From positions 24,220,647 through 24,284,646 of the forward strand of contig OY987298.1 in the NCBI GenBank assembly GCA_963920635.1: DNA of 64,000 bases, written 5' to 3'. Every line of letters begins with the position of its first letter. The first letter of the stretch is position 1. This document shows positions 1 to 64,000 of the stretch, in pieces. Origin of the DNA: Pseudeuparius sepicola. Taxonomy: Eukaryota > Arthropoda > Insecta > Coleoptera > Anthribidae. The position numbers and the translations under genes are program-made. The notes under the pieces are model-generated. The model ran no database searches, had not been told where the DNA came from, and saw nothing but the letters and a program-made list of their open reading frames with translations.

Positions 1-493
1 TCCGATCATCACTTGGACCACTGTCAAATAGCAGAAAGGGTTCACCATTGATGGTAATATAATCACTGGGAAGGCTGAGTTCTGTTAGCGAACGTGGATT
101 TGGCGGGACATTTTCCGCTCTGTTCCGCACGCGTTGAACAGTTCTCTTTAAACTAACAACGGGAGGCAATTGTGCTGAGACTGCAGGTGATACATTCTCG
201 GATATACTGGCAATTACTGCTTGTGTAGATAGATCAACCTGCTTTGCCATTTCCTTCATTTCGGTAACTGCAGTTTTCGCTTGAACTCTGGCAGCATCGG
301 CAACATGGAGATGATGGGTGCTGTGGACTATTTCTTGGTTAATCGTGTGTACTCTTCCTCGGCAGTGATTTTTGTTGTAGTCGGAACATTTCCAAATAAT
401 CTTTTCGCCTATTGTTCGCCCTCTCTTGTGAAGATAACCATTGTGCAACAACATGGGGTTTCCCCTTTCGCTCGTCACAAACTGGAGAACCAT
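1..493 (-). CDS. FLYWCH zinc-finger / MULE transposon protein, N-terminal part (runs off window)
   Basis: Read on the minus strand, the frame is open for 164 codons from an ATG at 493 to the window edge. Residues 1-70 form a FLYWCH zinc finger. It starts MVLQFVTSERGNPMLLHNGY, has the aromatic and cysteine core around WKC (residue 36) and the second cysteine near residue 44, and closes with the H-x-x-H part of HHLHVADAARVQAK. From about residue 130 it reads PPNPRSLTELSLPSDYI followed by INGEPFLLFDSGPSDDR. That is the conserved linker I know from insect MULE-transposase-like proteins with an N-terminal FLYWCH domain. The DDE catalytic domain should lie to the left, outside the window. No stop or frameshift is visible, so this may be an intact transposon gene or a domesticated copy. 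Family assignment rests on motif recognition, not on a search. Confidence 0.75.
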   Translation of the reverse strand, partial: MVLQFVTSERGNPMLLHNGYLHKRGRTIGEKIIWKCSDYNKNHCRGRVHTINQEIVHSTHHLHVADAARVQAKTAVTEMKEMAKQVDLSTQAVIASISENVSPAVSAQLPPVVSLKRTVQRVRNRAENVPPNPRSLTELSLPSDYITINGEPFLLFDSGPSDDR

Positions 494-567
494 CTTTACT
501 TTGCACAGGATGCGAAGGTTTTAATGCCAAAGGGGTAGGTTACCTCAGTTTTATATAAAAAAATATA

Positions 568-766
568 GGGATTACGGAAAAGATAGGATTAATTTAAAAT
601 ATTATTTACCTACCTACCACTCGACACTATGAATAATAAAGGGATTACCGAAAAGATAGGATTAATTTAAAATATTATTTACCTACCTACCACTCGACAC
701 TATGAATAATAAAGGGATTACCGAAGAGAAAGGATTAATTTAAAATATTATTTACCTACCTACCAT
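568..766. repeat. 73-bp tandem repeat, about 2.7 copies
   Basis: The word gggattac recurs at 568, 641 and 714, giving a 73-bp period. Each unit includes an acctacctaccac stretch and gaataataaa. The third unit is truncated and has drifted. It lies just upstream of the start codon of the FLYWCH/MULE ORF and could belong to the 5' region of that transposon. Confidence 0.85.
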
Positions 767-859
767 TTGAGCCTTTTCACAAATCATTTGAAAATTATTC
801 TGGGCCAATTAAGATAATTTATTATTATATTAACATAATTGTTTTTCGTAAATCCAAGA

Positions 860-1025
860 ATCTTGCGTCCGGATCTCGTCGCGTCCAATTGTTATACACG
901 CCCAATTGTCGTACACGTCCAATTCTCGCGCGTCCAAATGTCGCACGCGTCCAATTGTCGCGCGTCCAATTATCCGCGTCCAGTTGTCGCGCGTCCTATT
1001 TCCCGCGTCCAGTTGTCGTATATCC
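860..1025. repeat. Degenerate CG-rich minisatellite (cgcgtccaattgtcg)
   Basis: About nine imperfect copies of a 16-19 bp unit, cgcgtccaattgtcg, lie side by side. The short ORFs across it are repeat translations and not credible genes. Confidence 0.75.
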
Positions 1026-4000
1026 CACCTTTAGCACTGCCAGATCAGTATATGCATGTCTCTCTCCTCTCCTGTTTCAAAAATGTTTCGAATGAGAATT
1101 GATTGTTTATTTTCCCGCTTCCCGCCGTCAGTAACTCTGCGTTTACTTTGTATAATCCTCCCATTCTTCACACCTCGGACGGCGGGGCCCCTCCGCCCCC
1201 TGTTTTCCTTTAATTACCGTAATTCACTTTTTAAAATCAAATCGGCGAGCCGCAAAGCCGGTAATCTTCGAAATTTATGCGCGGAGGAGTGGGGGGGGAA
1301 GCTGGGGATGCGCCCCCAGGCTAGTTGGCGTCCCGCCTCCCGGAGGGCGCTCTCTTATCGACGCATTACAAGCCACCGGAGGCGGCCTACACTTCCGGCG
1401 CCCGGCTTGTCCGGGGGATGGAGGTGTATTGCGCCAGTGGTAGCCACGGAATAAACTTAAAAATTTTCGTCTCTGATTTGTTCTCACATTTTACGTGCCT
1501 CGGTCGATCTAACGTATCCCTCGGCTGTATGAAAGGTTTTCCGCCTCGGTTATACTCTCATCAGACAAATAATAAACATAGACTAATAATTCAATAAAGT
1601 ACGGATATGCCAAGATAAAAAAATTTTTAGTAACATTATTTGTCTGAGTTGGTAACAGAAAAATCTAAAACAAAACAATGCAATGATTTCACCATTGTCT
1701 TCATAAATTTATCTTGTACTTGTCCGAAATAAATATATAACCAACCTTAAAAAACATAAATTTGGAACAATAATTACTTGATACCTACAATCTACATAAA
1801 TATAGTAAAAAGTCTATAAATAATATCCTTTAATAAATTGCTTATTCTGGTTAATATGGCAACGTTGCACGAGCTCTTTGTGACCGATGCGCATTTTCAT
1901 TATTATGCCCCTACAGCTGATCCAGAGTTCGTTGAGATTTCGCCGGTTTGTGTTGATGTGTTTCGAGTGTTTACTTTTTCGTTATTCTTGTCTTTTTTGA
2001 GGAGATTTTGGGGTTATTGGATAAAAGATATAAAATATAGTTAAGTTAGTAATAATTAGTGAATCAATCTAGTTTTAAGAACGATGGGAAGAGTAAAGTA
2101 TTGGATTTGTGGCATAGGAAACGTAACCTCTGGTTATGCAGGCATTAATTTTCCTACTAGAATTAAGTGTTTGGATTTTGGTTTTTAAGTGCTGCGGCAG
2201 TATCTGAAATATGTGGAGGACAGTTATCACACAAAATCATTGTCTCTGCAGAGATAGTCATATAACATATATTATATCCTTGTCTAGAAATGGATAGACA
2301 AGGATAATATACATTGTGTATCACTTTACTCGAGACAATTCATTATTTTTTAACAACAGGTTAGCAAGACACAAGAAATTTAGAAAACTTTTAAAATCAT
2401 GTTAGTAGATACCTATAAACATTTTTTTAAATCGGCACTGATCTGAAACGATGTGAAAATCAAACGTCAGACGGGCCCGTAGTCCGTGAAACGTGGCCAG
2501 ATATTCAAAGCTCGGCTAATAATAGTATATTATGTACCAAGGGACTAAAAGTGCGTCTTTTAATCCCGAGAGTGAAGACTGTCGCGTAATAATGTGTAAC
2601 CTTATATTTATTTATTAATGCAGCAGTTCTTACAATCAGAAGAATATAATTAGAGCAGTTGTTATGACACCAAAGGAAACTTTATGTTTGGAACTGTTGC
2701 TCAGGTTGATATACCTACATTGTTGCAATTCGTGCTGTAGCTTTACCGCAATCATGATTTCGACAACAAATTGCAACAATGTCTACCCTTTCCGCGATAG
2801 AATAAACCATTTCGAAAATACGTTTCCACTTTCAATAGCAGGCTGAAACTAACGATTTCGTGGTTACAAACAAAAAAACGGGAACTTTTTTCGTGACAGT
2901 GACTTTTTGTTACATATTTTAAAAAGATATAAGGTTTGAATTCGTATGAACTTTTTTGTTTTGCTTCAGCTTTTTCATTTGTGACTTTTTTGTAAACTGA
3001 TCGACACGTCAATAAAAACTAGGTAATTTGGTCATGCATAGTAGATAAAAAAACTTATTAGTGGCGAGCATTTGTGTAAGAAATTACTACGCGTTCAGTG
3101 GATTGTGAACTTTCCGTTTTTAGCCAATGATTCTGTTAAATCTCAACAGATTTCTAAAAACGACGCATCACTGTATTCGCAATAAAAAGGGCTTTAAAAT
3201 GATGCACCACAAGGGGGGAATTTTCAAATATTTTTCGGTTTTCTAATTTTTGGGGGTCAAGTTTTCGTTGGGAAACCCTGTAAAATGAAATTATAGGACT
3301 GGTAATATGACCACTGGCGAAAATCATCCGCAACCCCCATCTCCCCTAGGTGTCGACGGCGCGTGTCGCCCTCTCGCCGTGAATAGCGCGCCCTGATTAT
3401 TTTCATTTGCACCACAAACAGGGCTGATTGAGTGCGGCCTGCGGGCCTGCGCCCCCAGGGGCACCGGATCCTCTTGCGGCGGTTGATAAGATTAAACAGC
3501 GCCCCATTGTCCGCGACGAAACGTGACTCGGGGTAAAATAAGTTGTGTTGTGTGGGAACGGTCTTTAATTTTCGATATTCCTTCGCTCAAGCTGATAAAA
3601 CTGAAAGATGTTTCCGAAGCCACGAGCTGAAGTTAGCTGCATTTGTCGGTTTTTCAGCAATGTTGCCAGAGCTAGTAGGTACAGAAAATGTACAAATCTA
3701 GTACCTTTTGCATTCCTTATTTTGACAATTTTCTAGTGCGCATTTTAGCAAGTTACAAGGTTCAAAGCTATGTTGTTTTCTTTCAATAGGATTGTGTGAT
3801 TTGTTTCTGTGATTTTGATCGGCCGACATTTTAATATAATATATCTGCTGAAAGGACCCACGATTTTCATTTACATAATTCGAGTAACACAGGAGTGACA
3901 TTTTTATTTTGAAAAACAGGCACACCTGATACTAGTGTCAGGTGTGAAATTCATAAGGAGGAGTACCTTTTGACGAGAAGAGTTTTTCAGTTTTTGTACA

Positions 4001-4354
4001 TATAATTTACCAAACATTCATTTATTGTCGAATATAGAGAAAGATACACCTCATTAAGGAGTGTGTACCATGTAAGTTTCTTGTTACGTCCAATTTTTAA
4101 AGATGGCCTTTTCGACCTATTTCATTTACGTTTACTCCATTTGTAGGTACCTATTTGCCTACAAAACAATGTAGACATGGAAGCAAAAATATCCAGTTTT
4201 CGAAATTTTAAAAATTTTAAAAACTTGAGATATTTGTTGTTGAATAATGTTGCGTTGCCTGATTTTTGGCAAAAAAAAATCCATAAAGCGATTTTTCAAA
4301 AAGTCGAGTTTAAAAAATCATATTGTAGGCAATGAGTGGTGCGGACTGTCACTA
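1026..4354. other. Non-coding stretch with GC-rich islets
   Basis: No credible gene is seen. A GC-rich, CpG-rich patch lies at about 1175-1445 and another at about 3325-3535. A near-palindromic hairpin is centred on 2290 (atatccttgtcta against tagacaaggata). A 33-codon ORF begins at 2084 in a good context (acgATGG), but I recognise no domain in it. The rest is AT-rich and featureless to me. Confidence 0.4.
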
Positions 4355-4658
4355 TGGTGGTATGTTTTTTTTTTTTTGGGGGGGGGGGGCTTGGCTTCTG
4401 CGGCCATTTTAACCAGCTTTCGGGGTATTATTGCAACCCCCTTCGATTGGTTGGGGGGTTCGTCTGGCTCTGAGCCATTCCCCCCAACTATAGCCATTTC
4501 AAATTACCTTAATTCTAATCCTATCCTAACTTAAACCTAAAGACAAACCAACACCCATGGCACATACCGTGGTGGGACTCGAACCCACGACGTACGGTGC
4601 CAAAGCGTGGGTCTAATCGAAAGACCCACTCGGACACCGCCGCCCCTGGTGGTATGTT
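4355..4658 (-). mobile_element. tRNA-derived SINE with perfect 12-bp target-site duplication
   Basis: On the minus strand the element starts at 4646 with a tRNA-like head. It has box A (TGTCCGAGTGG) and box B (GGGTTCGAGTCC) about 50 nt apart, the internal RNA polymerase III promoter. The body runs to 4367 and ends in an oligo-C then oligo-A tail, seen as ttttttttttttt then ggggggg on the + strand. The 12-bp flanks tggtggtatgtt at 4355-4366 and 4647-4658 are identical, showing target-primed insertion. A diverged relative of the head is at 59305-59393. The head resembles a type-II (Ser/Leu-like) tRNA by length, but I cannot fix the parent isotype. Confidence 0.85.
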
Positions 4659-5007
4659 CCATAAGTGGAAAACGTATAACATTAAAATCGTACGCTGCAT
4701 CAAAATTGTACAGGGCTGTTTTGGGTCAAATATAAACACCCTGTGAAGTAAGAATTTTTCCGCCAGGAATTAACGTTTTACATGCGAAGATCGAAAGGTA
4801 ATTATCAGAGCTCAGCAAGAGCTTATGTTTTGCCCATCCCTTCTTTTTCTTCTTTCCACAATCCTTGTACCTATGCGAAACGTTTTTGAGATTATTTTGA
4901 CACTGAGATTATTTTGAAAGAAATTATTTTGCTTGGTTTAGAAACTAATTTGGGTCATAATTATCTTAGTTTCTAGAAATCATTGTGCCCAGGTTTTTTG
5001 TACTATA

Positions 5008-5360
5008 CTAAAATCGAGCAACTCTTACGCCTGGCATAAACAAGAGCACGTGCGTTGAAATATCTGCCATAGCCGCACGGAGGTACGACCTTTATTTAAT
5101 TTTAGTCTTACAATGGTGTACATCAAAATATTTCAGACAAGAATTATTGGCTTAATTAAAATGGTTCAAAACATGGATAAAATTATTTGTGGCAGTGTCT
5201 AAATAGCTGAAAAAACAAGATAAAACCGAATATCTACACTTTTGCGATCGAGCACGTCCCTGTTGCCGAGTCGGGTGAAATTTTATAGCCTACCGACCAA
5301 TCGCGGATCATTGAACACATGGTTTTATTTACGCCAGGCGTACGGATTGCTCGATTTTAG
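5008..5360. mobile_element. MITE with CTAAAATCGAGCAA inverted ends
   Basis: The left end CTAAAATCGAGCAA followed by CTTACGCCTGGC is mirrored at the right by GCCAGGCGTA, then TTGCTCGATTTTAG. Both ends are flanked by TATA, so a TA-type target duplication is likely. Nothing inside is coding. A second copy lacking its left end is at 39665-39834, showing this is a dispersed family. Confidence 0.75.
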
Positions 5361-5612
5361 TATAGTGTAAAACATTTATACAGGGTGTTGTGTGAATGAA
5401 AGCATGCAATAAAGAGTAACTTTTTTCAGATCGGGCTCCGTTTAGGAGATATTCAGTTATAAAAATACTTTATTATTTTATTCCACAATTTGTAATATCC
5501 CACTAAAGTAAATAATAAATTTCGACAAAGTTATTAACCACGTTAAAAACTACAGTAGATGTTTCAAAATGCCACCATTTACATTGGCAACGCAAAACAA
5601 TACAATTGTATA

Positions 5613-5857
5613 TGTTCAGTTCTTGATCAGTTATGTAATATTTTGATCTTTCCGCCGTCTGCCTGATGACTGGTCTTGTGGCGCCGCTTAGCGGTGGAAT
5701 TGTAACATAACATAAGTCACTTTTCGACACGGTAACGAAAGACGCAGTTGTATTGTAACAAATTGCTTCAAAAAATAAACGAATTATTATAAAAGTGTGC
5801 ACGCGAGTTTGAATTCGTAAACAAGCCTATGGTAATACTAGAACGTAAAAACATTCA
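5613..5857 (+). repeat. 5' LTR of BEL/Pao element
   Basis: This TGTTCAG...ACATTCA LTR is 245 bp, the same length as the 3' LTR and matching it throughout by eye. An AATAAA polyadenylation signal lies at 5774-5779. The transcription start was not located. Confidence 0.92.
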
Positions 5858-5858
5858 T

Positions 5859-5876
5859 TGGTCCTTCGAGCCGGAT
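5859..5876 (+). promoter_or_regulatory. Primer binding site, tRNA-Tyr type
   Basis: TGGTCCTTCGAGCCGGAT begins one base after the 5' LTR. Its complement is the 3' end of eukaryotic tRNA-Tyr, including CCA, so tRNA-Tyr is the likely reverse-transcription primer. Confidence 0.85.
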
Positions 5877-6002
5877 GACCAAATTCGCGTCGCGAAACGC
5901 TTAAAAAGAAAAAGTAACCTTCGGGTCGAAAGTGACGGGTCGCGATCGAGTTCGTAAAAACCCGAGCGACGTAAACGTCAACAAAAAAAATTCGTTAAAA
6001 AA

Positions 6003-6197
6003 ATCAACGACGCCAGCGAGAGCGTAACAAGGCAGTTCTACAGCGAGAACGTCTTGATTTCATCAAAGCAACGTGTCTCTGGACGACGCAGAGGCATATC
6101 AACGACGCCAACGAGAGCGCTACAAGAAGGCAGTTCTACAGCGAGAACGTCTTCATCGAATCACGTGTCCCTGGTCGACGCAGGGGCATATCATCGA
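6003..6197 (+). repeat. 95-bp tandem duplication in the BEL leader
   Basis: The words atcaacgacgcc, ggcagttctacagcgagaacg and gcatatca occur twice with a 95-bp offset (6003 and 6098). The copies differ by a few substitutions and small indels. They lie in the untranslated leader between the primer binding site and the gag ATG, where RNA packaging signals are expected. The 102-codon frame over them is not a credible gene. Confidence 0.7.
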
Positions 6198-6584
6198 AGC
6201 AGCGAGACTTCAAACAGGCGACAATCGGCATAGTACGAGGGCCGGCGGTATCGCAAGCATTCATTCCCGTTCACCAAGTGGAATTGGGACATCACAACAT
6301 AAAAGGGGGCTCCTGGACGGGACCAACGAGACGGCCGCAGGACATAACCTCAACAAAACCAAAACGAATCACGGACCATAGAGGTTACAACACAACCGAC
6401 TACCTAGAGGTGCGATACGAGTAAGTCTTTTTACCAAAAATTCCCCAAAACCTTATTCCCACGCTTCGAGTCAAACAAAAGAATAAAAATAGAACATTCA
6501 TTCGTATTTACGTAATAAAACATTCATTCATAAAATAACCTTTCAACAATTTTGAGTTTTTCTTTCAAATACCGAAAAAACAAG

Positions 6585-9500
6585 ATGACAGACGAAAACG
6601 CAGCTCACCCGAAAGGTTTCACAACCCGCAGGGGTCAATTAAAAGCCCAATTAACTCGATTTTCCAAATTTCTCGAAAACGTTACTTCGGAAAATATTTG
6701 TGAATTAAAAATGCGCTTACAAAAAATAGAAGCTATTTGGGACGAATTTATGGACGTGCAATTAAGCATAGAAGAAATAGATAACGACGATTTACAACAA
6801 GCCCGCGAGCGCGAATCTTTTGAAAATGCATACTTTCAATTTTCAGCAAAAGCAAGTGAATTAATCGCACGTCATGAAACAGAAAAACCATCGCGTACAT
6901 CAATTCTTGAAAATTCAAACACTGAGTCGCAAAACCAAACAAGTTTAAACCTTATTCCCCAAATGTCAAATTTACCACCTATCAATTTACCAAAATTTTC
7001 AGGCCAATATGATGAGTGGCTACAATTTTTCGAAATTTTTAAGTCTATAGTCCATGACAATGAAAAAATTGGGAAGGTTCAAAAATTTTATTATCTACAG
7101 TCATGTCTATGCGGTGAAGCTTCAAAGGTATTAAGTTCACTACAGGTTTGTGAGAGTAACTACGAAATTGCAATTTCATTGTTAAAAGAACGATTCGAAA
7201 ACCGACGATTAACAATACACAAACACGTAAAAAATATTTTTGACTTTCCAGCGATTCCCAAGGAAAATCACGTGGCTATACGAAAACTAATAGACAGCTT
7301 CTCAATAAATATTCGAGCACTAAACGTATTAGGGGAACCAACAGAATATTGGGACACTCTTTTAATATATCTAATAACCACGAAACTAGATGTACACACA
7401 CGTCGCGATTGGGAAATCAACAACAAACGTGACAGTCCTAGATATGATGATCTAATTGCTTTTCTAAAAAACAAATGTCAAATCCTAGAAACCTTAGACA
7501 ACAAATCTTTTGAAAAACCTTTCGACAAATTCAATAAAAATTCAAGCTTCAATAAAACAATGGTACACGTTGCAACAAATAATGACAATACAATATATTG
7601 CACATATTGCAAACAAAATTCACATTACACATTCAAGTGCCAAAAATTACTTTCTTTACCTATCAAAGACCGTTTCAAACAACTAAAAGATCTAAACATT
7701 TGCACGAATTGTCTAAGAGCAGGTCATAGTGTTTTAAATTGCATTGGCAGAAAATGTCGTTTATGTGGAAAACGTCACAACACAATTTTGCATGATTCTA
7801 ATTATCGCCCAGGGTATCAACAAAGCAATCAGTCCAACAATCAACCAATAAACAATAATGCAAACATGCGAGCAAGCAAGCCAACATCAACAATAACTAA
7901 CAATAACGCGGAAAATGCAGTTGTAGGCAACACAAGCGACACTTCAAAGGTAACCCTAACCTCTCAAATAAATCCAAAAGAAAACTGGCAAATTCTTCTC
8001 GCGACAGCTATCATTTGCATGCAAGACGAAAATATGTCAATAGAATGTCGAGCTTTATTGGATTCGGCAAGTCAGTCTAACTTTTGCACAATAAATCTTT
8101 TCGAATGTTTACAAAAAGACGCTAGAGAAATAGAAATACCTATTCAAGGTATCAGTCAAATGCACTGCACTATCTCTCACTCGTTTATAACCCAGATTCA
8201 ATCATGTGACGATTCATACAAAACTAACTTGCAGTTCTTAGTAATAGAGCGCATCACCACGCAACTTCCACAAAATTATGTTGACATTTCAGAACTCTGT
8301 ATACCAAAGCATATCAAGTTAGCAGACGAAAGGTTCAATATACCACAACCAATCGATGTCTTGCTAGGTGCGGAAATATTTTTCGATCTTCTACGTAATG
8401 GTCAAATTCACTTAGGAAATAATCAACCGATTTTACAAGAAACTAAGTTAGGTTGGGTAGTTTCAGGTAAAATACCTGCACTCGCACAAAATACAAAAAC
8501 CTATCAGACATCTAACTGTCACATAACCACAAATGACATTCAAAATGCACTAGAAAGATTCTGGCAGACCGAAAATATCGATCTAGCACAAAATAAATTA
8601 TCAAACGAAGAGCTAGAGTGTGAGATGCATTTTCGAGAAAACGTAAAACAAGACAAGGATTCGGGAAGGTACACTGTAAAATTACCAGTCAAGAACAATT
8701 ATAACGAGTTAGGTGAATCTTTAACAATCGCCATAGAACGATTATATGCAGTAGAAAAACGGTTAGCTAAAAATCCAGAACTCAAAATCCAATACGATGA
8801 ATTTCTTACGGAATATGAAAAATTGGGACACATGACAAAGGTAAAGGTTAACCAGTCTCACGACGAACACGACAAAATTCACGTATATCTACCACATCAT
8901 CCTGTAATTAAGAACTCAAGTACGACAACCAAAGTTCGCGTAGTTTTCGACGCGTCGTGTAAAACTTCTTCCGGTCTAAGCCTTAATGACGTGCTAAAGG
9001 TAGGTCCTAAAGTACAAAATGATTTGTTTGACATCGTAATTCGAATGCGCACATATAAATACATAATAGTAGCTGACGTTGAAAAAATGTTTCGGATGGT
9101 CGACATTCATCCAAACCAAAGAAATCTAACACGCATTGTTTGGCGCAGCAATCCGAACGATGAAATTTCACATTATACCCTAAATACAGTAACATACGGT
9201 ACTTCAAGTGCTTCATTTCTAGCAACTAGAGTTCTACATGAAATAGGTCTCAAATGTAAACATGAAAACCCTCAAATAAGCAAAATCATTCTAAATGATT
9301 TTTATATGGACGACTTGATAACGGGAGCTAACACACTAAATAAGGCAAAACAAATATACTCGGAAATTAACAAAATACTACTAGATTCTGGTTTTAAACT
9401 ACGAAAATGGCAGTCAAACAACTCCAAAATATTCAAAGATGACATCACTGATTCAGACTGTTGTTTTAATGAATTCCACATAGGTAGCACAACCGAAACT

Positions 9501-11870
9501 AAAACACTAGGTATCACTTGGGATTCAACAAAGGATGTATTCAAACATTTTATCCCACAAAATATAAACAAAGAAATTATTACCAAACGAACAATTCTAT
9601 CTGGCATAGCACAAATATACGACCCACTTGGCCTTATTAGTCCAATCATTGTCAACGCTAAAATTATTCTGCAACAACTGTGGCAACTCAGATGTGACTG
9701 GGATCAACAAGTACCGCCAAAAATCGAAAATTCTTGGCTAGACTTCCTAGAACACTTACCATACTTAAAATCAGTGGAAATCCCTCGTTGCGTAATCTCA
9801 TCTGACAATATCATTATATCGTTGCACGGCTATTGCGATGCATCTCAGTCTGCATACGGCGCATGTATATATGTGGTCGCGGCAAATCCTAATAATGGTA
9901 AAATTACGTCAAATCTACTTTGTTCTAAATCACGACTAGCGCCAATAAAACCAATTTCATTACCAAGATTAGAATTATGCGGAGCATATTTGCTAGCGGA
10001 ACTTATGCACAAGGTCAAGGGTATTCTACGAGTTCAGATAAGTGACACAACATACTGGACAGATTCTACTATCGTTTTAGCATGGTTAAACTCAGAGCCT
10101 AACAAATGGAAAATTTTCGTTTCAAATCGCGTAGCAGAAATACAACGACTTACCGAAAACGATAGGTGGAACCATATAGATACAGATGAAAACCCTGCCG
10201 ATATTCCTTCACGCGGAGCAAATGCCCAAGATTTACAAAACAATAAACTTTGGTGGCATGGACCAAGCTTCCTAGTAAAGGAAAAGCATGAGTGGCCTCA
10301 CAGTCAAACAGTCGAAATTCCAGACATTCCAGAAGCGCGAAAGGAAAACGTCTCAGTTTCATTTGTTTCAATACTAAATCAGAACGATATTTTTTCACGA
10401 TATTCCTCATTTTCAAAATTGATAAGAGTTATGACATATGCGTATCGTTTTATTTCGAAGAGTAAATCTAAGGGCAAGGGTTTAAGCAAACACCTTTCAC
10501 CCACAGAGCTAAACGACACAATTATTAAACTTACAAAAATCATCCAAGCAGAAACGTTTGCAAAGGAAATCAATTCGCTTGGTGACAACAAACCTGTTAC
10601 CAAAGACAGCAAATTATTGACGCTAAACCCATTTATTGACTCCGATGGTCTTATTCGGGTTGGAGGTCGCTTAAAAAATTCAAATTTGCCTTACGATCAT
10701 AAATATCCTATCGTCCTACCAGCCAAGCATTCATTCACACGATTATTGATTCGACATACACACCACAAGTACCTGCATGCAGGGCCTCAGTTCGTTCTTT
10801 CACAAATTCGTACTAAATTTTGGCCATTGAATGGTAGGAACGAAGTACGAAACGTATTAAGAAAATGCATTACGTGTTTTAGAGTAAAACCTACATCGGT
10901 TACACAACTTTTAGGTTCACTCCCTGAATATAGAATCACACATTCACGACCATTTACCTTTTGTGGCATAGATTATGCAGGACCGTACTTGATAAAAGAC
11001 GGATCTACACGAAGTCGAACATACTTAAAATGTTATCTTTGTATATTCATATGTTTGGTGACACACGCTGTGCATGTTGAGCTAGTGACTAGTCTAACAA
11101 CCGAAGCATTCTTAAACTCATTCAAGAGATTCGCAGCCAGACGAGGCTTACCTAAACATATTTATAGTGATAATGCCACCAACTTCGTTGGGGCTAACAA
11201 TGATTTGAAGCAAATTCATGAATTGGTCATAAATACTTCTACGGACGATCAGGTTAAATCATATTTAACGGAAAACAGAGTTGAATGGCACTTTATTCCC
11301 CCAAGATCACCCCACTTTGGAGGAATGTGGGAATCGGCAGTCAAATCTTTCAAATATTTTCTCAAACGTATCTTGAACGAGACAAAATTACATTTCGAAA
11401 CATTTTATACGATATTGACTCAAATCGAAGCTATCCTAAACTCACGCCCTATCCTTCCTCTATCCCAAGATCCTTCCGACTTACAAATACTGACACCAGG
11501 ACATTTCCTCATTGGAAGCAGTCTGACCGCTGTTCCACAAGAAGACGTACGACAAATACCAACCAACAGACTTAACCATTACAAACAGATGCAGCAGCTG
11601 GTCCAGCATTTCTGGAGAGCATGGAAAAGAGATTATCTTCATACGCTACAACAAAGAGCAAAATGGTTTAAATCCAGCGATAACATCAAAATCGGAGCAC
11701 TGGTATTGCTACACGAAGATAACGCCCCACCAATGCACTGGTCCCGAGGAAGAATCACAGAAGTGCACCCTGGCAGTGACAATTTGGTGCGCGTAGTGTC
11801 AGTGTTCACGAAGAAAGGTGTTGTAAAAAGAGCAATCAACAAAGTATACCCTTTGCCTACCGAAGAATAG
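6585..11870 (+). CDS. BEL/Pao Gag-Pol polyprotein
   Basis: One uninterrupted frame. The first ATG is at 6585 (aagATGaca, 1761 aa); the frame is open 33 bp further upstream, but only with a TTG. Order: Gag-like region (DUF1759 type) to about residue 330; three zinc knuckles from residue 339 (two C-x2-C-x4-H-x4-C, then a C-x2-C-x3-H-x4-H form); an aspartic protease with DSA instead of DTG at 493; reverse transcriptase with first Asp at about 831 and YMDD at 907; RNase H starting around the CDA motif near 1085; integrase with an HHCC finger, then D1463, D1529 and E1583; and a C-terminal DUF5641-type domain ending in YPLP. Together these copy the RNA into DNA and integrate it. No envelope ORF follows. 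All catalytic residues I checked are present. Confidence 0.96.
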   Translation: MTDENAAHPKGFTTRRGQLKAQLTRFSKFLENVTSENICELKMRLQKIEAIWDEFMDVQLSIEEIDNDDLQQARERESFENAYFQFSAKASELIARHETEKPSRTSILENSNTESQNQTSLNLIPQMSNLPPINLPKFSGQYDEWLQFFEIFKSIVHDNEKIGKVQKFYYLQSCLCGEASKVLSSLQVCESNYEIAISLLKERFENRRLTIHKHVKNIFDFPAIPKENHVAIRKLIDSFSINIRALNVLGEPTEYWDTLLIYLITTKLDVHTRRDWEINNKRDSPRYDDLIAFLKNKCQILETLDNKSFEKPFDKFNKNSSFNKTMVHVATNNDNTIYCTYCKQNSHYTFKCQKLLSLPIKDRFKQLKDLNICTNCLRAGHSVLNCIGRKCRLCGKRHNTILHDSNYRPGYQQSNQSNNQPINNNANMRASKPTSTITNNNAENAVVGNTSDTSKVTLTSQINPKENWQILLATAIICMQDENMSIECRALLDSASQSNFCTINLFECLQKDAREIEIPIQGISQMHCTISHSFITQIQSCDDSYKTNLQFLVIERITTQLPQNYVDISELCIPKHIKLADERFNIPQPIDVLLGAEIFFDLLRNGQIHLGNNQPILQETKLGWVVSGKIPALAQNTKTYQTSNCHITTNDIQNALERFWQTENIDLAQNKLSNEELECEMHFRENVKQDKDSGRYTVKLPVKNNYNELGESLTIAIERLYAVEKRLAKNPELKIQYDEFLTEYEKLGHMTKVKVNQSHDEHDKIHVYLPHHPVIKNSSTTTKVRVVFDASCKTSSGLSLNDVLKVGPKVQNDLFDIVIRMRTYKYIIVADVEKMFRMVDIHPNQRNLTRIVWRSNPNDEISHYTLNTVTYGTSSASFLATRVLHEIGLKCKHENPQISKIILNDFYMDDLITGANTLNKAKQIYSEINKILLDSGFKLRKWQSNNSKIFKDDITDSDCCFNEFHIGSTTETKTLGITWDSTKDVFKHFIPQNINKEIITKRTILSGIAQIYDPLGLISPIIVNAKIILQQLWQLRCDWDQQVPPKIENSWLDFLEHLPYLKSVEIPRCVISSDNIIISLHGYCDASQSAYGACIYVVAANPNNGKITSNLLCSKSRLAPIKPISLPRLELCGAYLLAELMHKVKGILRVQISDTTYWTDSTIVLAWLNSEPNKWKIFVSNRVAEIQRLTENDRWNHIDTDENPADIPSRGANAQDLQNNKLWWHGPSFLVKEKHEWPHSQTVEIPDIPEARKENVSVSFVSILNQNDIFSRYSSFSKLIRVMTYAYRFISKSKSKGKGLSKHLSPTELNDTIIKLTKIIQAETFAKEINSLGDNKPVTKDSKLLTLNPFIDSDGLIRVGGRLKNSNLPYDHKYPIVLPAKHSFTRLLIRHTHHKYLHAGPQFVLSQIRTKFWPLNGRNEVRNVLRKCITCFRVKPTSVTQLLGSLPEYRITHSRPFTFCGIDYAGPYLIKDGSTRSRTYLKCYLCIFICLVTHAVHVELVTSLTTEAFLNSFKRFAARRGLPKHIYSDNATNFVGANNDLKQIHELVINTSTDDQVKSYLTENRVEWHFIPPRSPHFGGMWESAVKSFKYFLKRILNETKLHFETFYTILTQIEAILNSRPILPLSQDPSDLQILTPGHFLIGSSLTAVPQEDVRQIPTNRLNHYKQMQQLVQHFWRAWKRDYLHTLQQRAKWFKSSDNIKIGALVLLHEDNAPPMHWSRGRITEVHPGSDNLVRVVSVFTKKGVVKRAINKVYPLPTEE

Positions 11871-11940
11871 TTATAAGATTTCTTTATTGTAATCAAACTA
11901 ACCTATCACATATCTTTTCGTTGAAATAACCACTTATTTC

Positions 11941-11953
11941 AAGGCCGGCGGCA
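11941..11953 (+). promoter_or_regulatory. Putative polypurine-tract region before the 3' LTR
   Basis: The purine-leaning stretch aaggccggcggca directly abuts the TGTTCAG start of the 3' LTR, where the plus-strand primer must lie. It is not a pure purine tract, so the exact primer is uncertain. Confidence 0.5.
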
Positions 11954-12198
11954 TGTTCAGTTCTTGATCAGTTATGTAATATTTTGATCTTTCCGCCGTC
12001 TGCCTGATGACTGGTCTTGTGGCGCCGCTTAGCGGTGGAATTGTAACATAACATAAGTCACTTTTCGACACGGTAACGAAAGACGCAGTTGTATTGTAAC
12101 AAATTGCTTCAAAAAATAAACGAATTATTATAAAAGTGTGCACGCGAGTTTGAATTCGTAAACAAGCCTATGGTAATACTAGAACGTAAAAACATTCA
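11954..12198 (+). repeat. 3' LTR of BEL/Pao element
   Basis: The same 245-bp TGTTCAG...ACATTCA sequence as the 5' copy, with AATAAA at 12115-12120. It is followed at once by the gtata target duplication. Confidence 0.92.
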
Positions 12199-12454
12199 GT
12201 ATAATTATGCAAAATTTACAGTGTTTTGAATATTATGCACTGAATTTAAAATTATATCTTCTAATTGTTCAATAGTATTAATTAGCTCAACATAAACTAA
12301 TTATTTTTTATTTTCATTGCTGCTTTGTTTTATATTTTTTCGAATATCTCCTAAACGAAAATCGATATGATAAAAAGTTACTCTTTATTTCATGTTTAAA
12401 ATTCGATTTTAAATATCATACTGGTAGCTGGCTGACCAGTTACGAAACATCCTG

Positions 12455-13640
12455 TATATTGTTTAAGGACCGAGGTAAAGCCATGTTAAAAATACTAATT
12501 TCAATAAATATGGGTTTATATGGGTTTATATGGGTTTTCGAATACGCTACTGCCACAGAGAAAACCAGAATACAGAGAGTTCATCTTGTCAAATATGTCA
12601 AATGGAGCCCAACTTTAAACGGTAATTAATCCATTGCAGGTCACTATGGATCTTCTTTCTCAGTTTCAAATAAATCTATAATATTCATAGTTTATCTGAA
12701 CGAAGATGAAAATCGCGCCCTGTGTAGGAACCAAGTTTTGACACAATATTTGAATATCTGACACGACGTTAGGTGCCAGTATGTGGCGTTTCGATACATT
12801 TATGCTTAGCTCTGCGGCTTGTGGCTCTTTCCTGGCAAGGTTGTTGGAAACTCCAACAACCTTGCTTTCCTGGCTTGCAAAACTAAATGTTTGAGGATAA
12901 TAATCAACACCATCTCTACTAAAGCCAAACAACAACAGAGTGACGTCACGCTTAAAAGGCCGAGCTAACACATATTTTAAAGCCCCAAGGGAAGATTTGA
13001 AAAATAGATTAAATATGTACCAATTTTATCACCTTTGTATATCAAATTCTAGGTATAGAGAGAAAGACATAGAAACACACATTTTAATGAACATGTTTAA
13101 TATATAATGTTTATTTTATGAAAATGCAGAAAATGTGAAAGAAACAACGTTTTGACCAGTTACAAAATTGAAAGAAAATTAATTAGGATAAATGGAAAAT
13201 AAAGTCCGGCAGTCGCGTACCATATTACATCTTAATAAGTACTTGCATAATATTATATAGGTAGTATTTGAGAGCCTCTTATTTTACATGGTTTTTATGT
13301 CCGATAGGCATGACCTGTTTTTCAGGGATCCGGATAGATTTTGGTGAGTGTTTCAAGTTTTCGATTTCGTTTTCTTTTATTATCAGCAGCTGTCATTTTA
13401 ACACATTCTGCGACGCAGGCATTTGCCGACTCGGGTTTTTTTGCTGTTTAAATTAATATTGGAAGAACTATACCTACATACCTATGTAGGTATAGCTATT
13501 TTGATCGAACGTATTATGAGAATAGCTAGTTGTACAGAAGCAGATACTGTTTAATAACATTTAAACCTGTTGAAGAGTGAAGACAACAAAACATTCTGAT
13601 TTTAGATTTATGTAGGTAAATACTCACGACAGTGTATGAT
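12455..13640. other. Non-coding stretch
   Basis: No gene seen. A three-copy 10-bp repeat (tatgggttta) is near 12507-12537. A perfect 13-bp hairpin (caaggttgttgga, loop aac) is at 12836-12864. A short palindrome (acctacatacctatgtaggt) is near 13472-13491. A 101-codon minus frame at 12666-12971 has no recognisable domain. Confidence 0.35.
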
Positions 13641-14284
13641 TAGGGTTTCATCAAGTCAAGTAGCTTGACATGTTAACAAATTACTTGACTTGACTTGAAA
13701 ATCAAGCTTTTGACAAATTACATACTTGACTTGACTTGATATTGGAAAATTACTACTTGACTTGAACTTGACTTGATTTCAAGTCAAGTCAAGTAGCTTG
13801 AATATCAAGTCAAGCCATGAATCTCTATTCTTGTCAACTCCAGCGTCTTCAGCTCCTATTGAAAGACAGTTTTCCAGGGCTGGTTGACAGTTACAAAAAC
13901 GCGAAATCGGTTAAGCGCCAAATCCACTAGATGCCTAATGTGCCTTAAGTCGTGGATGGAAAATGATAACATTAAAAAGTGGACTTGAAATAGTTTATTT
14001 TTGTTCTTTCCTAGTCCTTTCCTAGTTTTGCAAAAAAGTGTACAATGCAAAGGTTTATTATTATTATTTACTTGTAACTTCCCTAACTTATAAAAAAAAT
14101 TTAAATTGATAAAAAATCAAGTAATCAAGTAGCTTCAAGAAAAACTTGATTTTTCAAGTACTTGAAAAATAAATACTTGACTTGACTTGATATTGGAAAA
14201 TTACTACTTGACTTGAACTTGACTTGATTTCAAGTCAAGTCAAGTCAAGTAGCTTGAATATCAAGTCAAGCCGTGAATCTCTAT
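13641..14284 (+). mobile_element. hAT transposon relic with CTTGACTTGA subterminal arrays
   Basis: Two blocks dense in the words cttgactt/caagtcaag (about 13654-13828 and 14115-14284) flank a hAT transposase fragment. Both blocks end with nearly the same phrase, caagcc[a/g]tgaatctctat. The far left reads tagggtttcatcaag and the far right, inverted, tagagattcacgg, which may be degenerate inverted ends. hAT elements often carry repeated transposase-binding words next to their ends, which would explain the arrays. No clear 8-bp target duplication is visible. Confidence 0.55.
13837..13988 (+). pseudogene. hAT transposase C-terminus, frameshifted
   Basis: The first frame reads TPASSAPIERQFSRAG, the hallmark start of the hAT C-terminal dimerisation region. 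It then stops. A one-base shift continues with LTVTKTRNRLSAKSTRCLMC, then LKSWMENDNIKKWT and a stop at 13986-13988. The two parts make a contiguous hAT-C motif broken by a single-base loss. The N-terminal zinc finger and catalytic domain are missing. Confidence 0.7.
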
Positions 14285-14604
14285 GTGTGCTGAAACTTGA
14301 AAATTCTCCCTGTGAATAGCCCGAAACCGCTGAGTACGTAAGTTATCGCACTTAGGAAACTTGAAAGGGTGTACGCCTTTTCACTACTGCTTTTATTGAT
14401 ACTTTTATAATTACCGGGACAGTTCGGTACCTACACAACATTTATTTGTTCACCATTTTCAGTTACACAATGCCGAGCACAACAAACGATACAAGTATAT
14501 GATTCTGTGAGATGTTATAAATAAACAAATATAGGTTCTATCGCAAGAAGCACGACTGACATTATTTGACAACTTATAACTGATAGCCTCTAGCAAGGCC
14601 TACT

Positions 14605-15729
14605 ATAAAGACAGGCCCTGGCGCACAAAAATCACGTGACCATCTTAGTCAGACGTTACATGTCATTTGTCACATAACTGAAAACGGCAGCTTGGGTTTT
14701 GAGAAGTGTTCAATGTTTAAAGTGTTTTTAAACGTCTTAGTTTATATTTTAGAAACAAGTTTGTGTCTAGTGCGCGTGTGTCCTGGCGGAGGGGAACCGC
14801 CCAGGTGTTATTATGGCCTCTGGGTGTCTGGGTGGGAGTCGTGCCGTCCAAGAGTATTGGTGACAGACATGGGACAGTATTAGTATTGGACAGTGGACCC
14901 GGAGACACAGAGGGGTGGACTGCTTACGGGAGATCCGCGAGTTCAGACGGTCCGGGTGGCTGGAAGCCGTTCCCGTTAACCACGTTCGGGTTTGTGTATT
15001 TATTGTATTCACCATTCACCTTGTGCGAAATAAATCAGTGTTGTAACGTACTCGAGGATTTTCATTGTCGACCTACGCCCTGATATGGTCTTTCACGCTG
15101 CCGATCAACTGAGACCTCGTCAATATTTTACGGTATACCTACTGAGGTTAGTTTTCATTTTTATTTCGTAAAAAATAACCTAAATACCAAATATTGGGTC
15201 TGTTTATATTATATTTATACATATTACAAAAGCCAGGAAGAAAGTGTCGCCATAACAAACATTTGGTTTGCCTCGGGATGAAAATTTCCGCCAAAAATGG
15301 ATTCGTCAAATCCCAACTGAGATTTAATTTCTAAAAAACCCTTAAGTATGTGTGGCTAACATTTTCAAGAAAGTGAAACAATAATTAAAGTGGACAAATG
15401 TGTTGCGGGAGGAAAATACCTATAGAGAATATCACTTAAGCTAAAGGAAGGTGATGTCCCAACAATTTTTGTGAATGTGCCAAAATATGGTGAATGCGGT
15501 GCCGTTTAACTCTCAGCCTAAAACAGCTGAGGCAGGTTGAAAATTTTGAAAAAACAATTAGAGAAAGCTTGGATGCACAAATCCAATAATGTAATAGATG
15601 AAATAAAACTTGCCAAATTGTTACGAAATTTGTTTTTTCTACTTGTCTCCAAAAATCCTTTTCATTATATAGAACTGAGTTGGTCACGTGACTACGCGAT
15701 TATGCGTTAGCGCCGTGGCCTGTCTTTAT
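14605..15729 (+). mobile_element. 1.1-kb element with ATAAAGACAGGCC inverted ends
   Basis: The left end ATAAAGACAGGCCCTGGCGC is mirrored by GCGCCGTGGCCTGTCTTTAT at the right; CACGTGAC lies near both ends. The interior includes a GC-rich block (14780-14975), AATAAA at about 15029, and a segment ending ctgag-gttagt that resembles a 5' splice donor. A diverged copy in the opposite orientation is at about 35735-36697, where the donor reads ctgag-gtgagt. Frames inside differ between copies and show no known domain, so I treat it as a non-autonomous element that may carry a promoter and first exon. Confidence 0.6.
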
Positions 15730-16761
15730 CGTTCGCCTCGGCCTCTAGGCAGTGACGTCAGAGTGACGTAGCGCTATTGTTGTTTGGCTTTAGACCTTTA
15801 GTAGAGGTGGTGTTGTCTTGACGCGTAATAAACGCGAGCGTTGTCTCGGTCCTTAAACAACCTCCTCGGCCAAAAAAGTGGACTGAAATGTAAATAACTA
15901 TTCCTTACTGAGGGAAGTAGGAAAATTTTCTTTCCCTGTGGGCATAAAATAATTCTCTAAGCCGGCCCTTCTGGATCTCATACTTATGCCCGCCCCCGTC
16001 GGAATCAGAACAGAAAAAATCCAATAACTCACCCGGCGGCGGGCTGAGCGTGACAAAACGCGGCCATTTCACAGTCCCCCACACAAACAGAGAGGCAAGG
16101 GCCGCGCACGTCGCGGCCAGCTGCCGCCGCCCGCCCGATGGCTGAGGATGAATGATGGAGATGGAGCCAGAAGTGCTCACTACAAATCCAGTACATAAGG
16201 GACTCTCGGATGCAAGCAAACGGCCGCATAATGTTTGTTTGGATGCTGGATAAAGCTATCCTAGTTGTGTTTGCACTCTTGTATGGATTCCGAAGTGAGT
16301 ATCTGAGGCCCCAAAGCAATTATTAAAAATAGCTCCCTCCTCTACAACATTTTTATTTAAAAAATTATGAAAGAAAAATTTTATCACAGCATTCATCATA
16401 AAGTCATAACAACAGTCCCTTTAATTTTACAAAATCATAAAATATTCCTATAAATAAAAAAATCCAAATGTCACAAAATAATAGCTAAGAGAAACGAGGC
16501 GCAACTCCAGGGCCGTAGCTATAGACCTTAGTTGATGTTGGGGTTCGCAAATAAAAAAATACTTGAAATTGAATTTTCACTGCAGGCGAAAATTTTTCAA
16601 ATGTTCAAGTTCAAACAGTTTAAATGAAGGAACGGTGTAAGTGTAAACTAATATAGAGCCCTAAAATATCAACATAAAACGTTACATAAATCAATTGCCG
16701 GTTTCTCTTTGTAAACTATGGGTCCATCGTCATTTGTGCAGTAAGCAAAGACGTTTAGGTA
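15730..16761. other. Non-coding, with a CpG-rich patch at about 15960-16140
   Basis: The patch 16029-16140 is rich in CG and GGCGG-type words in AT-rich surroundings. It is followed by a 33-codon ORF (ATG at 16157, MEMEPEVLTTNPVHKGLSDA...) and a donor-like ccgaa-gtgagt at about 16290. This could be a promoter and untranslated first exon of some gene, but I cannot tie it to Gad1. At about 16575-16620 lies an inverted copy of a sequence also seen near 63225-63275. Confidence 0.35.
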
Positions 16762-17457
16762 GGGGAGAGACGGGTAATATCGGACACATATCGAAAAATT
16801 GAAATATTTTTTATCAAAAAAATTGATATATTAACATATATTTGCTTGAAATAAACTATACACTTTGCAGAATAGAATACATAATCAAATTAAACAAAAA
16901 AACTTAAACAAAAACTCCACTCGTTAAAAACAAAAGTGGGCCTCTTTTTGTAATTTTCTGAAAACGTCGGGTAGTACCGGACACGAATTAATTCCCCTTA
17001 CAAATGCCGCATTTATAATAAACCTGATGTTTTTCTGCCCCAGAACAATTTTTATGGGTCCAACCATGGCACTAGATGCATTGTATCTAATTTGCTACCA
17101 AGTCTTCACCACAGATGATACACTCCGTTGCTTCTTGTTGCCGTTCAGAGCACATTATCTTTGCTATATTTTTTGTCCTTTACATTTTTATTTTTTTCAA
17201 TGTAATCCTCTAGTTGCTCAATTTTTCTTTTTTCCTTTTGTGTGCTTGGGCATTTTTTTATAGTTAATACGAAAATAAGAATGTTCAGTTAAAATTTCAG
17301 TGTGTCCGATATCACCCGAAATAGGTACGTGTGTCCGATATTACCCGAACAGCACCGTTGGAAAAAAGTGGCCAACTTATTTTTTACGACCCTCCGATAA
17401 TTTCCATAAAACCATTTTTATATTCCAAAATAACCAACAAATGTTATATAATATGAA

Positions 17458-17720
17458 AGTAGTAATACAAAGAGAGTACGGGACCACTTTGACCTCAGTT
17501 GACCCCTTGATTCTGAGAGTCCCCTACGGCCCGAGGTCACGGGAGCAAAGTGGCTACGTCATGCCCGAGGTCACGTGACGTCACCGGATGACCCCAGTTG
17601 ACCCCTAGATCCTGATAGGTTAACCTTTGACCTTTGGGCCACGTGTGACCCCCAGTTGACCCCCCCCCCCCCACTCCAACGACGGGGCAACCCCCACTCC
17701 AACGGCTTGGTGGGGTGAGG
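17458..17720 (+). repeat. Distal terminal block of the left arm (GTTGACCCC-rich)
   Basis: The outermost about 260 bp is GC-rich against an AT-rich interior. It has three loosely spaced cagttgacccc units and an E-box/CRE-like palindromic run, tcacgtgacgtcac. It ends in an oligo-C tract (17660-17672). The mirror block is at about 30555-30816. Repeated words next to the tips could be integrase or terminal-protein binding sites; that is inference. Confidence 0.65.
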
Positions 17721-17799
17721 TCTATATATTCGTGCGCAAGAGCAGTTTTCCCGTTATATACACTTACAATTTCCCACAGTCTGATTTGCCGAGTTCAAA
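17721..17799 (+). promoter_or_regulatory. TATA-type promoter upstream of the 115-aa ORF
   Basis: tctatatatt at 17721-17730 is followed about 70 bp later by the ORF start; a second TATA-like gttatata is at 17754. The mirror arm keeps a matching region (tatatagacc near 30546-30555) although the ORF behind it has been lost. The transcription start is not determined. Confidence 0.5.
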
Positions 17800-18147
17800 A
17801 TGCAGTCGTTCCTGAATCACCTGAACAAGAATTTGATCGTCAAGAAATTCGAAAGCGTTCAAAATATGGACGTGGATGAAAATTTTCAAATCACGAGCGT
17901 GGACAAAGTGAACACGCAATACGGAGAGAAGGTCTACGTAGAGTTCGAAGAATTTAAGACGGTGCTGCCGCAACGATACACGGCCGAGTTTACGCCCCAA
18001 GGGATCGAAGAAATTAATAGGGATATCGGTAACGGAAGGAGGTATTACATGAAGAGTCTTGGACCCGTCGGCCGATCTACAAATATCGAATTTATTGTAG
18101 AACCATGGCGAAGCTGGAGTACAGAAGAAAACTGCAACAATATTTGA
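17800..18147 (+). CDS. Unknown 115-aa protein of the palindromic element
   Basis: ATG in context aaaATGc; 115 codons. I do not recognise it with certainty. The sequence is charged at the start (MQSFLNHLNKNLIVKKFES), then alternates hydrophobic and polar residues in a strand-like pattern around ITSVDKVNTQYGEKVYVEFE and VLPQRY, suggesting a small beta-rich (possibly OB-like) fold. A nucleic-acid-binding role is only a guess. It lies just inside one terminus, behind a TATA box, and overlaps a second ORF. An AATAAA follows 86 bp after its stop. The codons look less AT-biased than the surrounding repeats, consistent with a real gene. The mirror arm has lost it. Confidence 0.6.
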   Translation: MQSFLNHLNKNLIVKKFESVQNMDVDENFQITSVDKVNTQYGEKVYVEFEEFKTVLPQRYTAEFTPQGIEEINRDIGNGRRYYMKSLGPVGRSTNIEFIVEPWRSWSTEENCNNI

Positions 18148-18227
18148 AGAATTTAGAAGCATTGAAATATGAACTTATGTTATATGAAATTAAAATGAAG
18201 ATAAAACATATTGACTTACACAATTAA
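18105..18227 (+). CDS. Overlapping 40-aa helical ORF
   Basis: It starts within the 3' end of the 115-aa ORF in another frame, with an optimal context, accATGG. It reads MAKLEYRRKLQQYLKNLEAL and ends at TAA 18225-18227. Lysine, glutamate and leucine spacing (L4, L9, L14, L17, L20) fits an amphipathic helix or short coiled coil. It could be reached by leaky scanning or reinitiation, or it could be the original C-terminus of the upstream protein after a frameshift. I cannot tell which. Confidence 0.45.
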   Translation: MAKLEYRRKLQQYLKNLEALKYELMLYEIKMKIKHIDLHN

Positions 18228-18232
18228 TTTTT

Positions 18233-18238
18233 AATAAA
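18233..18238 (+). terminator. AATAAA polyadenylation signal
   Basis: AATAAA lies six bases after the stop of the 40-aa ORF and is followed by a GT/T-rich stretch (ttttgttgtgttttttt). It plausibly ends the two-ORF transcript. Confidence 0.55.
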
Positions 18239-18370
18239 CGTTTAAAAATCTTTTGTTGTGTTTTTTTTATAAGAATCTTTGTGTTGAAGGGAAAACACCT
18301 GAAGCATCATATTATAATAAAACTCTCACTCTAAGCAATAATATCACTCTATTCCACTGTTATGTGTATA

Positions 18371-18540
18371 CAGGGTGATTCTTAACTTATACACATAAAT
18401 TTGGAAAATTGTAGGTTATGTCAAGTAATGGCTAATAATGAAAAAAAAAGTCTAATAAAATTGTTATCGATAAGGTCTGCGTTTGTGATCTTATGAACCA
18501 TAATTTTTAATTTATTTGTGCAAATAAACCCCGAATTGTT
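18371..18540. mobile_element. One-ended CAGGGTG MITE fragment
   Basis: TA-CAGGGTG at 18369-18377 opens an AT-rich stretch with no matching inverted end nearby. It sits in the segment unique to the left arm. Confidence 0.4.
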
Positions 18541-18745
18541 CAAGTACACAAAATTATAACTCAGCTGTTGCGTCGCATCGGGTTACTCGCTGCGAACGCG
18601 TGACCGCATAGTAAATATATAGTAAGAGAAAACACGTGGAATAGTTCACGACAGACGCCTGCTTTGTTTGGTCGAGCACTCAGCGATTTTGCTGAAACCG
18701 CATATAGAACAATAGGCTACAAATTTCACCCAATTAATTATCTTC

Positions 18746-18811
18746 TAGCAACTACGTGCCAGGAGGAACGGAGGCCGAAGGCCTCCGTCCGACTGGCATG
18801 TAGTTGCCCGA
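18746..18811. repeat. Hairpin at the boundary of the left-only segment
   Basis: gcaactacgtgccag and ggaggcc are mirrored by ggcctcc and ctggcatgtagttgc around a gaa centre. Only the distal half exists in the right arm. The left-only 986 bp ends inside this hairpin. Confidence 0.7.
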
Positions 18812-19879
18812 ACAAAATCCACCCTTCCCCCTTGCACGCGTTTCGCGCATGCGCAGTTCCGCACTTTTGAAAATTTTTTATTCAAAAAATGTAATTTTAA
18901 AAAGGTCCTGATCCTATAATCCCGATAACATTTTGGGAAATTTTCATTTTTTGACGGTGAAATGTACAAGACAAGACTCAGACGAATGTTTTATATACAA
19001 GTGCAGATAGAATTTTTTCGAGTGACTGATAAAAACAGCTATTATAATAGTTAATCGGAAGGCCCCAGATAACATAGGAAATTTTGTTTGAACAAGATCT
19101 GTAAAAAAATCCAAGACGTGAAAATGTAGGTAGAATTTTCGAATAAGTTTTGTATACCGGTAAAAATATATGTAAAGGTAAAAATAACGTCAGTTTCACT
19201 TGGAAAGAAATGATGAAAAAATTTCAGTTTCAGTAAAAAAAATACGATGTAGAGGTTGTACCAAAAAAAATTGGAAATAATTATTTATTCCAGTAAAATA
19301 TACACAAGACCGAAAAAGGTAATTGCGCGGCTGTCCCATTTTATACACCCTAGCTGTTTCAGTTCATCTCGTTTGGAAAAATTTTAGGGGTTATTACTTT
19401 TTTAAATACCGGTTTCCTCAACCTTATTTGAAAGTAAATATTTTTTAGTTCCCCACAGAAGGAAATAATGACGATATTTTATACCGGTGGATTCAAAAAA
19501 TATATAAGGTTAGGAAAAAACCTTGGTAGGCAAACGCGGCTCTGCTGACCAGACAAAAAAAAACCTTAGTCGACAAATAATGGCCTATAAGAAGGGTGCG
19601 TGATTCCACGTATCAGTTCGAGTGCTCCAAGATGCAAGTAAGTATATACCAGCTGTCCCATTTTTAAACAGCTAGATATTTGGAAACCTTTCGTAAAAAA
19701 ATTCCCAAGGATTACATGAGCAAAAGAAAGAAAAAAATTTAAATATACCAGCTGTCCCATTTATAAACCGCTTGATATCTTGGAAACGAAAACTTATATA
19801 AAGGAAGTAAAAGCCATATCTTAATAGGCGGAGGACCGACTGTCATTCAGACAGGTGAAAAATTTTTGTGATTTTTTGT

Positions 19880-20375
19880 AGAAGTTTTTTGACAAAATTT
19901 TTTTTGTCATTTTTTTTTGCCAAAATTTTTTTTTGGCAGAATTTTTTTTTTGCCAAAATTTTTTTTTGCCAAAATTTTTTTTTGCCAAAATTTTTTTTTA
20001 CCAAAATTTTTTTTTACCAAAATTTTTTTTTGCAAAATTTTTTTTTGCCAAATTTTTTTTTGCAAAATTTTTTTCCCTAAATTTTTTTTTCGTCTAAATT
20101 TTTTTCCCCAAATTTTTTTTTCGTCAAAATTTTTTTTTGTCAAATTTTTTTTTTACAATTTTTTTTGGCAAAATTTTTTTTTGCAAAATTTTTTTTTGCC
20201 ACATTTTTTTTTGCCAAATTTTTTTTTGCCAAATTTTTTTTTGTCAAAATATTTTTTGTCAAAATTTTTTTTTGTAAAATTTTTTTTGACATTTTTTTTT
20301 GCCAAATTTTTTTTTGTCGAATTTTTTTTTGCCAAATTCTTTTTCGACAAATTTTTTTTTGATACAAATATAATT
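19880..20375. repeat. T-tract array (ttttttttgccaaaat), left arm
   Basis: About 30 imperfect 15-17 bp units consist of a run of T, then gcc or gtc, then aaa. The mirror array at about 29105-29395 is roughly 200 bp shorter. Its translations (FFFAKIFF and KKILAKKN strings) are artefacts of the repeat. Confidence 0.85.
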
Positions 20376-21247
20376 GCTAACGTTTAATTTGTTTACCCCA
20401 TTTACGAAAATGATAACAAAATTGGATCAGACAAGATGTTTTTTCGAAGTATAGTTTTTAAACACAGGGTGCCACCACCGGTTTTACGATATAGGTTTCA
20501 AAATGCGACGCAAGTACATAAAAAAATACCCTAGAGATAAGAAAACAAAATACAACTCACCGAAAGATTCTTGATGATGTATAAAAAGAAATCAGGTTAC
20601 ATCTAATGCCCCAGACAGTAAAATAAACATCCCCGAGCTATCAGATATAACCAAACATCATTTTTCTAACGGCACAGTCATTTTCACGGGAAAAACAACC
20701 AGTAACCGTTCAAATTCCATAGATAAGTACTGCCGTAATCCAAAATTTCACTGAACTACGCGTATCTATTATACTGAAGTAGGTACTGATACACTTCCAT
20801 CTTTCCAAAGAAAAACAAACACGAAACTCAGACTTTTCATATATTTATTACAACGCCTCGATAGAGTCTTTATCTGTGGCCACGACCGAAAATCTACTGA
20901 AGCAAGTGCGACGCATAGGACGTGAAAAGTGCCGAGTTGGTTTTATTAAACAATGAAACTTATACCTACGTATATATAAAATAAATGAGAAATATGCCAG
21001 AGATGTGAAACCTAATTGTGTTGCAAGTTTGAGGGTCCAAAAAAAATATTGGCTTTAATTTTTTAAGGTGAGAAACACATCTAACAGCCAGTTTGGAAAT
21101 ATACAAGGCAAAAAAAGTAGTGATGTGGCTGTCCCATTTTATGTTTTATACAGGTTGGGTTATTTTAGAATAGTTGTTCAATAGACCGAGACAACATCAT
21201 AAACGCTTCCCGTTAGAACAGAATCTGATGAAAAGAAAAATTCCATC

Positions 21248-21490
21248 TGGGTCAAGCTACTACATAACTAAAATAAAAAATACTGAACGTTATAAAATTT
21301 AAAAAATCATATTTTCAACGGATTTTTATCATCTGAAAATTGTTCTTGTGTAAAATTCAGTTTCACTGGGTCAAGCTAGGTGGTAACTATATAACCAAAA
21401 TAAAAAATACTGAACGTTATAAAATTAAAAAAATCATATTTTCAAGGGATTTTTGTCCTCTGAAAATTGGTTTTGTGTAAATTGAGTTTC
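21248..21490. repeat. About 120-bp direct duplication, left arm
   Basis: The segment gggtcaagct...ctgaacgttataaaa...tcatattttcaa...gtgtaaa occurs twice, starting near 21250 and 21369. Both copies are mirrored in the right arm around 27980-28220. Confidence 0.75.
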
Positions 21491-21968
21491 AATAAGTTAC
21501 TAATTGAGATAATAGGAAAAAAATCTTAAAAATCTCTTATAGAATTCTGAGACAACGACCCTGAGAGTAAATATCATACAAAAATCTTTGTGCGTTGACT
21601 TTCAACTCAATTTAATAATTAGGTTTAATAATGACAATTTTCTCGATTATCTAGAATCAAAAATATTGCGAGTGGCAATTCACAATTTTCTAGATATCAT
21701 GTGAAGCCTTATTATTGCGTCGTAAGTTAGAGGATCCAAAAATATTGGCTTAAATTGTTTAGTAAATGCGATTAAAATATGTTTAGTTTATCAACAGTTA
21801 ATTGTAACAGCTTATAATCTTAGAAGCTAAACTCTTTAAAAAAATTTTTAGACAAAAAGTTGTAGTTTAATAATGGTCAGTTGGATTCCTTTTGAATCAT
21901 GTTTGCATATTACCTACAAGGAGTTACAACCTCAAAACATAGAAATCGCTCATTTTAAACCGATTTAA

Positions 21969-22330
21969 TAAAAATTTCACCAAAACAATACTTTCACTCA
22001 TATGATACACTTCTGATTAATAAAAAAGGCACCATAGGTAGTAATAATAAGATATTCAACGGAATTTTTATCGACTGTTTGCCCATTTTGCTAGCTTTTG
22101 GGGGTATTCCTTGATATTTTAGACTGATAAAAATGAATAATAAAAATTAAAAATAAAAATTTCACCAAAACAATACTTTCACTCATATAATACACTTCTG
22201 ATTAATAAAAAAGGCACCATAGGTAGTAGTAATAAGATATTCAACGGAATTTTTATCGACTGTTTGCCCATTTTGCTAGCTTTGGGGGGTATTCCTTGAT
22301 ATTTTAGACGGATAAAAATGAATAACTAAA
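21969..22330. repeat. About 183-bp direct duplication, left arm
   Basis: Two nearly identical copies carry aaaatttcaccaaaacaata and ggcaccataggtagta, starting near 21969 and 22152. They are mirrored in the right arm at about 27140-27500. Confidence 0.8.
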
Positions 22331-22699
22331 ATTCAAAACGCACTGTTGACTTTACTTACGTGAATAGTAAGTCTATAATACGTATCGAAAACAGAGAAAT
22401 ATTCAGGTCAAGAAAAAAATGGCCTAATTTACAAGTTTGTAAATCAAAAACTACCTTTTGGCTTTTCATTTTGATGAGAAAATACGTCTAATTAGTAAGT
22501 CAAATAAATGGGACATCATGAAAGATATACTAATAATTGAACAAATGCTATCTTAGTTCTATAGGCAGAAAGGTACTATGGGTAGTAATAGTTTTGGGAT
22601 CAAAAGACGACCTGTTAGCTTTTAAATTTGTTAAGAAAATACGTCTAATGAAATTGAAAGTAGTAACTAGGTTTTGGTTAACATTTCGTTAACGCGTTG

Positions 22700-24015
22700 A
22701 TGAATAAGAATGCAAGTGAAAAGTAGACCGAATTTCCCAAAAAACGGTGAGTGACCAAACAAGTTATTATAAAAAGTGGCTCGGGAGACCGATGTAACCT
22801 AGGAAACGCCTTTCCTTCGAATAGAAAGTAAAAAAAAGTTGCAAAATGGGACTTAGATGAATATTTGATGCAAGTGAAAAGTAGGCAGAATTTTCGAAAA
22901 TCGGGGACGGATCAAAAAATATTAAGTTGATCGGGAGGTTGAGATAACCTATGAAACACCTTTCATTCCCACAGAATCTGACAAAAAATTCCAAGAAAAT
23001 TTTAGACGACTGTTTGCAAGTGAAAAGTATACATAATTTTTTTGAAAAAACTGCGACTGACCAAAAAAAATAGATATTAGAAAATTTTGCTCGGGAGATC
23101 GAGGTAACATAGAAAACGCCTTTCATCCGAATATAATCTGAAATAAATTCCGAGATGGGACTTAGATGAATGTTTGATGCAAGTGGAAAGTAGACCGAAT
23201 TGCCGAAAAACGCGGGAGGTCGAGGTAACCTCGGAAAAACGCCTTTTATTCGAACAGAATCTGACAAAAAAAAATCCAAGTCGAATGTTTGATGCAATTG
23301 AAAGGTAGACAGAATTTTAGAAAAACGGCAACTGATCAAAAAATATATATTCGAAAATTTTGGTCGGGAGCCCGAGGTAACCTAGAAAACGCCTTTCGTT
23401 CTAACAGAATCCGACAAAAAAATTCCAAGACGGGATGGTAGTGGGACGAATGTTTGACGCAAGTTAAAAGTAGACAGAATATTAAAAAACGAGAACCGAC
23501 CAAGTAGTTATTAGAAAAAGTGGCTCAGGAGGTCGAGGTAACCTAGGAAATGCCTTTAGTTTGAAAAGAATCTGACAAACAAAAAATCCAAGACGAATAT
23601 TTGATGCAATTGAAAGGTAGACAGAATTTTAGAAAAACGGCAACTGATCAAAAAATATATATTCGAAAATTTTGGTCGGGAGCCCGAGGTAACCTAGAAA
23701 ACGCCTTTCGTTCGAACAGAATCCGACAAAAAAATTCCAAGACGGGATGGTAGTTGGACGAGTGTTTGACGCAAGTTAAAAGTAGACAGAATATTAAAAA
23801 ACGAGAACCGACCAAATAGTTATTAGAAGAAGTGGCTCGGGAGGTCGAGGTAACCTAGGAAATGCCTTTCATTCGAACAGAATCCGACAAAAAAAAATTC
23901 CAAGACATGACTTAGAAAAATATTCATTTGATGCAGATGAAAAAGAGACAGCATTTCCAAAAAAAACTTCGACTGACCTAAAAGTTATTAGAAAAAGTTG
24001 CTCGGGAGGCCGATG
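22700..24015. repeat. Tandem array of about nine 150-170 bp units, left arm
   Basis: Each unit contains gcaagtgaaaagtagacaga, then cgggaggtcgaggtaaccta, then ggaaacgcctttc and cagaatctgacaaaaa. Starts are spaced about 125-175 bp apart. Diverged single units also occur outside the array (near 19070 and 21180). The mirror array is at about 25445-26755. The long frames across it (190 aa) are repeat translations. Confidence 0.85.
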
Positions 24016-24145
24016 TCTAGCAAAATATAACACCATTGCACCAGAGTTATTTCCATCTACGTAACATTATTGGCGTGGTGGTCGACTAATCGCGTTCACT
24101 ATTAAATTAATTATGACTGGTCAAATACGTATATAATGCAAATTA

Positions 24146-24540
24146 AAAAACGCTTTAACGAAGCGTTTACAATGCGTTAACGAGGATTGACAGCGCGTTA
24201 ACGAGGCGTTACCAACGCGTTAAACGCGTGAAAGAAGCGTTATCAACGTGTTAAACGCGTGAAAGAAGCGTTATCCATGCGTTACGCGTTAACGAAGCGT
24301 TATCAACGCGTTAACAACGCGTTATCCATGCGTTAACTACTAGTTATCGATTCGTTAACAATGCGTTAACGAACAACGCATTAACGAACAACGCGTTAAC
24401 GAAACGTTAACGACGTGTCAGCAAAGCTTTAACAAAGCGTTAACGAAGCTTTAACATCGCGTCAATGCGTTAAGACGCGTTAAAACCGCGTTAACGAATC
24501 TTTGACGACGCATTAACGAAGCGTTGACGAGTGTGGAAGT
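24146..24540. repeat. GCGTTAAC minisatellite near the palindrome centre, left
   Basis: Dozens of gcgttaac/acgcgtt words at irregular 10-20 bp spacing. gttaac and acgcgt are themselves palindromic. The mirror array at about 24925-25325 gives two CpG-bearing arrays flanking the loop. Confidence 0.85.
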
Positions 24541-24712
24541 GCGTGGACCCTCCAACTCCCAGAATCGCAACTTACACCAGATCAAACTCAACTGTGGAAT
24601 CTTGTGACGTCACAGAGATGCTACTTTACATTTCTTTTAAGTAGTTAACCTAACCTAACATTATTGTCGCGGTGACCAAGAGGTTATCGACTGGTGAACC
24701 GATTGCCATTGG

Positions 24713-24754
24713 ATTTGGGAGAGGTGTATCAAAGGCGGATTAAGTCAGTTTTGA
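24713..24754. other. 42-nt loop at the centre of the palindrome
   Basis: The arms meet at ccattgg (ends 24712) and ccaatgg (starts 24755). The 42 bases between, beginning atttgggagaggtgtatc, have no inverted partner and mark the symmetry axis at about 24733. Confidence 0.85.
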
Positions 24755-27700
24755 CCAATGGTAATCGGTTCACCAGTCGATAACCTCTTGGTCACCGCGA
24801 CAATAATGTTAGGTTAGGTTAACTACTTAAAAGAAATGTAAAGTAGCATCTCTGTGACGTCACAAGATTCCACAGTTGAGTTTGATCTGGTGTAAGTTGC
24901 GATTCTGGGAGTTGGAGGGTCCACGCACTTCCACACTCGTCAACGCTTCGTTAATGCGTCGTCAAAGATTCGTTAACGCGGTTTTAACGCGTCTTAACGC
25001 ATTGACGCGATGTTAAAGCTTCGTTAACGCTTTGTTAAAGCTTTGCTGACACGTCGTTAACGTTTCGTTAACGCGTTGTTCGTTAATGCGTTGTTCGTTA
25101 ACGCATTGTTAACGAATCGATAACTAGTAGTTAACGCATGGATAACGCGTTGTTAACGCGTTGATAACGCTTCGTTAACGCGTAACGCATGGATAACGCT
25201 TCTTTCACGCGTTTAACACGTTGATAACGCTTCTTTCACGCGTTTAACGCGTTGGTAACGCCTCGTTAACGCGCTGTCAATCCTCGTTAACGCATTGTAA
25301 ACGCTTCGTTAAAGCGTTTTTTAATTTGCATTATATACGTATTTGACCAGTCATAATTAATTTAATAGTGAACGCGATTAGTCGACCACCACGCCAATAA
25401 TGTTACGTAGATGGAAATAACTCTGGTGCAATGGTGTTATATTTTGCTAGACATCGGCCTCCCGAGCAACTTTTTCTAATAACTTTTAGGTCAGTCGAAG
25501 TTTTTTTTGGAAATGCTGTCTCTTTTTCATCTGCATCAAATGAATATTTTTCAAAGTCATGTCTTGGAATTTTTTTTTGTCGGATTCTGTTCGAACGAAA
25601 GGCATTTCCTAGGTTACCTCGACCTCCCGAGCCACTTCTTCTAATAACTATTTGGTCGGTTCTCGTTTTTTAATATTCTGTCTACTTTTAACTTGCGTCA
25701 AACATTCGTCCCACTACCATCCCGTCTTGGAATTTTTTTGTCGGATTCTGTTAGAACGAAAGGCGTTTTCTAGGTTACCTCGGGCTCCCGACCAAAATTT
25801 TCGAATATATATTTTTTTGATCAGTTGCCGTTTTTCTAAAATTCTGTCTACCTTTCAATTGCATCAAATATTCGTCTTGGATTTTTTGTTTGTCAGATTC
25901 TTTTCAAACTAAAGGCATTTCCTAGGTTACCTCGACCTCCTGAGCCACTTTTTCTAATAACTACTTGGTCGGTTCTCGTTTTTTAATATTCTGTCTACTT
26001 TTAACTTGCGTCAAACATTCGTCCCACTACCATCCCGTCTTGGAATTTTTTTGTCGGATTCTGTTAGAACGAAAGGCGTTTTCTAGGTTACCTCGGGCTC
26101 CCGACCAAAATTTTCGAATATATATTTTTTGATCAGTTGCCGTTTTTCTAAAATTCTGTCTACCTTTCAATTGCATCAAACATTCGACTTGGATTTTTTT
26201 TTGTCAGATTCTGTTCGAATAAAAGGCGTTTTTCCGAGGTTACCTCGACCTCCCGCGTTTTTCGGCAATTCGGTCTACTTTCCACTTGCATCAAACATTC
26301 ATCTAAGTCCCATCTCGGAATTTATTTCAGATTATATTCGGATGAAAGGCGTTTTCTATGTTACCTCGATCTCCCGAGCAAAATTTTCTAATATCTATTT
26401 TTTTTGGTCAGTCGCAGTTTTTTCAAAAAAATTATGTATACTTTTCACTTGCAAACAGTCGTCTAAAATTTTCTTGGAATTTTTTGTCAGATTCTGTGGG
26501 AATGAAAGGTGTTTCATAGGTTATCTCAACCTCCCGATCAACTTAATATTTTTTGATCCGTCCCCGATTTTCGAAAATTCTGCCTACTTTTCACTTGCAT
26601 CAAATATTCATCTAAGTCCCATTTTGCAACTTTTTTTTACTTTCTATTCGAAGGAAAGGCGTTTCCTAGGTTACATCGGTCTCCCGAGCCACTTTTTATA
26701 ATAACTTGTTTGGTCACTCACCGTTTTTTGGGAAATTCGGTCTACTTTTCACTTGCATTCTTATTCATCAACGCGTTAACGAAATGTTAACCAAAACCTA
26801 GTTACTACTTTCAATTTCATTAGACGTATTTTCTTAACAAATTTAAAAGCTAACAGGTCGTCTTTTGATCCCAAAACTATTACTACCCATAGTACCTTTC
26901 TGCCTATAGAACTAAGATAGCATTTGTTCAATTATTAGTATATCTTTCATGATGTCCCATTTATTTGACTTACTAATTAGACGTATTTTCTCATCAAAAT
27001 GAAAAGCCAAAAGGTAGTTTTTGATTTACAAACTTGTAAATTAGGCCATTTTTTTCTTGACCTGAATATTTCTCTGTTTTCGATACGTATTATAGACTTA
27101 CTATTCACGTAAGTAAAGTCAACAGTGCGTTTTGAATTTTAGTTATTCATTTTTATCCGTCTAAAATATCAAGGAATACCCCCCAAAGCTAGCAAAATGG
27201 GCAAACAGTCGATAAAAATTCCGTTGAATATCTTATTACTACTACCTATGGTGCCTTTTTTATTAATCAGAAGTGTATTATATGAGTGAAAGTATTGTTT
27301 TGGTGAAATTTTTATTTTTAATTTTTATTATTCATTTTTATCAGTCTAAAATATCAAGGAATACCCCCAAAAGCTAGCAAAATGGGCAAACAGTCGATAA
27401 AAATTCCGTTGAATATCTTATTATTACTACCTATGGTGCCTTTTTTATTAATCAGAAGTGTATCATATGAGTGAAAGTATTGTTTTGGTGAAATTTTTAT
27501 TAAATCGGTTTAAAATGAGCGATTTCTATGTTTTGAGGTTGTAACTCCTTGTAGGTAATATGCAAACATGATTCAAAAGGAATCCAACTGACCATTATTA
27601 AACTACAACTTTTTGTCTAAAAATTTTTTTAAAGAGTTTAGCTTCTAAGATTATAAGCTGTTACAATTAACTGTTGATAAACTAAACATATTTTAATCGC

Positions 27701-30700
27701 ATTTACTAAACAATTTAAGCCAATATTTTTGGATCCTCTAACTTACGACGCAATAATAAGGCTTCACATGATATCTAGAAAATTGTGAATTGCCACTCGC
27801 AATATTTTTGATTCTAGATAATCGAGAAAATTGTCATTATTAAACCTAATTATTAAATCGAGTTGAAAGTCAACGCACAAAGATTTTTGTATGATATTTA
27901 CTCTCAGGGTCGTTGTCTCAGAATTCTATAAGAGATTCTTAAGATTTTTTCCCTATTATCTCAATTAGTAACTTATTGAAACTCAATTTACACAAAACCA
28001 ATTTTCAGAGGACAAAAATCCCTTGAAAATATGATTTTTTAAATTTTATAACGTTCAGTATTTTTTATTTTGGTTATATAGTTACCACCTAGCTTGACCC
28101 AGTGAAACTGAATTTTACACAAGAACAATTTTCAGAGGATAAAAATCCGTTGAAAATATGATTTTTTAAATTTTATAACGTTCAGTATTTTTTATTTTAG
28201 TTATGTAGTAGCTTGACCCAGATGGAATTTTTCTTTTCATCAGATTCTGTTCTAACGGGAAGCGTTTATGATGTTGTCTCGGTCTATTGAACAACTATTC
28301 TAAAATAACCCAACCTGTATAAAACATAAAATGGGACAGCCACATCACTACTTTTTTTGCCTTGTATATTTCCAAACTGGCTGTTAGATGTGTTTCTCAC
28401 CTAAAAAAATTAAAGCCAATATTTTTTTTGGACCCTCAAACTTGCAACACAATTAGGTTTCACATCTCTGGCATATTTCTCATTTATTTTATATATACGT
28501 AGGTATAAGTTTCATTGTTTAATAAAACCAACTCGGCACTTTTCACGTCCTATGCGTCGCACTTGCTTCAGTAGATTCTCGGTCGTGGCCACAGATAAAG
28601 ACTCTATCGAGGCGTTGTAATAAATATATGAAAAGTCTGAGTTTCGTGTTTGTTTTTCTTTGGAAAGATGGAAGTGTATCAGTACCTACTTCAGTATAAT
28701 AGATACGCGTAGTTCAGTGAAATTTTGGATTACGGCAGTACCTATCTATGGAATTTGAACGGTTACTGGTTGTTTTTCCCGTGAAAATGACTGTGCCGTT
28801 AGAAAAATTATGTTTGGTTATATCTGATAGCTCGGGGATGTTTATTTTACTGTCTGGGGCATTAGATGTAACCTGATTTCTTTTTATACATCATCAAGAA
28901 TCTTTCGGTGAGTTGTATTTTGTTTTCTTATCTCTAGGGTATTTTTTTATGTACTTGCGTCGCATTTTGAAACCTATATCGTAAAACCGGTGGTGGCACC
29001 CTGTGTTTAAAAACTATACTTCGAAAAAATATCTTGTCTGATCCAATTTTGTTATCATTTTCGTAAATGGGGTAAACAAATTAAACGTTAGCAATTATAT
29101 TTGTATCAAAAAAAATTGTCGAAAAAGAATTTGGCAAAAAAAAATTCGACAAAAAAAAATTTGGCAAAAAAAAATTTCAAAAAAAATTTTACAAAAAAAA
29201 ATTTTGACAAAAAATATTTTGACAAAAAAAAATTTGGCAAAAAAAAATTTGGCAAAAAAAAATTTTGCCAAAAAAAATTGTAAAAAAAAAATTTGACAAA
29301 AAAAAAATTTGCCAAAAAAAAAATTCTGCCAAAAAAAAATTTTGGCAAAAAAAAAATGACAAAAAAAATTTTGTCAAAAAACTTCTACAAAAAATCACAA
29401 AAATTTTTCACCTGTCTGAATGACAGTCGGTCCTCCGCCTATTAAGATATGGCTTTTACTTTATATAAGTTTTCGTTTCCAAGATATCAAGCGGTTTATA
29501 AATGGGACAGCTGGTATATTTACATTTTTTTCTTTCTTTTTCTCATGTAATCCTTGGGAATTTTTTTACGAAAGGTTTCCAAATATCTAGCTGTTTAAAA
29601 ATGGGACAGCTGGTATATACTTACTTGCATCTTGGAGCACTCGAACTGATACGTGGAATCACGCACCCTTCTTATAGGCCATTATTTGTCGACTAAGGTT
29701 TTTTTTGTCTGGTCAGCAGAGCCGCGTTTGCCTACCAAGGTTTTTTCCTAACCTTATATATTTTTTGAATCCACCGGTATAAAATATCGTCATTATTTCC
29801 TTCTGTGGGGAACTAAAAAATATTTACTTTCAAATAAGGTTGAGGAAACCGGTATTTAAAAAAGTAATAACCCCTAAAATTTTTCCAAACGAGATGAACT
29901 GAAACAGCTAGGGTGTATAAAATGGGACAGCCGCGCAATTACCTTTTTCGGTCTTGTGTATATTTTACTGGAATAAATAATTATTTCCAATTTTTTTTGG
30001 TACAACCTCTACATCGTATTTTTTTTACTGAAACTGAAATTTTTTCATCATTTCTTTCCAAGTGAAACTGACGTTATTTTTACCTTTACATATATTTTTA
30101 CCGGTATACAAAACTTATTCGAAAATTCTACCTACATTTTCACGTCTTGGATTTTTTTACAGATCTTGTTCAAACAAAATTTCCTATGTTATCTGGGGCC
30201 TTCCGATTAACTATTATAATAACTGTTTTTATCAGTCACTCGAAAAAATTCTATCTGCACTTGTATATAAAACATTCGTCTGAGTCTTGTCTTGTACATT
30301 TCACCGTCAAAAAATGAAAATTTCCCAAAATGTTATCAGGATTATAGGATCAGGATATTTTTAAAATTACATTTTTTGAATAAAAAATTTTCAAAAGTGC
30401 GGAACTGCGCATGCGCGAAACGCGTGCAAGGGGGAAGGGTGGATTTTGTTCGGGCAACTACACGCCAGTCGGACGGAGGCCTTCGGCAAATTAGACTGTA
30501 TAAAACTGCAAGTGTATATAAGGGGAAACTGCTCTTGCGCTCGGATATATAGACCTCTCCCCACCAAGCCGTTGGAGTGGGGGTTGCCCCGTCGTTGGAG
30601 TGGGGGCTGGGGGGTCAACTGGGGGTCACACGTGGCCAAAAGGGCAAAGGTCAACCTATCAGGATCTAGGGGTCAACTGGGGTCATCCGGTGACGTCACG

Positions 30701-30816
30701 TGACCTCGGGCATGACGTAGCCACTTTGCTCCCGTGACCTCGGGCCGTAGGGGACTCTCAGGATCAAGGGGTCAACTGAGGTCAAAGTGGTCCCGTACTC
30801 TCTTTGTATTACTACT
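24755..30816. repeat. Right arm of the giant palindrome
   Basis: This is the mirror of 17458-24712 and carries the same tandem arrays in reverse order. It lacks the counterpart of 17793-18778, and its T-tract array is shorter. At the loss point the sequence passes directly from the mirror of atttgccga to the mirror of aggcctcc. gccga occurs at both edges of the missing piece in the left arm (17788 and 18774), so a 5-bp microhomology deletion is the simplest explanation. Confidence 0.85.
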
Positions 30817-31131
30817 TATGAACATTTTAAAAGAACTTATAACGTTTATATAAAATATAGACTGGTAAATTTTATGTCCGGGAAATTTGTTTTGGGCAAA
30901 AAATAAAAAAGCTCGGCCTCATACTGAACATATGTGTCTACGGCAATTCTAACAAAGCATTTTCTAAAAAATTCGGAACGCCATCTATTAGGGAAATTGA
31001 GAAGATGCTGTTGTCCGATACTACCCACTGTCCGATATTACCCGACTCTCCCCTACTAGGTTTTCTTTTATAGAGAGACAAAGGTGGTGGCAAAGTTATT
31101 ATTATTGTTTATTTTGAACTGACAAAATTCT

Positions 31132-31282
31132 ACTTCTTTTGCTTAACTCCACACACCAAAACTTTTTTTTTTTTTAATCTACTTACCTAATCATCTCCTG
31201 ATGATGCTAACATGGTTAGCGAAACGCGCGTCGGGTGCAAAAAAACAATGTTTTGGTGTGTAGAGTTAAGCAAAAGAACTAG
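31132..31282. repeat. Short foldback repeat
   Basis: ttcttttgcttaactccaca followed by caccaaaac is mirrored by gttttggtgtg then tagagttaagcaaaagaact. The arms are about 29 bp with one or two mismatches around an 85-bp centre. Confidence 0.6.
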
Positions 31283-31675
31283 AACTAAGTGCCAAATGTT
31301 CCCTTAGCTGACAAAAATCTATTATGTGTTATCAATGACAACACTCAAATTTTTTACGACACCCGATAAATTATCATGCCCTTTTAAAAGGACACAATAT
31401 AACTATAATTTTGCATAAAACAAATTGTTTACCAGTATCGCGGGTAAATAGAAATTTGTCCGGGCGTATTATCTCGGCTATTTTTTGACAGAAAAAATCG
31501 GTGGTGGGTGCGATCGATAGCTCTTCCCAGCAGCCTTCTTTTGTCAACATGAAAGTTGCGGTCCATGGCCACCTAGGAAAACCATGGCCAGAAATAAAAA
31601 AAAACAAAAGTTTTAAACCGCTGTAACTTTTTTATTTCTAGAGGTACATAAAAAAGTTTTTTTATTTTTTTTTTA

Positions 31676-32037
31676 CTACAAACCTGAGAAATCACCATTA
31701 TTTACCTCATTCCTCTAATGAGAAGTAATATTTCTCTACCTAGGTAAATAATGATAATAAAAAAATACCTAGGTAAATAATGAAAAATTTTCTATGCGAC
31801 ATTTAAAAATTAGTGTCATTTTATCAGCTTGACAACTGAACTCCCAGGCTACTTGATATTTTGAAGTATTTGAAAAAAAGCGAGAAATGACTAAAATATG
31901 GCACTATTTCAATGTTAGTAGTAAAAAAAATTCTATATACACTTCGGTTGAGAAGGCCATTATTTACCGAGCATATTTATATCCTGAGGCGCGTAGCTGG
32001 CTCACTTCTCAACCTAGGTGTATAATATACTATTAAT
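31676..32037. repeat. Dispersed repeat, copy 1
   Basis: It shares long words with 56338-56664: acctaggtaaataatgataa, cagcttgacaactgaactcc, cttcggttgagaaggccatt and ctcacttctcaacct. The short inverted words at 31942 (cacttcggttgagaag) and 32009 (cacttctcaacctaggtg) suggest a small foldback core. Confidence 0.65.
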
Positions 32038-33459
32038 ATGAAAATTGTTTGCCACAATTGTGAGAATACAACTATTGTATCAATTTTGAAATATTTGATA
32101 TGACCAACTTTGGGCTCCCTTGGGATCAAAAATTAAATTATCTGGAAAACAATTTATTGGCGCATTTTTTATAAAGCAAAATATCCCATTTAATTTGATA
32201 CATCACACTTCCCAGTTTGATGTGTATTTACTAAAACAAATTAAGAAAAATTATGTCACATTTGTGATTGACAAAAGGTCTATAGTTACCCATGAAAATA
32301 AATAATCGAAAATGACGCTAAATTAAAGTAAGCACAGTAGGTTCTCAAATTTCAAATAATGAAACTAAAGCGGTTTTGTGGTTTTGTGTACTAGGTAAAA
32401 TGTATCCCACTATTGTTAATAATTACTGTTATTTACCGTAAGTATAAAAAATAATTTCAAAATATGACAAACATAGAGTTTAATTAATCCAGTAGGTATT
32501 AAAATAGTGATCACCTATATTATAATTAGAATATAGCTTTGAAAAAAAAGAGAGAAAAATGCATAGTCCAGGGCCGTATTAAATTTTTTCTTAGTAAAAT
32601 TTTGCATTTCAGCGGTTAAAATGAGAAAAATATGTGTGTCATACATCATTTCGAAATATGCAATAAAAAAGATGATCTTTCTATTTCAAAAATGAAACGT
32701 CGCTCCGAAAATCTAAAAATACCATGACGTAGTCCAGAAAAAGTTGCAAGAAAAAATATAATTTATTTTTCAATATTATCGCAAATAACGCCAGAAAAAA
32801 ATTAAATCTAATTTTCAAAAATATATCACAGCAACCCATCAAAATATTTTAACTTTCTTAACGTCATATTGTTAGGTGCTCAAAGGCGCAACTTTGACCG
32901 ACTTCGAATCTGTTACGGTTTCCGAAATCCCCATGTTGAGCACCGGAACTGAATCACCCTGTGTTATAGTTTTGCTACTCACTATTTTAGGGAAATATGC
33001 TATAAAATCTGTAGCATTTTGCCACATTATTTTTCATTTATTATTTACCATTTACCTTCTAATCAAGTCTTCAGATCGCTGTTGCAAATAATTTTTATCT
33101 TCTAAAAGTTGGTAGAAGAGGCGAGTTGCGAATTTTAGTACCCACTTAAGTTTGTTTGAAAGAAACAAATCGATAAATCGCCGAAAATGAAACTGTGACT
33201 CCTGACCCCTGCACTGTTGGCACGTGAATCCGTGGATTAGCAGGAGGGACGACGGGAATTCGGGGATTATCGTCAGTCAACGTGGGACGGGTTGGGGCGA
33301 ATGGGGGCCACTTTAATTGTTGCATTGTTGTGCAGCCGGGAGAACGAAGAGGGGGCGGGAAAAATTCTGCCGCCTCTATAGTCACTGGTTACAATGTATT
33401 TTAAATATATTATTTATTATATTTTGTCCATATTTTGTGTAATGCAAAGTTTGTCCTCG
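32038..33459. other. Non-coding stretch
   Basis: No gene seen. A CAGGGTG-type end in inverted orientation (caccctgtgtta) is near 32956. A GC-richer patch at 33190-33370 has a 79-codon minus frame without a recognisable domain. Confidence 0.35.
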
Positions 33460-34290
33460 ATAGGATCCCTCAGCTCTGTGGCTCCGTGGTCAATTATATA
33501 AACTTAGGTAAACTGGCTCATAGATGGTGCCAGCTTCGCTACATACAGCAGCTTGCTTTTAGTGCATCAGGTGATGAATATAGAGTGCAGTGCTCTTGTG
33601 CAGTTGTGACAGTTTTTGGGTAAAAAGGTATGTTTTTTGCAAAAGCCATCATCAACAACCATGCCTTATCAAATCCGTGACATCAGTGACTATAGAACTA
33701 TAGTCACTGGTGACATCCCTAATTAATTAATGACAGTTATTATTCACTAACATCGTTAGTAGGTATTTAGTAGTAAAACAAAGCCCAATTCTGTGTTCCA
33801 AGTTACAAGAAATATGGTTTAAAAACGGTCGCTAAAAATTGCGGGAAATATAAAAATTCTCAACTCCGTAGTTCTCAGCTCCGTTACTGTTCATTGCCAC
33901 GGAGCTGAGAATTGATCACGGAGTTGATATATTTGGCTCAACATGCTAGACCTAAGTGAAAATCACAGGGATTATTTTTCTGTGTGTGAAGCTTAAAAAA
34001 ACTGACACTAAAAAATGCATTTCCAGTTCATCACGGTAAAATAAAATTCTGTTTATTTTTAATATCAGCTCTGTGATGACTTCTCAGCTCCATGGCATTA
34101 TAAAAAATGAAAAGCCTATAAGAAGCATGCAAACTATTTTTTGTTAGTGTAGTCGAAGTACACAGGGTGTACTTATTTTTGTAGAACCATTTATTTATGT
34201 TCGTTTGGAAGTTACACATAGTTATTTTAGGTAAAATGCTAATTTTATCAGCTCCGTGATACGGCTGTCAACTCCGTGGTATTCAGAAAT
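33460..34290. repeat. Cluster of TCA[G/A]CTCCGTG motifs
   Basis: Paired copies of tca[g/a]ctccgtgg occur at about 33468, 33859, 33897 (inverted), 34067 and 34248. Pair members are mostly 15-21 bp apart. No ORF explains them. They may be remnants of a short-unit repeat or a cluster of protein-binding sites. Confidence 0.45.
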
Positions 34291-34509
34291 AAAAAAACAT
34301 GTTTTTGATGACATTAGGTACATATCTGGGAGGTGGGAAAATGTTATTTTTCGTTTAATTTTGACTTTCTAATAATAATAAAAAAATAAAGGTTATCATG
34401 TAACATTTGTATTTGTCCAATTGTGTCCTCGAAGTATGAACACTTCTGTTTTTGGCGAGTACCTATACTTGAAATGAATTGAAAAAGAGAAGGAAGAAGA
34501 ATACTTAAA

Positions 34510-35017
34510 CTGGTATTAAACTTGTCAACTTCTTTGTCAATAAATTGTACAATAAATTGTGCAAGTTGAATTGTAGGTGTAAAACAGAAATTGTCGTCAA
34601 TTTACCTTCAATTTCTGTATCAGTTTCTTGGCCAAGAAATTGACACAAGTTCTAAAATATTGTGGCAAGTTTGAGTATTTCTAGGGATTTTCTGTGTTCC
34701 GACCTCATAATACCTACCAATTTTAGTGACTTAAAAAAAATTACTGTAAATGAGATTATGCTCCAATTCACTCAGTATTCACATGTACTAATTTATAACT
34801 ATTTTTTATTAGATTTTTGGGTGTGATTTGAGAGATTCACGGATTTATTTACTTATTATTGTTTGCATATTATTTGTGCTTTCATGTTGGTAGTATTGAA
34901 ATTGCACAATAAATTGACCAATTTATTGATGGTGTAAAACATACCACATTATCTACAATTTCTTGGCCAATTTATTGTGCAATTTATTGGCCAAGAAATT
35001 GACAAGTGTAATACCAG
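34510..35017. mobile_element. Foldback element with CTGGTATTA ends
   Basis: ctggtattaaacttgtcaac at the left mirrors gacaagtgtaataccag at the right. The inner words ttcttggccaa and caataaattg also recur inverted. Non-coding. Confidence 0.65.
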
Positions 35018-35734
35018 CTTTTTATACCTAAATTATACCAACAGTAACCCAAGAAATGGACACATCATGGCGGTCCAAAAACAGCCTTCAGCCAGAAAAC
35101 AACTCTTATGATAGTTCGTTATAACCAAGTTCAGAGGTCCCACACTGGTGATAAATGCTATGGGTTAATTTTATTTTTCGATTACGAAATAAGTATACGT
35201 ACACTTTTATCGAAGAATAAAAATATGAACTACAATGATAACCTCAAAAAAGGTACGAGTAAAAGCATGATCCAAGAATAGAGCAAGTGGCGCCCTCTGT
35301 GAGATACGTAGAAATTGACATCTTCAGTAGCTCATTCTCCATTCCAACTTGATTGTTTTGGTAGATATAGCCACAGCCGCAATTCAATTTCAACAAAATA
35401 ACTTCAAAGCCATATACCTACTGCCCTCCTAAGAAGAACCCTCGTATCCAAAAATTTTCAAAACGAAGAATTTGATGTCTGTAATTTTATCATTTTCCTG
35501 GAAAAAAACTAGATTTTACATATTTTTCTTGTATTTATGCTACAAACGTCATTCCGGCAGGCCCCTATTTTTACCAATTTTTTTTTCAAAAACCGTATAT
35601 TACCTAAGTAGTAGATTCGATGTGTTATTTGGGGAACTTGAAATACTTAACGAGATTTTTAATTAGGAATCTATTCAGCTGCTATGTCACATTTTTATTA
35701 TAATCAAATTACACTTATTTTCTCTAATTGTTTT
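35018..35734. other. Non-coding stretch
   Basis: No gene, repeat or regulatory signal recognised. A 64-codon plus frame at 35472-35666 is hydrophobic low-complexity and not supported. Confidence 0.3.
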
Positions 35735-36697
35735 TTCTCTAATTTTTTTTCAAAATTTTCAACCTGCCTCAGCTGTTTTGGGCTGAGAGTTAAACAGCAC
35801 TGCACTCAAATATTTTGGCACATTCTCAAAAATTGTTGGGACAGCACCTTCCTTTAATTGAGGTGATATTCTCTATAGGTATTTTCCTGCCACAACACAT
35901 TTGTCCACTTTAATTGTTTCACTTTCTTGAAAATGTGTTAGCCACACATACTTAAGGGTTTGTTAGAAATTAAATCTCAGTTGTAATTTGACGAATCCAT
36001 TTTTGGCGGAAATTTTCATCCCGAGGCATAGCAAATGTTGTTATGGTGACATTTTCTTCCTGGCTTTTGTAATATTTATAAATATAATATAAACATACCC
36101 AATATTTGGTATTTAGGTTATTTTTTTACGAAATAAAAATGAAAACTCACCTCAGTATACTGTAAATATTGACGCCGAGGTCCCAGTTGATCAGCAGCGT
36201 GAAAGGCCGAATAGGAACCGTATCAGGGCGTGGGTCGACAACGAAAATCGTGGAGTACGTTACAACACTGATTTATTTCGCACAAGGTGAATGGTGAATA
36301 CAAAATACACAAACCCGAACGTGGTCAACGGGAACGGCTTCCAGCCACCCGGACCGTCTGAAGTCGCGGATCTCGCGTAAGCAGTTCACCCGTCTGCGTT
36401 TCAGGCTGCACTGTCCATTCCGGGGGGAGAATTCACCTTACAGCGCTCACGCGTCGGCGCGAGCGGGCACGGCTCCCACCCAGAGTCCATAATAACACCT
36501 GGGCGGTTCCCCTCCGCCAGAACACACGCGCACTAGACACAAACTTGTTTCTAAAATATAAACTAAGACGTTTAAAAACACTTTAAACATTTAAAACTTC
36601 TCAAATGCCAAGCTGCCGCTTTCAGTTATGTGACAAATAACATGTAACGTCGGACTAAGATGGTCACGTGATTTTTGTGCGCCATGGCCTGTCTTTA
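35735..36697 (-). mobile_element. Second copy of the ATAAAGACAGGCC element, one end missing
   Basis: It aligns in reverse with 14605-15560 across most of its length: the tgacaaataacatgtaacgt region, ggaggggaaccgcccaggtg, ccgtctga, and the ctgag-gtgagt donor. It ends ccatggcctgtctttat at 36697. The other terminus is not present; similarity fades at about 35735. Divergence from the first copy is obvious, so these are independent old copies and not part of the palindrome. Confidence 0.65.
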
Positions 36698-37147
36698 TCA
36701 TGCCGGTGCTGACTCTGACGACATCACAGTTGTTATGGCTACGAGCTGTATAATAATTTTAGACAGTGACATTCGCGCTCGAGCCATTGTAATAAGCTCA
36801 CGTCGATAATATACTCTTACCTTTTCTTGTTCAAATCGCGTTTTGAATATAATTATCCCGACGAAATACCTACCCTAAAGACCACATTAGTCGGTGTGTG
36901 CGCTTTGAAGTTTTATTAATTTGTTATTATTATTACCATTACCAGAAGTCAGTTTGTACTAGCAAGTTAAACAAGTTTGTTTAATTATTCATCATGTTAT
37001 GTTGTATTCGTTTATGGATAAGATACCGAGAAACAGAAGACGTCAGAGAACGGCATACATGCCGTACAATTGTGAACTACCCCAATTAAGGATATATTTC
37101 TAAAATTGCTAGCCTTGCGATAGCGCAGTATCACTGCGTCGCAATTG

Positions 37148-39104
37148 CAGGGTGTCTACCAACCTGGAAAACCTGGAAAACCTGGAAATGTCAGGGAATT
37201 ATTTTTGGTCAGGGAAATCAGGGAAAAGTCAGGGAAATCTATCAAATAACCTGGAAATTTGTGGTTTAATAGATATAAAAATAGGAAATCTTTAATTCTT
37301 ACAAAAACTAATCAAAATTATATCATATTCATTTTGATTCTACTCCACAGAGATCACATATTATGGTATTTATTTATATGTGATCCCTGTGCTTCTACTA
37401 TACTCCAAAGATAATCTAACTAAATAAGATTTTACGAAGCTATTTATTTTTGTTTTGAAGGTGTTTATTTTTTATATGTTTTTTTTATTTTGGAGAATGT
37501 GTAAAAGATATTTGTTTGTTTTATACGTGATTTTATATTTTTACAATAAATCGTGTATCTTTATTTTTTACAGGGTGGCTCATTATAAATTGACACGCCA
37601 TTGCTACTTTTTGAGGTTAGAAAAAAAGTTTTTTTTACAAAAGTTATAGATACTAATACAAAGTTTTTTGTGACACTATTGGACCTTATACAGTGTGTTC
37701 TAGAAAGTCGTGGCAGACATAACTTATGTTTCTTTAAATGGAACATCTTGTATATTTTTGTTATATATTCGCTCCAACCGTTCGTTCAGAACTAAGCCTT
37801 TTTTGAGGGATTACTCCTTGGGTCATAGGCTGCCATGAAAGACAAATGCTAAATTATAGTAATAGCTGACAGTTTGCAAGTATATTCATGCTATGGAAAA
37901 CATAATGGGCTCTTTTAAGATTTCAGGGAAAATGAAGTAGGGAAATTGAGAGAAATAAGAAATTTTAAATAGTAACATAGGTAATAAACTTCGTCAAATT
38001 TATTGTTTGTAATTTAATGTTTTGAAAGCGACAAGGACATTTAGAAAAAGGATATATTTTTATATGTTTTTGTTGGATTATTTAAAAAAAACAGAATTTA
38101 TTATGACAGACCGAAAAATGTAGAAACACTGAAAAGTAGAATTCGGGAAGAAATCCACATATAAAATACCGAACACAGCAATTTTATTGTTGCCCCAATA
38201 AACAGAAACTTAGTAGCAAATATCAATAAATTCATACGTATATCCTTTTTCTAAATGTCATTGTCGTTTTCAATAAAAATTAAATTTCGAACAATAAATC
38301 CAACGAAGTTTATTAACTATGTCACTTATTATTTAAAATTTCTCATTTCTCTCAATTTCCATTCTTAATTTTCTCTGAAAACTTAAAATAGCCCATTTTG
38401 TTTTCCAACGCGTGAATATACTTGCAAACTGTCAATAATTGTTACTATAATTTGGCCTTTGTCTTCCATGGCAACCTATGACCCAAGGAGTAATCCCTCT
38501 CAAAAAAGGCTGTTCTGAACGAACGGTTGGAGCAAACAGATAACATACATGCTTCATTGGAATCGGAAAAATGCGTAGAAAATATACAAGGCGTTCCATT
38601 TAAAAAAACAAAAGTTATGTTTGCCACGGCTTTCTGGAACACACTGTATAAGGTCCAATAGCGTCACAAAAAACGTTGTATTAGAATCTAAAACTTTTGT
38701 AACAAAACTTTTTTTTCTAGCCTCAGACACTAGCAAGTTAAGGGGGGTGTCAATTTATACTGTACTTTATTAACCTCGTTAGCAACAGTTTCTGCCAAAA
38801 AGTTGAAATTCCAAGCCATTTTATAACTTTCTTCGAAAACATAATCGGACATAATTTGCACATTTATTTAATTAATGTCAGATGACATCACTAAAACTAA
38901 AAGTCCGCTTTTGAATTTTTTTGTTAGTAAGCACGATCGTTCAGAGTAATTTCATCCTAGGGGATCTGTTGACTCTTCCATTTTATTCAAATTCGCATAT
39001 TTATCTCAGTAGGTAGGTATTAGTCAGGGATTTTTTTGCTTTTTGGTCAGGGAAAACCTTGAAAAGTCAGGGAATTTTAAAAGCTCGATTTGGTAGACAC
39101 CCTG
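37148..39104. mobile_element. Foldback element (CAGGGTGTCTACC ends) with nested MITE
   Basis: The left end CAGGGTGTCTACCAA mirrors TTGGTAGACACCCTG at 39090-39104. Near both ends are repeated gtcaggga and acctggaaa words. The flanks are aattg at 37143-37147 and 39105-39109, a 5-bp duplication, not TA. A second foldback (37571-38762) is nested inside. Confidence 0.7.
37571..38762. mobile_element. Nested TA-flanked foldback MITE (GGTGGCTCATTATAAATTGACAC family)
   Basis: The left end TA-CAGGGTGGCTC is followed by attataaattgacacg. The inverted right arm contains gtgtcaatttata but has lost about ten bases before the terminal CTG-TA. The arms, over 500 bp each, share ctattggacct, tggcagacataa and tgacccaaggagtaatccct. 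A shorter family member is at 55158-55713. Confidence 0.75.
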
Positions 39105-39137
39105 AATTGGTTATTCAGCTGCACAATACTCACAATC

Positions 39138-39451
39138 ACAATGTACGACAATGCGCGTCCCAATACGGCAAGAGTTGTGCGCGAAATTCTGCAGAACAAT
39201 AAAACTAATGTTTTGCCTTGGCCTTCTCAATCCCCTAACCTTAATCCCATCGAGCACTTATGCATTATGGGATATGCTCGGACGAAGACTTTTGGTGCAA
39301 AATATTGTTTCAAACTGACCAACAAATATTTGAGTGCCTTTCAAATGATTGGAACGCCATCGAACAACATGACATTGAGGACCTAATTCTGAGTATGCTG
39401 CGTAGATGCAGAGCGCTTGTTAACAGTCATGGTGGAAACACTCTGTATTAA
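39138..39451 (+). pseudogene. Tc1-like transposase C-terminus, frameshifted
   Basis: The first frame reads MYDNARPNTARVVREILQNN followed by VLPWPSQSPNLNPIEHL. These hold the second Asp and the final Glu of the Tc1 DDE triad with the usual spacing. The frame then shifts; another frame ends with WNAIEQHDIEDLILSMLRRC, then RALVNSHGGNTLY and a stop, the standard Tc1 tail. The N-terminal DNA-binding part and first Asp are absent. The foldback element immediately to the left shares its border (aattg). Confidence 0.8.
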
Positions 39452-39664
39452 TTATTATTTAATGTTTTTAATTAGGTAGATATGTGTTGCAAAAACATGC
39501 ATATTTTTTTCTGGAAACTGTGTAAATTTAAAGAATTTCTTCATTCTTTTGGGAATTTTATCACATATAAATCTATTTCCATAATATGAAAAAATATGGC
39601 AGGAAATTGTGTTTTGTTTCATAATTTTTATCATTGTACCTTAGATTCTTTTGATGTGTTACAA

Positions 39665-39834
39665 TTCCGGAAAAAAATTATTGTCTTAATTAAAACGGCT
39701 CAAAACATCGATAAAATTATTTGCGATCGAGTACGTCCCTGTTGCCGAGTCGGGTAAAATTTTACCAATCACGGAACGTCATTGAACACGTGGTTTTATT
39801 TACGCCAGGCGTAAGGATTGCTCGATTTTAGTAT
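39665..39834. mobile_element. Truncated copy of the CTAAAATCGAGC MITE
   Basis: It matches 5130-5360, including acgtccctgttgccgagtcg and tttacgccaggcgta, and ends GATTGCTCGATTTTAG. The left terminus is missing. Confidence 0.7.
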
Positions 39835-40201
39835 GACATCTGTTATTATTTGTCACTTCTCATATTCTCATCACAAAACATCTTGTCGCTCACCGAGGCT
39901 ATAGCAGAGATAAAAATCAGATTCTAATGTTCTGCGTTTTTCTATAAAGGATGCAAAAACTTTCGCCCTTTGTACTTTCTCTGGCAACACTGCCGAAAAG
40001 CCGACAACTGCAGCTAAGTTCAGCCTTCATCATGTGATTAAAGATATGTTGCCAACTTGCATCTGCATCTGAGTAGGCCTAAATGTAATTTTAGGCGCTC
40101 AAACGAATAGGAAAGAGAGTTGCTGTTTAAACTTCCCACATTGAAATCGCCATGCAAACTAATTGTATTAACTACTATGTATGGTTTTTGATTGCCCGCA
40201 G

Positions 40202-40405
40202 GCCACCCCCGTTTCTTCAACCAGCTGTCCTGCGGGCTGGACCTGGTATCGATGGTGGGCGAGTGGCTGACCGCCACGGCGAACACGAACATGTTCACCT
40301 ACGAGATCGCGCCCGTTTTCATTCTCATGGAGACCGTCGTCATGACGCACATGCGCGAGATCATCGGCGCCGAGTGGCGGAGCGGCGATTCCATCCTTGC
40401 ACCAG
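40202..40405 (+). CDS. Gad1: Glutamate decarboxylase, internal exon a
   Basis: This exon encodes part of the PLP-dependent group II decarboxylase that converts glutamate to GABA and CO2. After a split Gly codon it reads [39 protein letters not shown] and ends DSILAP-G, nearly the family consensus. The acceptor is cccgcag and the donor CCAG-gtaag. It has 204 bp: two bases completing a codon, 67 codons, then one base. FNQLS and [10 protein letters not shown] belong to the substrate/cofactor region. Upstream exons (about the first 100-120 residues) were not found to the left. Gad1 fits better than the related black or Csad enzymes because of the insect-type [15 protein letters not shown] run, but paralogy cannot be excluded. 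Confidence 0.92.
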
Positions 40406-41239
40406 GTAAGTAGAAAAATTCAGTTTATTGCAGAAATCAATAGATACTTACCTATTACGACAACCGGACAACCTATATTAATACTCGTATATTACCCATA
40501 CATTATGCAGGTCCAGTCCAACCAACAGCACATATAACTAACCACTTTCATGGTTGTTATGCTTTAGGTAACATATACATATACAGGGTGTTCCATCTTT
40601 AGTGTGAACTAAAGTCTATCCAAGTTACAGCGGCACTAGATATAAACAAAATCACATGACCGCATTGCGATCGATTACCAGGGTCTGACTAATATGAGAT
40701 TCCCAGTGGCTTGTAATTCTGAACAAATTCCTTTAGAAGTTCTGTAAATTGTGTTTTTACCTTTCATGGATCTTTTTAAATTTCCTTAAATTAAGTAGCA
40801 ATAGTATATTACATGGCGAGAGTTGTAAACAGCTCATTACGTATGAGTCGAGTGGAAATGTTGCGAACGAGCCGCGCAGCGGCGAGTGCTGTAATTCCAC
40901 GAGTATGTAATAAGCTTACAACTCGAGTTTTGTATTATAATTTTTCTTTGACGAAAGAAAAACTATTATAATAGATAAACTTTACTTCTGATTATCTGGC
41001 AGGCAACAATTAGTATGTTGGTTAGTTGCTATGGTGACGCGGATGCCGCGCTAACAAGGCACCCGTGATAATTGCGTTTTAATTAAGAACAGATACGTAA
41101 TTTTCTTTATTACGTGTCAGTCATTACATGTCAGTCATTACGTGTCAGTGTTTGTAACAATGGATTTACTTATAACCTAAACTGTCACTTAATAGGTATG
41201 TTACTAGCATAGGAGTAGAAAAAATAAATTTACAGAATA

Positions 41240-42785
41240 CACTGTGTCCCGGCACAGAATAACTAAAGTCCCGGATAAGAATGAACAGCATGGGGATATT
41301 GCAAACGGTGAGAGATAGGGCAACGGTTAAATGGGGAAAAAGTTGCGCAATTTTGAGGTCAATAAAATGGCACAAACAGATTTTTAATATCTTTTTTCGT
41401 TTTTGAGTTATTTTGAAAAAAGTAAAATTTTGCGTTTTCGATTTTATATTTTTTTGAAGTTGTTATCACAGATAGAGAAAAAAGAAAAACACTTTCTCAT
41501 GGCACTTTTTAACGGGCCTTAAGATGGCGTTTTTAGATTTGTTCTACAACGTTTCGTTTTTGAGAAACCATCTTCAACTTTATTTTTTTAAATACGGACC
41601 TGGATTTTTTTTGTAGATTTTGAAAGCACTTTTCATTGCAAATACCATGATGTATGACACGAAATATTTTTAAAATGTTTTGAGACAATTATACTGAAAA
41701 TTCATTTTTTTCCATTCATTTTTGTCTAATGCGGCCCTGTATTTAATAATAAGGAGTCTAAATATTAATCAGTATTGACAACAATTTAACTTACAGTTTA
41801 TTTTTACTTTGAAAACTTAATATTTTTAAATTTTACCTCCCTGCGTCTGGTAAAGTGTTTTCCTCTGTTGTTATGTACAGCAAACAGTGTCGCATTGTGT
41901 TTTGGAGTAAATTCTTCGCTTTTCCTAATTGCGAGAAGAAAGCTTTAAGCCAACGTAATCAATAACTTTTGCCATTTATTAATTGCAAAAATACATTCGT
42001 TCGGCCTATACACTATTTCTGTGACACAAGATAAGATATAACATGCTGACGTGTTAAATTTGTCGTCATTTGAAAAAGCACCCTCCATTTGTAATGAAAT
42101 AAATTGTTAACTAAATGATACAGTGGGAGTTATGACAAATAACAAGGGATTGGTTTCGTTGTTCCAAAGCCTTCTAGGTGGAGGATTTTTATTTATTTTT
42201 TATTATCGTATGTGCCGTCCTTTTTTTAGTTCTCCAATAGAAAGATAAGTTGTAAGTTAAATTGTTGACAATACTGATTAATATTTAGACTTCTTATTAT
42301 TAAATACAGGACCGCATTAGAAAAAAATTAATGGAAAAAAGGAATTTTCAGTATAATTGTCTCAAAATATTTTAAAAATATTTCTTGTCATTCATCATGG
42401 TATTTGCAATGAAAAGTGCTTTCAAAATCTGAAAAAAAAAATCCAGGTCCGTATTTAAAAAAATTAAGTTGAAGATGGTTTCTCAAAAACGAAACGTTGT
42501 AGAACAAATCTAAAAACGCCATCTTAAGGCCCGTTAAAAAGTGCCATAAGAAAGTGCTTTTCTTTTTTCTCTATCTGTGATAGCAACTTCAGAAAAAAAT
42601 AAAATCGAAAACGCAAAATTTTACTTTTTTCAAAATAACTCAAAAACGAAAAAAAGATATTAGAAATCTGTTTGTGCCAATTTATTGACCTCGAAATTGC
42701 GCAACTTTTTCCCCATTTAACCGTTGCCCTATCTCTCACCGTTTGCAATATCCCCATGCTGTTCATTCTTATCCGGGACACAGTG
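41240..42785. mobile_element. TA-flanked foldback element with CACTGTGTCCCGG ends
   Basis: CACTGTGTCCCGG at 41240 mirrors CCGGGACACAGTG at 42773-42785, with TA on both sides. The arms are about 550 bp each and share gaacagcatggggatattgc, aacggttaaatggggaaaaa, cgggccttaagatggcg and gacaattatactgaaaa. The loop is about 430 bp and non-coding. Ends and TA target suggest Tc1/mariner mobilisation. Confidence 0.85.
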
Positions 42786-43678
42786 TATACTGCTCGCGAT
42801 CCGATCTAAAATATGCAGGAAACTCGACTGAGGGAAGAGCCGGCCCTGCATTCTACTCGCCGCATAAACACTTGACATTTTATGACGGCCAGACCCAAGG
42901 TCAAAGACCTTGGGCCAGACCAATAAGAGAATAGGTCACGTGGTGGCCAATGTTTTGATCCACTGCCTCTGTGCTTTAGGTTCCCTTTGTCAGCAAAATC
43001 GGGTAATACAGCGTCAAAGTAATATTCCACTTAAATGTTTGGTTTTTGATATAAAATATGTTTCCTTTTTATGGTGTATGTGTGAGCGGAGGATGCTTAC
43101 TACATAGACATAATATATAGATCTGTCCTGTCACACCGTTTTATTGAACATTTTCGAAAATACAGGGTGTTTCGCATAAGAACCGACACAGAGCAGGACC
43201 ATATAGGGGAGCTCAAAATAAGGTGATTTTACGCAACACACAATACTAAGTTGCACCCCTGAGAAGTTATTATAGGCCTTCAAAGTGGGCTTAGAAATTT
43301 CGAAAAAAATAAATATCTCAGTTATTTTTGAACTTGGAAAAACCAAATTTGGAACACGTTGTGGGTGTACCAAGGGCACTAATCGACAGAAAACATAGGT
43401 CAATTGTACAATTTTAAAGGATTGATACAGAGTGATGCACCCTAAAAATGTGACAGAACTTTTTTGTCCGTTGGCGGACTTACAAAATTGCTACTGTGTC
43501 AGAATTTAATTTTAAAACTTTTTTTGCTCTTGTTATTTTTCGAAAAACTTTATCGCTTTCGCCAAAAACGCGAATAACTGAGAACACGTATTGCAGATGT
43601 GGTATTTAAAATCTTTGAAAATTCAAAAGTTGGCTATGAAATTAAACGTCAAACTTTAATAACAACCATTTAATGGAA

Positions 43679-43808
43679 AATAATCCAGATAAATGGATCG
43701 TAAGACGAAATAATTGCCCACAAGTTTGGCCGCCACGGTCACCAGACCTCAACAAATGTGACTTCTTTCTTTGGGCAATTATTTCCTCTTACAATCTATT
43801 TATTTGAA
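43679..43808 (+). pseudogene. mariner/IS630-type transposase fragment
   Basis: An open stretch reads NNPDKWIVRRNNCPQVWPPR followed by SPDLNKCDFFLWAII and then a stop. WPPRSPDLxxxDFFLW is the signature around the last catalytic acidic residue in mariner-like transposases. Nothing else of the protein is present. It lies about 500 bp right of a CAGGGTG end at 43163, but I cannot show that they belong together. Confidence 0.6.
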
Positions 43809-44450
43809 TCATTTTTTCATTAAATGGTTGTTATTCAAGTTAATAAAAAATGAACTCACTTGGAACACAGTTATATACGAGCGCGATCTATTTTATAGCA
43901 TTTACCACGCTCTGTTACTGGTAAAAATACCAGACTTATCAGCAGAAATCACCAGTATAAAATTCAAAGGCTGTTCCAAGTAACTTCATTTATACCATAC
44001 CTACCAAATTCCATCAAAATTCTTTGGTAACGTTTTTAGGACCAATTAAAAAAAAGACATTTTTCAATTTTTACTACTACTTACTTCATTCTAATTACAT
44101 TGCACAAATGTCAATTCATTGTCAAAAAAGCCATTTCTATCGATGTTGTAAAAAAATTTTTTTATAATTTCTAAACCAGAAAGGTTATTTCTGGTACACA
44201 GTGTACCTGGATTGCCATATTACTTATGACGCAAGATTATACAGTGTGTCCCCGGATTGAGTTCACACTCGGGTGTAACTGACAAAAAAGTTCAAGTTGA
44301 AATTTGAGCTTCAGGGGATCAGCCCTGCTTGGTTTGAAACTAAATTTGTGACATAATTTTAGTTTCGAAAAATCACGTATGCCTTGGAAATTATGAAGAA
44401 ACTAATTTTCCACATCTGTAAAGTGCCCTTTTTGTAGGATTTACGAAAAA

Positions 44451-44675
44451 ATGTTATGAAGGAAACTTGTTCAGAATGAAAAACTGAGTAGGTTTGCGAA
44501 ATTTCGAAAGTCTAAGGCCTACTTTGATTTTTTTGGTATTTATCCTACTTTTTTTAGAGAAGTGAACGTTGTGCAGCTTTGACATCAAAATGTTATTAAG
44601 AAAACTTGTTCACAATAAAGAACTGTATAGGTGTGAAAAATTTTGAAAGCCTAAGTCTACTTTGATTTTTGTGCG
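44451..44675. repeat. Diverged direct duplication (about 140-bp offset)
   Basis: atgttatgaaggaaacttgt...cctactttgatttttt near 44451 recurs as atgttattaagaaaacttgt...tctactttgatttttg near 44590. A related atgttattaagaaaa word is at 48318. Confidence 0.55.
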
Positions 44676-45819
44676 TTTTAATTTTTTAGCAGAAAAAATC
44701 CGCATAAAGTATAATAATATCAAGACTCGCCTAGTACAGGAGCACTCACCATAACTTAGCAATAATAGTTGTCCTCCGTTTAACTTTTTGCAAAAGTGAA
44801 TTTGAAGTGAAATGAACATGAAGTGATCTGATAGTGAAAAGATTTTTTTATTGGTAAATGGAACAGTGTTTGACCACGTTATCCATAATCTAACCCTTGT
44901 TTTGATTGTTCCCTAACCTAAAAAAATTGTGTGTGACACCACATATCAAACACTAAAATATTGTTTTATCATTTACGGAGAAAGCTGAGGACTCGGTCGA
45001 AGGTTATCACCTGGTCATCACATTTTTTTTAAAAAGCTTTGGTTCTGATAAAAACAACGCTGTGTACAAACTCAAACAAATATTTCTTCTCGGTTATCAC
45101 CTCATAATTGTCATATTATTATTGGGCGAAAGCTTTACCCTCAAAGTATTTTTTTACTACTTCAATCTTTTGGGATTCCATTTTTATTTTTTTTTAGCAT
45201 CAGCATTTATTCGCGAACATATAATTCAGATGTCTCCCCTGTCTCACCATCAGTGAGAACAATTTTCTCGGATTGTTTTATATTTAAATCCATCAAGCAT
45301 CAAAATATCAGGATTTTACTGGTTTACCGCAAATTCATGATATATTTCAATATTTTCACCAACATAACCCCAAAAACACCGAAAACCAACACAAGTTACA
45401 TAAAAATCGATTTGCTACCTAAACTGATCCTCTATGAAGTAGGTGAACGAGAAGAAGGGGGAACATTAAAAATCACTTATTCATAGTCAACTGAACATTT
45501 ATTTGTAAAAGGGACACTCGATATCAGCTGATGTCATTTCAAAGTGATTCGGAATCACATGTATCACTTCACTAATTCGTTTTCACTTTTCACTATACTT
45601 TCACGACACAACACACCACTTCTTAATGACGTAGCGCTCACCGGAACCTAGTAATAATCATATTTACAACTTCACTAATTTCTTTTCAGCACTTCACTTC
45701 TTAACGACTAACTTTTTCACAGAATTTGTTCGAAAAATCGTCCTTTGTTCCTAACAAGCTTCCACTCTTCGCTGCATAGATTTTGTATTGCAGTATAGCG
45801 GCTATTTCTAATTTCGTTC
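44676..45819. other. Non-coding stretch within the Gad1 intron
   Basis: No gene or element recognised. The piece 45500-45720 is rich in ttcactt/cacttc words. Frames of 64-77 codons at 45062-45486 show no known domain. Confidence 0.3.
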
Positions 45820-46150
45820 GCAGCTACACACCTGACGGAGATTTCGGCAAACAACTTTTATTGTCCAGCAAGAACAAGTACGATTACTATTATTATTATT
45901 CGTCTTCAAAACCGCGGAAACAAACGATTCGGTAATTCGGACTGAGGAGAGTGGTGCGCAATGCGCTTTATTCGTGAACCAGTGACATGAAAATGTTTCT
46001 AAATATAATAGTAATTTTGCCATATTTTTGGTGAATTCAAAAACAACCCTCATAGGCGTACTTTTGGAGTCGAAATCTACCCAGTTAAAATTTCTGTACT
46101 AATCAAAGTTGTTGTGATAGGAAGGTTAGGACATTCCCCCACTCTTAAAC
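45820..46150 (-). mobile_element. Probable LTR-retrotransposon 3' end (polypurine tract plus LTR)
   Basis: On the minus strand, aagagtgggggaa (46133-46145) looks like a polypurine tract directly before TGTCCTAACC, a TG-type LTR start. Within the next 300 bases are two AATAAA-like signals. The far LTR boundary and any coding part are not visible, so this may be a solo or truncated LTR, possibly copia-like. Confidence 0.35.
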
Positions 46151-47010
46151 AAAACCAAAGGTAAGTATCTTACCACCGGCAACGTCGCACAACGGTGCCA
46201 GCCCATCAACTTCTTGTTCTTCTCACAGTTTGATACTAGTGGCGTATCATAAGAGGTAAGGCAGTTACCGAAAGTCGAGACTTTTCAAGAGGGAAATAGC
46301 CAAAGCAATATAATAAATTTACGCACAAACTAAGGGAAACAAGAAACACGCCTTTGACCAGCGTAAATTTTCACAGTTTTTATTTCAAATTTTCTCTAAT
46401 CATTCCTTATAAATATGTTATTTTTACGAGTTATCTGACTGAAATTGATTCTACTATTCCGTTAACGGTTAAACGAAAATAATGAATTATAGAGCATAGA
46501 GCGTTGGGTTAAGCTCTTAATGCGTTTGATTGAAATTCCGGTCATTAAACGCAGATGCGGACTTGTCGTAACCAAAATTCCAATCCGGTTAATTTAGAAT
46601 GCAAATTGAAGCTATCCGCCACGCGACATTGCGGGTGACGGGGTGGAAAATTCAGTGGGCATCAAAACATATAAACTACACTCTGTTTTTTATATACCTA
46701 CAAGGTGATACAGGAAGACGAATTAGCTACATGGCACTTTTTTGCCGTTTTGAAATACCAAGGATTTTCAGGGATACACCAAGGTTAGTTTATAGAAAGG
46801 TTAGGACATTCGAGGACTTGGAAGGGAAGGGGGGGGGGAGAGAACGTTTGTTGTGTTTATTGTGTGTTGGGCTGTGTTGTTTAGTAATATAGGACGTGGA
46901 GTTTTATTAATACGGTGGTAAAACAGCAGTGATTCACAATAAAGTAATTAAAATTCAATTTTAGTTTATAGGTTTTAGGTTGTGTCTATAGTTTTGGACT
47001 TATTTAAACC
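46151..47010. other. Non-coding stretch within the Gad1 intron
   Basis: No supported gene. An oligo-G tract lies at about 46830-46840. The frame at 46599-46892 shows no domain. Confidence 0.3.
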
Positions 47011-47226
47011 ATGCCGTGGACGTGTTCCTTTCCCAACTGCAAGGGAAACTACAAAGGCGGTCCTAAAGTGTCCGCTTTTTCCTTCCCTAAAGACCCCACT
47101 TTAAGGGAAAAGTGGGTAAAGGCCATCAATAGAGATTTTGTTCCTACACAGTCATTATTAGAGATTTTCAATATGCAGTTTTGCCGATCTAAGATAATAG
47201 AACCAAATCTATATTTGTGGATCTGA
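47011..47226 (+). pseudogene. THAP zinc-finger fragment
   Basis: It reads MPWTCSFPNCKGNYKGGPKV then SAFSFPKDPTLREKWVKAIN. This is the first half of a THAP DNA-binding domain: C5, C10, the FSFPKD and REKWVKAI blocks. The second zinc pair (C-x2-H) should follow within about 15 residues but does not; the frame instead runs into unrelated sequence and stops at 47226. It lies 95 bp before the next Gad1 exon, on the same strand. A THAP-type transposon relic is the likely origin. Confidence 0.6.
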
Positions 47227-47321
47227 GATAAAAAAAAACTTGCCAAAAAACGCATCTATATTTCCGGTTGTTTTCTTTGACTGACTTGTTATTATATCCT
47301 ATTTTTCTTTGTTCATTTCAG

Positions 47322-47440
47322 GTGGATCTATATCAAATTTATACGCTTTCCTAGCTGCAAGGCACAAGATGTTCCCAAATTATAAGGAAAAAGGGATAGC
47401 AACTGTACAGGCTCAGTTAGTTATGTTCACTTCAGACCAG
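47322..47440 (+). CDS. Gad1: Glutamate decarboxylase, internal exon b
   Basis: The acceptor is gttcatttcag and the donor GACCAG-gtaaga. Two bases complete the Gly codon left by exon a; 39 codons follow, reading GSISNLYAFLAARHKMFPNY to LVMFTSDQ. GGSISN binds the PLP phosphate in the family. The exon ends in phase 0, matching the next exon. Intron position and frame agree with exon a without adjustment. Confidence 0.92.
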
Positions 47441-48108
47441 GTAAGAAACTCTTAACTTCATATTATAATATATTTCATTATCTTGGTTCTGCGCAGAAGC
47501 TTTATAACTCGCAAAATGAAATTCGCATGTTATGAAATACCGATAAATCAATCAAGCACATCAAGCCTCCATTTACACACACTTCAGAAGCACAATAAAG
47601 GGCCATTTTCCGGTTGACCAGACCTACCGAATACCCCGCAACCGAAACCGTGCACATTTCCGGCCCTTTGCAGGTCCACCACAGCGTGAAATAGCGGATC
47701 TCGATCTCCGGCCACGACCACCACGACATGGATAACTGAGGGTGGTCGATTATTGAAAAAAAATCGCTCTTTAAGATTCTAGTAAATCCCAGTATTTTCC
47801 ATAAATCCTAAAACAAGATCATGCGTTTATACCAATGACGTCAAAACTTATAGACAGGTTTGTTTTGATAAACTAAATTTTAACCACAGGTGGGAAAAAA
47901 TAGCTTAATACTAATCCGAAATTAAAAAATTCAAAAAGTCAACAAAAAAGAAAAAATATTTTCAGAAGTGTACAAAACCCTTATTAACGGCGACCCCGGG
48001 GCGAGCAGTTACCAGTTGCACAATATGTTGTGCTTGTACCTTTCCCAGATATTTCAAAAAAAAAATTACATAGTCGAATGTATTACCTTTTTAGTGTATA
48101 GGAGTATA

Positions 48109-48993
48109 CAGTGTGGTCATTTAAGTGTGCAACTATGGAAATTTTTTTTATTAATTGCACAACGAAAATACAAATATTCCTAAAAGTTGGTGCATGTTCG
48201 ATAAACCTATTAAGCGCACTTAGAATGGTTGCAAGTCAAACAGCTTACAGGGTAGGTCAAAAAATATAAAAATTTTACAAGAGTAAAGTACCCTTATTTC
48301 AGAAAATTCAGCAAAATGTTATTAAGAAAAGTTGTCTAGAATTAACAGTTATGCCTAAATACCAAAACATGGAATCCTAAGAAAAAGAAATATATATATT
48401 TTAAAAACATTAATAATTTCCTAAAAAAATTTTGTTTTAATATTCACCCTAAACAATTTCATAAATCAATCAAAATTATATCAATTTCGCATAACTTTGT
48501 TCAAATTCAAGCATATTTGTAAAATTAACTTAGATTTTTAATTTTTTAGGGAATCGCAAACTTCATGTTTGTTGCAACGATATTAAACAAAACTTTAAAA
48601 TTTCGCAAAAATTCTTCTGATCAAGGTAAAACATTAGTAATGATAATGTGTATATTAAAAAACTCTCATTTAAGGTGCAAAATTTTTATTTGAAATGTTT
48701 ATTAAGAAACTGTAGAAATTAATTGACGAAAAAAAATTTTCTTAGGAGGCTATGTTTTGGTATTTGGGCATAGCTTTTAATTCTAAACAACTTTTCTTGA
48801 TAACCTTTTGCTGAATTTTTTTAAATACCTAAGGGTACCTACTTTACTCTAGTACAATTTTTATATTTGTGGACCTACCCTGTATGCTGTTTATCTTGCA
48901 ACCATTCTAAGTGCACCTAATATGATTATTGAACGTGCATCAACTTTCGGCAATGTCTGTATTTTGGTTGTGCACACTTAAATGACCACACTG
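48109..48993. mobile_element. TA-flanked foldback MITE (CAGTGTGGTCATTTAAGTG ends)
   Basis: CAGTGTGGTCATTTAAGTGT mirrors the right end CACTTAAATGACCACACTG, each next to TA. The arms are about 300 bp and include an inner inverted pair, cagggtaggtc / gacctaccctg. Element length is 885 bp; it is non-coding. Confidence 0.85.
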
Positions 48994-49323
48994 TAGAGAG
49001 CTCATAGTTTTCCGCAACGGATGCATGTTGTTTACGGAGACTGCAGTAGCAGAAAAAACACAAAACTAAGCAGAAAATGTGCAAATATGCATCAAAACTT
49101 ATAAAAATAGCCTCGCGAATCGCGGAAAGTTCACCACCCGATCATTGCTTTTGTTTTAGGAATAGTTATTCAACCCCAGTCATTTCACATCAACGAAGCG
49201 CAGGGGAAGCTAAATTTACTTCAACGAATATCTTTAAGTAATTTTACTGATATGAATTAGCTGCGGTTGAATAACTTATTCGCAGAAATCATCCTCCTAC
49301 TTTGCGAGATGAGAGGAGCCATA

Positions 49324-49582
49324 CAGGGTGTTAAAAATTAAGGGGGTCTTTCATATACATTTTTCCTCAACCCCCCCCCCCTCTCCACTATGGAAAGTTA
49401 AAATTTGGTGGGCTAGTTGCACTCATGGAATGACATTTTGTGACATTTTTTTCAACCCTAAAGTATGACTGGATGTGGATGAAAAAACCAACCCCTAAAT
49501 TATTTTTCTCCAGAATTAATTAGCGAAAAAGGAAAAATTTATATGAAAGACCCTCCTTAATTTTAACGCGAAAATCATCCTG
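49324..49582. mobile_element. Small CAGGGTG MITE
   Basis: TA-CAGGGTGTTAAAAATTAAGG mirrors CCTTAATTTTAACGCG...ATCCTG-TA. The inner ends share gtctttcatata / tatatgaaagac. 259 bp. Confidence 0.75.
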
Positions 49583-50722
49583 TAAAATATTTTGGTGCAA
49601 TTTAGAAACACCCCGTATATCCGGCGGTGCCTGAACCTCGGTCTGAACTTGCCCTCCCGTATAAGTAATCTAGTAATCTGTAATTATTGAATTACCGGCG
49701 CATCTGACGCGCTAAGTCTCTGACAGTCAACACAAACAAAACTATTCTGTTGCATTCTTAGAGCTCATAGTAAAAATTTGAAATACCCGATTACTGTAAG
49801 AAGTCCCGATTTTGTCAGATGACATTCTCCACAAAATCTCCGGAAAATAGGAATTTTCTGTTAACAATGGGTATAACATTGGTATAACATTGGTATATGT
49901 GTCTCAACCAGTTAATGACGTCACTCATTGGTTTATGATGTGAAAAGTTACTAAAGTGATGTGAAAAAAGAACAAAAAATAAAATAAAAACTCTATTGCA
50001 TTATACCGCTACAAATAAAAACAACTGTGACTACAACTCGCATTTTAATAATAATTTCAAACGTCATGGAAACACTTTCATTTTGGTATTTTGGTATAAT
50101 CAGCTACTTGCGGCTGCCTCTATGGTGCGTACTCAGGCAAATTTTATTTCGGTGTTGTGAAGTGACCGTGAAAGTTTTCCGGATCGTTCAAAAGGGTTCA
50201 AACTTTGGGCAGTGAAAATATTCGCGGGTTTTGTACATTTCGTGTGTTTTACCATTATCTGTGTTATTCTTGTTCGGGTTATTAGTAGTTATTCATTGTG
50301 CAAATGGGCTCGTTACTGACCTGGACTTATGACTCGGTTGAATTTTTTGCTGCATTGTTGCCAACTTAGGATGGCGAAATTACCAATTGGCAGTCCCAGT
50401 AAGGACTTCTTAAAATAATTTGACTATACCAAATTTTCAAATTTAAATTCCTCGAGACATGTACTGTAATGTCAGTGTCAAAGTAAAATTGTCATAACAT
50501 AACCAAAATAGGTAGATGGCACAAAACAAAGAGACTCATGGTTGTAAACTTAAGAAAAAATATTTCCTACGAGTTCTTATCCTATTGAAACCATGTTTAA
50601 ATTAACTTAGTATCGACTTCTAAGAATTATAAGACATTGCAGTTTATTTGCTTTATTTTGTCTTTGTTCCAAGATAATAGATCTCGTAGATTTTGATGAT
50701 TACATTTTTTATAATAAACATT

Positions 50723-51138
50723 GACTACGTTTATCTCGTGACAACTCGATCAGATTGTAATGGATACGATTGAGTTATGTCAGATCTTTTATAATTCCAC
50801 GTTTACATCATCAGTATTGAATCCTACGGTTTTCAATCCTCTCTAGGGACATTAACTTATTATACTTATTCCACAAAATCTATAAATACGATTGAGTTTG
50901 TCAGATCTTTTATAATTCTACGTTTACATCATGAGTATTGAATCCTACTGTTTTCAATCTTATTCCACAAAAGGTTGGTGCACATGCTGGCCAACTTATC
51001 TTTGGAAATAGCGGCTTGACTTGAAATTTTAAATCTGATTGAATTCCAATCTGTAGGGTTTACGCCGTCTGTTTGAGTCCGCTCCAGTGAATTCAAACCT
51101 CTCTTAATCGGATCGAACGCGTCGAGATAAACGTAGTC
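50723..51138. mobile_element. MITE with GACTACGTTTATCTCG ends and internal duplication
   Basis: GACTACGTTTATCTCG at the left mirrors CGAGATAAACGTAGTC at the right, 63 bp before the next Gad1 exon. Inside, about 90 bp (gtcagatcttttataatt...gtattgaatcctac) is repeated directly with about 120-bp spacing. Confidence 0.75.
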
Positions 51139-51200
51139 TATATAACCAAAATTTAACAGTTATAAGATTGGAATTTCCAAAAGTTTTCTGTTCTTTACAG

Positions 51201-51299
51201 AGTCACTACAGCATAAAATCATGCGCCTCGATCTGCGGGCTCGGCACTGACAATTGTATCATGGTGCCTTCGGATGAGAGAGGACGCATGATTTCACAG
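51201..51299 (+). CDS. Gad1: Glutamate decarboxylase, internal exon c
   Basis: 33 codons, phase 0 at both ends; acceptor ctttacag, donor TCACAG-gtgagt. It reads SHYSIKSCASICGLGTDNCI then MVPSDERGRMISQ. The His of HYSIK stacks over the PLP ring in group II decarboxylases. Insect GADs often have CHYS where this copy has SHYS. Confidence 0.92.
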
Positions 51300-51693
51300 G
51301 TGAGTGATAATAATTGTTCGTTATTTTTTGATAATATTTCATTTAGATATTTCATTCGATCTCTTTTTAACTACAGGTTTCCTATAAAGCATAACATAAG
51401 TTTTTTTCATACGACATGGCTTATTATTTTTTTAATTTAATACTAATTATTCGATCAAGCAAGAATTGATTTAAATATCCATTTATTCTACCTCTATCCT
51501 GTATATTATCACAGAATTATTCGTCTAATTCTGTGATATTATCAAATACTTACATGCATCAAGCAATGTCAGGTGTGGGATAAGTTAATACCTTATGTAA
51601 AATTGTTGCTATTATATTATTTAACCCTCACTAAACATATTTTCTGTTTTACTCCAACCGTGAGATAATAATTTTTGCGTTCATTATGCGCAG

Positions 51694-51846
51694 GAATTGG
51701 AAAGACTGGTCGTTGAAAGAAAAAATAGAGGACATATCCCGTTCTTCGTGAACTGTACTTCTGGAACAACAGTGCTTGGTGCTTTCGATCCAATCAGCGA
51801 GATCGCAGATATTTGCGAGAAGTACGGGATGTGGCTCCACGTTGAT
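51694..51846 (+). CDS. Gad1: Glutamate decarboxylase, internal exon d
   Basis: 51 codons, phase 0; acceptor tatgcgcag, donor GTTGAT-gtgagt. It reads [20 protein letters not shown], then [20 protein letters not shown] and ends WLHVD. The SGTT segment and the terminal Asp (which contacts the PLP pyridine nitrogen) are present. The usual NATAGTT is NCTSGTT here, a tolerated variation. Confidence 0.93.
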
Positions 51847-51952
51847 GTGAGTTGAAAACTGGAAAAACTGAAATATTTTTACCATCTTTCCTCCGACACC
51901 CATTTCTTCCGTTTGTATTTTTTTGCTGGCAAGTAGCATATTATTCTTGCAG

Positions 51953-52020
51953 GCTGCTTGGGGTGGAGGACTGCTTTTGTCGAAGAAATACAGGCATCCA
52001 CGTCTCACCGGAGTCGAAAG
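51953..52020 (+). CDS. Gad1: Glutamate decarboxylase, internal exon e
   Basis: 68 bp; acceptor ttcttgcag, donor GAAAG-gtaaga, ending in phase 2. It reads AAWGGGLLLSKKYRHPRLTG then VE, completing the DAAWGG motif begun in exon d across a 106-bp intron. The next expected segment, with the PLP-binding lysine (NPHK), was not found before 64000, so the following intron exceeds 11.9 kb or the gene is broken beyond this point. Confidence 0.92.
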
Positions 52021-52145
52021 GTAAGAGATATTAGGTGCAATCAGTTTAAATAAATTCGAAATGCTATCTATACAGGGCTCGCCACTTTTTTGCTTTATTT
52101 TATGCAGCCTAGTGTCAAATTAAAGCTCTTTAAAAACTTAACTTA

Positions 52146-52470
52146 AGAGTGGGTTGCCGACAGCGAAAGTGACGTTAGATTTCGTATTTTTTTAAGTTGC
52201 ATAAAATCTAATTTACAAAAATTTACTACAAACATCTCTGTCTTCATTTTAATCATAAGATCTTACAAGCAGTGTTTTGTTTTATAGGTTATGAAAACCT
52301 TGGGAAAAATAATAATTCCAGTGCATATGCTTTTAAGATCTTATGATTAAAATGAAGACAGAGATGTTTGTACTAAATTTTTGCCAGGTAAAATGTTATT
52401 AGATTTTATGCTATACAACTTAAAAAAATACGAAATGTAACGTCACTCTCGCTGTCGGCAACCCCTCTTA
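52146..52470. mobile_element. Foldback element with GGGTTGCCGACAGCG ends
   Basis: aagagtgggttgccgacagc mirrors gctgtcggcaacccctctt. Inner matches include ttcattttaatcataagatc against gatcttatgattaaaatgaa. The loop is about 60 bp. It lies 125 bp after the donor of exon e. Confidence 0.8.
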
Positions 52471-54159
52471 AATCTACTTACAAGTCCTTCATTTTTATTT
52501 TTTTCCTGTCCGAGATAGCGAAAAATTGTTTTGAAGTTGTTTTAGAAATAAAAACCCCTGCGCCAGTGAAATTACTGCTTCTACATCACTCTTCAAATCC
52601 ATTATTTAACGTAAAATTCCAATATTGCGCACAAATGCCACAATGTACCGACATATTTTCACTTCCTTTTAGGCTCTCATTCCCTCGTATCCATTATCAT
52701 TTACTTTGTTTCTGTAAAATAAAGGCACAATTTAATTCCTGGGCCCTAAAATCATAGAAAACGATCACTCGCTATTTTCAATTTCACGTAGGCTTTCGGA
52801 TTATACCGGGTGTATCGTAAAAGTTGGACAAAATATATTTTTATTTTTAATAATGAACACCCTGTGTATTTGTGGATATTTTGAAAGATCTAATAATATA
52901 ATATATTTTCCCTTTAGCAAATTATGTGGGCTTAAATTTACAAAAAAAAACATTTGAAAGATCGCAGTAAGCCATAAAATTAAGGCGGATTTTTGAAGGT
53001 TATGCTAGATTATTTCTGATCTGAGAGATATTTACTTACTTTAATAAATTGAAACAATAACTAACAAAATGGCAATACATTTTAAGAATTTCTTCCTACC
53101 AGTTTTTTTAAGTATACCATGAATAGACGAAAAAGTTAAAATAGTGAATATTGAATATTTATTGCCATTTTGTTACTAGAGTTCAGCCGCCCCCAGATAT
53201 TAGCTCCACCCATTAGTAACCACGGTATTTGCATGGCAAGTACGGGCAACATTGGCGTATCTCTATGCTAGCGATAAAAATGTTAATTATAAAATTATTT
53301 TTCTAAAAGCGTAATAGTATAGGTCTGCATAAAAACACCTATCAAGGATTAATAAATTTTATTATTCTTATTCGGACATTGGCAAATCATCAAGTAAATG
53401 TTCCTTGCAATGTTTCATAATTTTTTTCGTGTTGGCAAATTTTGTTCCAATCATCCGCCGTAGCCCGTAATTTCTGTAAATACAAACAAAATGGCATGTA
53501 AATTCAGACCGAGGAGCGACGATGCAGGGAGACAATAATTGATAAATAATTTTGGTAGTTTCTAAACACTATAGGCCTACAAAAATGTTACAAATTAAAA
53601 ATTACTGTTCAAGAAATACCTACTAAAATAAGCGACACATTGACTTATGAAAAACGTTTAGAAATAAAAGGAACCTCTTCTAGATCGAAAACAAAACACA
53701 AAAGACAGAAGGAAAGAAATTAACAGGTATTTTATGGACATCATTTCTGACTGGATTTGTGGATCCAATGTAAAAACGCGTTTTTTATTGTTTTATCTGC
53801 AGGTACTTTGTTTTGTACTGATGATTCCTTATGCACTAAAACTGGCATTACTGACATATAACATTTAAAAGAAAAAGTGGCAAAACAGGCTCCTTGTAGC
53901 ATACGCATAATGCTATGAATTTCGGTAGCTTTGGACGCGTTGATATAAGAACTCAATTAAATAGTGCTTATTGTAAATCTATAAAAGACTATAATGATAT
54001 AGTAAGTCAAAATAGGTGTATTTTTAACAAAATTATTACTGTAAAATGGGCCTCGTTCACTCAATCGAATTTCGATATTTCTTACTACTAGAATGAAATT
54101 AATCACATAACTCTTTAATAAAATCCCCCTCAGTATATTTCTCGTCAATACCTAATTTT
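52471..54159. other. Non-coding intron sequence
   Basis: A CAGGGTG-like pair (ccgggtg at 52807, caccctg at 52858) is too close to be an intact element. A short hairpin, taacaaaatggcaata / tattgccattttgtta, spans 53063-53176. Nothing else was recognised. Confidence 0.35.
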
Positions 54160-54400
54160 GTTATTAAGAGTCATGACCGCGCAGACAAGATCTAAAATTA
54201 ACGGTCGCGGCGACCGGCTCCAATCTCAGGAATATTCTCCTCTAGTCACCCCTCACCACGCACTCTCGTCCCTTCCCCTCTCACCGGCGGCGCGTTTAGC
54301 GCGAGGAACGGTGTCGGACGACGGACGACGTTTTTTCGGACCCGAGCGAGTCGGACCGCCAGACAGCCGAGAGCTGAATCGGTCGGAAGGGCGCCGGTGT
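54160..54400. promoter_or_regulatory. CpG-rich island abutting a MITE end
   Basis: It is dense in CG, gcgg and cgga words between 54200 and 54397, in contrast to the AT-rich neighbours. It ends exactly where TA-CAGGGTG begins (54400-54408). It could be a promoter or the fragment of a GC-rich exon. No domain is visible in the 83-codon frame over it. Confidence 0.35.
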
Positions 54401-55157
54401 ACAGGGTGATTCCGCGAAATTAGGCCACTTCATAACTTTTTTATTTATCAACTTAGAAAAAAATATATCAAATACAAAAGTTGTAGGGCTGCAACCTGAC
54501 TACTTCATGGCGTTTTGTTGTTAACTCGGTTTGTGTATTTGTTGGGCTATTGTTGAAAAAATATTAAACACAATATTAAACACATACCTACCCCTATTTG
54601 TACGAATTCCGAAAGTATCTTTTCGGGTCTTTTTTGTTATTTACTAACCCTGTTTTTTTCTTCAGTGCCTTGCGGAAAATTGGGTTATAGAAATTAATAA
54701 AAAAACATAAGTTTTGTCTGTATATTTCGATATTTTCTATGCAATAATAATTGTTTTTCTGATAAGTGCACTGAATTGGAAAGAAATTTTTTTATAACTT
54801 TTTACAATTTTTTCTGACATGAAATTATTATTCCTATCAATCAAACAGCCAAAGTAGAACAGTGTTTCAATAAATTATTACTTCCACAGTAGGTAGGTAG
54901 GTTATGCTATATCTATGTGGTATTTTGGATTTCTATTACTTTTTTCTTTTCCTACTTTGTGCCTCTTTAGATGTGTTGTGGTCGGATCTACCAATTCCGG
55001 GAGCAAACGTTTTAAATATAACTTCGTCAATTTTGGCTCCATCTGTTTTTCCAAAAAATCGCGACGTCTATATTTAGGTATAAAATTTTCAATTTTTCCC
55101 AGTCCAAATGCCAAAAAGGCACCCCACTTTTATTGGCTACTCTTAGTTGCCCTTGTA

Positions 55158-55713
55158 CAGGGTGGTTCATTATAAATTGACACGCCCCTTAACTTGTTAG
55201 TATTTGAAGTTAAAAAAAAAATTTTTGGCAAAAATTTAGATAAATACAAAGTTTTTTGTGACGCTATTGGACCGTGTACAGTTCTTTATTTCGAGAATAT
55301 AATCAGTAAAATTTGAAAAGGCTCCTAAACATTTTGGTGTTTCACTGTATTACTCTCTTGTTTAAAACAAATATTTTTTGTTATTACATCGATCATCTAT
55401 CTTTATCGCGAGATCCACAAATTCGAGTTAAATAAATTTAGTATAAAATTTGAAAACGGAATTTTTCAAAAACGGAAAAAGATAATGCCACAAAGTTTAA
55501 TATCATTTTAATTGCCTTGATGAGCAGATTTCAAAAATGCAAAAATATATAGGGTGTTCCATTTAAAACAACATAAGTTATGTCTGCCACGGCTTTCTAG
55601 AACACACTGTACACGGTCCAATAGCGTCACAAAAAACTTTGTATTAGTATCTAAAACTTTTGTAAAAAACTTTTTTTCTAACCTCAAAAGTCAATTTATA
55701 ATGAACCACCCTG
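55158..55713. mobile_element. TA-flanked foldback MITE, short family member
   Basis: CAGGGTGGTTCATTATAAAT mirrors ATTTATAATGAACCACCCTG, with TA on both sides. It shares tgacgctattggaccgtgta and acaaagttttttgtgac with the longer 37571-38762 element. It contains an internal one-ended tagggtgttcc word. Confidence 0.85.
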
Positions 55714-55773
55714 TACTTAAAAATACCATTTATAAAAATTTTAAAAGTTTGATTTTTCGTACAAAAAAAAGTA

Positions 55774-57078
55774 CAGGGTGATCATTTTTAGAGGCCCAGC
55801 CTCTCTTGGTGGAACACGGTCAAAGATATGGAGATCTTATACAGGGTGAGTCAGAATGTACAGTAAATACTTTAAAGGGGTGTTCGGCAGGTGGTTTTAA
55901 GGGGTCTTTCATATAAAATTTTTCGATTTGGGCTTTCCTTGCCAAGTTATTCAGGTCTACAGGGTGACCCAAATATTTTTTATTTTTATCTCAATACCGG
56001 TGCTACTTAAAAATTTGAAATTTGGTATGTGTTATCTACTTACGGGAAGACGCCTTAGGGTAGTTTATTTATTTACACACTGCCCTAAAAAGGGTAAAAA
56101 CTAACAACCCCTATTAATTTTTTTGCTAGAATTTTTTTGTGGGTCATTTTTACGTATAACAAAAATATGATTTGCGTAGCCCTTTTATTTAAGAAACTTT
56201 TTTCCCTGTACATTTTTTCTCGAAAACACAATATTTTTCCTACAAAAAAATTATTTCATGATAAATGCCATTCCCCTGACTACAGAAAATCAAGTAAAAA
56301 TTCATAGTAGACGGGCGTTAACAATTTAATTATTTTTTTTACTACTAACCTGAGAAATTAATGAGAAGTGATATTTCTCTCCCTAGGTAAATAATGATAA
56401 TAAAAAAAGTACCTAGGTAAATAATGAACAATTTTCTATATGACATTTAAAAATTATTTTCATTTTATCAGCTTGACAACTGAACTCCCAGGCTTTCGAA
56501 GTATTTGAAAAAAGCGAGAAATGACTAAAATATCAAAATCTAATCAAATATGTAAAATGTGGCAATATTTCAATGTTAGTAGTAAAAAAATATATAGACA
56601 CTTCGGTTGAGAAGGCCATTATTTAATGGCTCACTTCTCAACCTAAGTGTATAATGTACTATTATTGAACATTAAAAAAAAACAAAAATATAATGTTACA
56701 GTAGATGCCCAAAATGATATGTCCATAATAAAAGGGCTACACAAATCATATTTTTTGTTATATGTAAAAATGACCCACAAAAAAGTTCGAGGAAAAAAAA
56801 ATAGGGGTTGTTAGTTTTTACCCTTTTTTAGGGCAGTGTGTAAATGAATAAACTACCCTAAGGGATTTTGAATGATGTAACAAAAATGGTATGTTGGTGG
56901 GAAAAAATATTTCTTGGCGCCGCAACGCGACGCCGAGCGTCGTATTAGCAGAGAGTCGCTACATGTGGCCAATTTATTCCTTTATACACCCTATATCATC
57001 TCCCATATAATATAATATCTCCATATCTTCGACCGTTTTCCACTAAGAGAGGCTCGGCGTATAAAAATGATCCCCCTG
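55774..57078. mobile_element. TA-flanked foldback element (CAGGGTGATCATTTTTA ends)
   Basis: The left end CAGGGTGATCATTTTTAGAG and cctctcttggtgg mirror the right end, including ctaagagaggctcggc and AAAATGATCCCCCTG-TA. The inner arms share ttagtttttacccttttt, gtgggtcatttttac and caaatcat words. At 56338-56664 it holds a copy of the 31676-32037 repeat. One-ended tacagggtgagtc and tacagggtgaccc words near 55842 and 55960 suggest further insertions. Confidence 0.75.
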
Positions 57079-57227
57079 TACATAAAGACGAACTAACACA
57101 ACCAAAATTTAAAATATTGCATTTATGGTTTTATATACTTGTGAATTCCATTGGGAAGAATTTCAGAAACATCAAATTCAGCCTATAGAAGCCTTCAATC
57201 AAGATTAGGCTAGATAACTATTGCAGA

Positions 57228-57712
57228 TAATAAAAAATAAAAGATAAAAAACCTTTTTAAAAACAAACTTTTATTTAAGTCATGTACTAAAACGAATAAA
57301 ATAAAATACCTACCTACGTCTTGTATCTACTAAAAGGAATAAAATAAAATAAATCTAGGTTTTCGTTCGATAATTCAATGCCAAATTGCGACAAATTTTT
57401 GAAAATCAAAAAGCTAGTCGCGCGAATTCTAAAGAAAATACATACTTTGGCAAGTAGGTACTTGCTTATCAACCAATCACTGTATATTAAAATTAATTGG
57501 TACCTACTTTCTATGAGCATTTCTCGCGACAAGCTTTTTAAATTACAAAAACGACTTGGCGCAATTTGGCACTGAATTATTATTCTAACAAAAACCTAGA
57601 CTTATTTTATTTTATTTTATTCGATGTAGTACATGATTTATTTCATTTTATTCGTTTTAGTACATGGCTTAAATAAAAGCTTGTTTTTAAAAAAGGTTTT
57701 TATCTTTTATTT
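57228..57712. mobile_element. AT-rich foldback element
   Basis: aaaataaaagataaaaaacc and aagtcatgtactaaaacgaa are mirrored by ttcgttttagtacatggctt and ggtttttatcttttatttt. Non-coding. Confidence 0.7.
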
Positions 57713-59304
57713 TATTTTGTGCTTTTTAGTACATATTTGATTCCCATATCAGGAGAGTGGTAAAGAAATTTAGTCCGCCATATTGGATTTAGTATGACGT
57801 CACTTATCTTATTATTTTGTACTCGTCAACCCCTTTCATTTGATACCCATATTAAGTATTATAAAGTAGAAAGTATTACAATATTGAGTATTGCATATTG
57901 CATTATCACCGGAACTAAAGGAGTATGCAAAATTTCTTGCTCGCTTGAGGAGAAGGCAGGAGTGGGGGCACGGTGTATTCATATTGATTTCGGCTTTGCA
58001 GTGTTTTTCTAGAAGTCGATCTACTTTTTTATTTTCAGTTCCAGAAATTCGATTTTTTTACCAAAATGTAACTAAAAGATGGAGGAACAATTCGTATGGA
58101 CAATTTTTAAAAAAAAAACATTGTTGGTACTTGTAAAATTTACAAAAATGCTACCGTTTCATTTTCACGGGAGTATTTGAAGGAGTATTTTTGTTACCAT
58201 TAAAAAACTACAATTAAAAACAAAAAAATTGTCCATACGAATCGTAGACCTATATTTTCGCCACAGTTTGAGACAGGTTTGACAGAAATCAGTTTACGTA
58301 TAACAGAGGAGATAGATTTTGAAGTTTCAAATTTTGTTTTGCATTTTTGGTGGACGCCCTGGGACTAATTCCATGTAAAGTATACGGTAGAAAGCTAGCG
58401 GAATTCCGTGCGTTGATCTGTACTATTTGCAGTGCCATTGCTCTTAACTAAAAAAATATATAAAAAATTTAAACTGCGCGCCTTAATTTGGAGCAATGAA
58501 ATTGAGTTTACGACGTTACCGGTTATACTAGTAATCGAAGCCCCAAAAATTCGATCTCCGTTCTAATCTCAGACGTGCACATTGAATCGAAATCGATTCT
58601 CTAGAGAATGACAGTTGTATAAACGGTTGTCCGAACTCGAACGTGCAGACACGGGTAGTTGTTTTGTGGGTCGTGTGTCGTGTCTATAATAATCTGTGGG
58701 CTGGCCATGTCATTCTGTCAGTCTTTAATGTAAATCGAACTAATAAAACTGAATGTTTTTTTTGAAAACCTGCAAAGTGTATACCGTATGCTGATTTGAA
58801 ATCAAATTTAATTGGTCTTGTAATAAGGATGGTGCTAGGCACTAATTTAGCATTATCATACTGTTACCTCCCTGAATAATTGAAAAAAGTGATAGATCCC
58901 GTAATTGAGAGAAAGGAGAAAGGAATATTTTGGTCAACCGGAAAACCTTTTAGTGGCCATTTTAGGGGATGATGGAAAACACATTCGAGAGTTTGCTTTA
59001 AGAATAATTGCGAAATGAAGAAGATCAACGGCAAAAAACAACGATGTTGAGTTAATAAATTAAATTTGGATTGTCGAGATTATGTATATGTAGTTGATTG
59101 GCAAAATGTTGTTATAAATCAGATTTATTTAGGTTTGGACAACTTACAAGTTGGTGATCATTCTGCAAGTAACTTTTAACTCGAAAAAGGAAAAACCGTT
59201 GACTTATATAACGGAAAAACATTGCGATTTTGGTATATTATTAAATTAATTGATATTGGGGTTATTTTTTTATTTATTTTTATGGCCTCTGCTCTTTTCG
59301 ACCG
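57713..59304. other. Non-coding stretch
   Basis: Around 58090-58250 is a hairpin with arms attcgtatggacaattttt / aaaattgtccatacgaat. The piece 58480-58740 is less AT-rich, with several taatcgaa/gattcg words, but no recognisable exon. Nothing else is supported. Confidence 0.35.
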
Positions 59305-59393
59305 ATCCAGCCACTATGGGGCGACGTACATTGCCAAAGCGTGGGGTACCACGAAAGACCTACCCACTCGTGCACCACCGCGCCGCCCCCTGA
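59305..59393 (-). mobile_element. Diverged tRNA-SINE head
   Basis: On the minus strand it reads GGCGGCGCGGTGGTGCACGA then GTGGGTAGGTC, with ACGCTTTGGCA and GTACGTCG. This parallels the SINE head at 4561-4646 word for word in places. Box A is recognisable; box B is degraded. No tail or target duplication was seen. Confidence 0.5.
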
Positions 59394-60376
59394 TATTGAG
59401 GTCATGTATTATGTCTATTTGGCTTTTGCCACAAAAATGTCATAAGTTAGGTAATTTTTTCTTCTTCAGTCTTCACAAATCTCAACTAGAAACATATCGA
59501 CATTGCCGTAAATCGTGTCAACGTCGCAAAACAGTAGCCAATCAGCTTTTTGGGCTCGTGACGTCACGGACCCAAGGAATTTGAATTTCCAAAACGTTTT
59601 TAGGTCATTTCCCGCCCGAAAAAAAATCGGAACAAATATTTTCGTGTTTTATTTACTATTAATATTCATAATCAAGAATAAAAAAAAGTGTGAAACAGGC
59701 CCATTCTGCGGTGAATCATCCTCGGAATTATCTCAATATTAGCAAAGAAAATGGTACTACGCATACCATTTTCTTTGATATTAGGTATTATTTTTCAGAA
59801 TAATTATTCTCTAATGGATATCTCAAGGGATACATCTTTAATTGCTCCATTTAAAAGGAAAAACATAAAAAAAATACATAAAAGTTAGTTTGTGTGTAGA
59901 TATCACTACGACAAAATTGTCGGGTGCGGGCCAGTGCCTGCGGCACTATCCACCACATTTTGACCCACCTCCACCTGTACGATAACTCACGAGCCGCGCC
60001 TGGCAACCGTCTCTTAAAATATCTACATGTTGATTTGGAACACCCTGTACAGTACGATAGTACGCAGTAGGCATTGGCGTAGCTAAGGGGGGGCTGGGGG
60101 GGGCTAAGCCCCCCTGCTATAAAAATAGCCCCCCCTGACAAATTCTAGCGTTTATTTTTATAATTTTTTTGACATTATAGGTTTACATTAAAAACCTTAC
60201 TAAGCTGATTTAATCTTGTTGCGTGTTCGTGTTATTGCGTATAGTAATAGACACTGACTAAAACACTAATGTCAAAATAAAACAAACTAAACAGCGGCAA
60301 CACTGCCGTCACGCACTCACCCCGCACCCGACCCCGTCAGTCCGCCACACGCCCCACTCACAGAATTAGCATCAGT

Positions 60377-60852
60377 CAGGGACTCTTTAAAATAAGGGGA
60401 CCCAGCATTTCACAGTCTATCACATAGGAAAAGTGAAGCCTTGACGGAAGTTTGTTTTCTGTAGACTGCAGGGAGACCACATAAGTGGTTTTATGTGATA
60501 AGATTCTAAAGGAGGCAAAAAATTTCCCATCATAATCCACAATTTTTAAGTTTTCTAACTTCCAGATACTCAGATGTGACAATTAAAGAATTTCAACTAT
60601 ACAATAAATTTGTTTCATTTGACAGTTGCCATATTCTGTATTTGTAGACACAACATTGTCAACTATAATTTTTAGAAATCATGGAAACCATTATTAATTT
60701 TTACTAACAATAACAATCAAAGTACCTGTTTTATTAATAGATTCTCCAATAAATTGGCATACTTGGCATCACTGATACCATCAGAATGTGGAAAGAATAG
60801 GCCTCACTTTGGAAAGTATAATGTTGGGTCCCCTTACTTTAAAGAGTCTCTG
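60377..60852. mobile_element. hAT-type MITE with 8-bp target duplication
   Basis: CAGGGACTCTTTAAAATAAG and gggaccc mirror gggtcccc and TTACTTTAAAGAGTCTCTG. The flanks gcatcagt (60369-60376) and gcatcact (60853-60860) match at 7 of 8. CAGGG-type ends with an 8-bp duplication fit the hAT superfamily. Confidence 0.75.
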
Positions 60853-60962
60853 GCATCACTACGAACCTGGACGGCTGGACGTGAGTGCTTACTGTGATTG
60901 ATATGTAATACTGCGAAGACCCCAATGTACATCTATATTTTTACTTATGCAGTATCAGTATA

Positions 60963-61806
60963 CAGGGTGAGTTTTTTCGATGCCCACTATGGGGATCTCG
61001 GAAACTAGCAGAGCTAGAACAAAGGTTAAATGGGGCAGAATTGCAGTTTTGAACGATCAATCTAATGCCCCTTTTGGATTTTTAAAAAAGTTCATGGCTC
61101 ACTAGATATTTTGAAAAGAGTGATTTTTGCTATTTCATCAGATCTCTGTAGCTCCGTTATTTCTGATTATACAAAAAAACTGTGGAGACAAAAATTGTAG
61201 ATAATTTTGGGCTTAATAAGATAATCTGATCCAATTTTTTATGTTGTTTGTGATTTTTTAGATATGACATAACCTTGTGTTTTTTTAAATGTAAATCATA
61301 GTTGGCTGTGGCCTTATAAAATCGGCCATTTTTTGAGTTTTCTAAAGATATAATATTCGGCATAGTTATTATAAAAAATAAAAGAGCTATGGCTAATTTT
61401 CTGATTTTGTTTAAATTTTCACATGGCTGACTTTGGAAAGCTAAAAAAATGGCCGAATTGATAAGACCACAGCCAACTATGATTTACATTTAAAAAAACC
61501 CAAGTTTATTATGTCATATCTCAAAAATTACAAACAACATAAAAAATTGTATTAGATTATTTAGATTTAGATTTAGATTATTAAGCCCAAAATTATCTAC
61601 AATTTTTGTCTCAACAGTTTTTCTGTATAACCAGAAATAACGGAGCTACAGAGATCTGATGAAATAGCAAAAAATTACTATTTTTAAAGTATCTAGTGAG
61701 CCATGAACTTTTTTAAAAATCCAAAAGGGGCATTAGATTTAACCTTTTTTCTAGCTCTGCTAGTTTCCGAGATCCCCATAGTGGGCATCGAAAAAAACTC
61801 ACCCTG
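60963..61806. mobile_element. TA-flanked foldback MITE (CAGGGTGAGTTTTTTCGATG ends)
   Basis: CAGGGTGAGTTTTTTCGATG mirrors CATCGAAAAAAACTCACCCTG to within one base, both beside TA. Nearly the whole 844 bp folds back, with the axis near 61385. The arms share gatctctgtagctccgttat and ccacagccaactatgattta. Confidence 0.88.
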
Positions 61807-62241
61807 TATGCAGTAAAGCTGTGTGTATTTAAATTAATAACGTTGTGCCGATTAATAAGTAAATAAGCTCTGCTATAGTTTGCGTAAGTACTTTAATTTT
61901 CTTCATTTAGTTCAGTAAGTTCATTTACAAATAAGTACCTACCTAATTAATTGACAGTTGACTATTCATTCATCCGAGCAATAACCCACGATACACAGAA
62001 AACGGTATGCCCGCGCGCAGGTGCTGTGACGTAAACGGTGACGCTTATTCGACAAAATCATGGCTTACTTTGATTTTTAAACGGAAATTTTAGTCGTTTT
62101 ATAGTGAGTTAGGTAAACACATATACACCAAAGTGTTTATATGCGGCGCTCCGGCGCTTTTGCGGGTTACTGAATCTCATCTCCTTCAGGGGCTTAAGCC
62201 CCCCCGGAGAAAAAAGGCTAGCTACGCCTATGCGCAGGAGG

Positions 62242-63379
62242 GTTGAAGCACCACACACCGCCATGTCCGATGTGAAAATATGGAGTCATATTTTGAGCCT
62301 ATAGTTGGCCGTTTCCATCGCATTGCCCATATAGAGCTTCGACTCTTTCCTCGTGTTTTTTATTCAAAAGTAATAAGTGTGAACCGAAGTAGTCCTTCGG
62401 TTATGCCTTTGTGGTACGCCTTACTGTAGGACACGGGTATACCTACTTTCTAAGGCGCTAATAGCACCCGGCGGTTAATTTTAGGCGGTATAAGCGGATC
62501 TAACAACTAAAAATAAATCACATTTTGTTGCTATGTCGCTCACGACGCGACACCTTCATTTTAATCGTCGTCTGCAAACATAACAATTGAAACGTTCTCC
62601 TATTCATCATCTTATTCATCTGTACGTTGAAGATTTTACTCCCCCCCTTGGATTTTTGGAAGAAAATAAAAATTCTATGTGAAAATATCCTAAACTCGGA
62701 ATATACAACGTTGATTCATTGATTGAATTATAAATTGGAAAATTGTCAGGTAATGAAATGTAACACCTACATTTATTGAAAAATATACTTATTATTGTCA
62801 AAGCTAACTACCGATTCCACGAGACCTGGCTTTTCCCATATACATAATCCCAGGGCTGTATATGGTTTGGGGATTCAAGCCGCCTACATCGAGAAAAGAC
62901 GAAAAATACATTATACTGTTATGATTTTGTAATTTCCTATACCTCTTTTAAACTATCTGTGTTTTATATTTCTGAAAATTTTCGCCTACGACGCATTTTA
63001 GTAACCAAACTCCTCTGCTTTCTTTTGTATAGCCGGTTTAAAAAGCAATGATTTTTATGGGTTCACACTAAAACAAATTTCGAAATTTCTATTGGTCACA
63101 GTTGTTGTTCTATAAAAGAAGACTGAGTAGGATTTCTTGGCTACAAATGTTATGAGTCATAGTGAGCAAAAAAAATACCATCAGTTAGCAAGAATATATG
63201 TTTTGCTTGGAATCTCTTCGTTAATTTAAACTGTTTGACTTTGAATATTTGAAAAATTTTCGCCTGCGGCGCAATTTTGTACCACAAAGATTCATTTTTT
63301 TAAATTTCCGACTACCTCCCAACTAAAAAGTTTTTTGGGCAAAAGTTAAAAATTGAGAGGAAAGATAACGCGTTTTTTA
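62242..63379. other. Non-coding stretch
   Basis: No gene seen. The phrase aaaattttcgcctacgacgc (about 62976) and its relative aaaattttcgcctgcggcgc (about 63252) mark a small dispersed repeat, also present inverted near 16580. Confidence 0.35.
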
Positions 63380-63625
63380 ACCTTAACACCCGGCGGTAGT
63401 CAAGCTAAAACCGGCGCTGGTCGAACCCAATCCCAGGGATTGCCCCAGAGACCCACATCCCGTTTTGCGCGCCGCTCGAGGCTCGAGTAGGGCGGATTCC
63501 TCCAGCTGCGGTCCTTCCCACGCGACCCGCCCGGATTAGTCCGGGCGGCTGCCCCCCGACACGGGTTCGCTCTTTGGGGCGGCCCCTCCGCGCCCCCATC
63601 GTCTGTGCGAGGGAAATTTCCAGCG
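63380..63625. promoter_or_regulatory. CpG-rich island
   Basis: About 240 bp dense in CG and CCCCG words, with an inverted ccgcccggattagtccgggcgg hairpin near 63525-63550. Two minus frames cross it (76 and 105 codons), but neither has a domain I know. It could be a promoter or GC-rich exon; direction is unknown. Confidence 0.35.
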
Positions 63626-63848
63626 TCAAGAACAAATAGTAAAGAATGATCCGACACGGTTAAATTTTTAATAAAATGCAAACGAATAATTAGTTTTAAA
63701 TGTGACAAAAGAGGCACACTTTAATCGTCCCATTTTGAATGTCACAGCTTGTAACTTGGCGTTTGTTTCAGTTCGGTATTTGACTATGATGTAATTATTG
63801 ATGATGTTAGAATGTAGGCTTGCAATTCGCCTCTTTTTTAGAGTAATA

Positions 63849-63882
63849 ACCTTGTTTATAACAGAGACGTTATAAACAAGGG
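63849..63882. repeat. Perfect 14-bp hairpin
   Basis: accttgtttataac, loop agagac, then gttataaacaagg-g. It has a six-base loop and stands in otherwise plain AT-rich DNA. Confidence 0.6.
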
Positions 63883-64000
63883 TAATAGTCTAGTGCCATC
63901 AATTTTCAATATATATGTTATCCTCTGTCTCTTAAAATAAACATTCCACCGCTATTAATAGTTTTGCTCAATTTGAAGTTTTTTTAATATTGCGAGACAA

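What the first reader, a model, noticed from the sequence alone, without database searches (positions are those of the whole stretch)
17458..30816. Giant palindrome with Polinton-type ends and no Polinton genes
The element is almost entirely two inverted arms (about 7.3 and 6.1 kb) around a 42-nt loop. It has AG...CT tips and a perfect 6-bp target duplication (tatgaa). Known Polintons carry long unique coding cores between short terminal repeats; here the terminal repeat is effectively the whole element. It resembles an inverted dimer of one end, as snap-back or defective replicons form in protein-primed DNA replication. If mobile, it would be a non-autonomous 'hairpin Polinton' class that I do not recognise as described.
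Basis: partly seen in the sequence, partly recalled or inferred. Interest (0 to 1): 0.92.

Follow-up and report, generated by a model that had tools for sequence, protein, structure and literature searches.

The report
Giant palindromic Polinton family, widely copied
A virus-like jumping element in this animal genome has lost its large genes and become two mirror-image halves, and in that mirror form it has copied itself to many places, which suggests it folds back on itself when it replicates.

Summary
Window 17458-30816 is a 13,359-bp element with TATGAA target duplications, (AGT)2...(ACT)2 tips and two inverted arms (7,255 and 6,062 bp) around a 42-nt loop. It is not a one-off: the 769-Mb genome has 541 exact copies of the 15-bp tip and 252 of the loop with up to 3 mismatches. 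Of 66 adjacent tip pairs tested, 59 have identical 6-bp duplications. Copies with the same tips carry Polinton genes: rve integrase, double-jelly-roll capsid, A32-like ATPase, and a polymerase-B ORF known by motifs only. So this is a non-autonomous Polinton/Maverick whose inverted repeat is nearly the whole element. Of the first ten consecutive tip pairs on contig 1, four are near-total palindromes, one is a palindrome lacking most of one arm, two have 4-5.5-kb arms around a core, three bear genes. Variants shared between copies sit in both arms in 21 of 35 carriers (permutation mean 2.5, maximum 8), so arms are re-copied from each other while the family spreads, but not beside the loop. Two tips appear to have gained one AGT unit. 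Best explanation: fold-back synthesis on a protein-primed linear intermediate, mobilised in trans.

The parts
17452..17457 (.). left 6-bp target site duplication TATGAA
17458..30816 (.). whole palindromic non-autonomous Polinton, 13,359 bp
17458..17792 (+). left tip/TIR with (AGT)2 end and a TATA-like stretch (promoter reading is inference)
17793..18778 (+). 986-bp stretch present only in the left arm; GCCGA at the joint
17800..18147 (+). small ORF P0001 (115 aa here). In the other copies read it stops at codon 103, or 102 at the non-polymerase ends L127 and L134; L118/119 carry a 12-base insert and L131 is frame-shifted
   Evidence: no hit, only weak hits; low-confidence model
17458..24712 (+). 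left arm (7,255 bp)
19885..20361 (.). 15-bp tandem array, left arm (longer than in right arm)
24150..24530 (.). AACGCGTT-type short-unit array, left arm
24713..24754 (.). 42-nt asymmetric loop at the axis; same loop in the 30 axis loci read (at most 1 substitution each) and at 252 genome places (up to 3 mismatches)
24755..30816 (-). right arm (6,062 bp), inverted
24937..25317 (.). mirror copy of the AACGCGTT array
29108..29381 (.). mirror copy of the 15-bp array, shorter
30483..30816 (-). right tip/TIR with (ACT)2 end; 4.9% from the left tip, 1.2% from the non-polymerase-end tip of gene-bearing copy L124
30817..30822 (.). right 6-bp target site duplication TATGAA

Best explanation
This is a non-autonomous Polinton/Maverick in which one element end (the polymerase-side end with its subterminal ORF and 15-bp array, plus further non-coding DNA) has been doubled head-to-head into a giant palindrome. 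SHOWN: it is mobile as a palindrome (many copies with the same axis and 6-bp duplications at different sites). SHOWN: copies with the same tips carry Polinton genes. SHOWN for the inner 1.44 kb of 23 copies: the two arms of a copy are homogenised on the timescale of its spread. INFERRED: an intermediate copied out by the relatives' protein-primed polymerase has a 3' end just past the loop, folds back on itself and uses its own arm as template, so that both arms and both tips are regenerated from one. The relatives' integrase then inserts the linear product with a 6-bp duplication. INFERRED: the founding palindrome arose the same way, at a spot able to fold on itself.
For: 541 exact tips, 0 in control. 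The first 100 listed tips form 47 adjacent +/- pairs of 8.4-23.3 kb, 6 tips unpaired. 59 of 66 listed pairs have identical 6-bp TSDs against 69 of 21,726 random pairings (295 of 541 tips were listed). Of 59 loop places tested (46 exact, 13 of the listed one-mismatch ones), 13 have both tips listed: 11 with equal TSDs, the other 2 fitting one extra AGT unit on one tip. Loop at 252 places. Same-tip gene-bearing copy: rve 7.1e-12, DJR capsid 1.6e-69, Pox_A32 8.8e-13; polymerase-B motifs by eye in L125. Shared variants: 21 carriers in both arms, 14 in one; permutation mean 2.5 both-arm, max 8 of 2,000 (23 copies). The 4 shared variants with no both-arm carrier lie 8, 79, 164 and 963 nt from the loop, the 11 others at 409-1432 nt (one-sided exact p 0.028, chosen after seeing the data). 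The mismatch 8 nt from the loop stays on one side in 22 of 23 copies. (AGT)2//(ACT)2 ends and 6-bp TSDs are published Maverick features (PMC8097293, section 7 and passages seen).
Against: The fold-back step is not seen directly. Arm-to-arm gene conversion in the chromosome could also homogenise arms and spare the stretch beside the loop. 14 of 35 carriers of shared variants have them in one arm only, and 71 of 99 private variants are in one arm (post-insertion mutation is the likely reason). In the outer 330 bp, arms of one copy are often not nearest neighbours; ours are 4.9% apart. 3 of 66 tip pairs have TSDs that disagree without explanation and 2 differ at one base. Pfam did not recognise the polymerase ORF as a DNA polymerase at E<=0.1, nor did NCBIfam or PDB sequences. 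No non-palindromic parent of the inner arm was found. A place with the loop variant shows no arm sequence on the left at 4 kb.
Confidence: 0.6

Rival explanations
1. The palindrome is a fixed two-arm transposon that moves by ordinary copying; the arms are kept alike only by chromosomal gene conversion, as proposed for long-TIR elements such as Galileo (TIR expansion).
For: The Galileo discussion proposes TIR expansion and exchange and says inverted-repeat expansion has been reported for Polintons. Copy L128/129 with 5.5-kb arms and a 5.1-kb core looks like a step of TIR expansion. A tandem-array block is shared between one arm each of two copies, L143 and L146. 14 of 35 carriers of shared variants have one arm only.
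Against: Variants shared between copies are mostly in both arms (21 of 35 carriers), so homogenisation keeps pace with spread; the two tip-slippage cases are in palindromic copies and point to end-primed copying.
Confidence: 0.3
2. One founding rearrangement (break-and-fold-back or fusion of two elements in the chromosome) made the palindrome; it then spread passively and no fold-back occurs in its life cycle.
For: The same 42-nt loop is in the 30 axis loci read, and 22 of 23 copies keep one single-sided mismatch beside it.
Against: A second axis with a different inner sequence (118-nt loop, L130/L131; L118/L119 look like its one-sided deletion) exists in the same family; arms co-vary during the spread.
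Confidence: 0.25
3. Assembly artefact (false inverted duplication from fold-back reads).
For: Artificial palindromes in long reads are known after whole-genome amplification (PMC6218980, start of abstract seen).
Against: Matching TSDs next to different flanking sequence, arms with private differences, same loop at many sites. No reads were available to me.
Confidence: 0.02
4. The axis is a separate short palindromic repeat that landed in a Polinton and seeded the inversion.
For: The loop occurs with a one-base variant at places without exact tips. L180 and L181 are palindromic over all 1,041 bp fetched but match our copy closely only in the inner ~342 bp. At C1:5.75 Mb nothing like our arm was found on the left at 4 kb or on either side at 6, 8 and 10 kb.
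Against: At that same place arm sequence is present on the right at 2 and 4 kb (91% and 97%) and on the left at 2 kb (94%, with material missing), so it looks like an older, partly deleted member of the palindrome family. Only this one place was sampled.
Confidence: 0.12

Closest known systems
Polinton/Maverick (Polintoviruses), vertebrate Mavericks of PMC8097293
   Same: (AGT)2//(ACT)2 ends, 6-bp TSD, similar size (published 12.7-24.6 kb); same-tip copies with integrase, capsid, ATPase, polymerase-B ORF
   Different: Published intact vertebrate elements have TIRs of 46-1,447 bp, mean 402; here the inverted repeat is nearly the whole element and the large genes are gone
Galileo / Foldback-like elements (Drosophila), two-TIR ('2T') copies (PMC3573991; passages and part 1 of the discussion seen)
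   Same: Long, internally tandem-repetitive inverted repeats; non-autonomous two-TIR copies; structural variation and chimeric copies
   Different: P-superfamily transposase there, Galileo TIRs 18-1,250 bp; here Polinton tips and genes, 6-bp TSD, arms of 6-7 kb
Palindromic (inverted-dimer) deletion forms of protein-primed linear replicons such as yeast pGKL plasmids, and snap-back defective adenovirus genomes
   Same: Would work alike: protein-capped linear DNA doubled head-to-head from one end
   Different: Recalled, not found in the listings; those are extrachromosomal or laboratory forms, not a transposon family in a genome
MITEs
   Same: Non-autonomous, mostly inverted repeat, many similar copies
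   Different: MITEs are usually under 600 bp (as said in PMC3573991); this is 13-15 kb

Membership tests
Non-autonomous member of a Polinton/Maverick family | 6-bp target site duplication | tested here: met
   TATGAA in window; 59 of 66 listed pairs of the family identical
Non-autonomous member of a Polinton/Maverick family | AG... ends, commonly (AGT)2//(ACT)2 | tested here: met
   motif as published in PMC8097293 section 7
Non-autonomous member of a Polinton/Maverick family | Shares terminal sequence with gene-bearing Polintons of the same genome | tested here: met
   Right tip 1.2% from that of L124; L126 shares the outer ~2.9 kb of the arm
Autonomous Polinton/Maverick | Retroviral-type (rve) integrase | tested here: not met
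   Absent from this copy (left arm); present in same-tip copy L134, E 7.1e-12
[quoted passage not shown]
   Absent from this copy. In same-tip copies a long ORF (1,243 aa in L125, in two frames in L126, running off the fetched edge in L135) shows polymerase-B motifs by eye in L125 (recalled) without a Pfam polymerase hit at E<=0.1
Autonomous Polinton/Maverick | Double-jelly-roll capsid and A32-like packaging ATPase | tested here: not met
   Absent from this copy; present in same-tip copy L134, E 1.6e-69 and 8.8e-13
Polinton/Maverick | Protein-primed replication of a linear intermediate | not testable with these tools
   Indirect only: apparent one-unit AGT gains at two tips
Foldback/Galileo | Long, internally repetitive inverted repeats | tested here: met
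Foldback/Galileo | P-superfamily transposase partner | tested here: not met
   The same-tip copy scanned carries rve integrase and capsid genes instead
MITE | Short length (under about 600 bp) | tested here: not met
   13,359 bp

The most novel reading that the evidence does not exclude
A self-perpetuating 'hairpin Polinton': a protein-primed replicon reduced to one end plus a fold-back loop. It needs only one replicating end, regenerates its second arm and tip by snap-back synthesis in every round, and so spreads through an animal genome by hundreds of copies at the expense of gene-bearing Polintons.
Probability: 0.35. Interest if true: 0.87.

Novelty: new variant of a known kind. Interest (0 to 1): 0.74.

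Why it matters
Polintons are thought to replicate by protein priming, but I know of no direct observation (recalled). A family in which a 13-15-kb palindrome spreads while its arms stay matched offers a natural record of how the DNA is copied: where strands fold back, how arms are re-copied, and how tips may slip by a trinucleotide. It also shows that long palindromes, usually thought unstable (recalled), can be amplified in an animal genome, and that a Polinton can be parasitised by its own end. The searched library holds no paper with the phrases nonautonomous or non-autonomous Polinton or Maverick, Polinton-derived nonautonomous, or defective Polinton; most subscription papers are missing from that library.

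Tried and rejected
Assembly artefact: rejected by recurrence with TSDs at many sites. Coding function of the arms: no Polinton domain found; the hits HC2 (in the 15-bp array), UPA, Baculo_PEP_C and DUF3613 are all below curated cut-offs. Small ORF P0001: nothing in the protein search, PHROGs or NCBIfam; one PDB chain at E 4.1 and two Pfam hits below cut-off; structure model too poor to use, mean pLDDT 48. Separate short palindrome as axis seed: weakened, not excluded, by sampling one place. Viral contigs: the 15-mer occurs in 109 stretches, which I did not examine. Rfam: nothing. The TSD census lacks the classes TS, AW and TW (246 of 541 tips), never answered. A count of capsid-bearing copies (PF21738) was asked for and never answered. 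Dropped before counts: 5 of 30 axis loci for gaps or mismatches, then L143 and L146 for one tandem-array block. My notebook holds early slips, corrected here: right TSD one base too far, the left-only stretch as 982 bp instead of 986, the L124 tip called integrase-end.
Full report
OBSERVATION. The window holds a 13,359-bp element at 17458-30816, bounded by TATGAA on both sides. Its two ends start AGTAGTAATACAAAG on opposite strands. BLAST of the region against the window, minus strand, gives one 9.3-kb match at 98.7%, plus outer pieces at 94.9-96.5%; the axis is 24733.5. The loop is 24713-24754, 42 nt, not itself palindromic. Outward from the loop the stem has one mismatch at 8 nt and the next at 799 nt. 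The left arm has 986 bp (17793-18778) that the right arm lacks, with GCCGA at the joint. The 15-bp array differs in length between arms.

GENOME CENSUS. The genome holding the window has 769 Mb in 16 contigs. The 15-bp tip occurs 270 + 271 times exactly, 0 in the reversed control. The first 100 listed tips (contig 1, to 79.3 Mb) form 47 adjacent outward pairs of 8.4-23.3 kb, median 15.7 kb, with 6 tips unpaired. For three classes of flanking base (99 + 99 + 97 = 295 of 541 tips) I read the 6 bp outside each tip. Of 66 adjacent pairs, 59 have identical hexamers; by chance 69 of 21,726 random pairings agree. Of the 7 exceptions, 2 fit exactly if one tip has gained one AGT unit, 2 differ at one base, and 3 are unexplained (one of these has reverse-complementary hexamers). 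The remaining classes did not complete.

KINDS OF COPIES. I fetched nine of the first ten consecutive pairs on contig 1 (the tenth is the window's own) and one more chosen by size. Of the ten, four are near-total palindromes: the window, L118/119, L122/123, and L130/131, which also has about 4.4 kb of extra DNA near its right tip. L136 is a palindrome with most of one arm missing. L128/129 and L132/133 have 4-5.5-kb arms around a core. L124/125, L126/127 and L134/135 have short inverted repeats and genes. The extra one, L120/121, is of the core type. L122 looks like a central deletion of our axis with a 2-base AA overlap. L130 has another axis, with a 118-nt loop and different inner sequence, and L118 looks like a one-sided deletion of that type (my reading of the joints). 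The core of L128/129 has a GNAT acetyltransferase-like ORF (E 3.5e-7).

THE AXIS IS COPIED. A 351-bp piece across the axis matches 40 places full length at 97-100%, each also on the other strand at 87-91% (80 matches; only 40 of 315 candidates were scored). The 30 axis loci read have the same 42-nt loop with at most one substitution each. The loop pattern has 252 places with up to 3 mismatches and 0 in the control; 100 are listed, 46 of them exact. In the part of contig 1 where tips are fully listed, 11 of 20 listed loop places (0 or 1 mismatch) lie inside tip pairs; of the 9 others, 7 carry one common one-base variant. The one variant place sampled along its length has arm sequence on the right at 2 and 4 kb (91%, 97%) and on the left at 2 kb (94%), but none on the left at 4 kb, nor on either side at 6, 8 and 10 kb, so it looks like an older, shorter member; L180 and L181 match our copy closely only in the inner ~342 bp. 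Of 59 loop places tested against the listed tips, 13 have both tips listed, 26 one and 20 none; of the 13, 11 have identical TSDs and the other 2 are the two AGT-gain cases. Four copies with our loop were sampled 3 kb in from each tip: both samples match the arm in opposite orientation in all four, and in three of the four the samples overlap and match each other at 98.9-99.9%.

GENE-BEARING PARTNERS. L134 carries an rve integrase (7.1e-12), a double-jelly-roll capsid (1.6e-69), an A32-like ATPase (8.8e-13), a phospholipase-A2-like ORF (5.3e-14) and a weak, below-cut-off adenovirus-protease-like ORF (0.046). The largest ORF of the family, read from L125 (1,243 aa), shows polymerase-B motifs by eye (recalled) and an endonuclease-VII-like stretch, but no Pfam polymerase hit; in L126 it lies in two frames. 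The small ORF of our left arm lies near both tips in L126/127 and L134/135 and near one in L124/125. The polymerase-side end of L126 shares the outer ~2.9 kb of our arm, with an insertion. So our arm starts as a Polinton end; its inner part has no known source.

ARMS ARE RE-COPIED. With loop orientation as compass I compared the inner 1.44 kb of both arms. Of 30 loci, 25 aligned cleanly, and 2 more were left out for one tandem-array block. In the 23 left, 15 variants occur in two or more copies. Setting aside the one 8 nt from the loop, the 14 others give 21 carriers with the variant in both arms and 14 with it in one. Dealing the carrier arms out at random gives a mean of 2.5 both-arm carriers and at most 8 in 2,000 trials. 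Variants private to one copy are 28 in both arms, 42 in one and 29 in the other (the single-arm ones are about 0.1% per site). The 4 shared variants with no both-arm carrier are all on the same arm, at 8, 79, 164 and 963 nt from the loop; the 11 others lie at 409-1432 nt (one-sided exact p 0.028; few variants, test chosen after seeing them). So the arms are homogenised on the timescale of the spread, less so next to the loop. A 3' end lying a short way past the loop, folding back and copying the other arm outward, gives this pattern; chromosomal gene conversion could too. In the outer 330 bp the pattern is weaker: in several copies another copy's tip is as close or closer than the partner tip.

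TIPS. (AGT)2//(ACT)2 is the commonest end motif of vertebrate Mavericks, with 6-bp TSDs, sizes 12.7-24.6 kb and TIRs 46-1,447 bp (PMC8097293; section 7 and passages seen). That paper's reference list includes the adenovirus jumping-back work. Apparent gains of one AGT unit at two tips are what slippage in such priming would leave. Tips with AGT just outside are 8 of 295 against 3.6 expected, a weak excess, and one of the 8 is a plain TSD.

OUR COPY. Its right tip (about 330 bp) is 4.9% from its left tip but 1.2% from the non-polymerase-end tip of L124. With the 986-bp difference and GCCGA overlap, this suggests that the right end was exchanged during copying or repair.

LITERATURE. Galileo (PMC3573991; passages and part 1 of the discussion seen) is the nearest structural parallel: long repetitive TIRs, two-TIR copies, and a statement that inverted-repeat expansion has been reported for Polintons. 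The listings of ten paper searches show no title or abstract start describing palindromic Polintons. Palindromic forms of yeast killer plasmids and snap-back adenovirus genomes are recalled, not found.

VERDICT. It is a new variant of a known kind: Polintons turned into propagating giant palindromes. The fold-back life cycle is my best explanation (0.6) but is inferred.

Noticed in passing
window 5612-12198: Recent BEL/Pao LTR retrotransposon: identical 246-bp repeats at 5612-5857 and 11953-12198, open polyprotein of 1,765 aa with Pao peptidase (E 2.7e-51), and probably a GTATA duplication.
   Followed up: partly
L128:5861-6406 and relatives L120/121, L132/133: Long-arm copies share a core; in L128/129 it has a GNAT acetyltransferase-like ORF and other small ORFs, with no match to the gene-bearing copies.
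   Followed up: partly
G000 C1:5751350 and other places with the ATCAGAGG loop variant: 41 of the 100 listed loop places carry one common one-base variant; those checked on contig 1 lie outside exact-tip pairs, and the one sampled looks like an older, partly deleted member of the palindrome family.
   Followed up: partly
G000 C11:35329927 and C11:35343815: A tip pair whose flanking hexamers are reverse complements (TACAAA / TTTGTA); the flanks show no longer match to each other.
   Followed up: partly
L130/L131 near the right tip: A palindromic copy with about 4.4 kb of extra DNA some 250 bp inside the right tip, probably a later insertion.
   Followed up: no
window 31716-31899 and 56359-56533: Dispersed ~180-bp repeat, 90% identical, outside the element.
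   Followed up: no
G000 tips: The insertion hexamers show a symmetric preference, A at position 2 and T at position 5, in the 295 listed tips.
   Followed up: no
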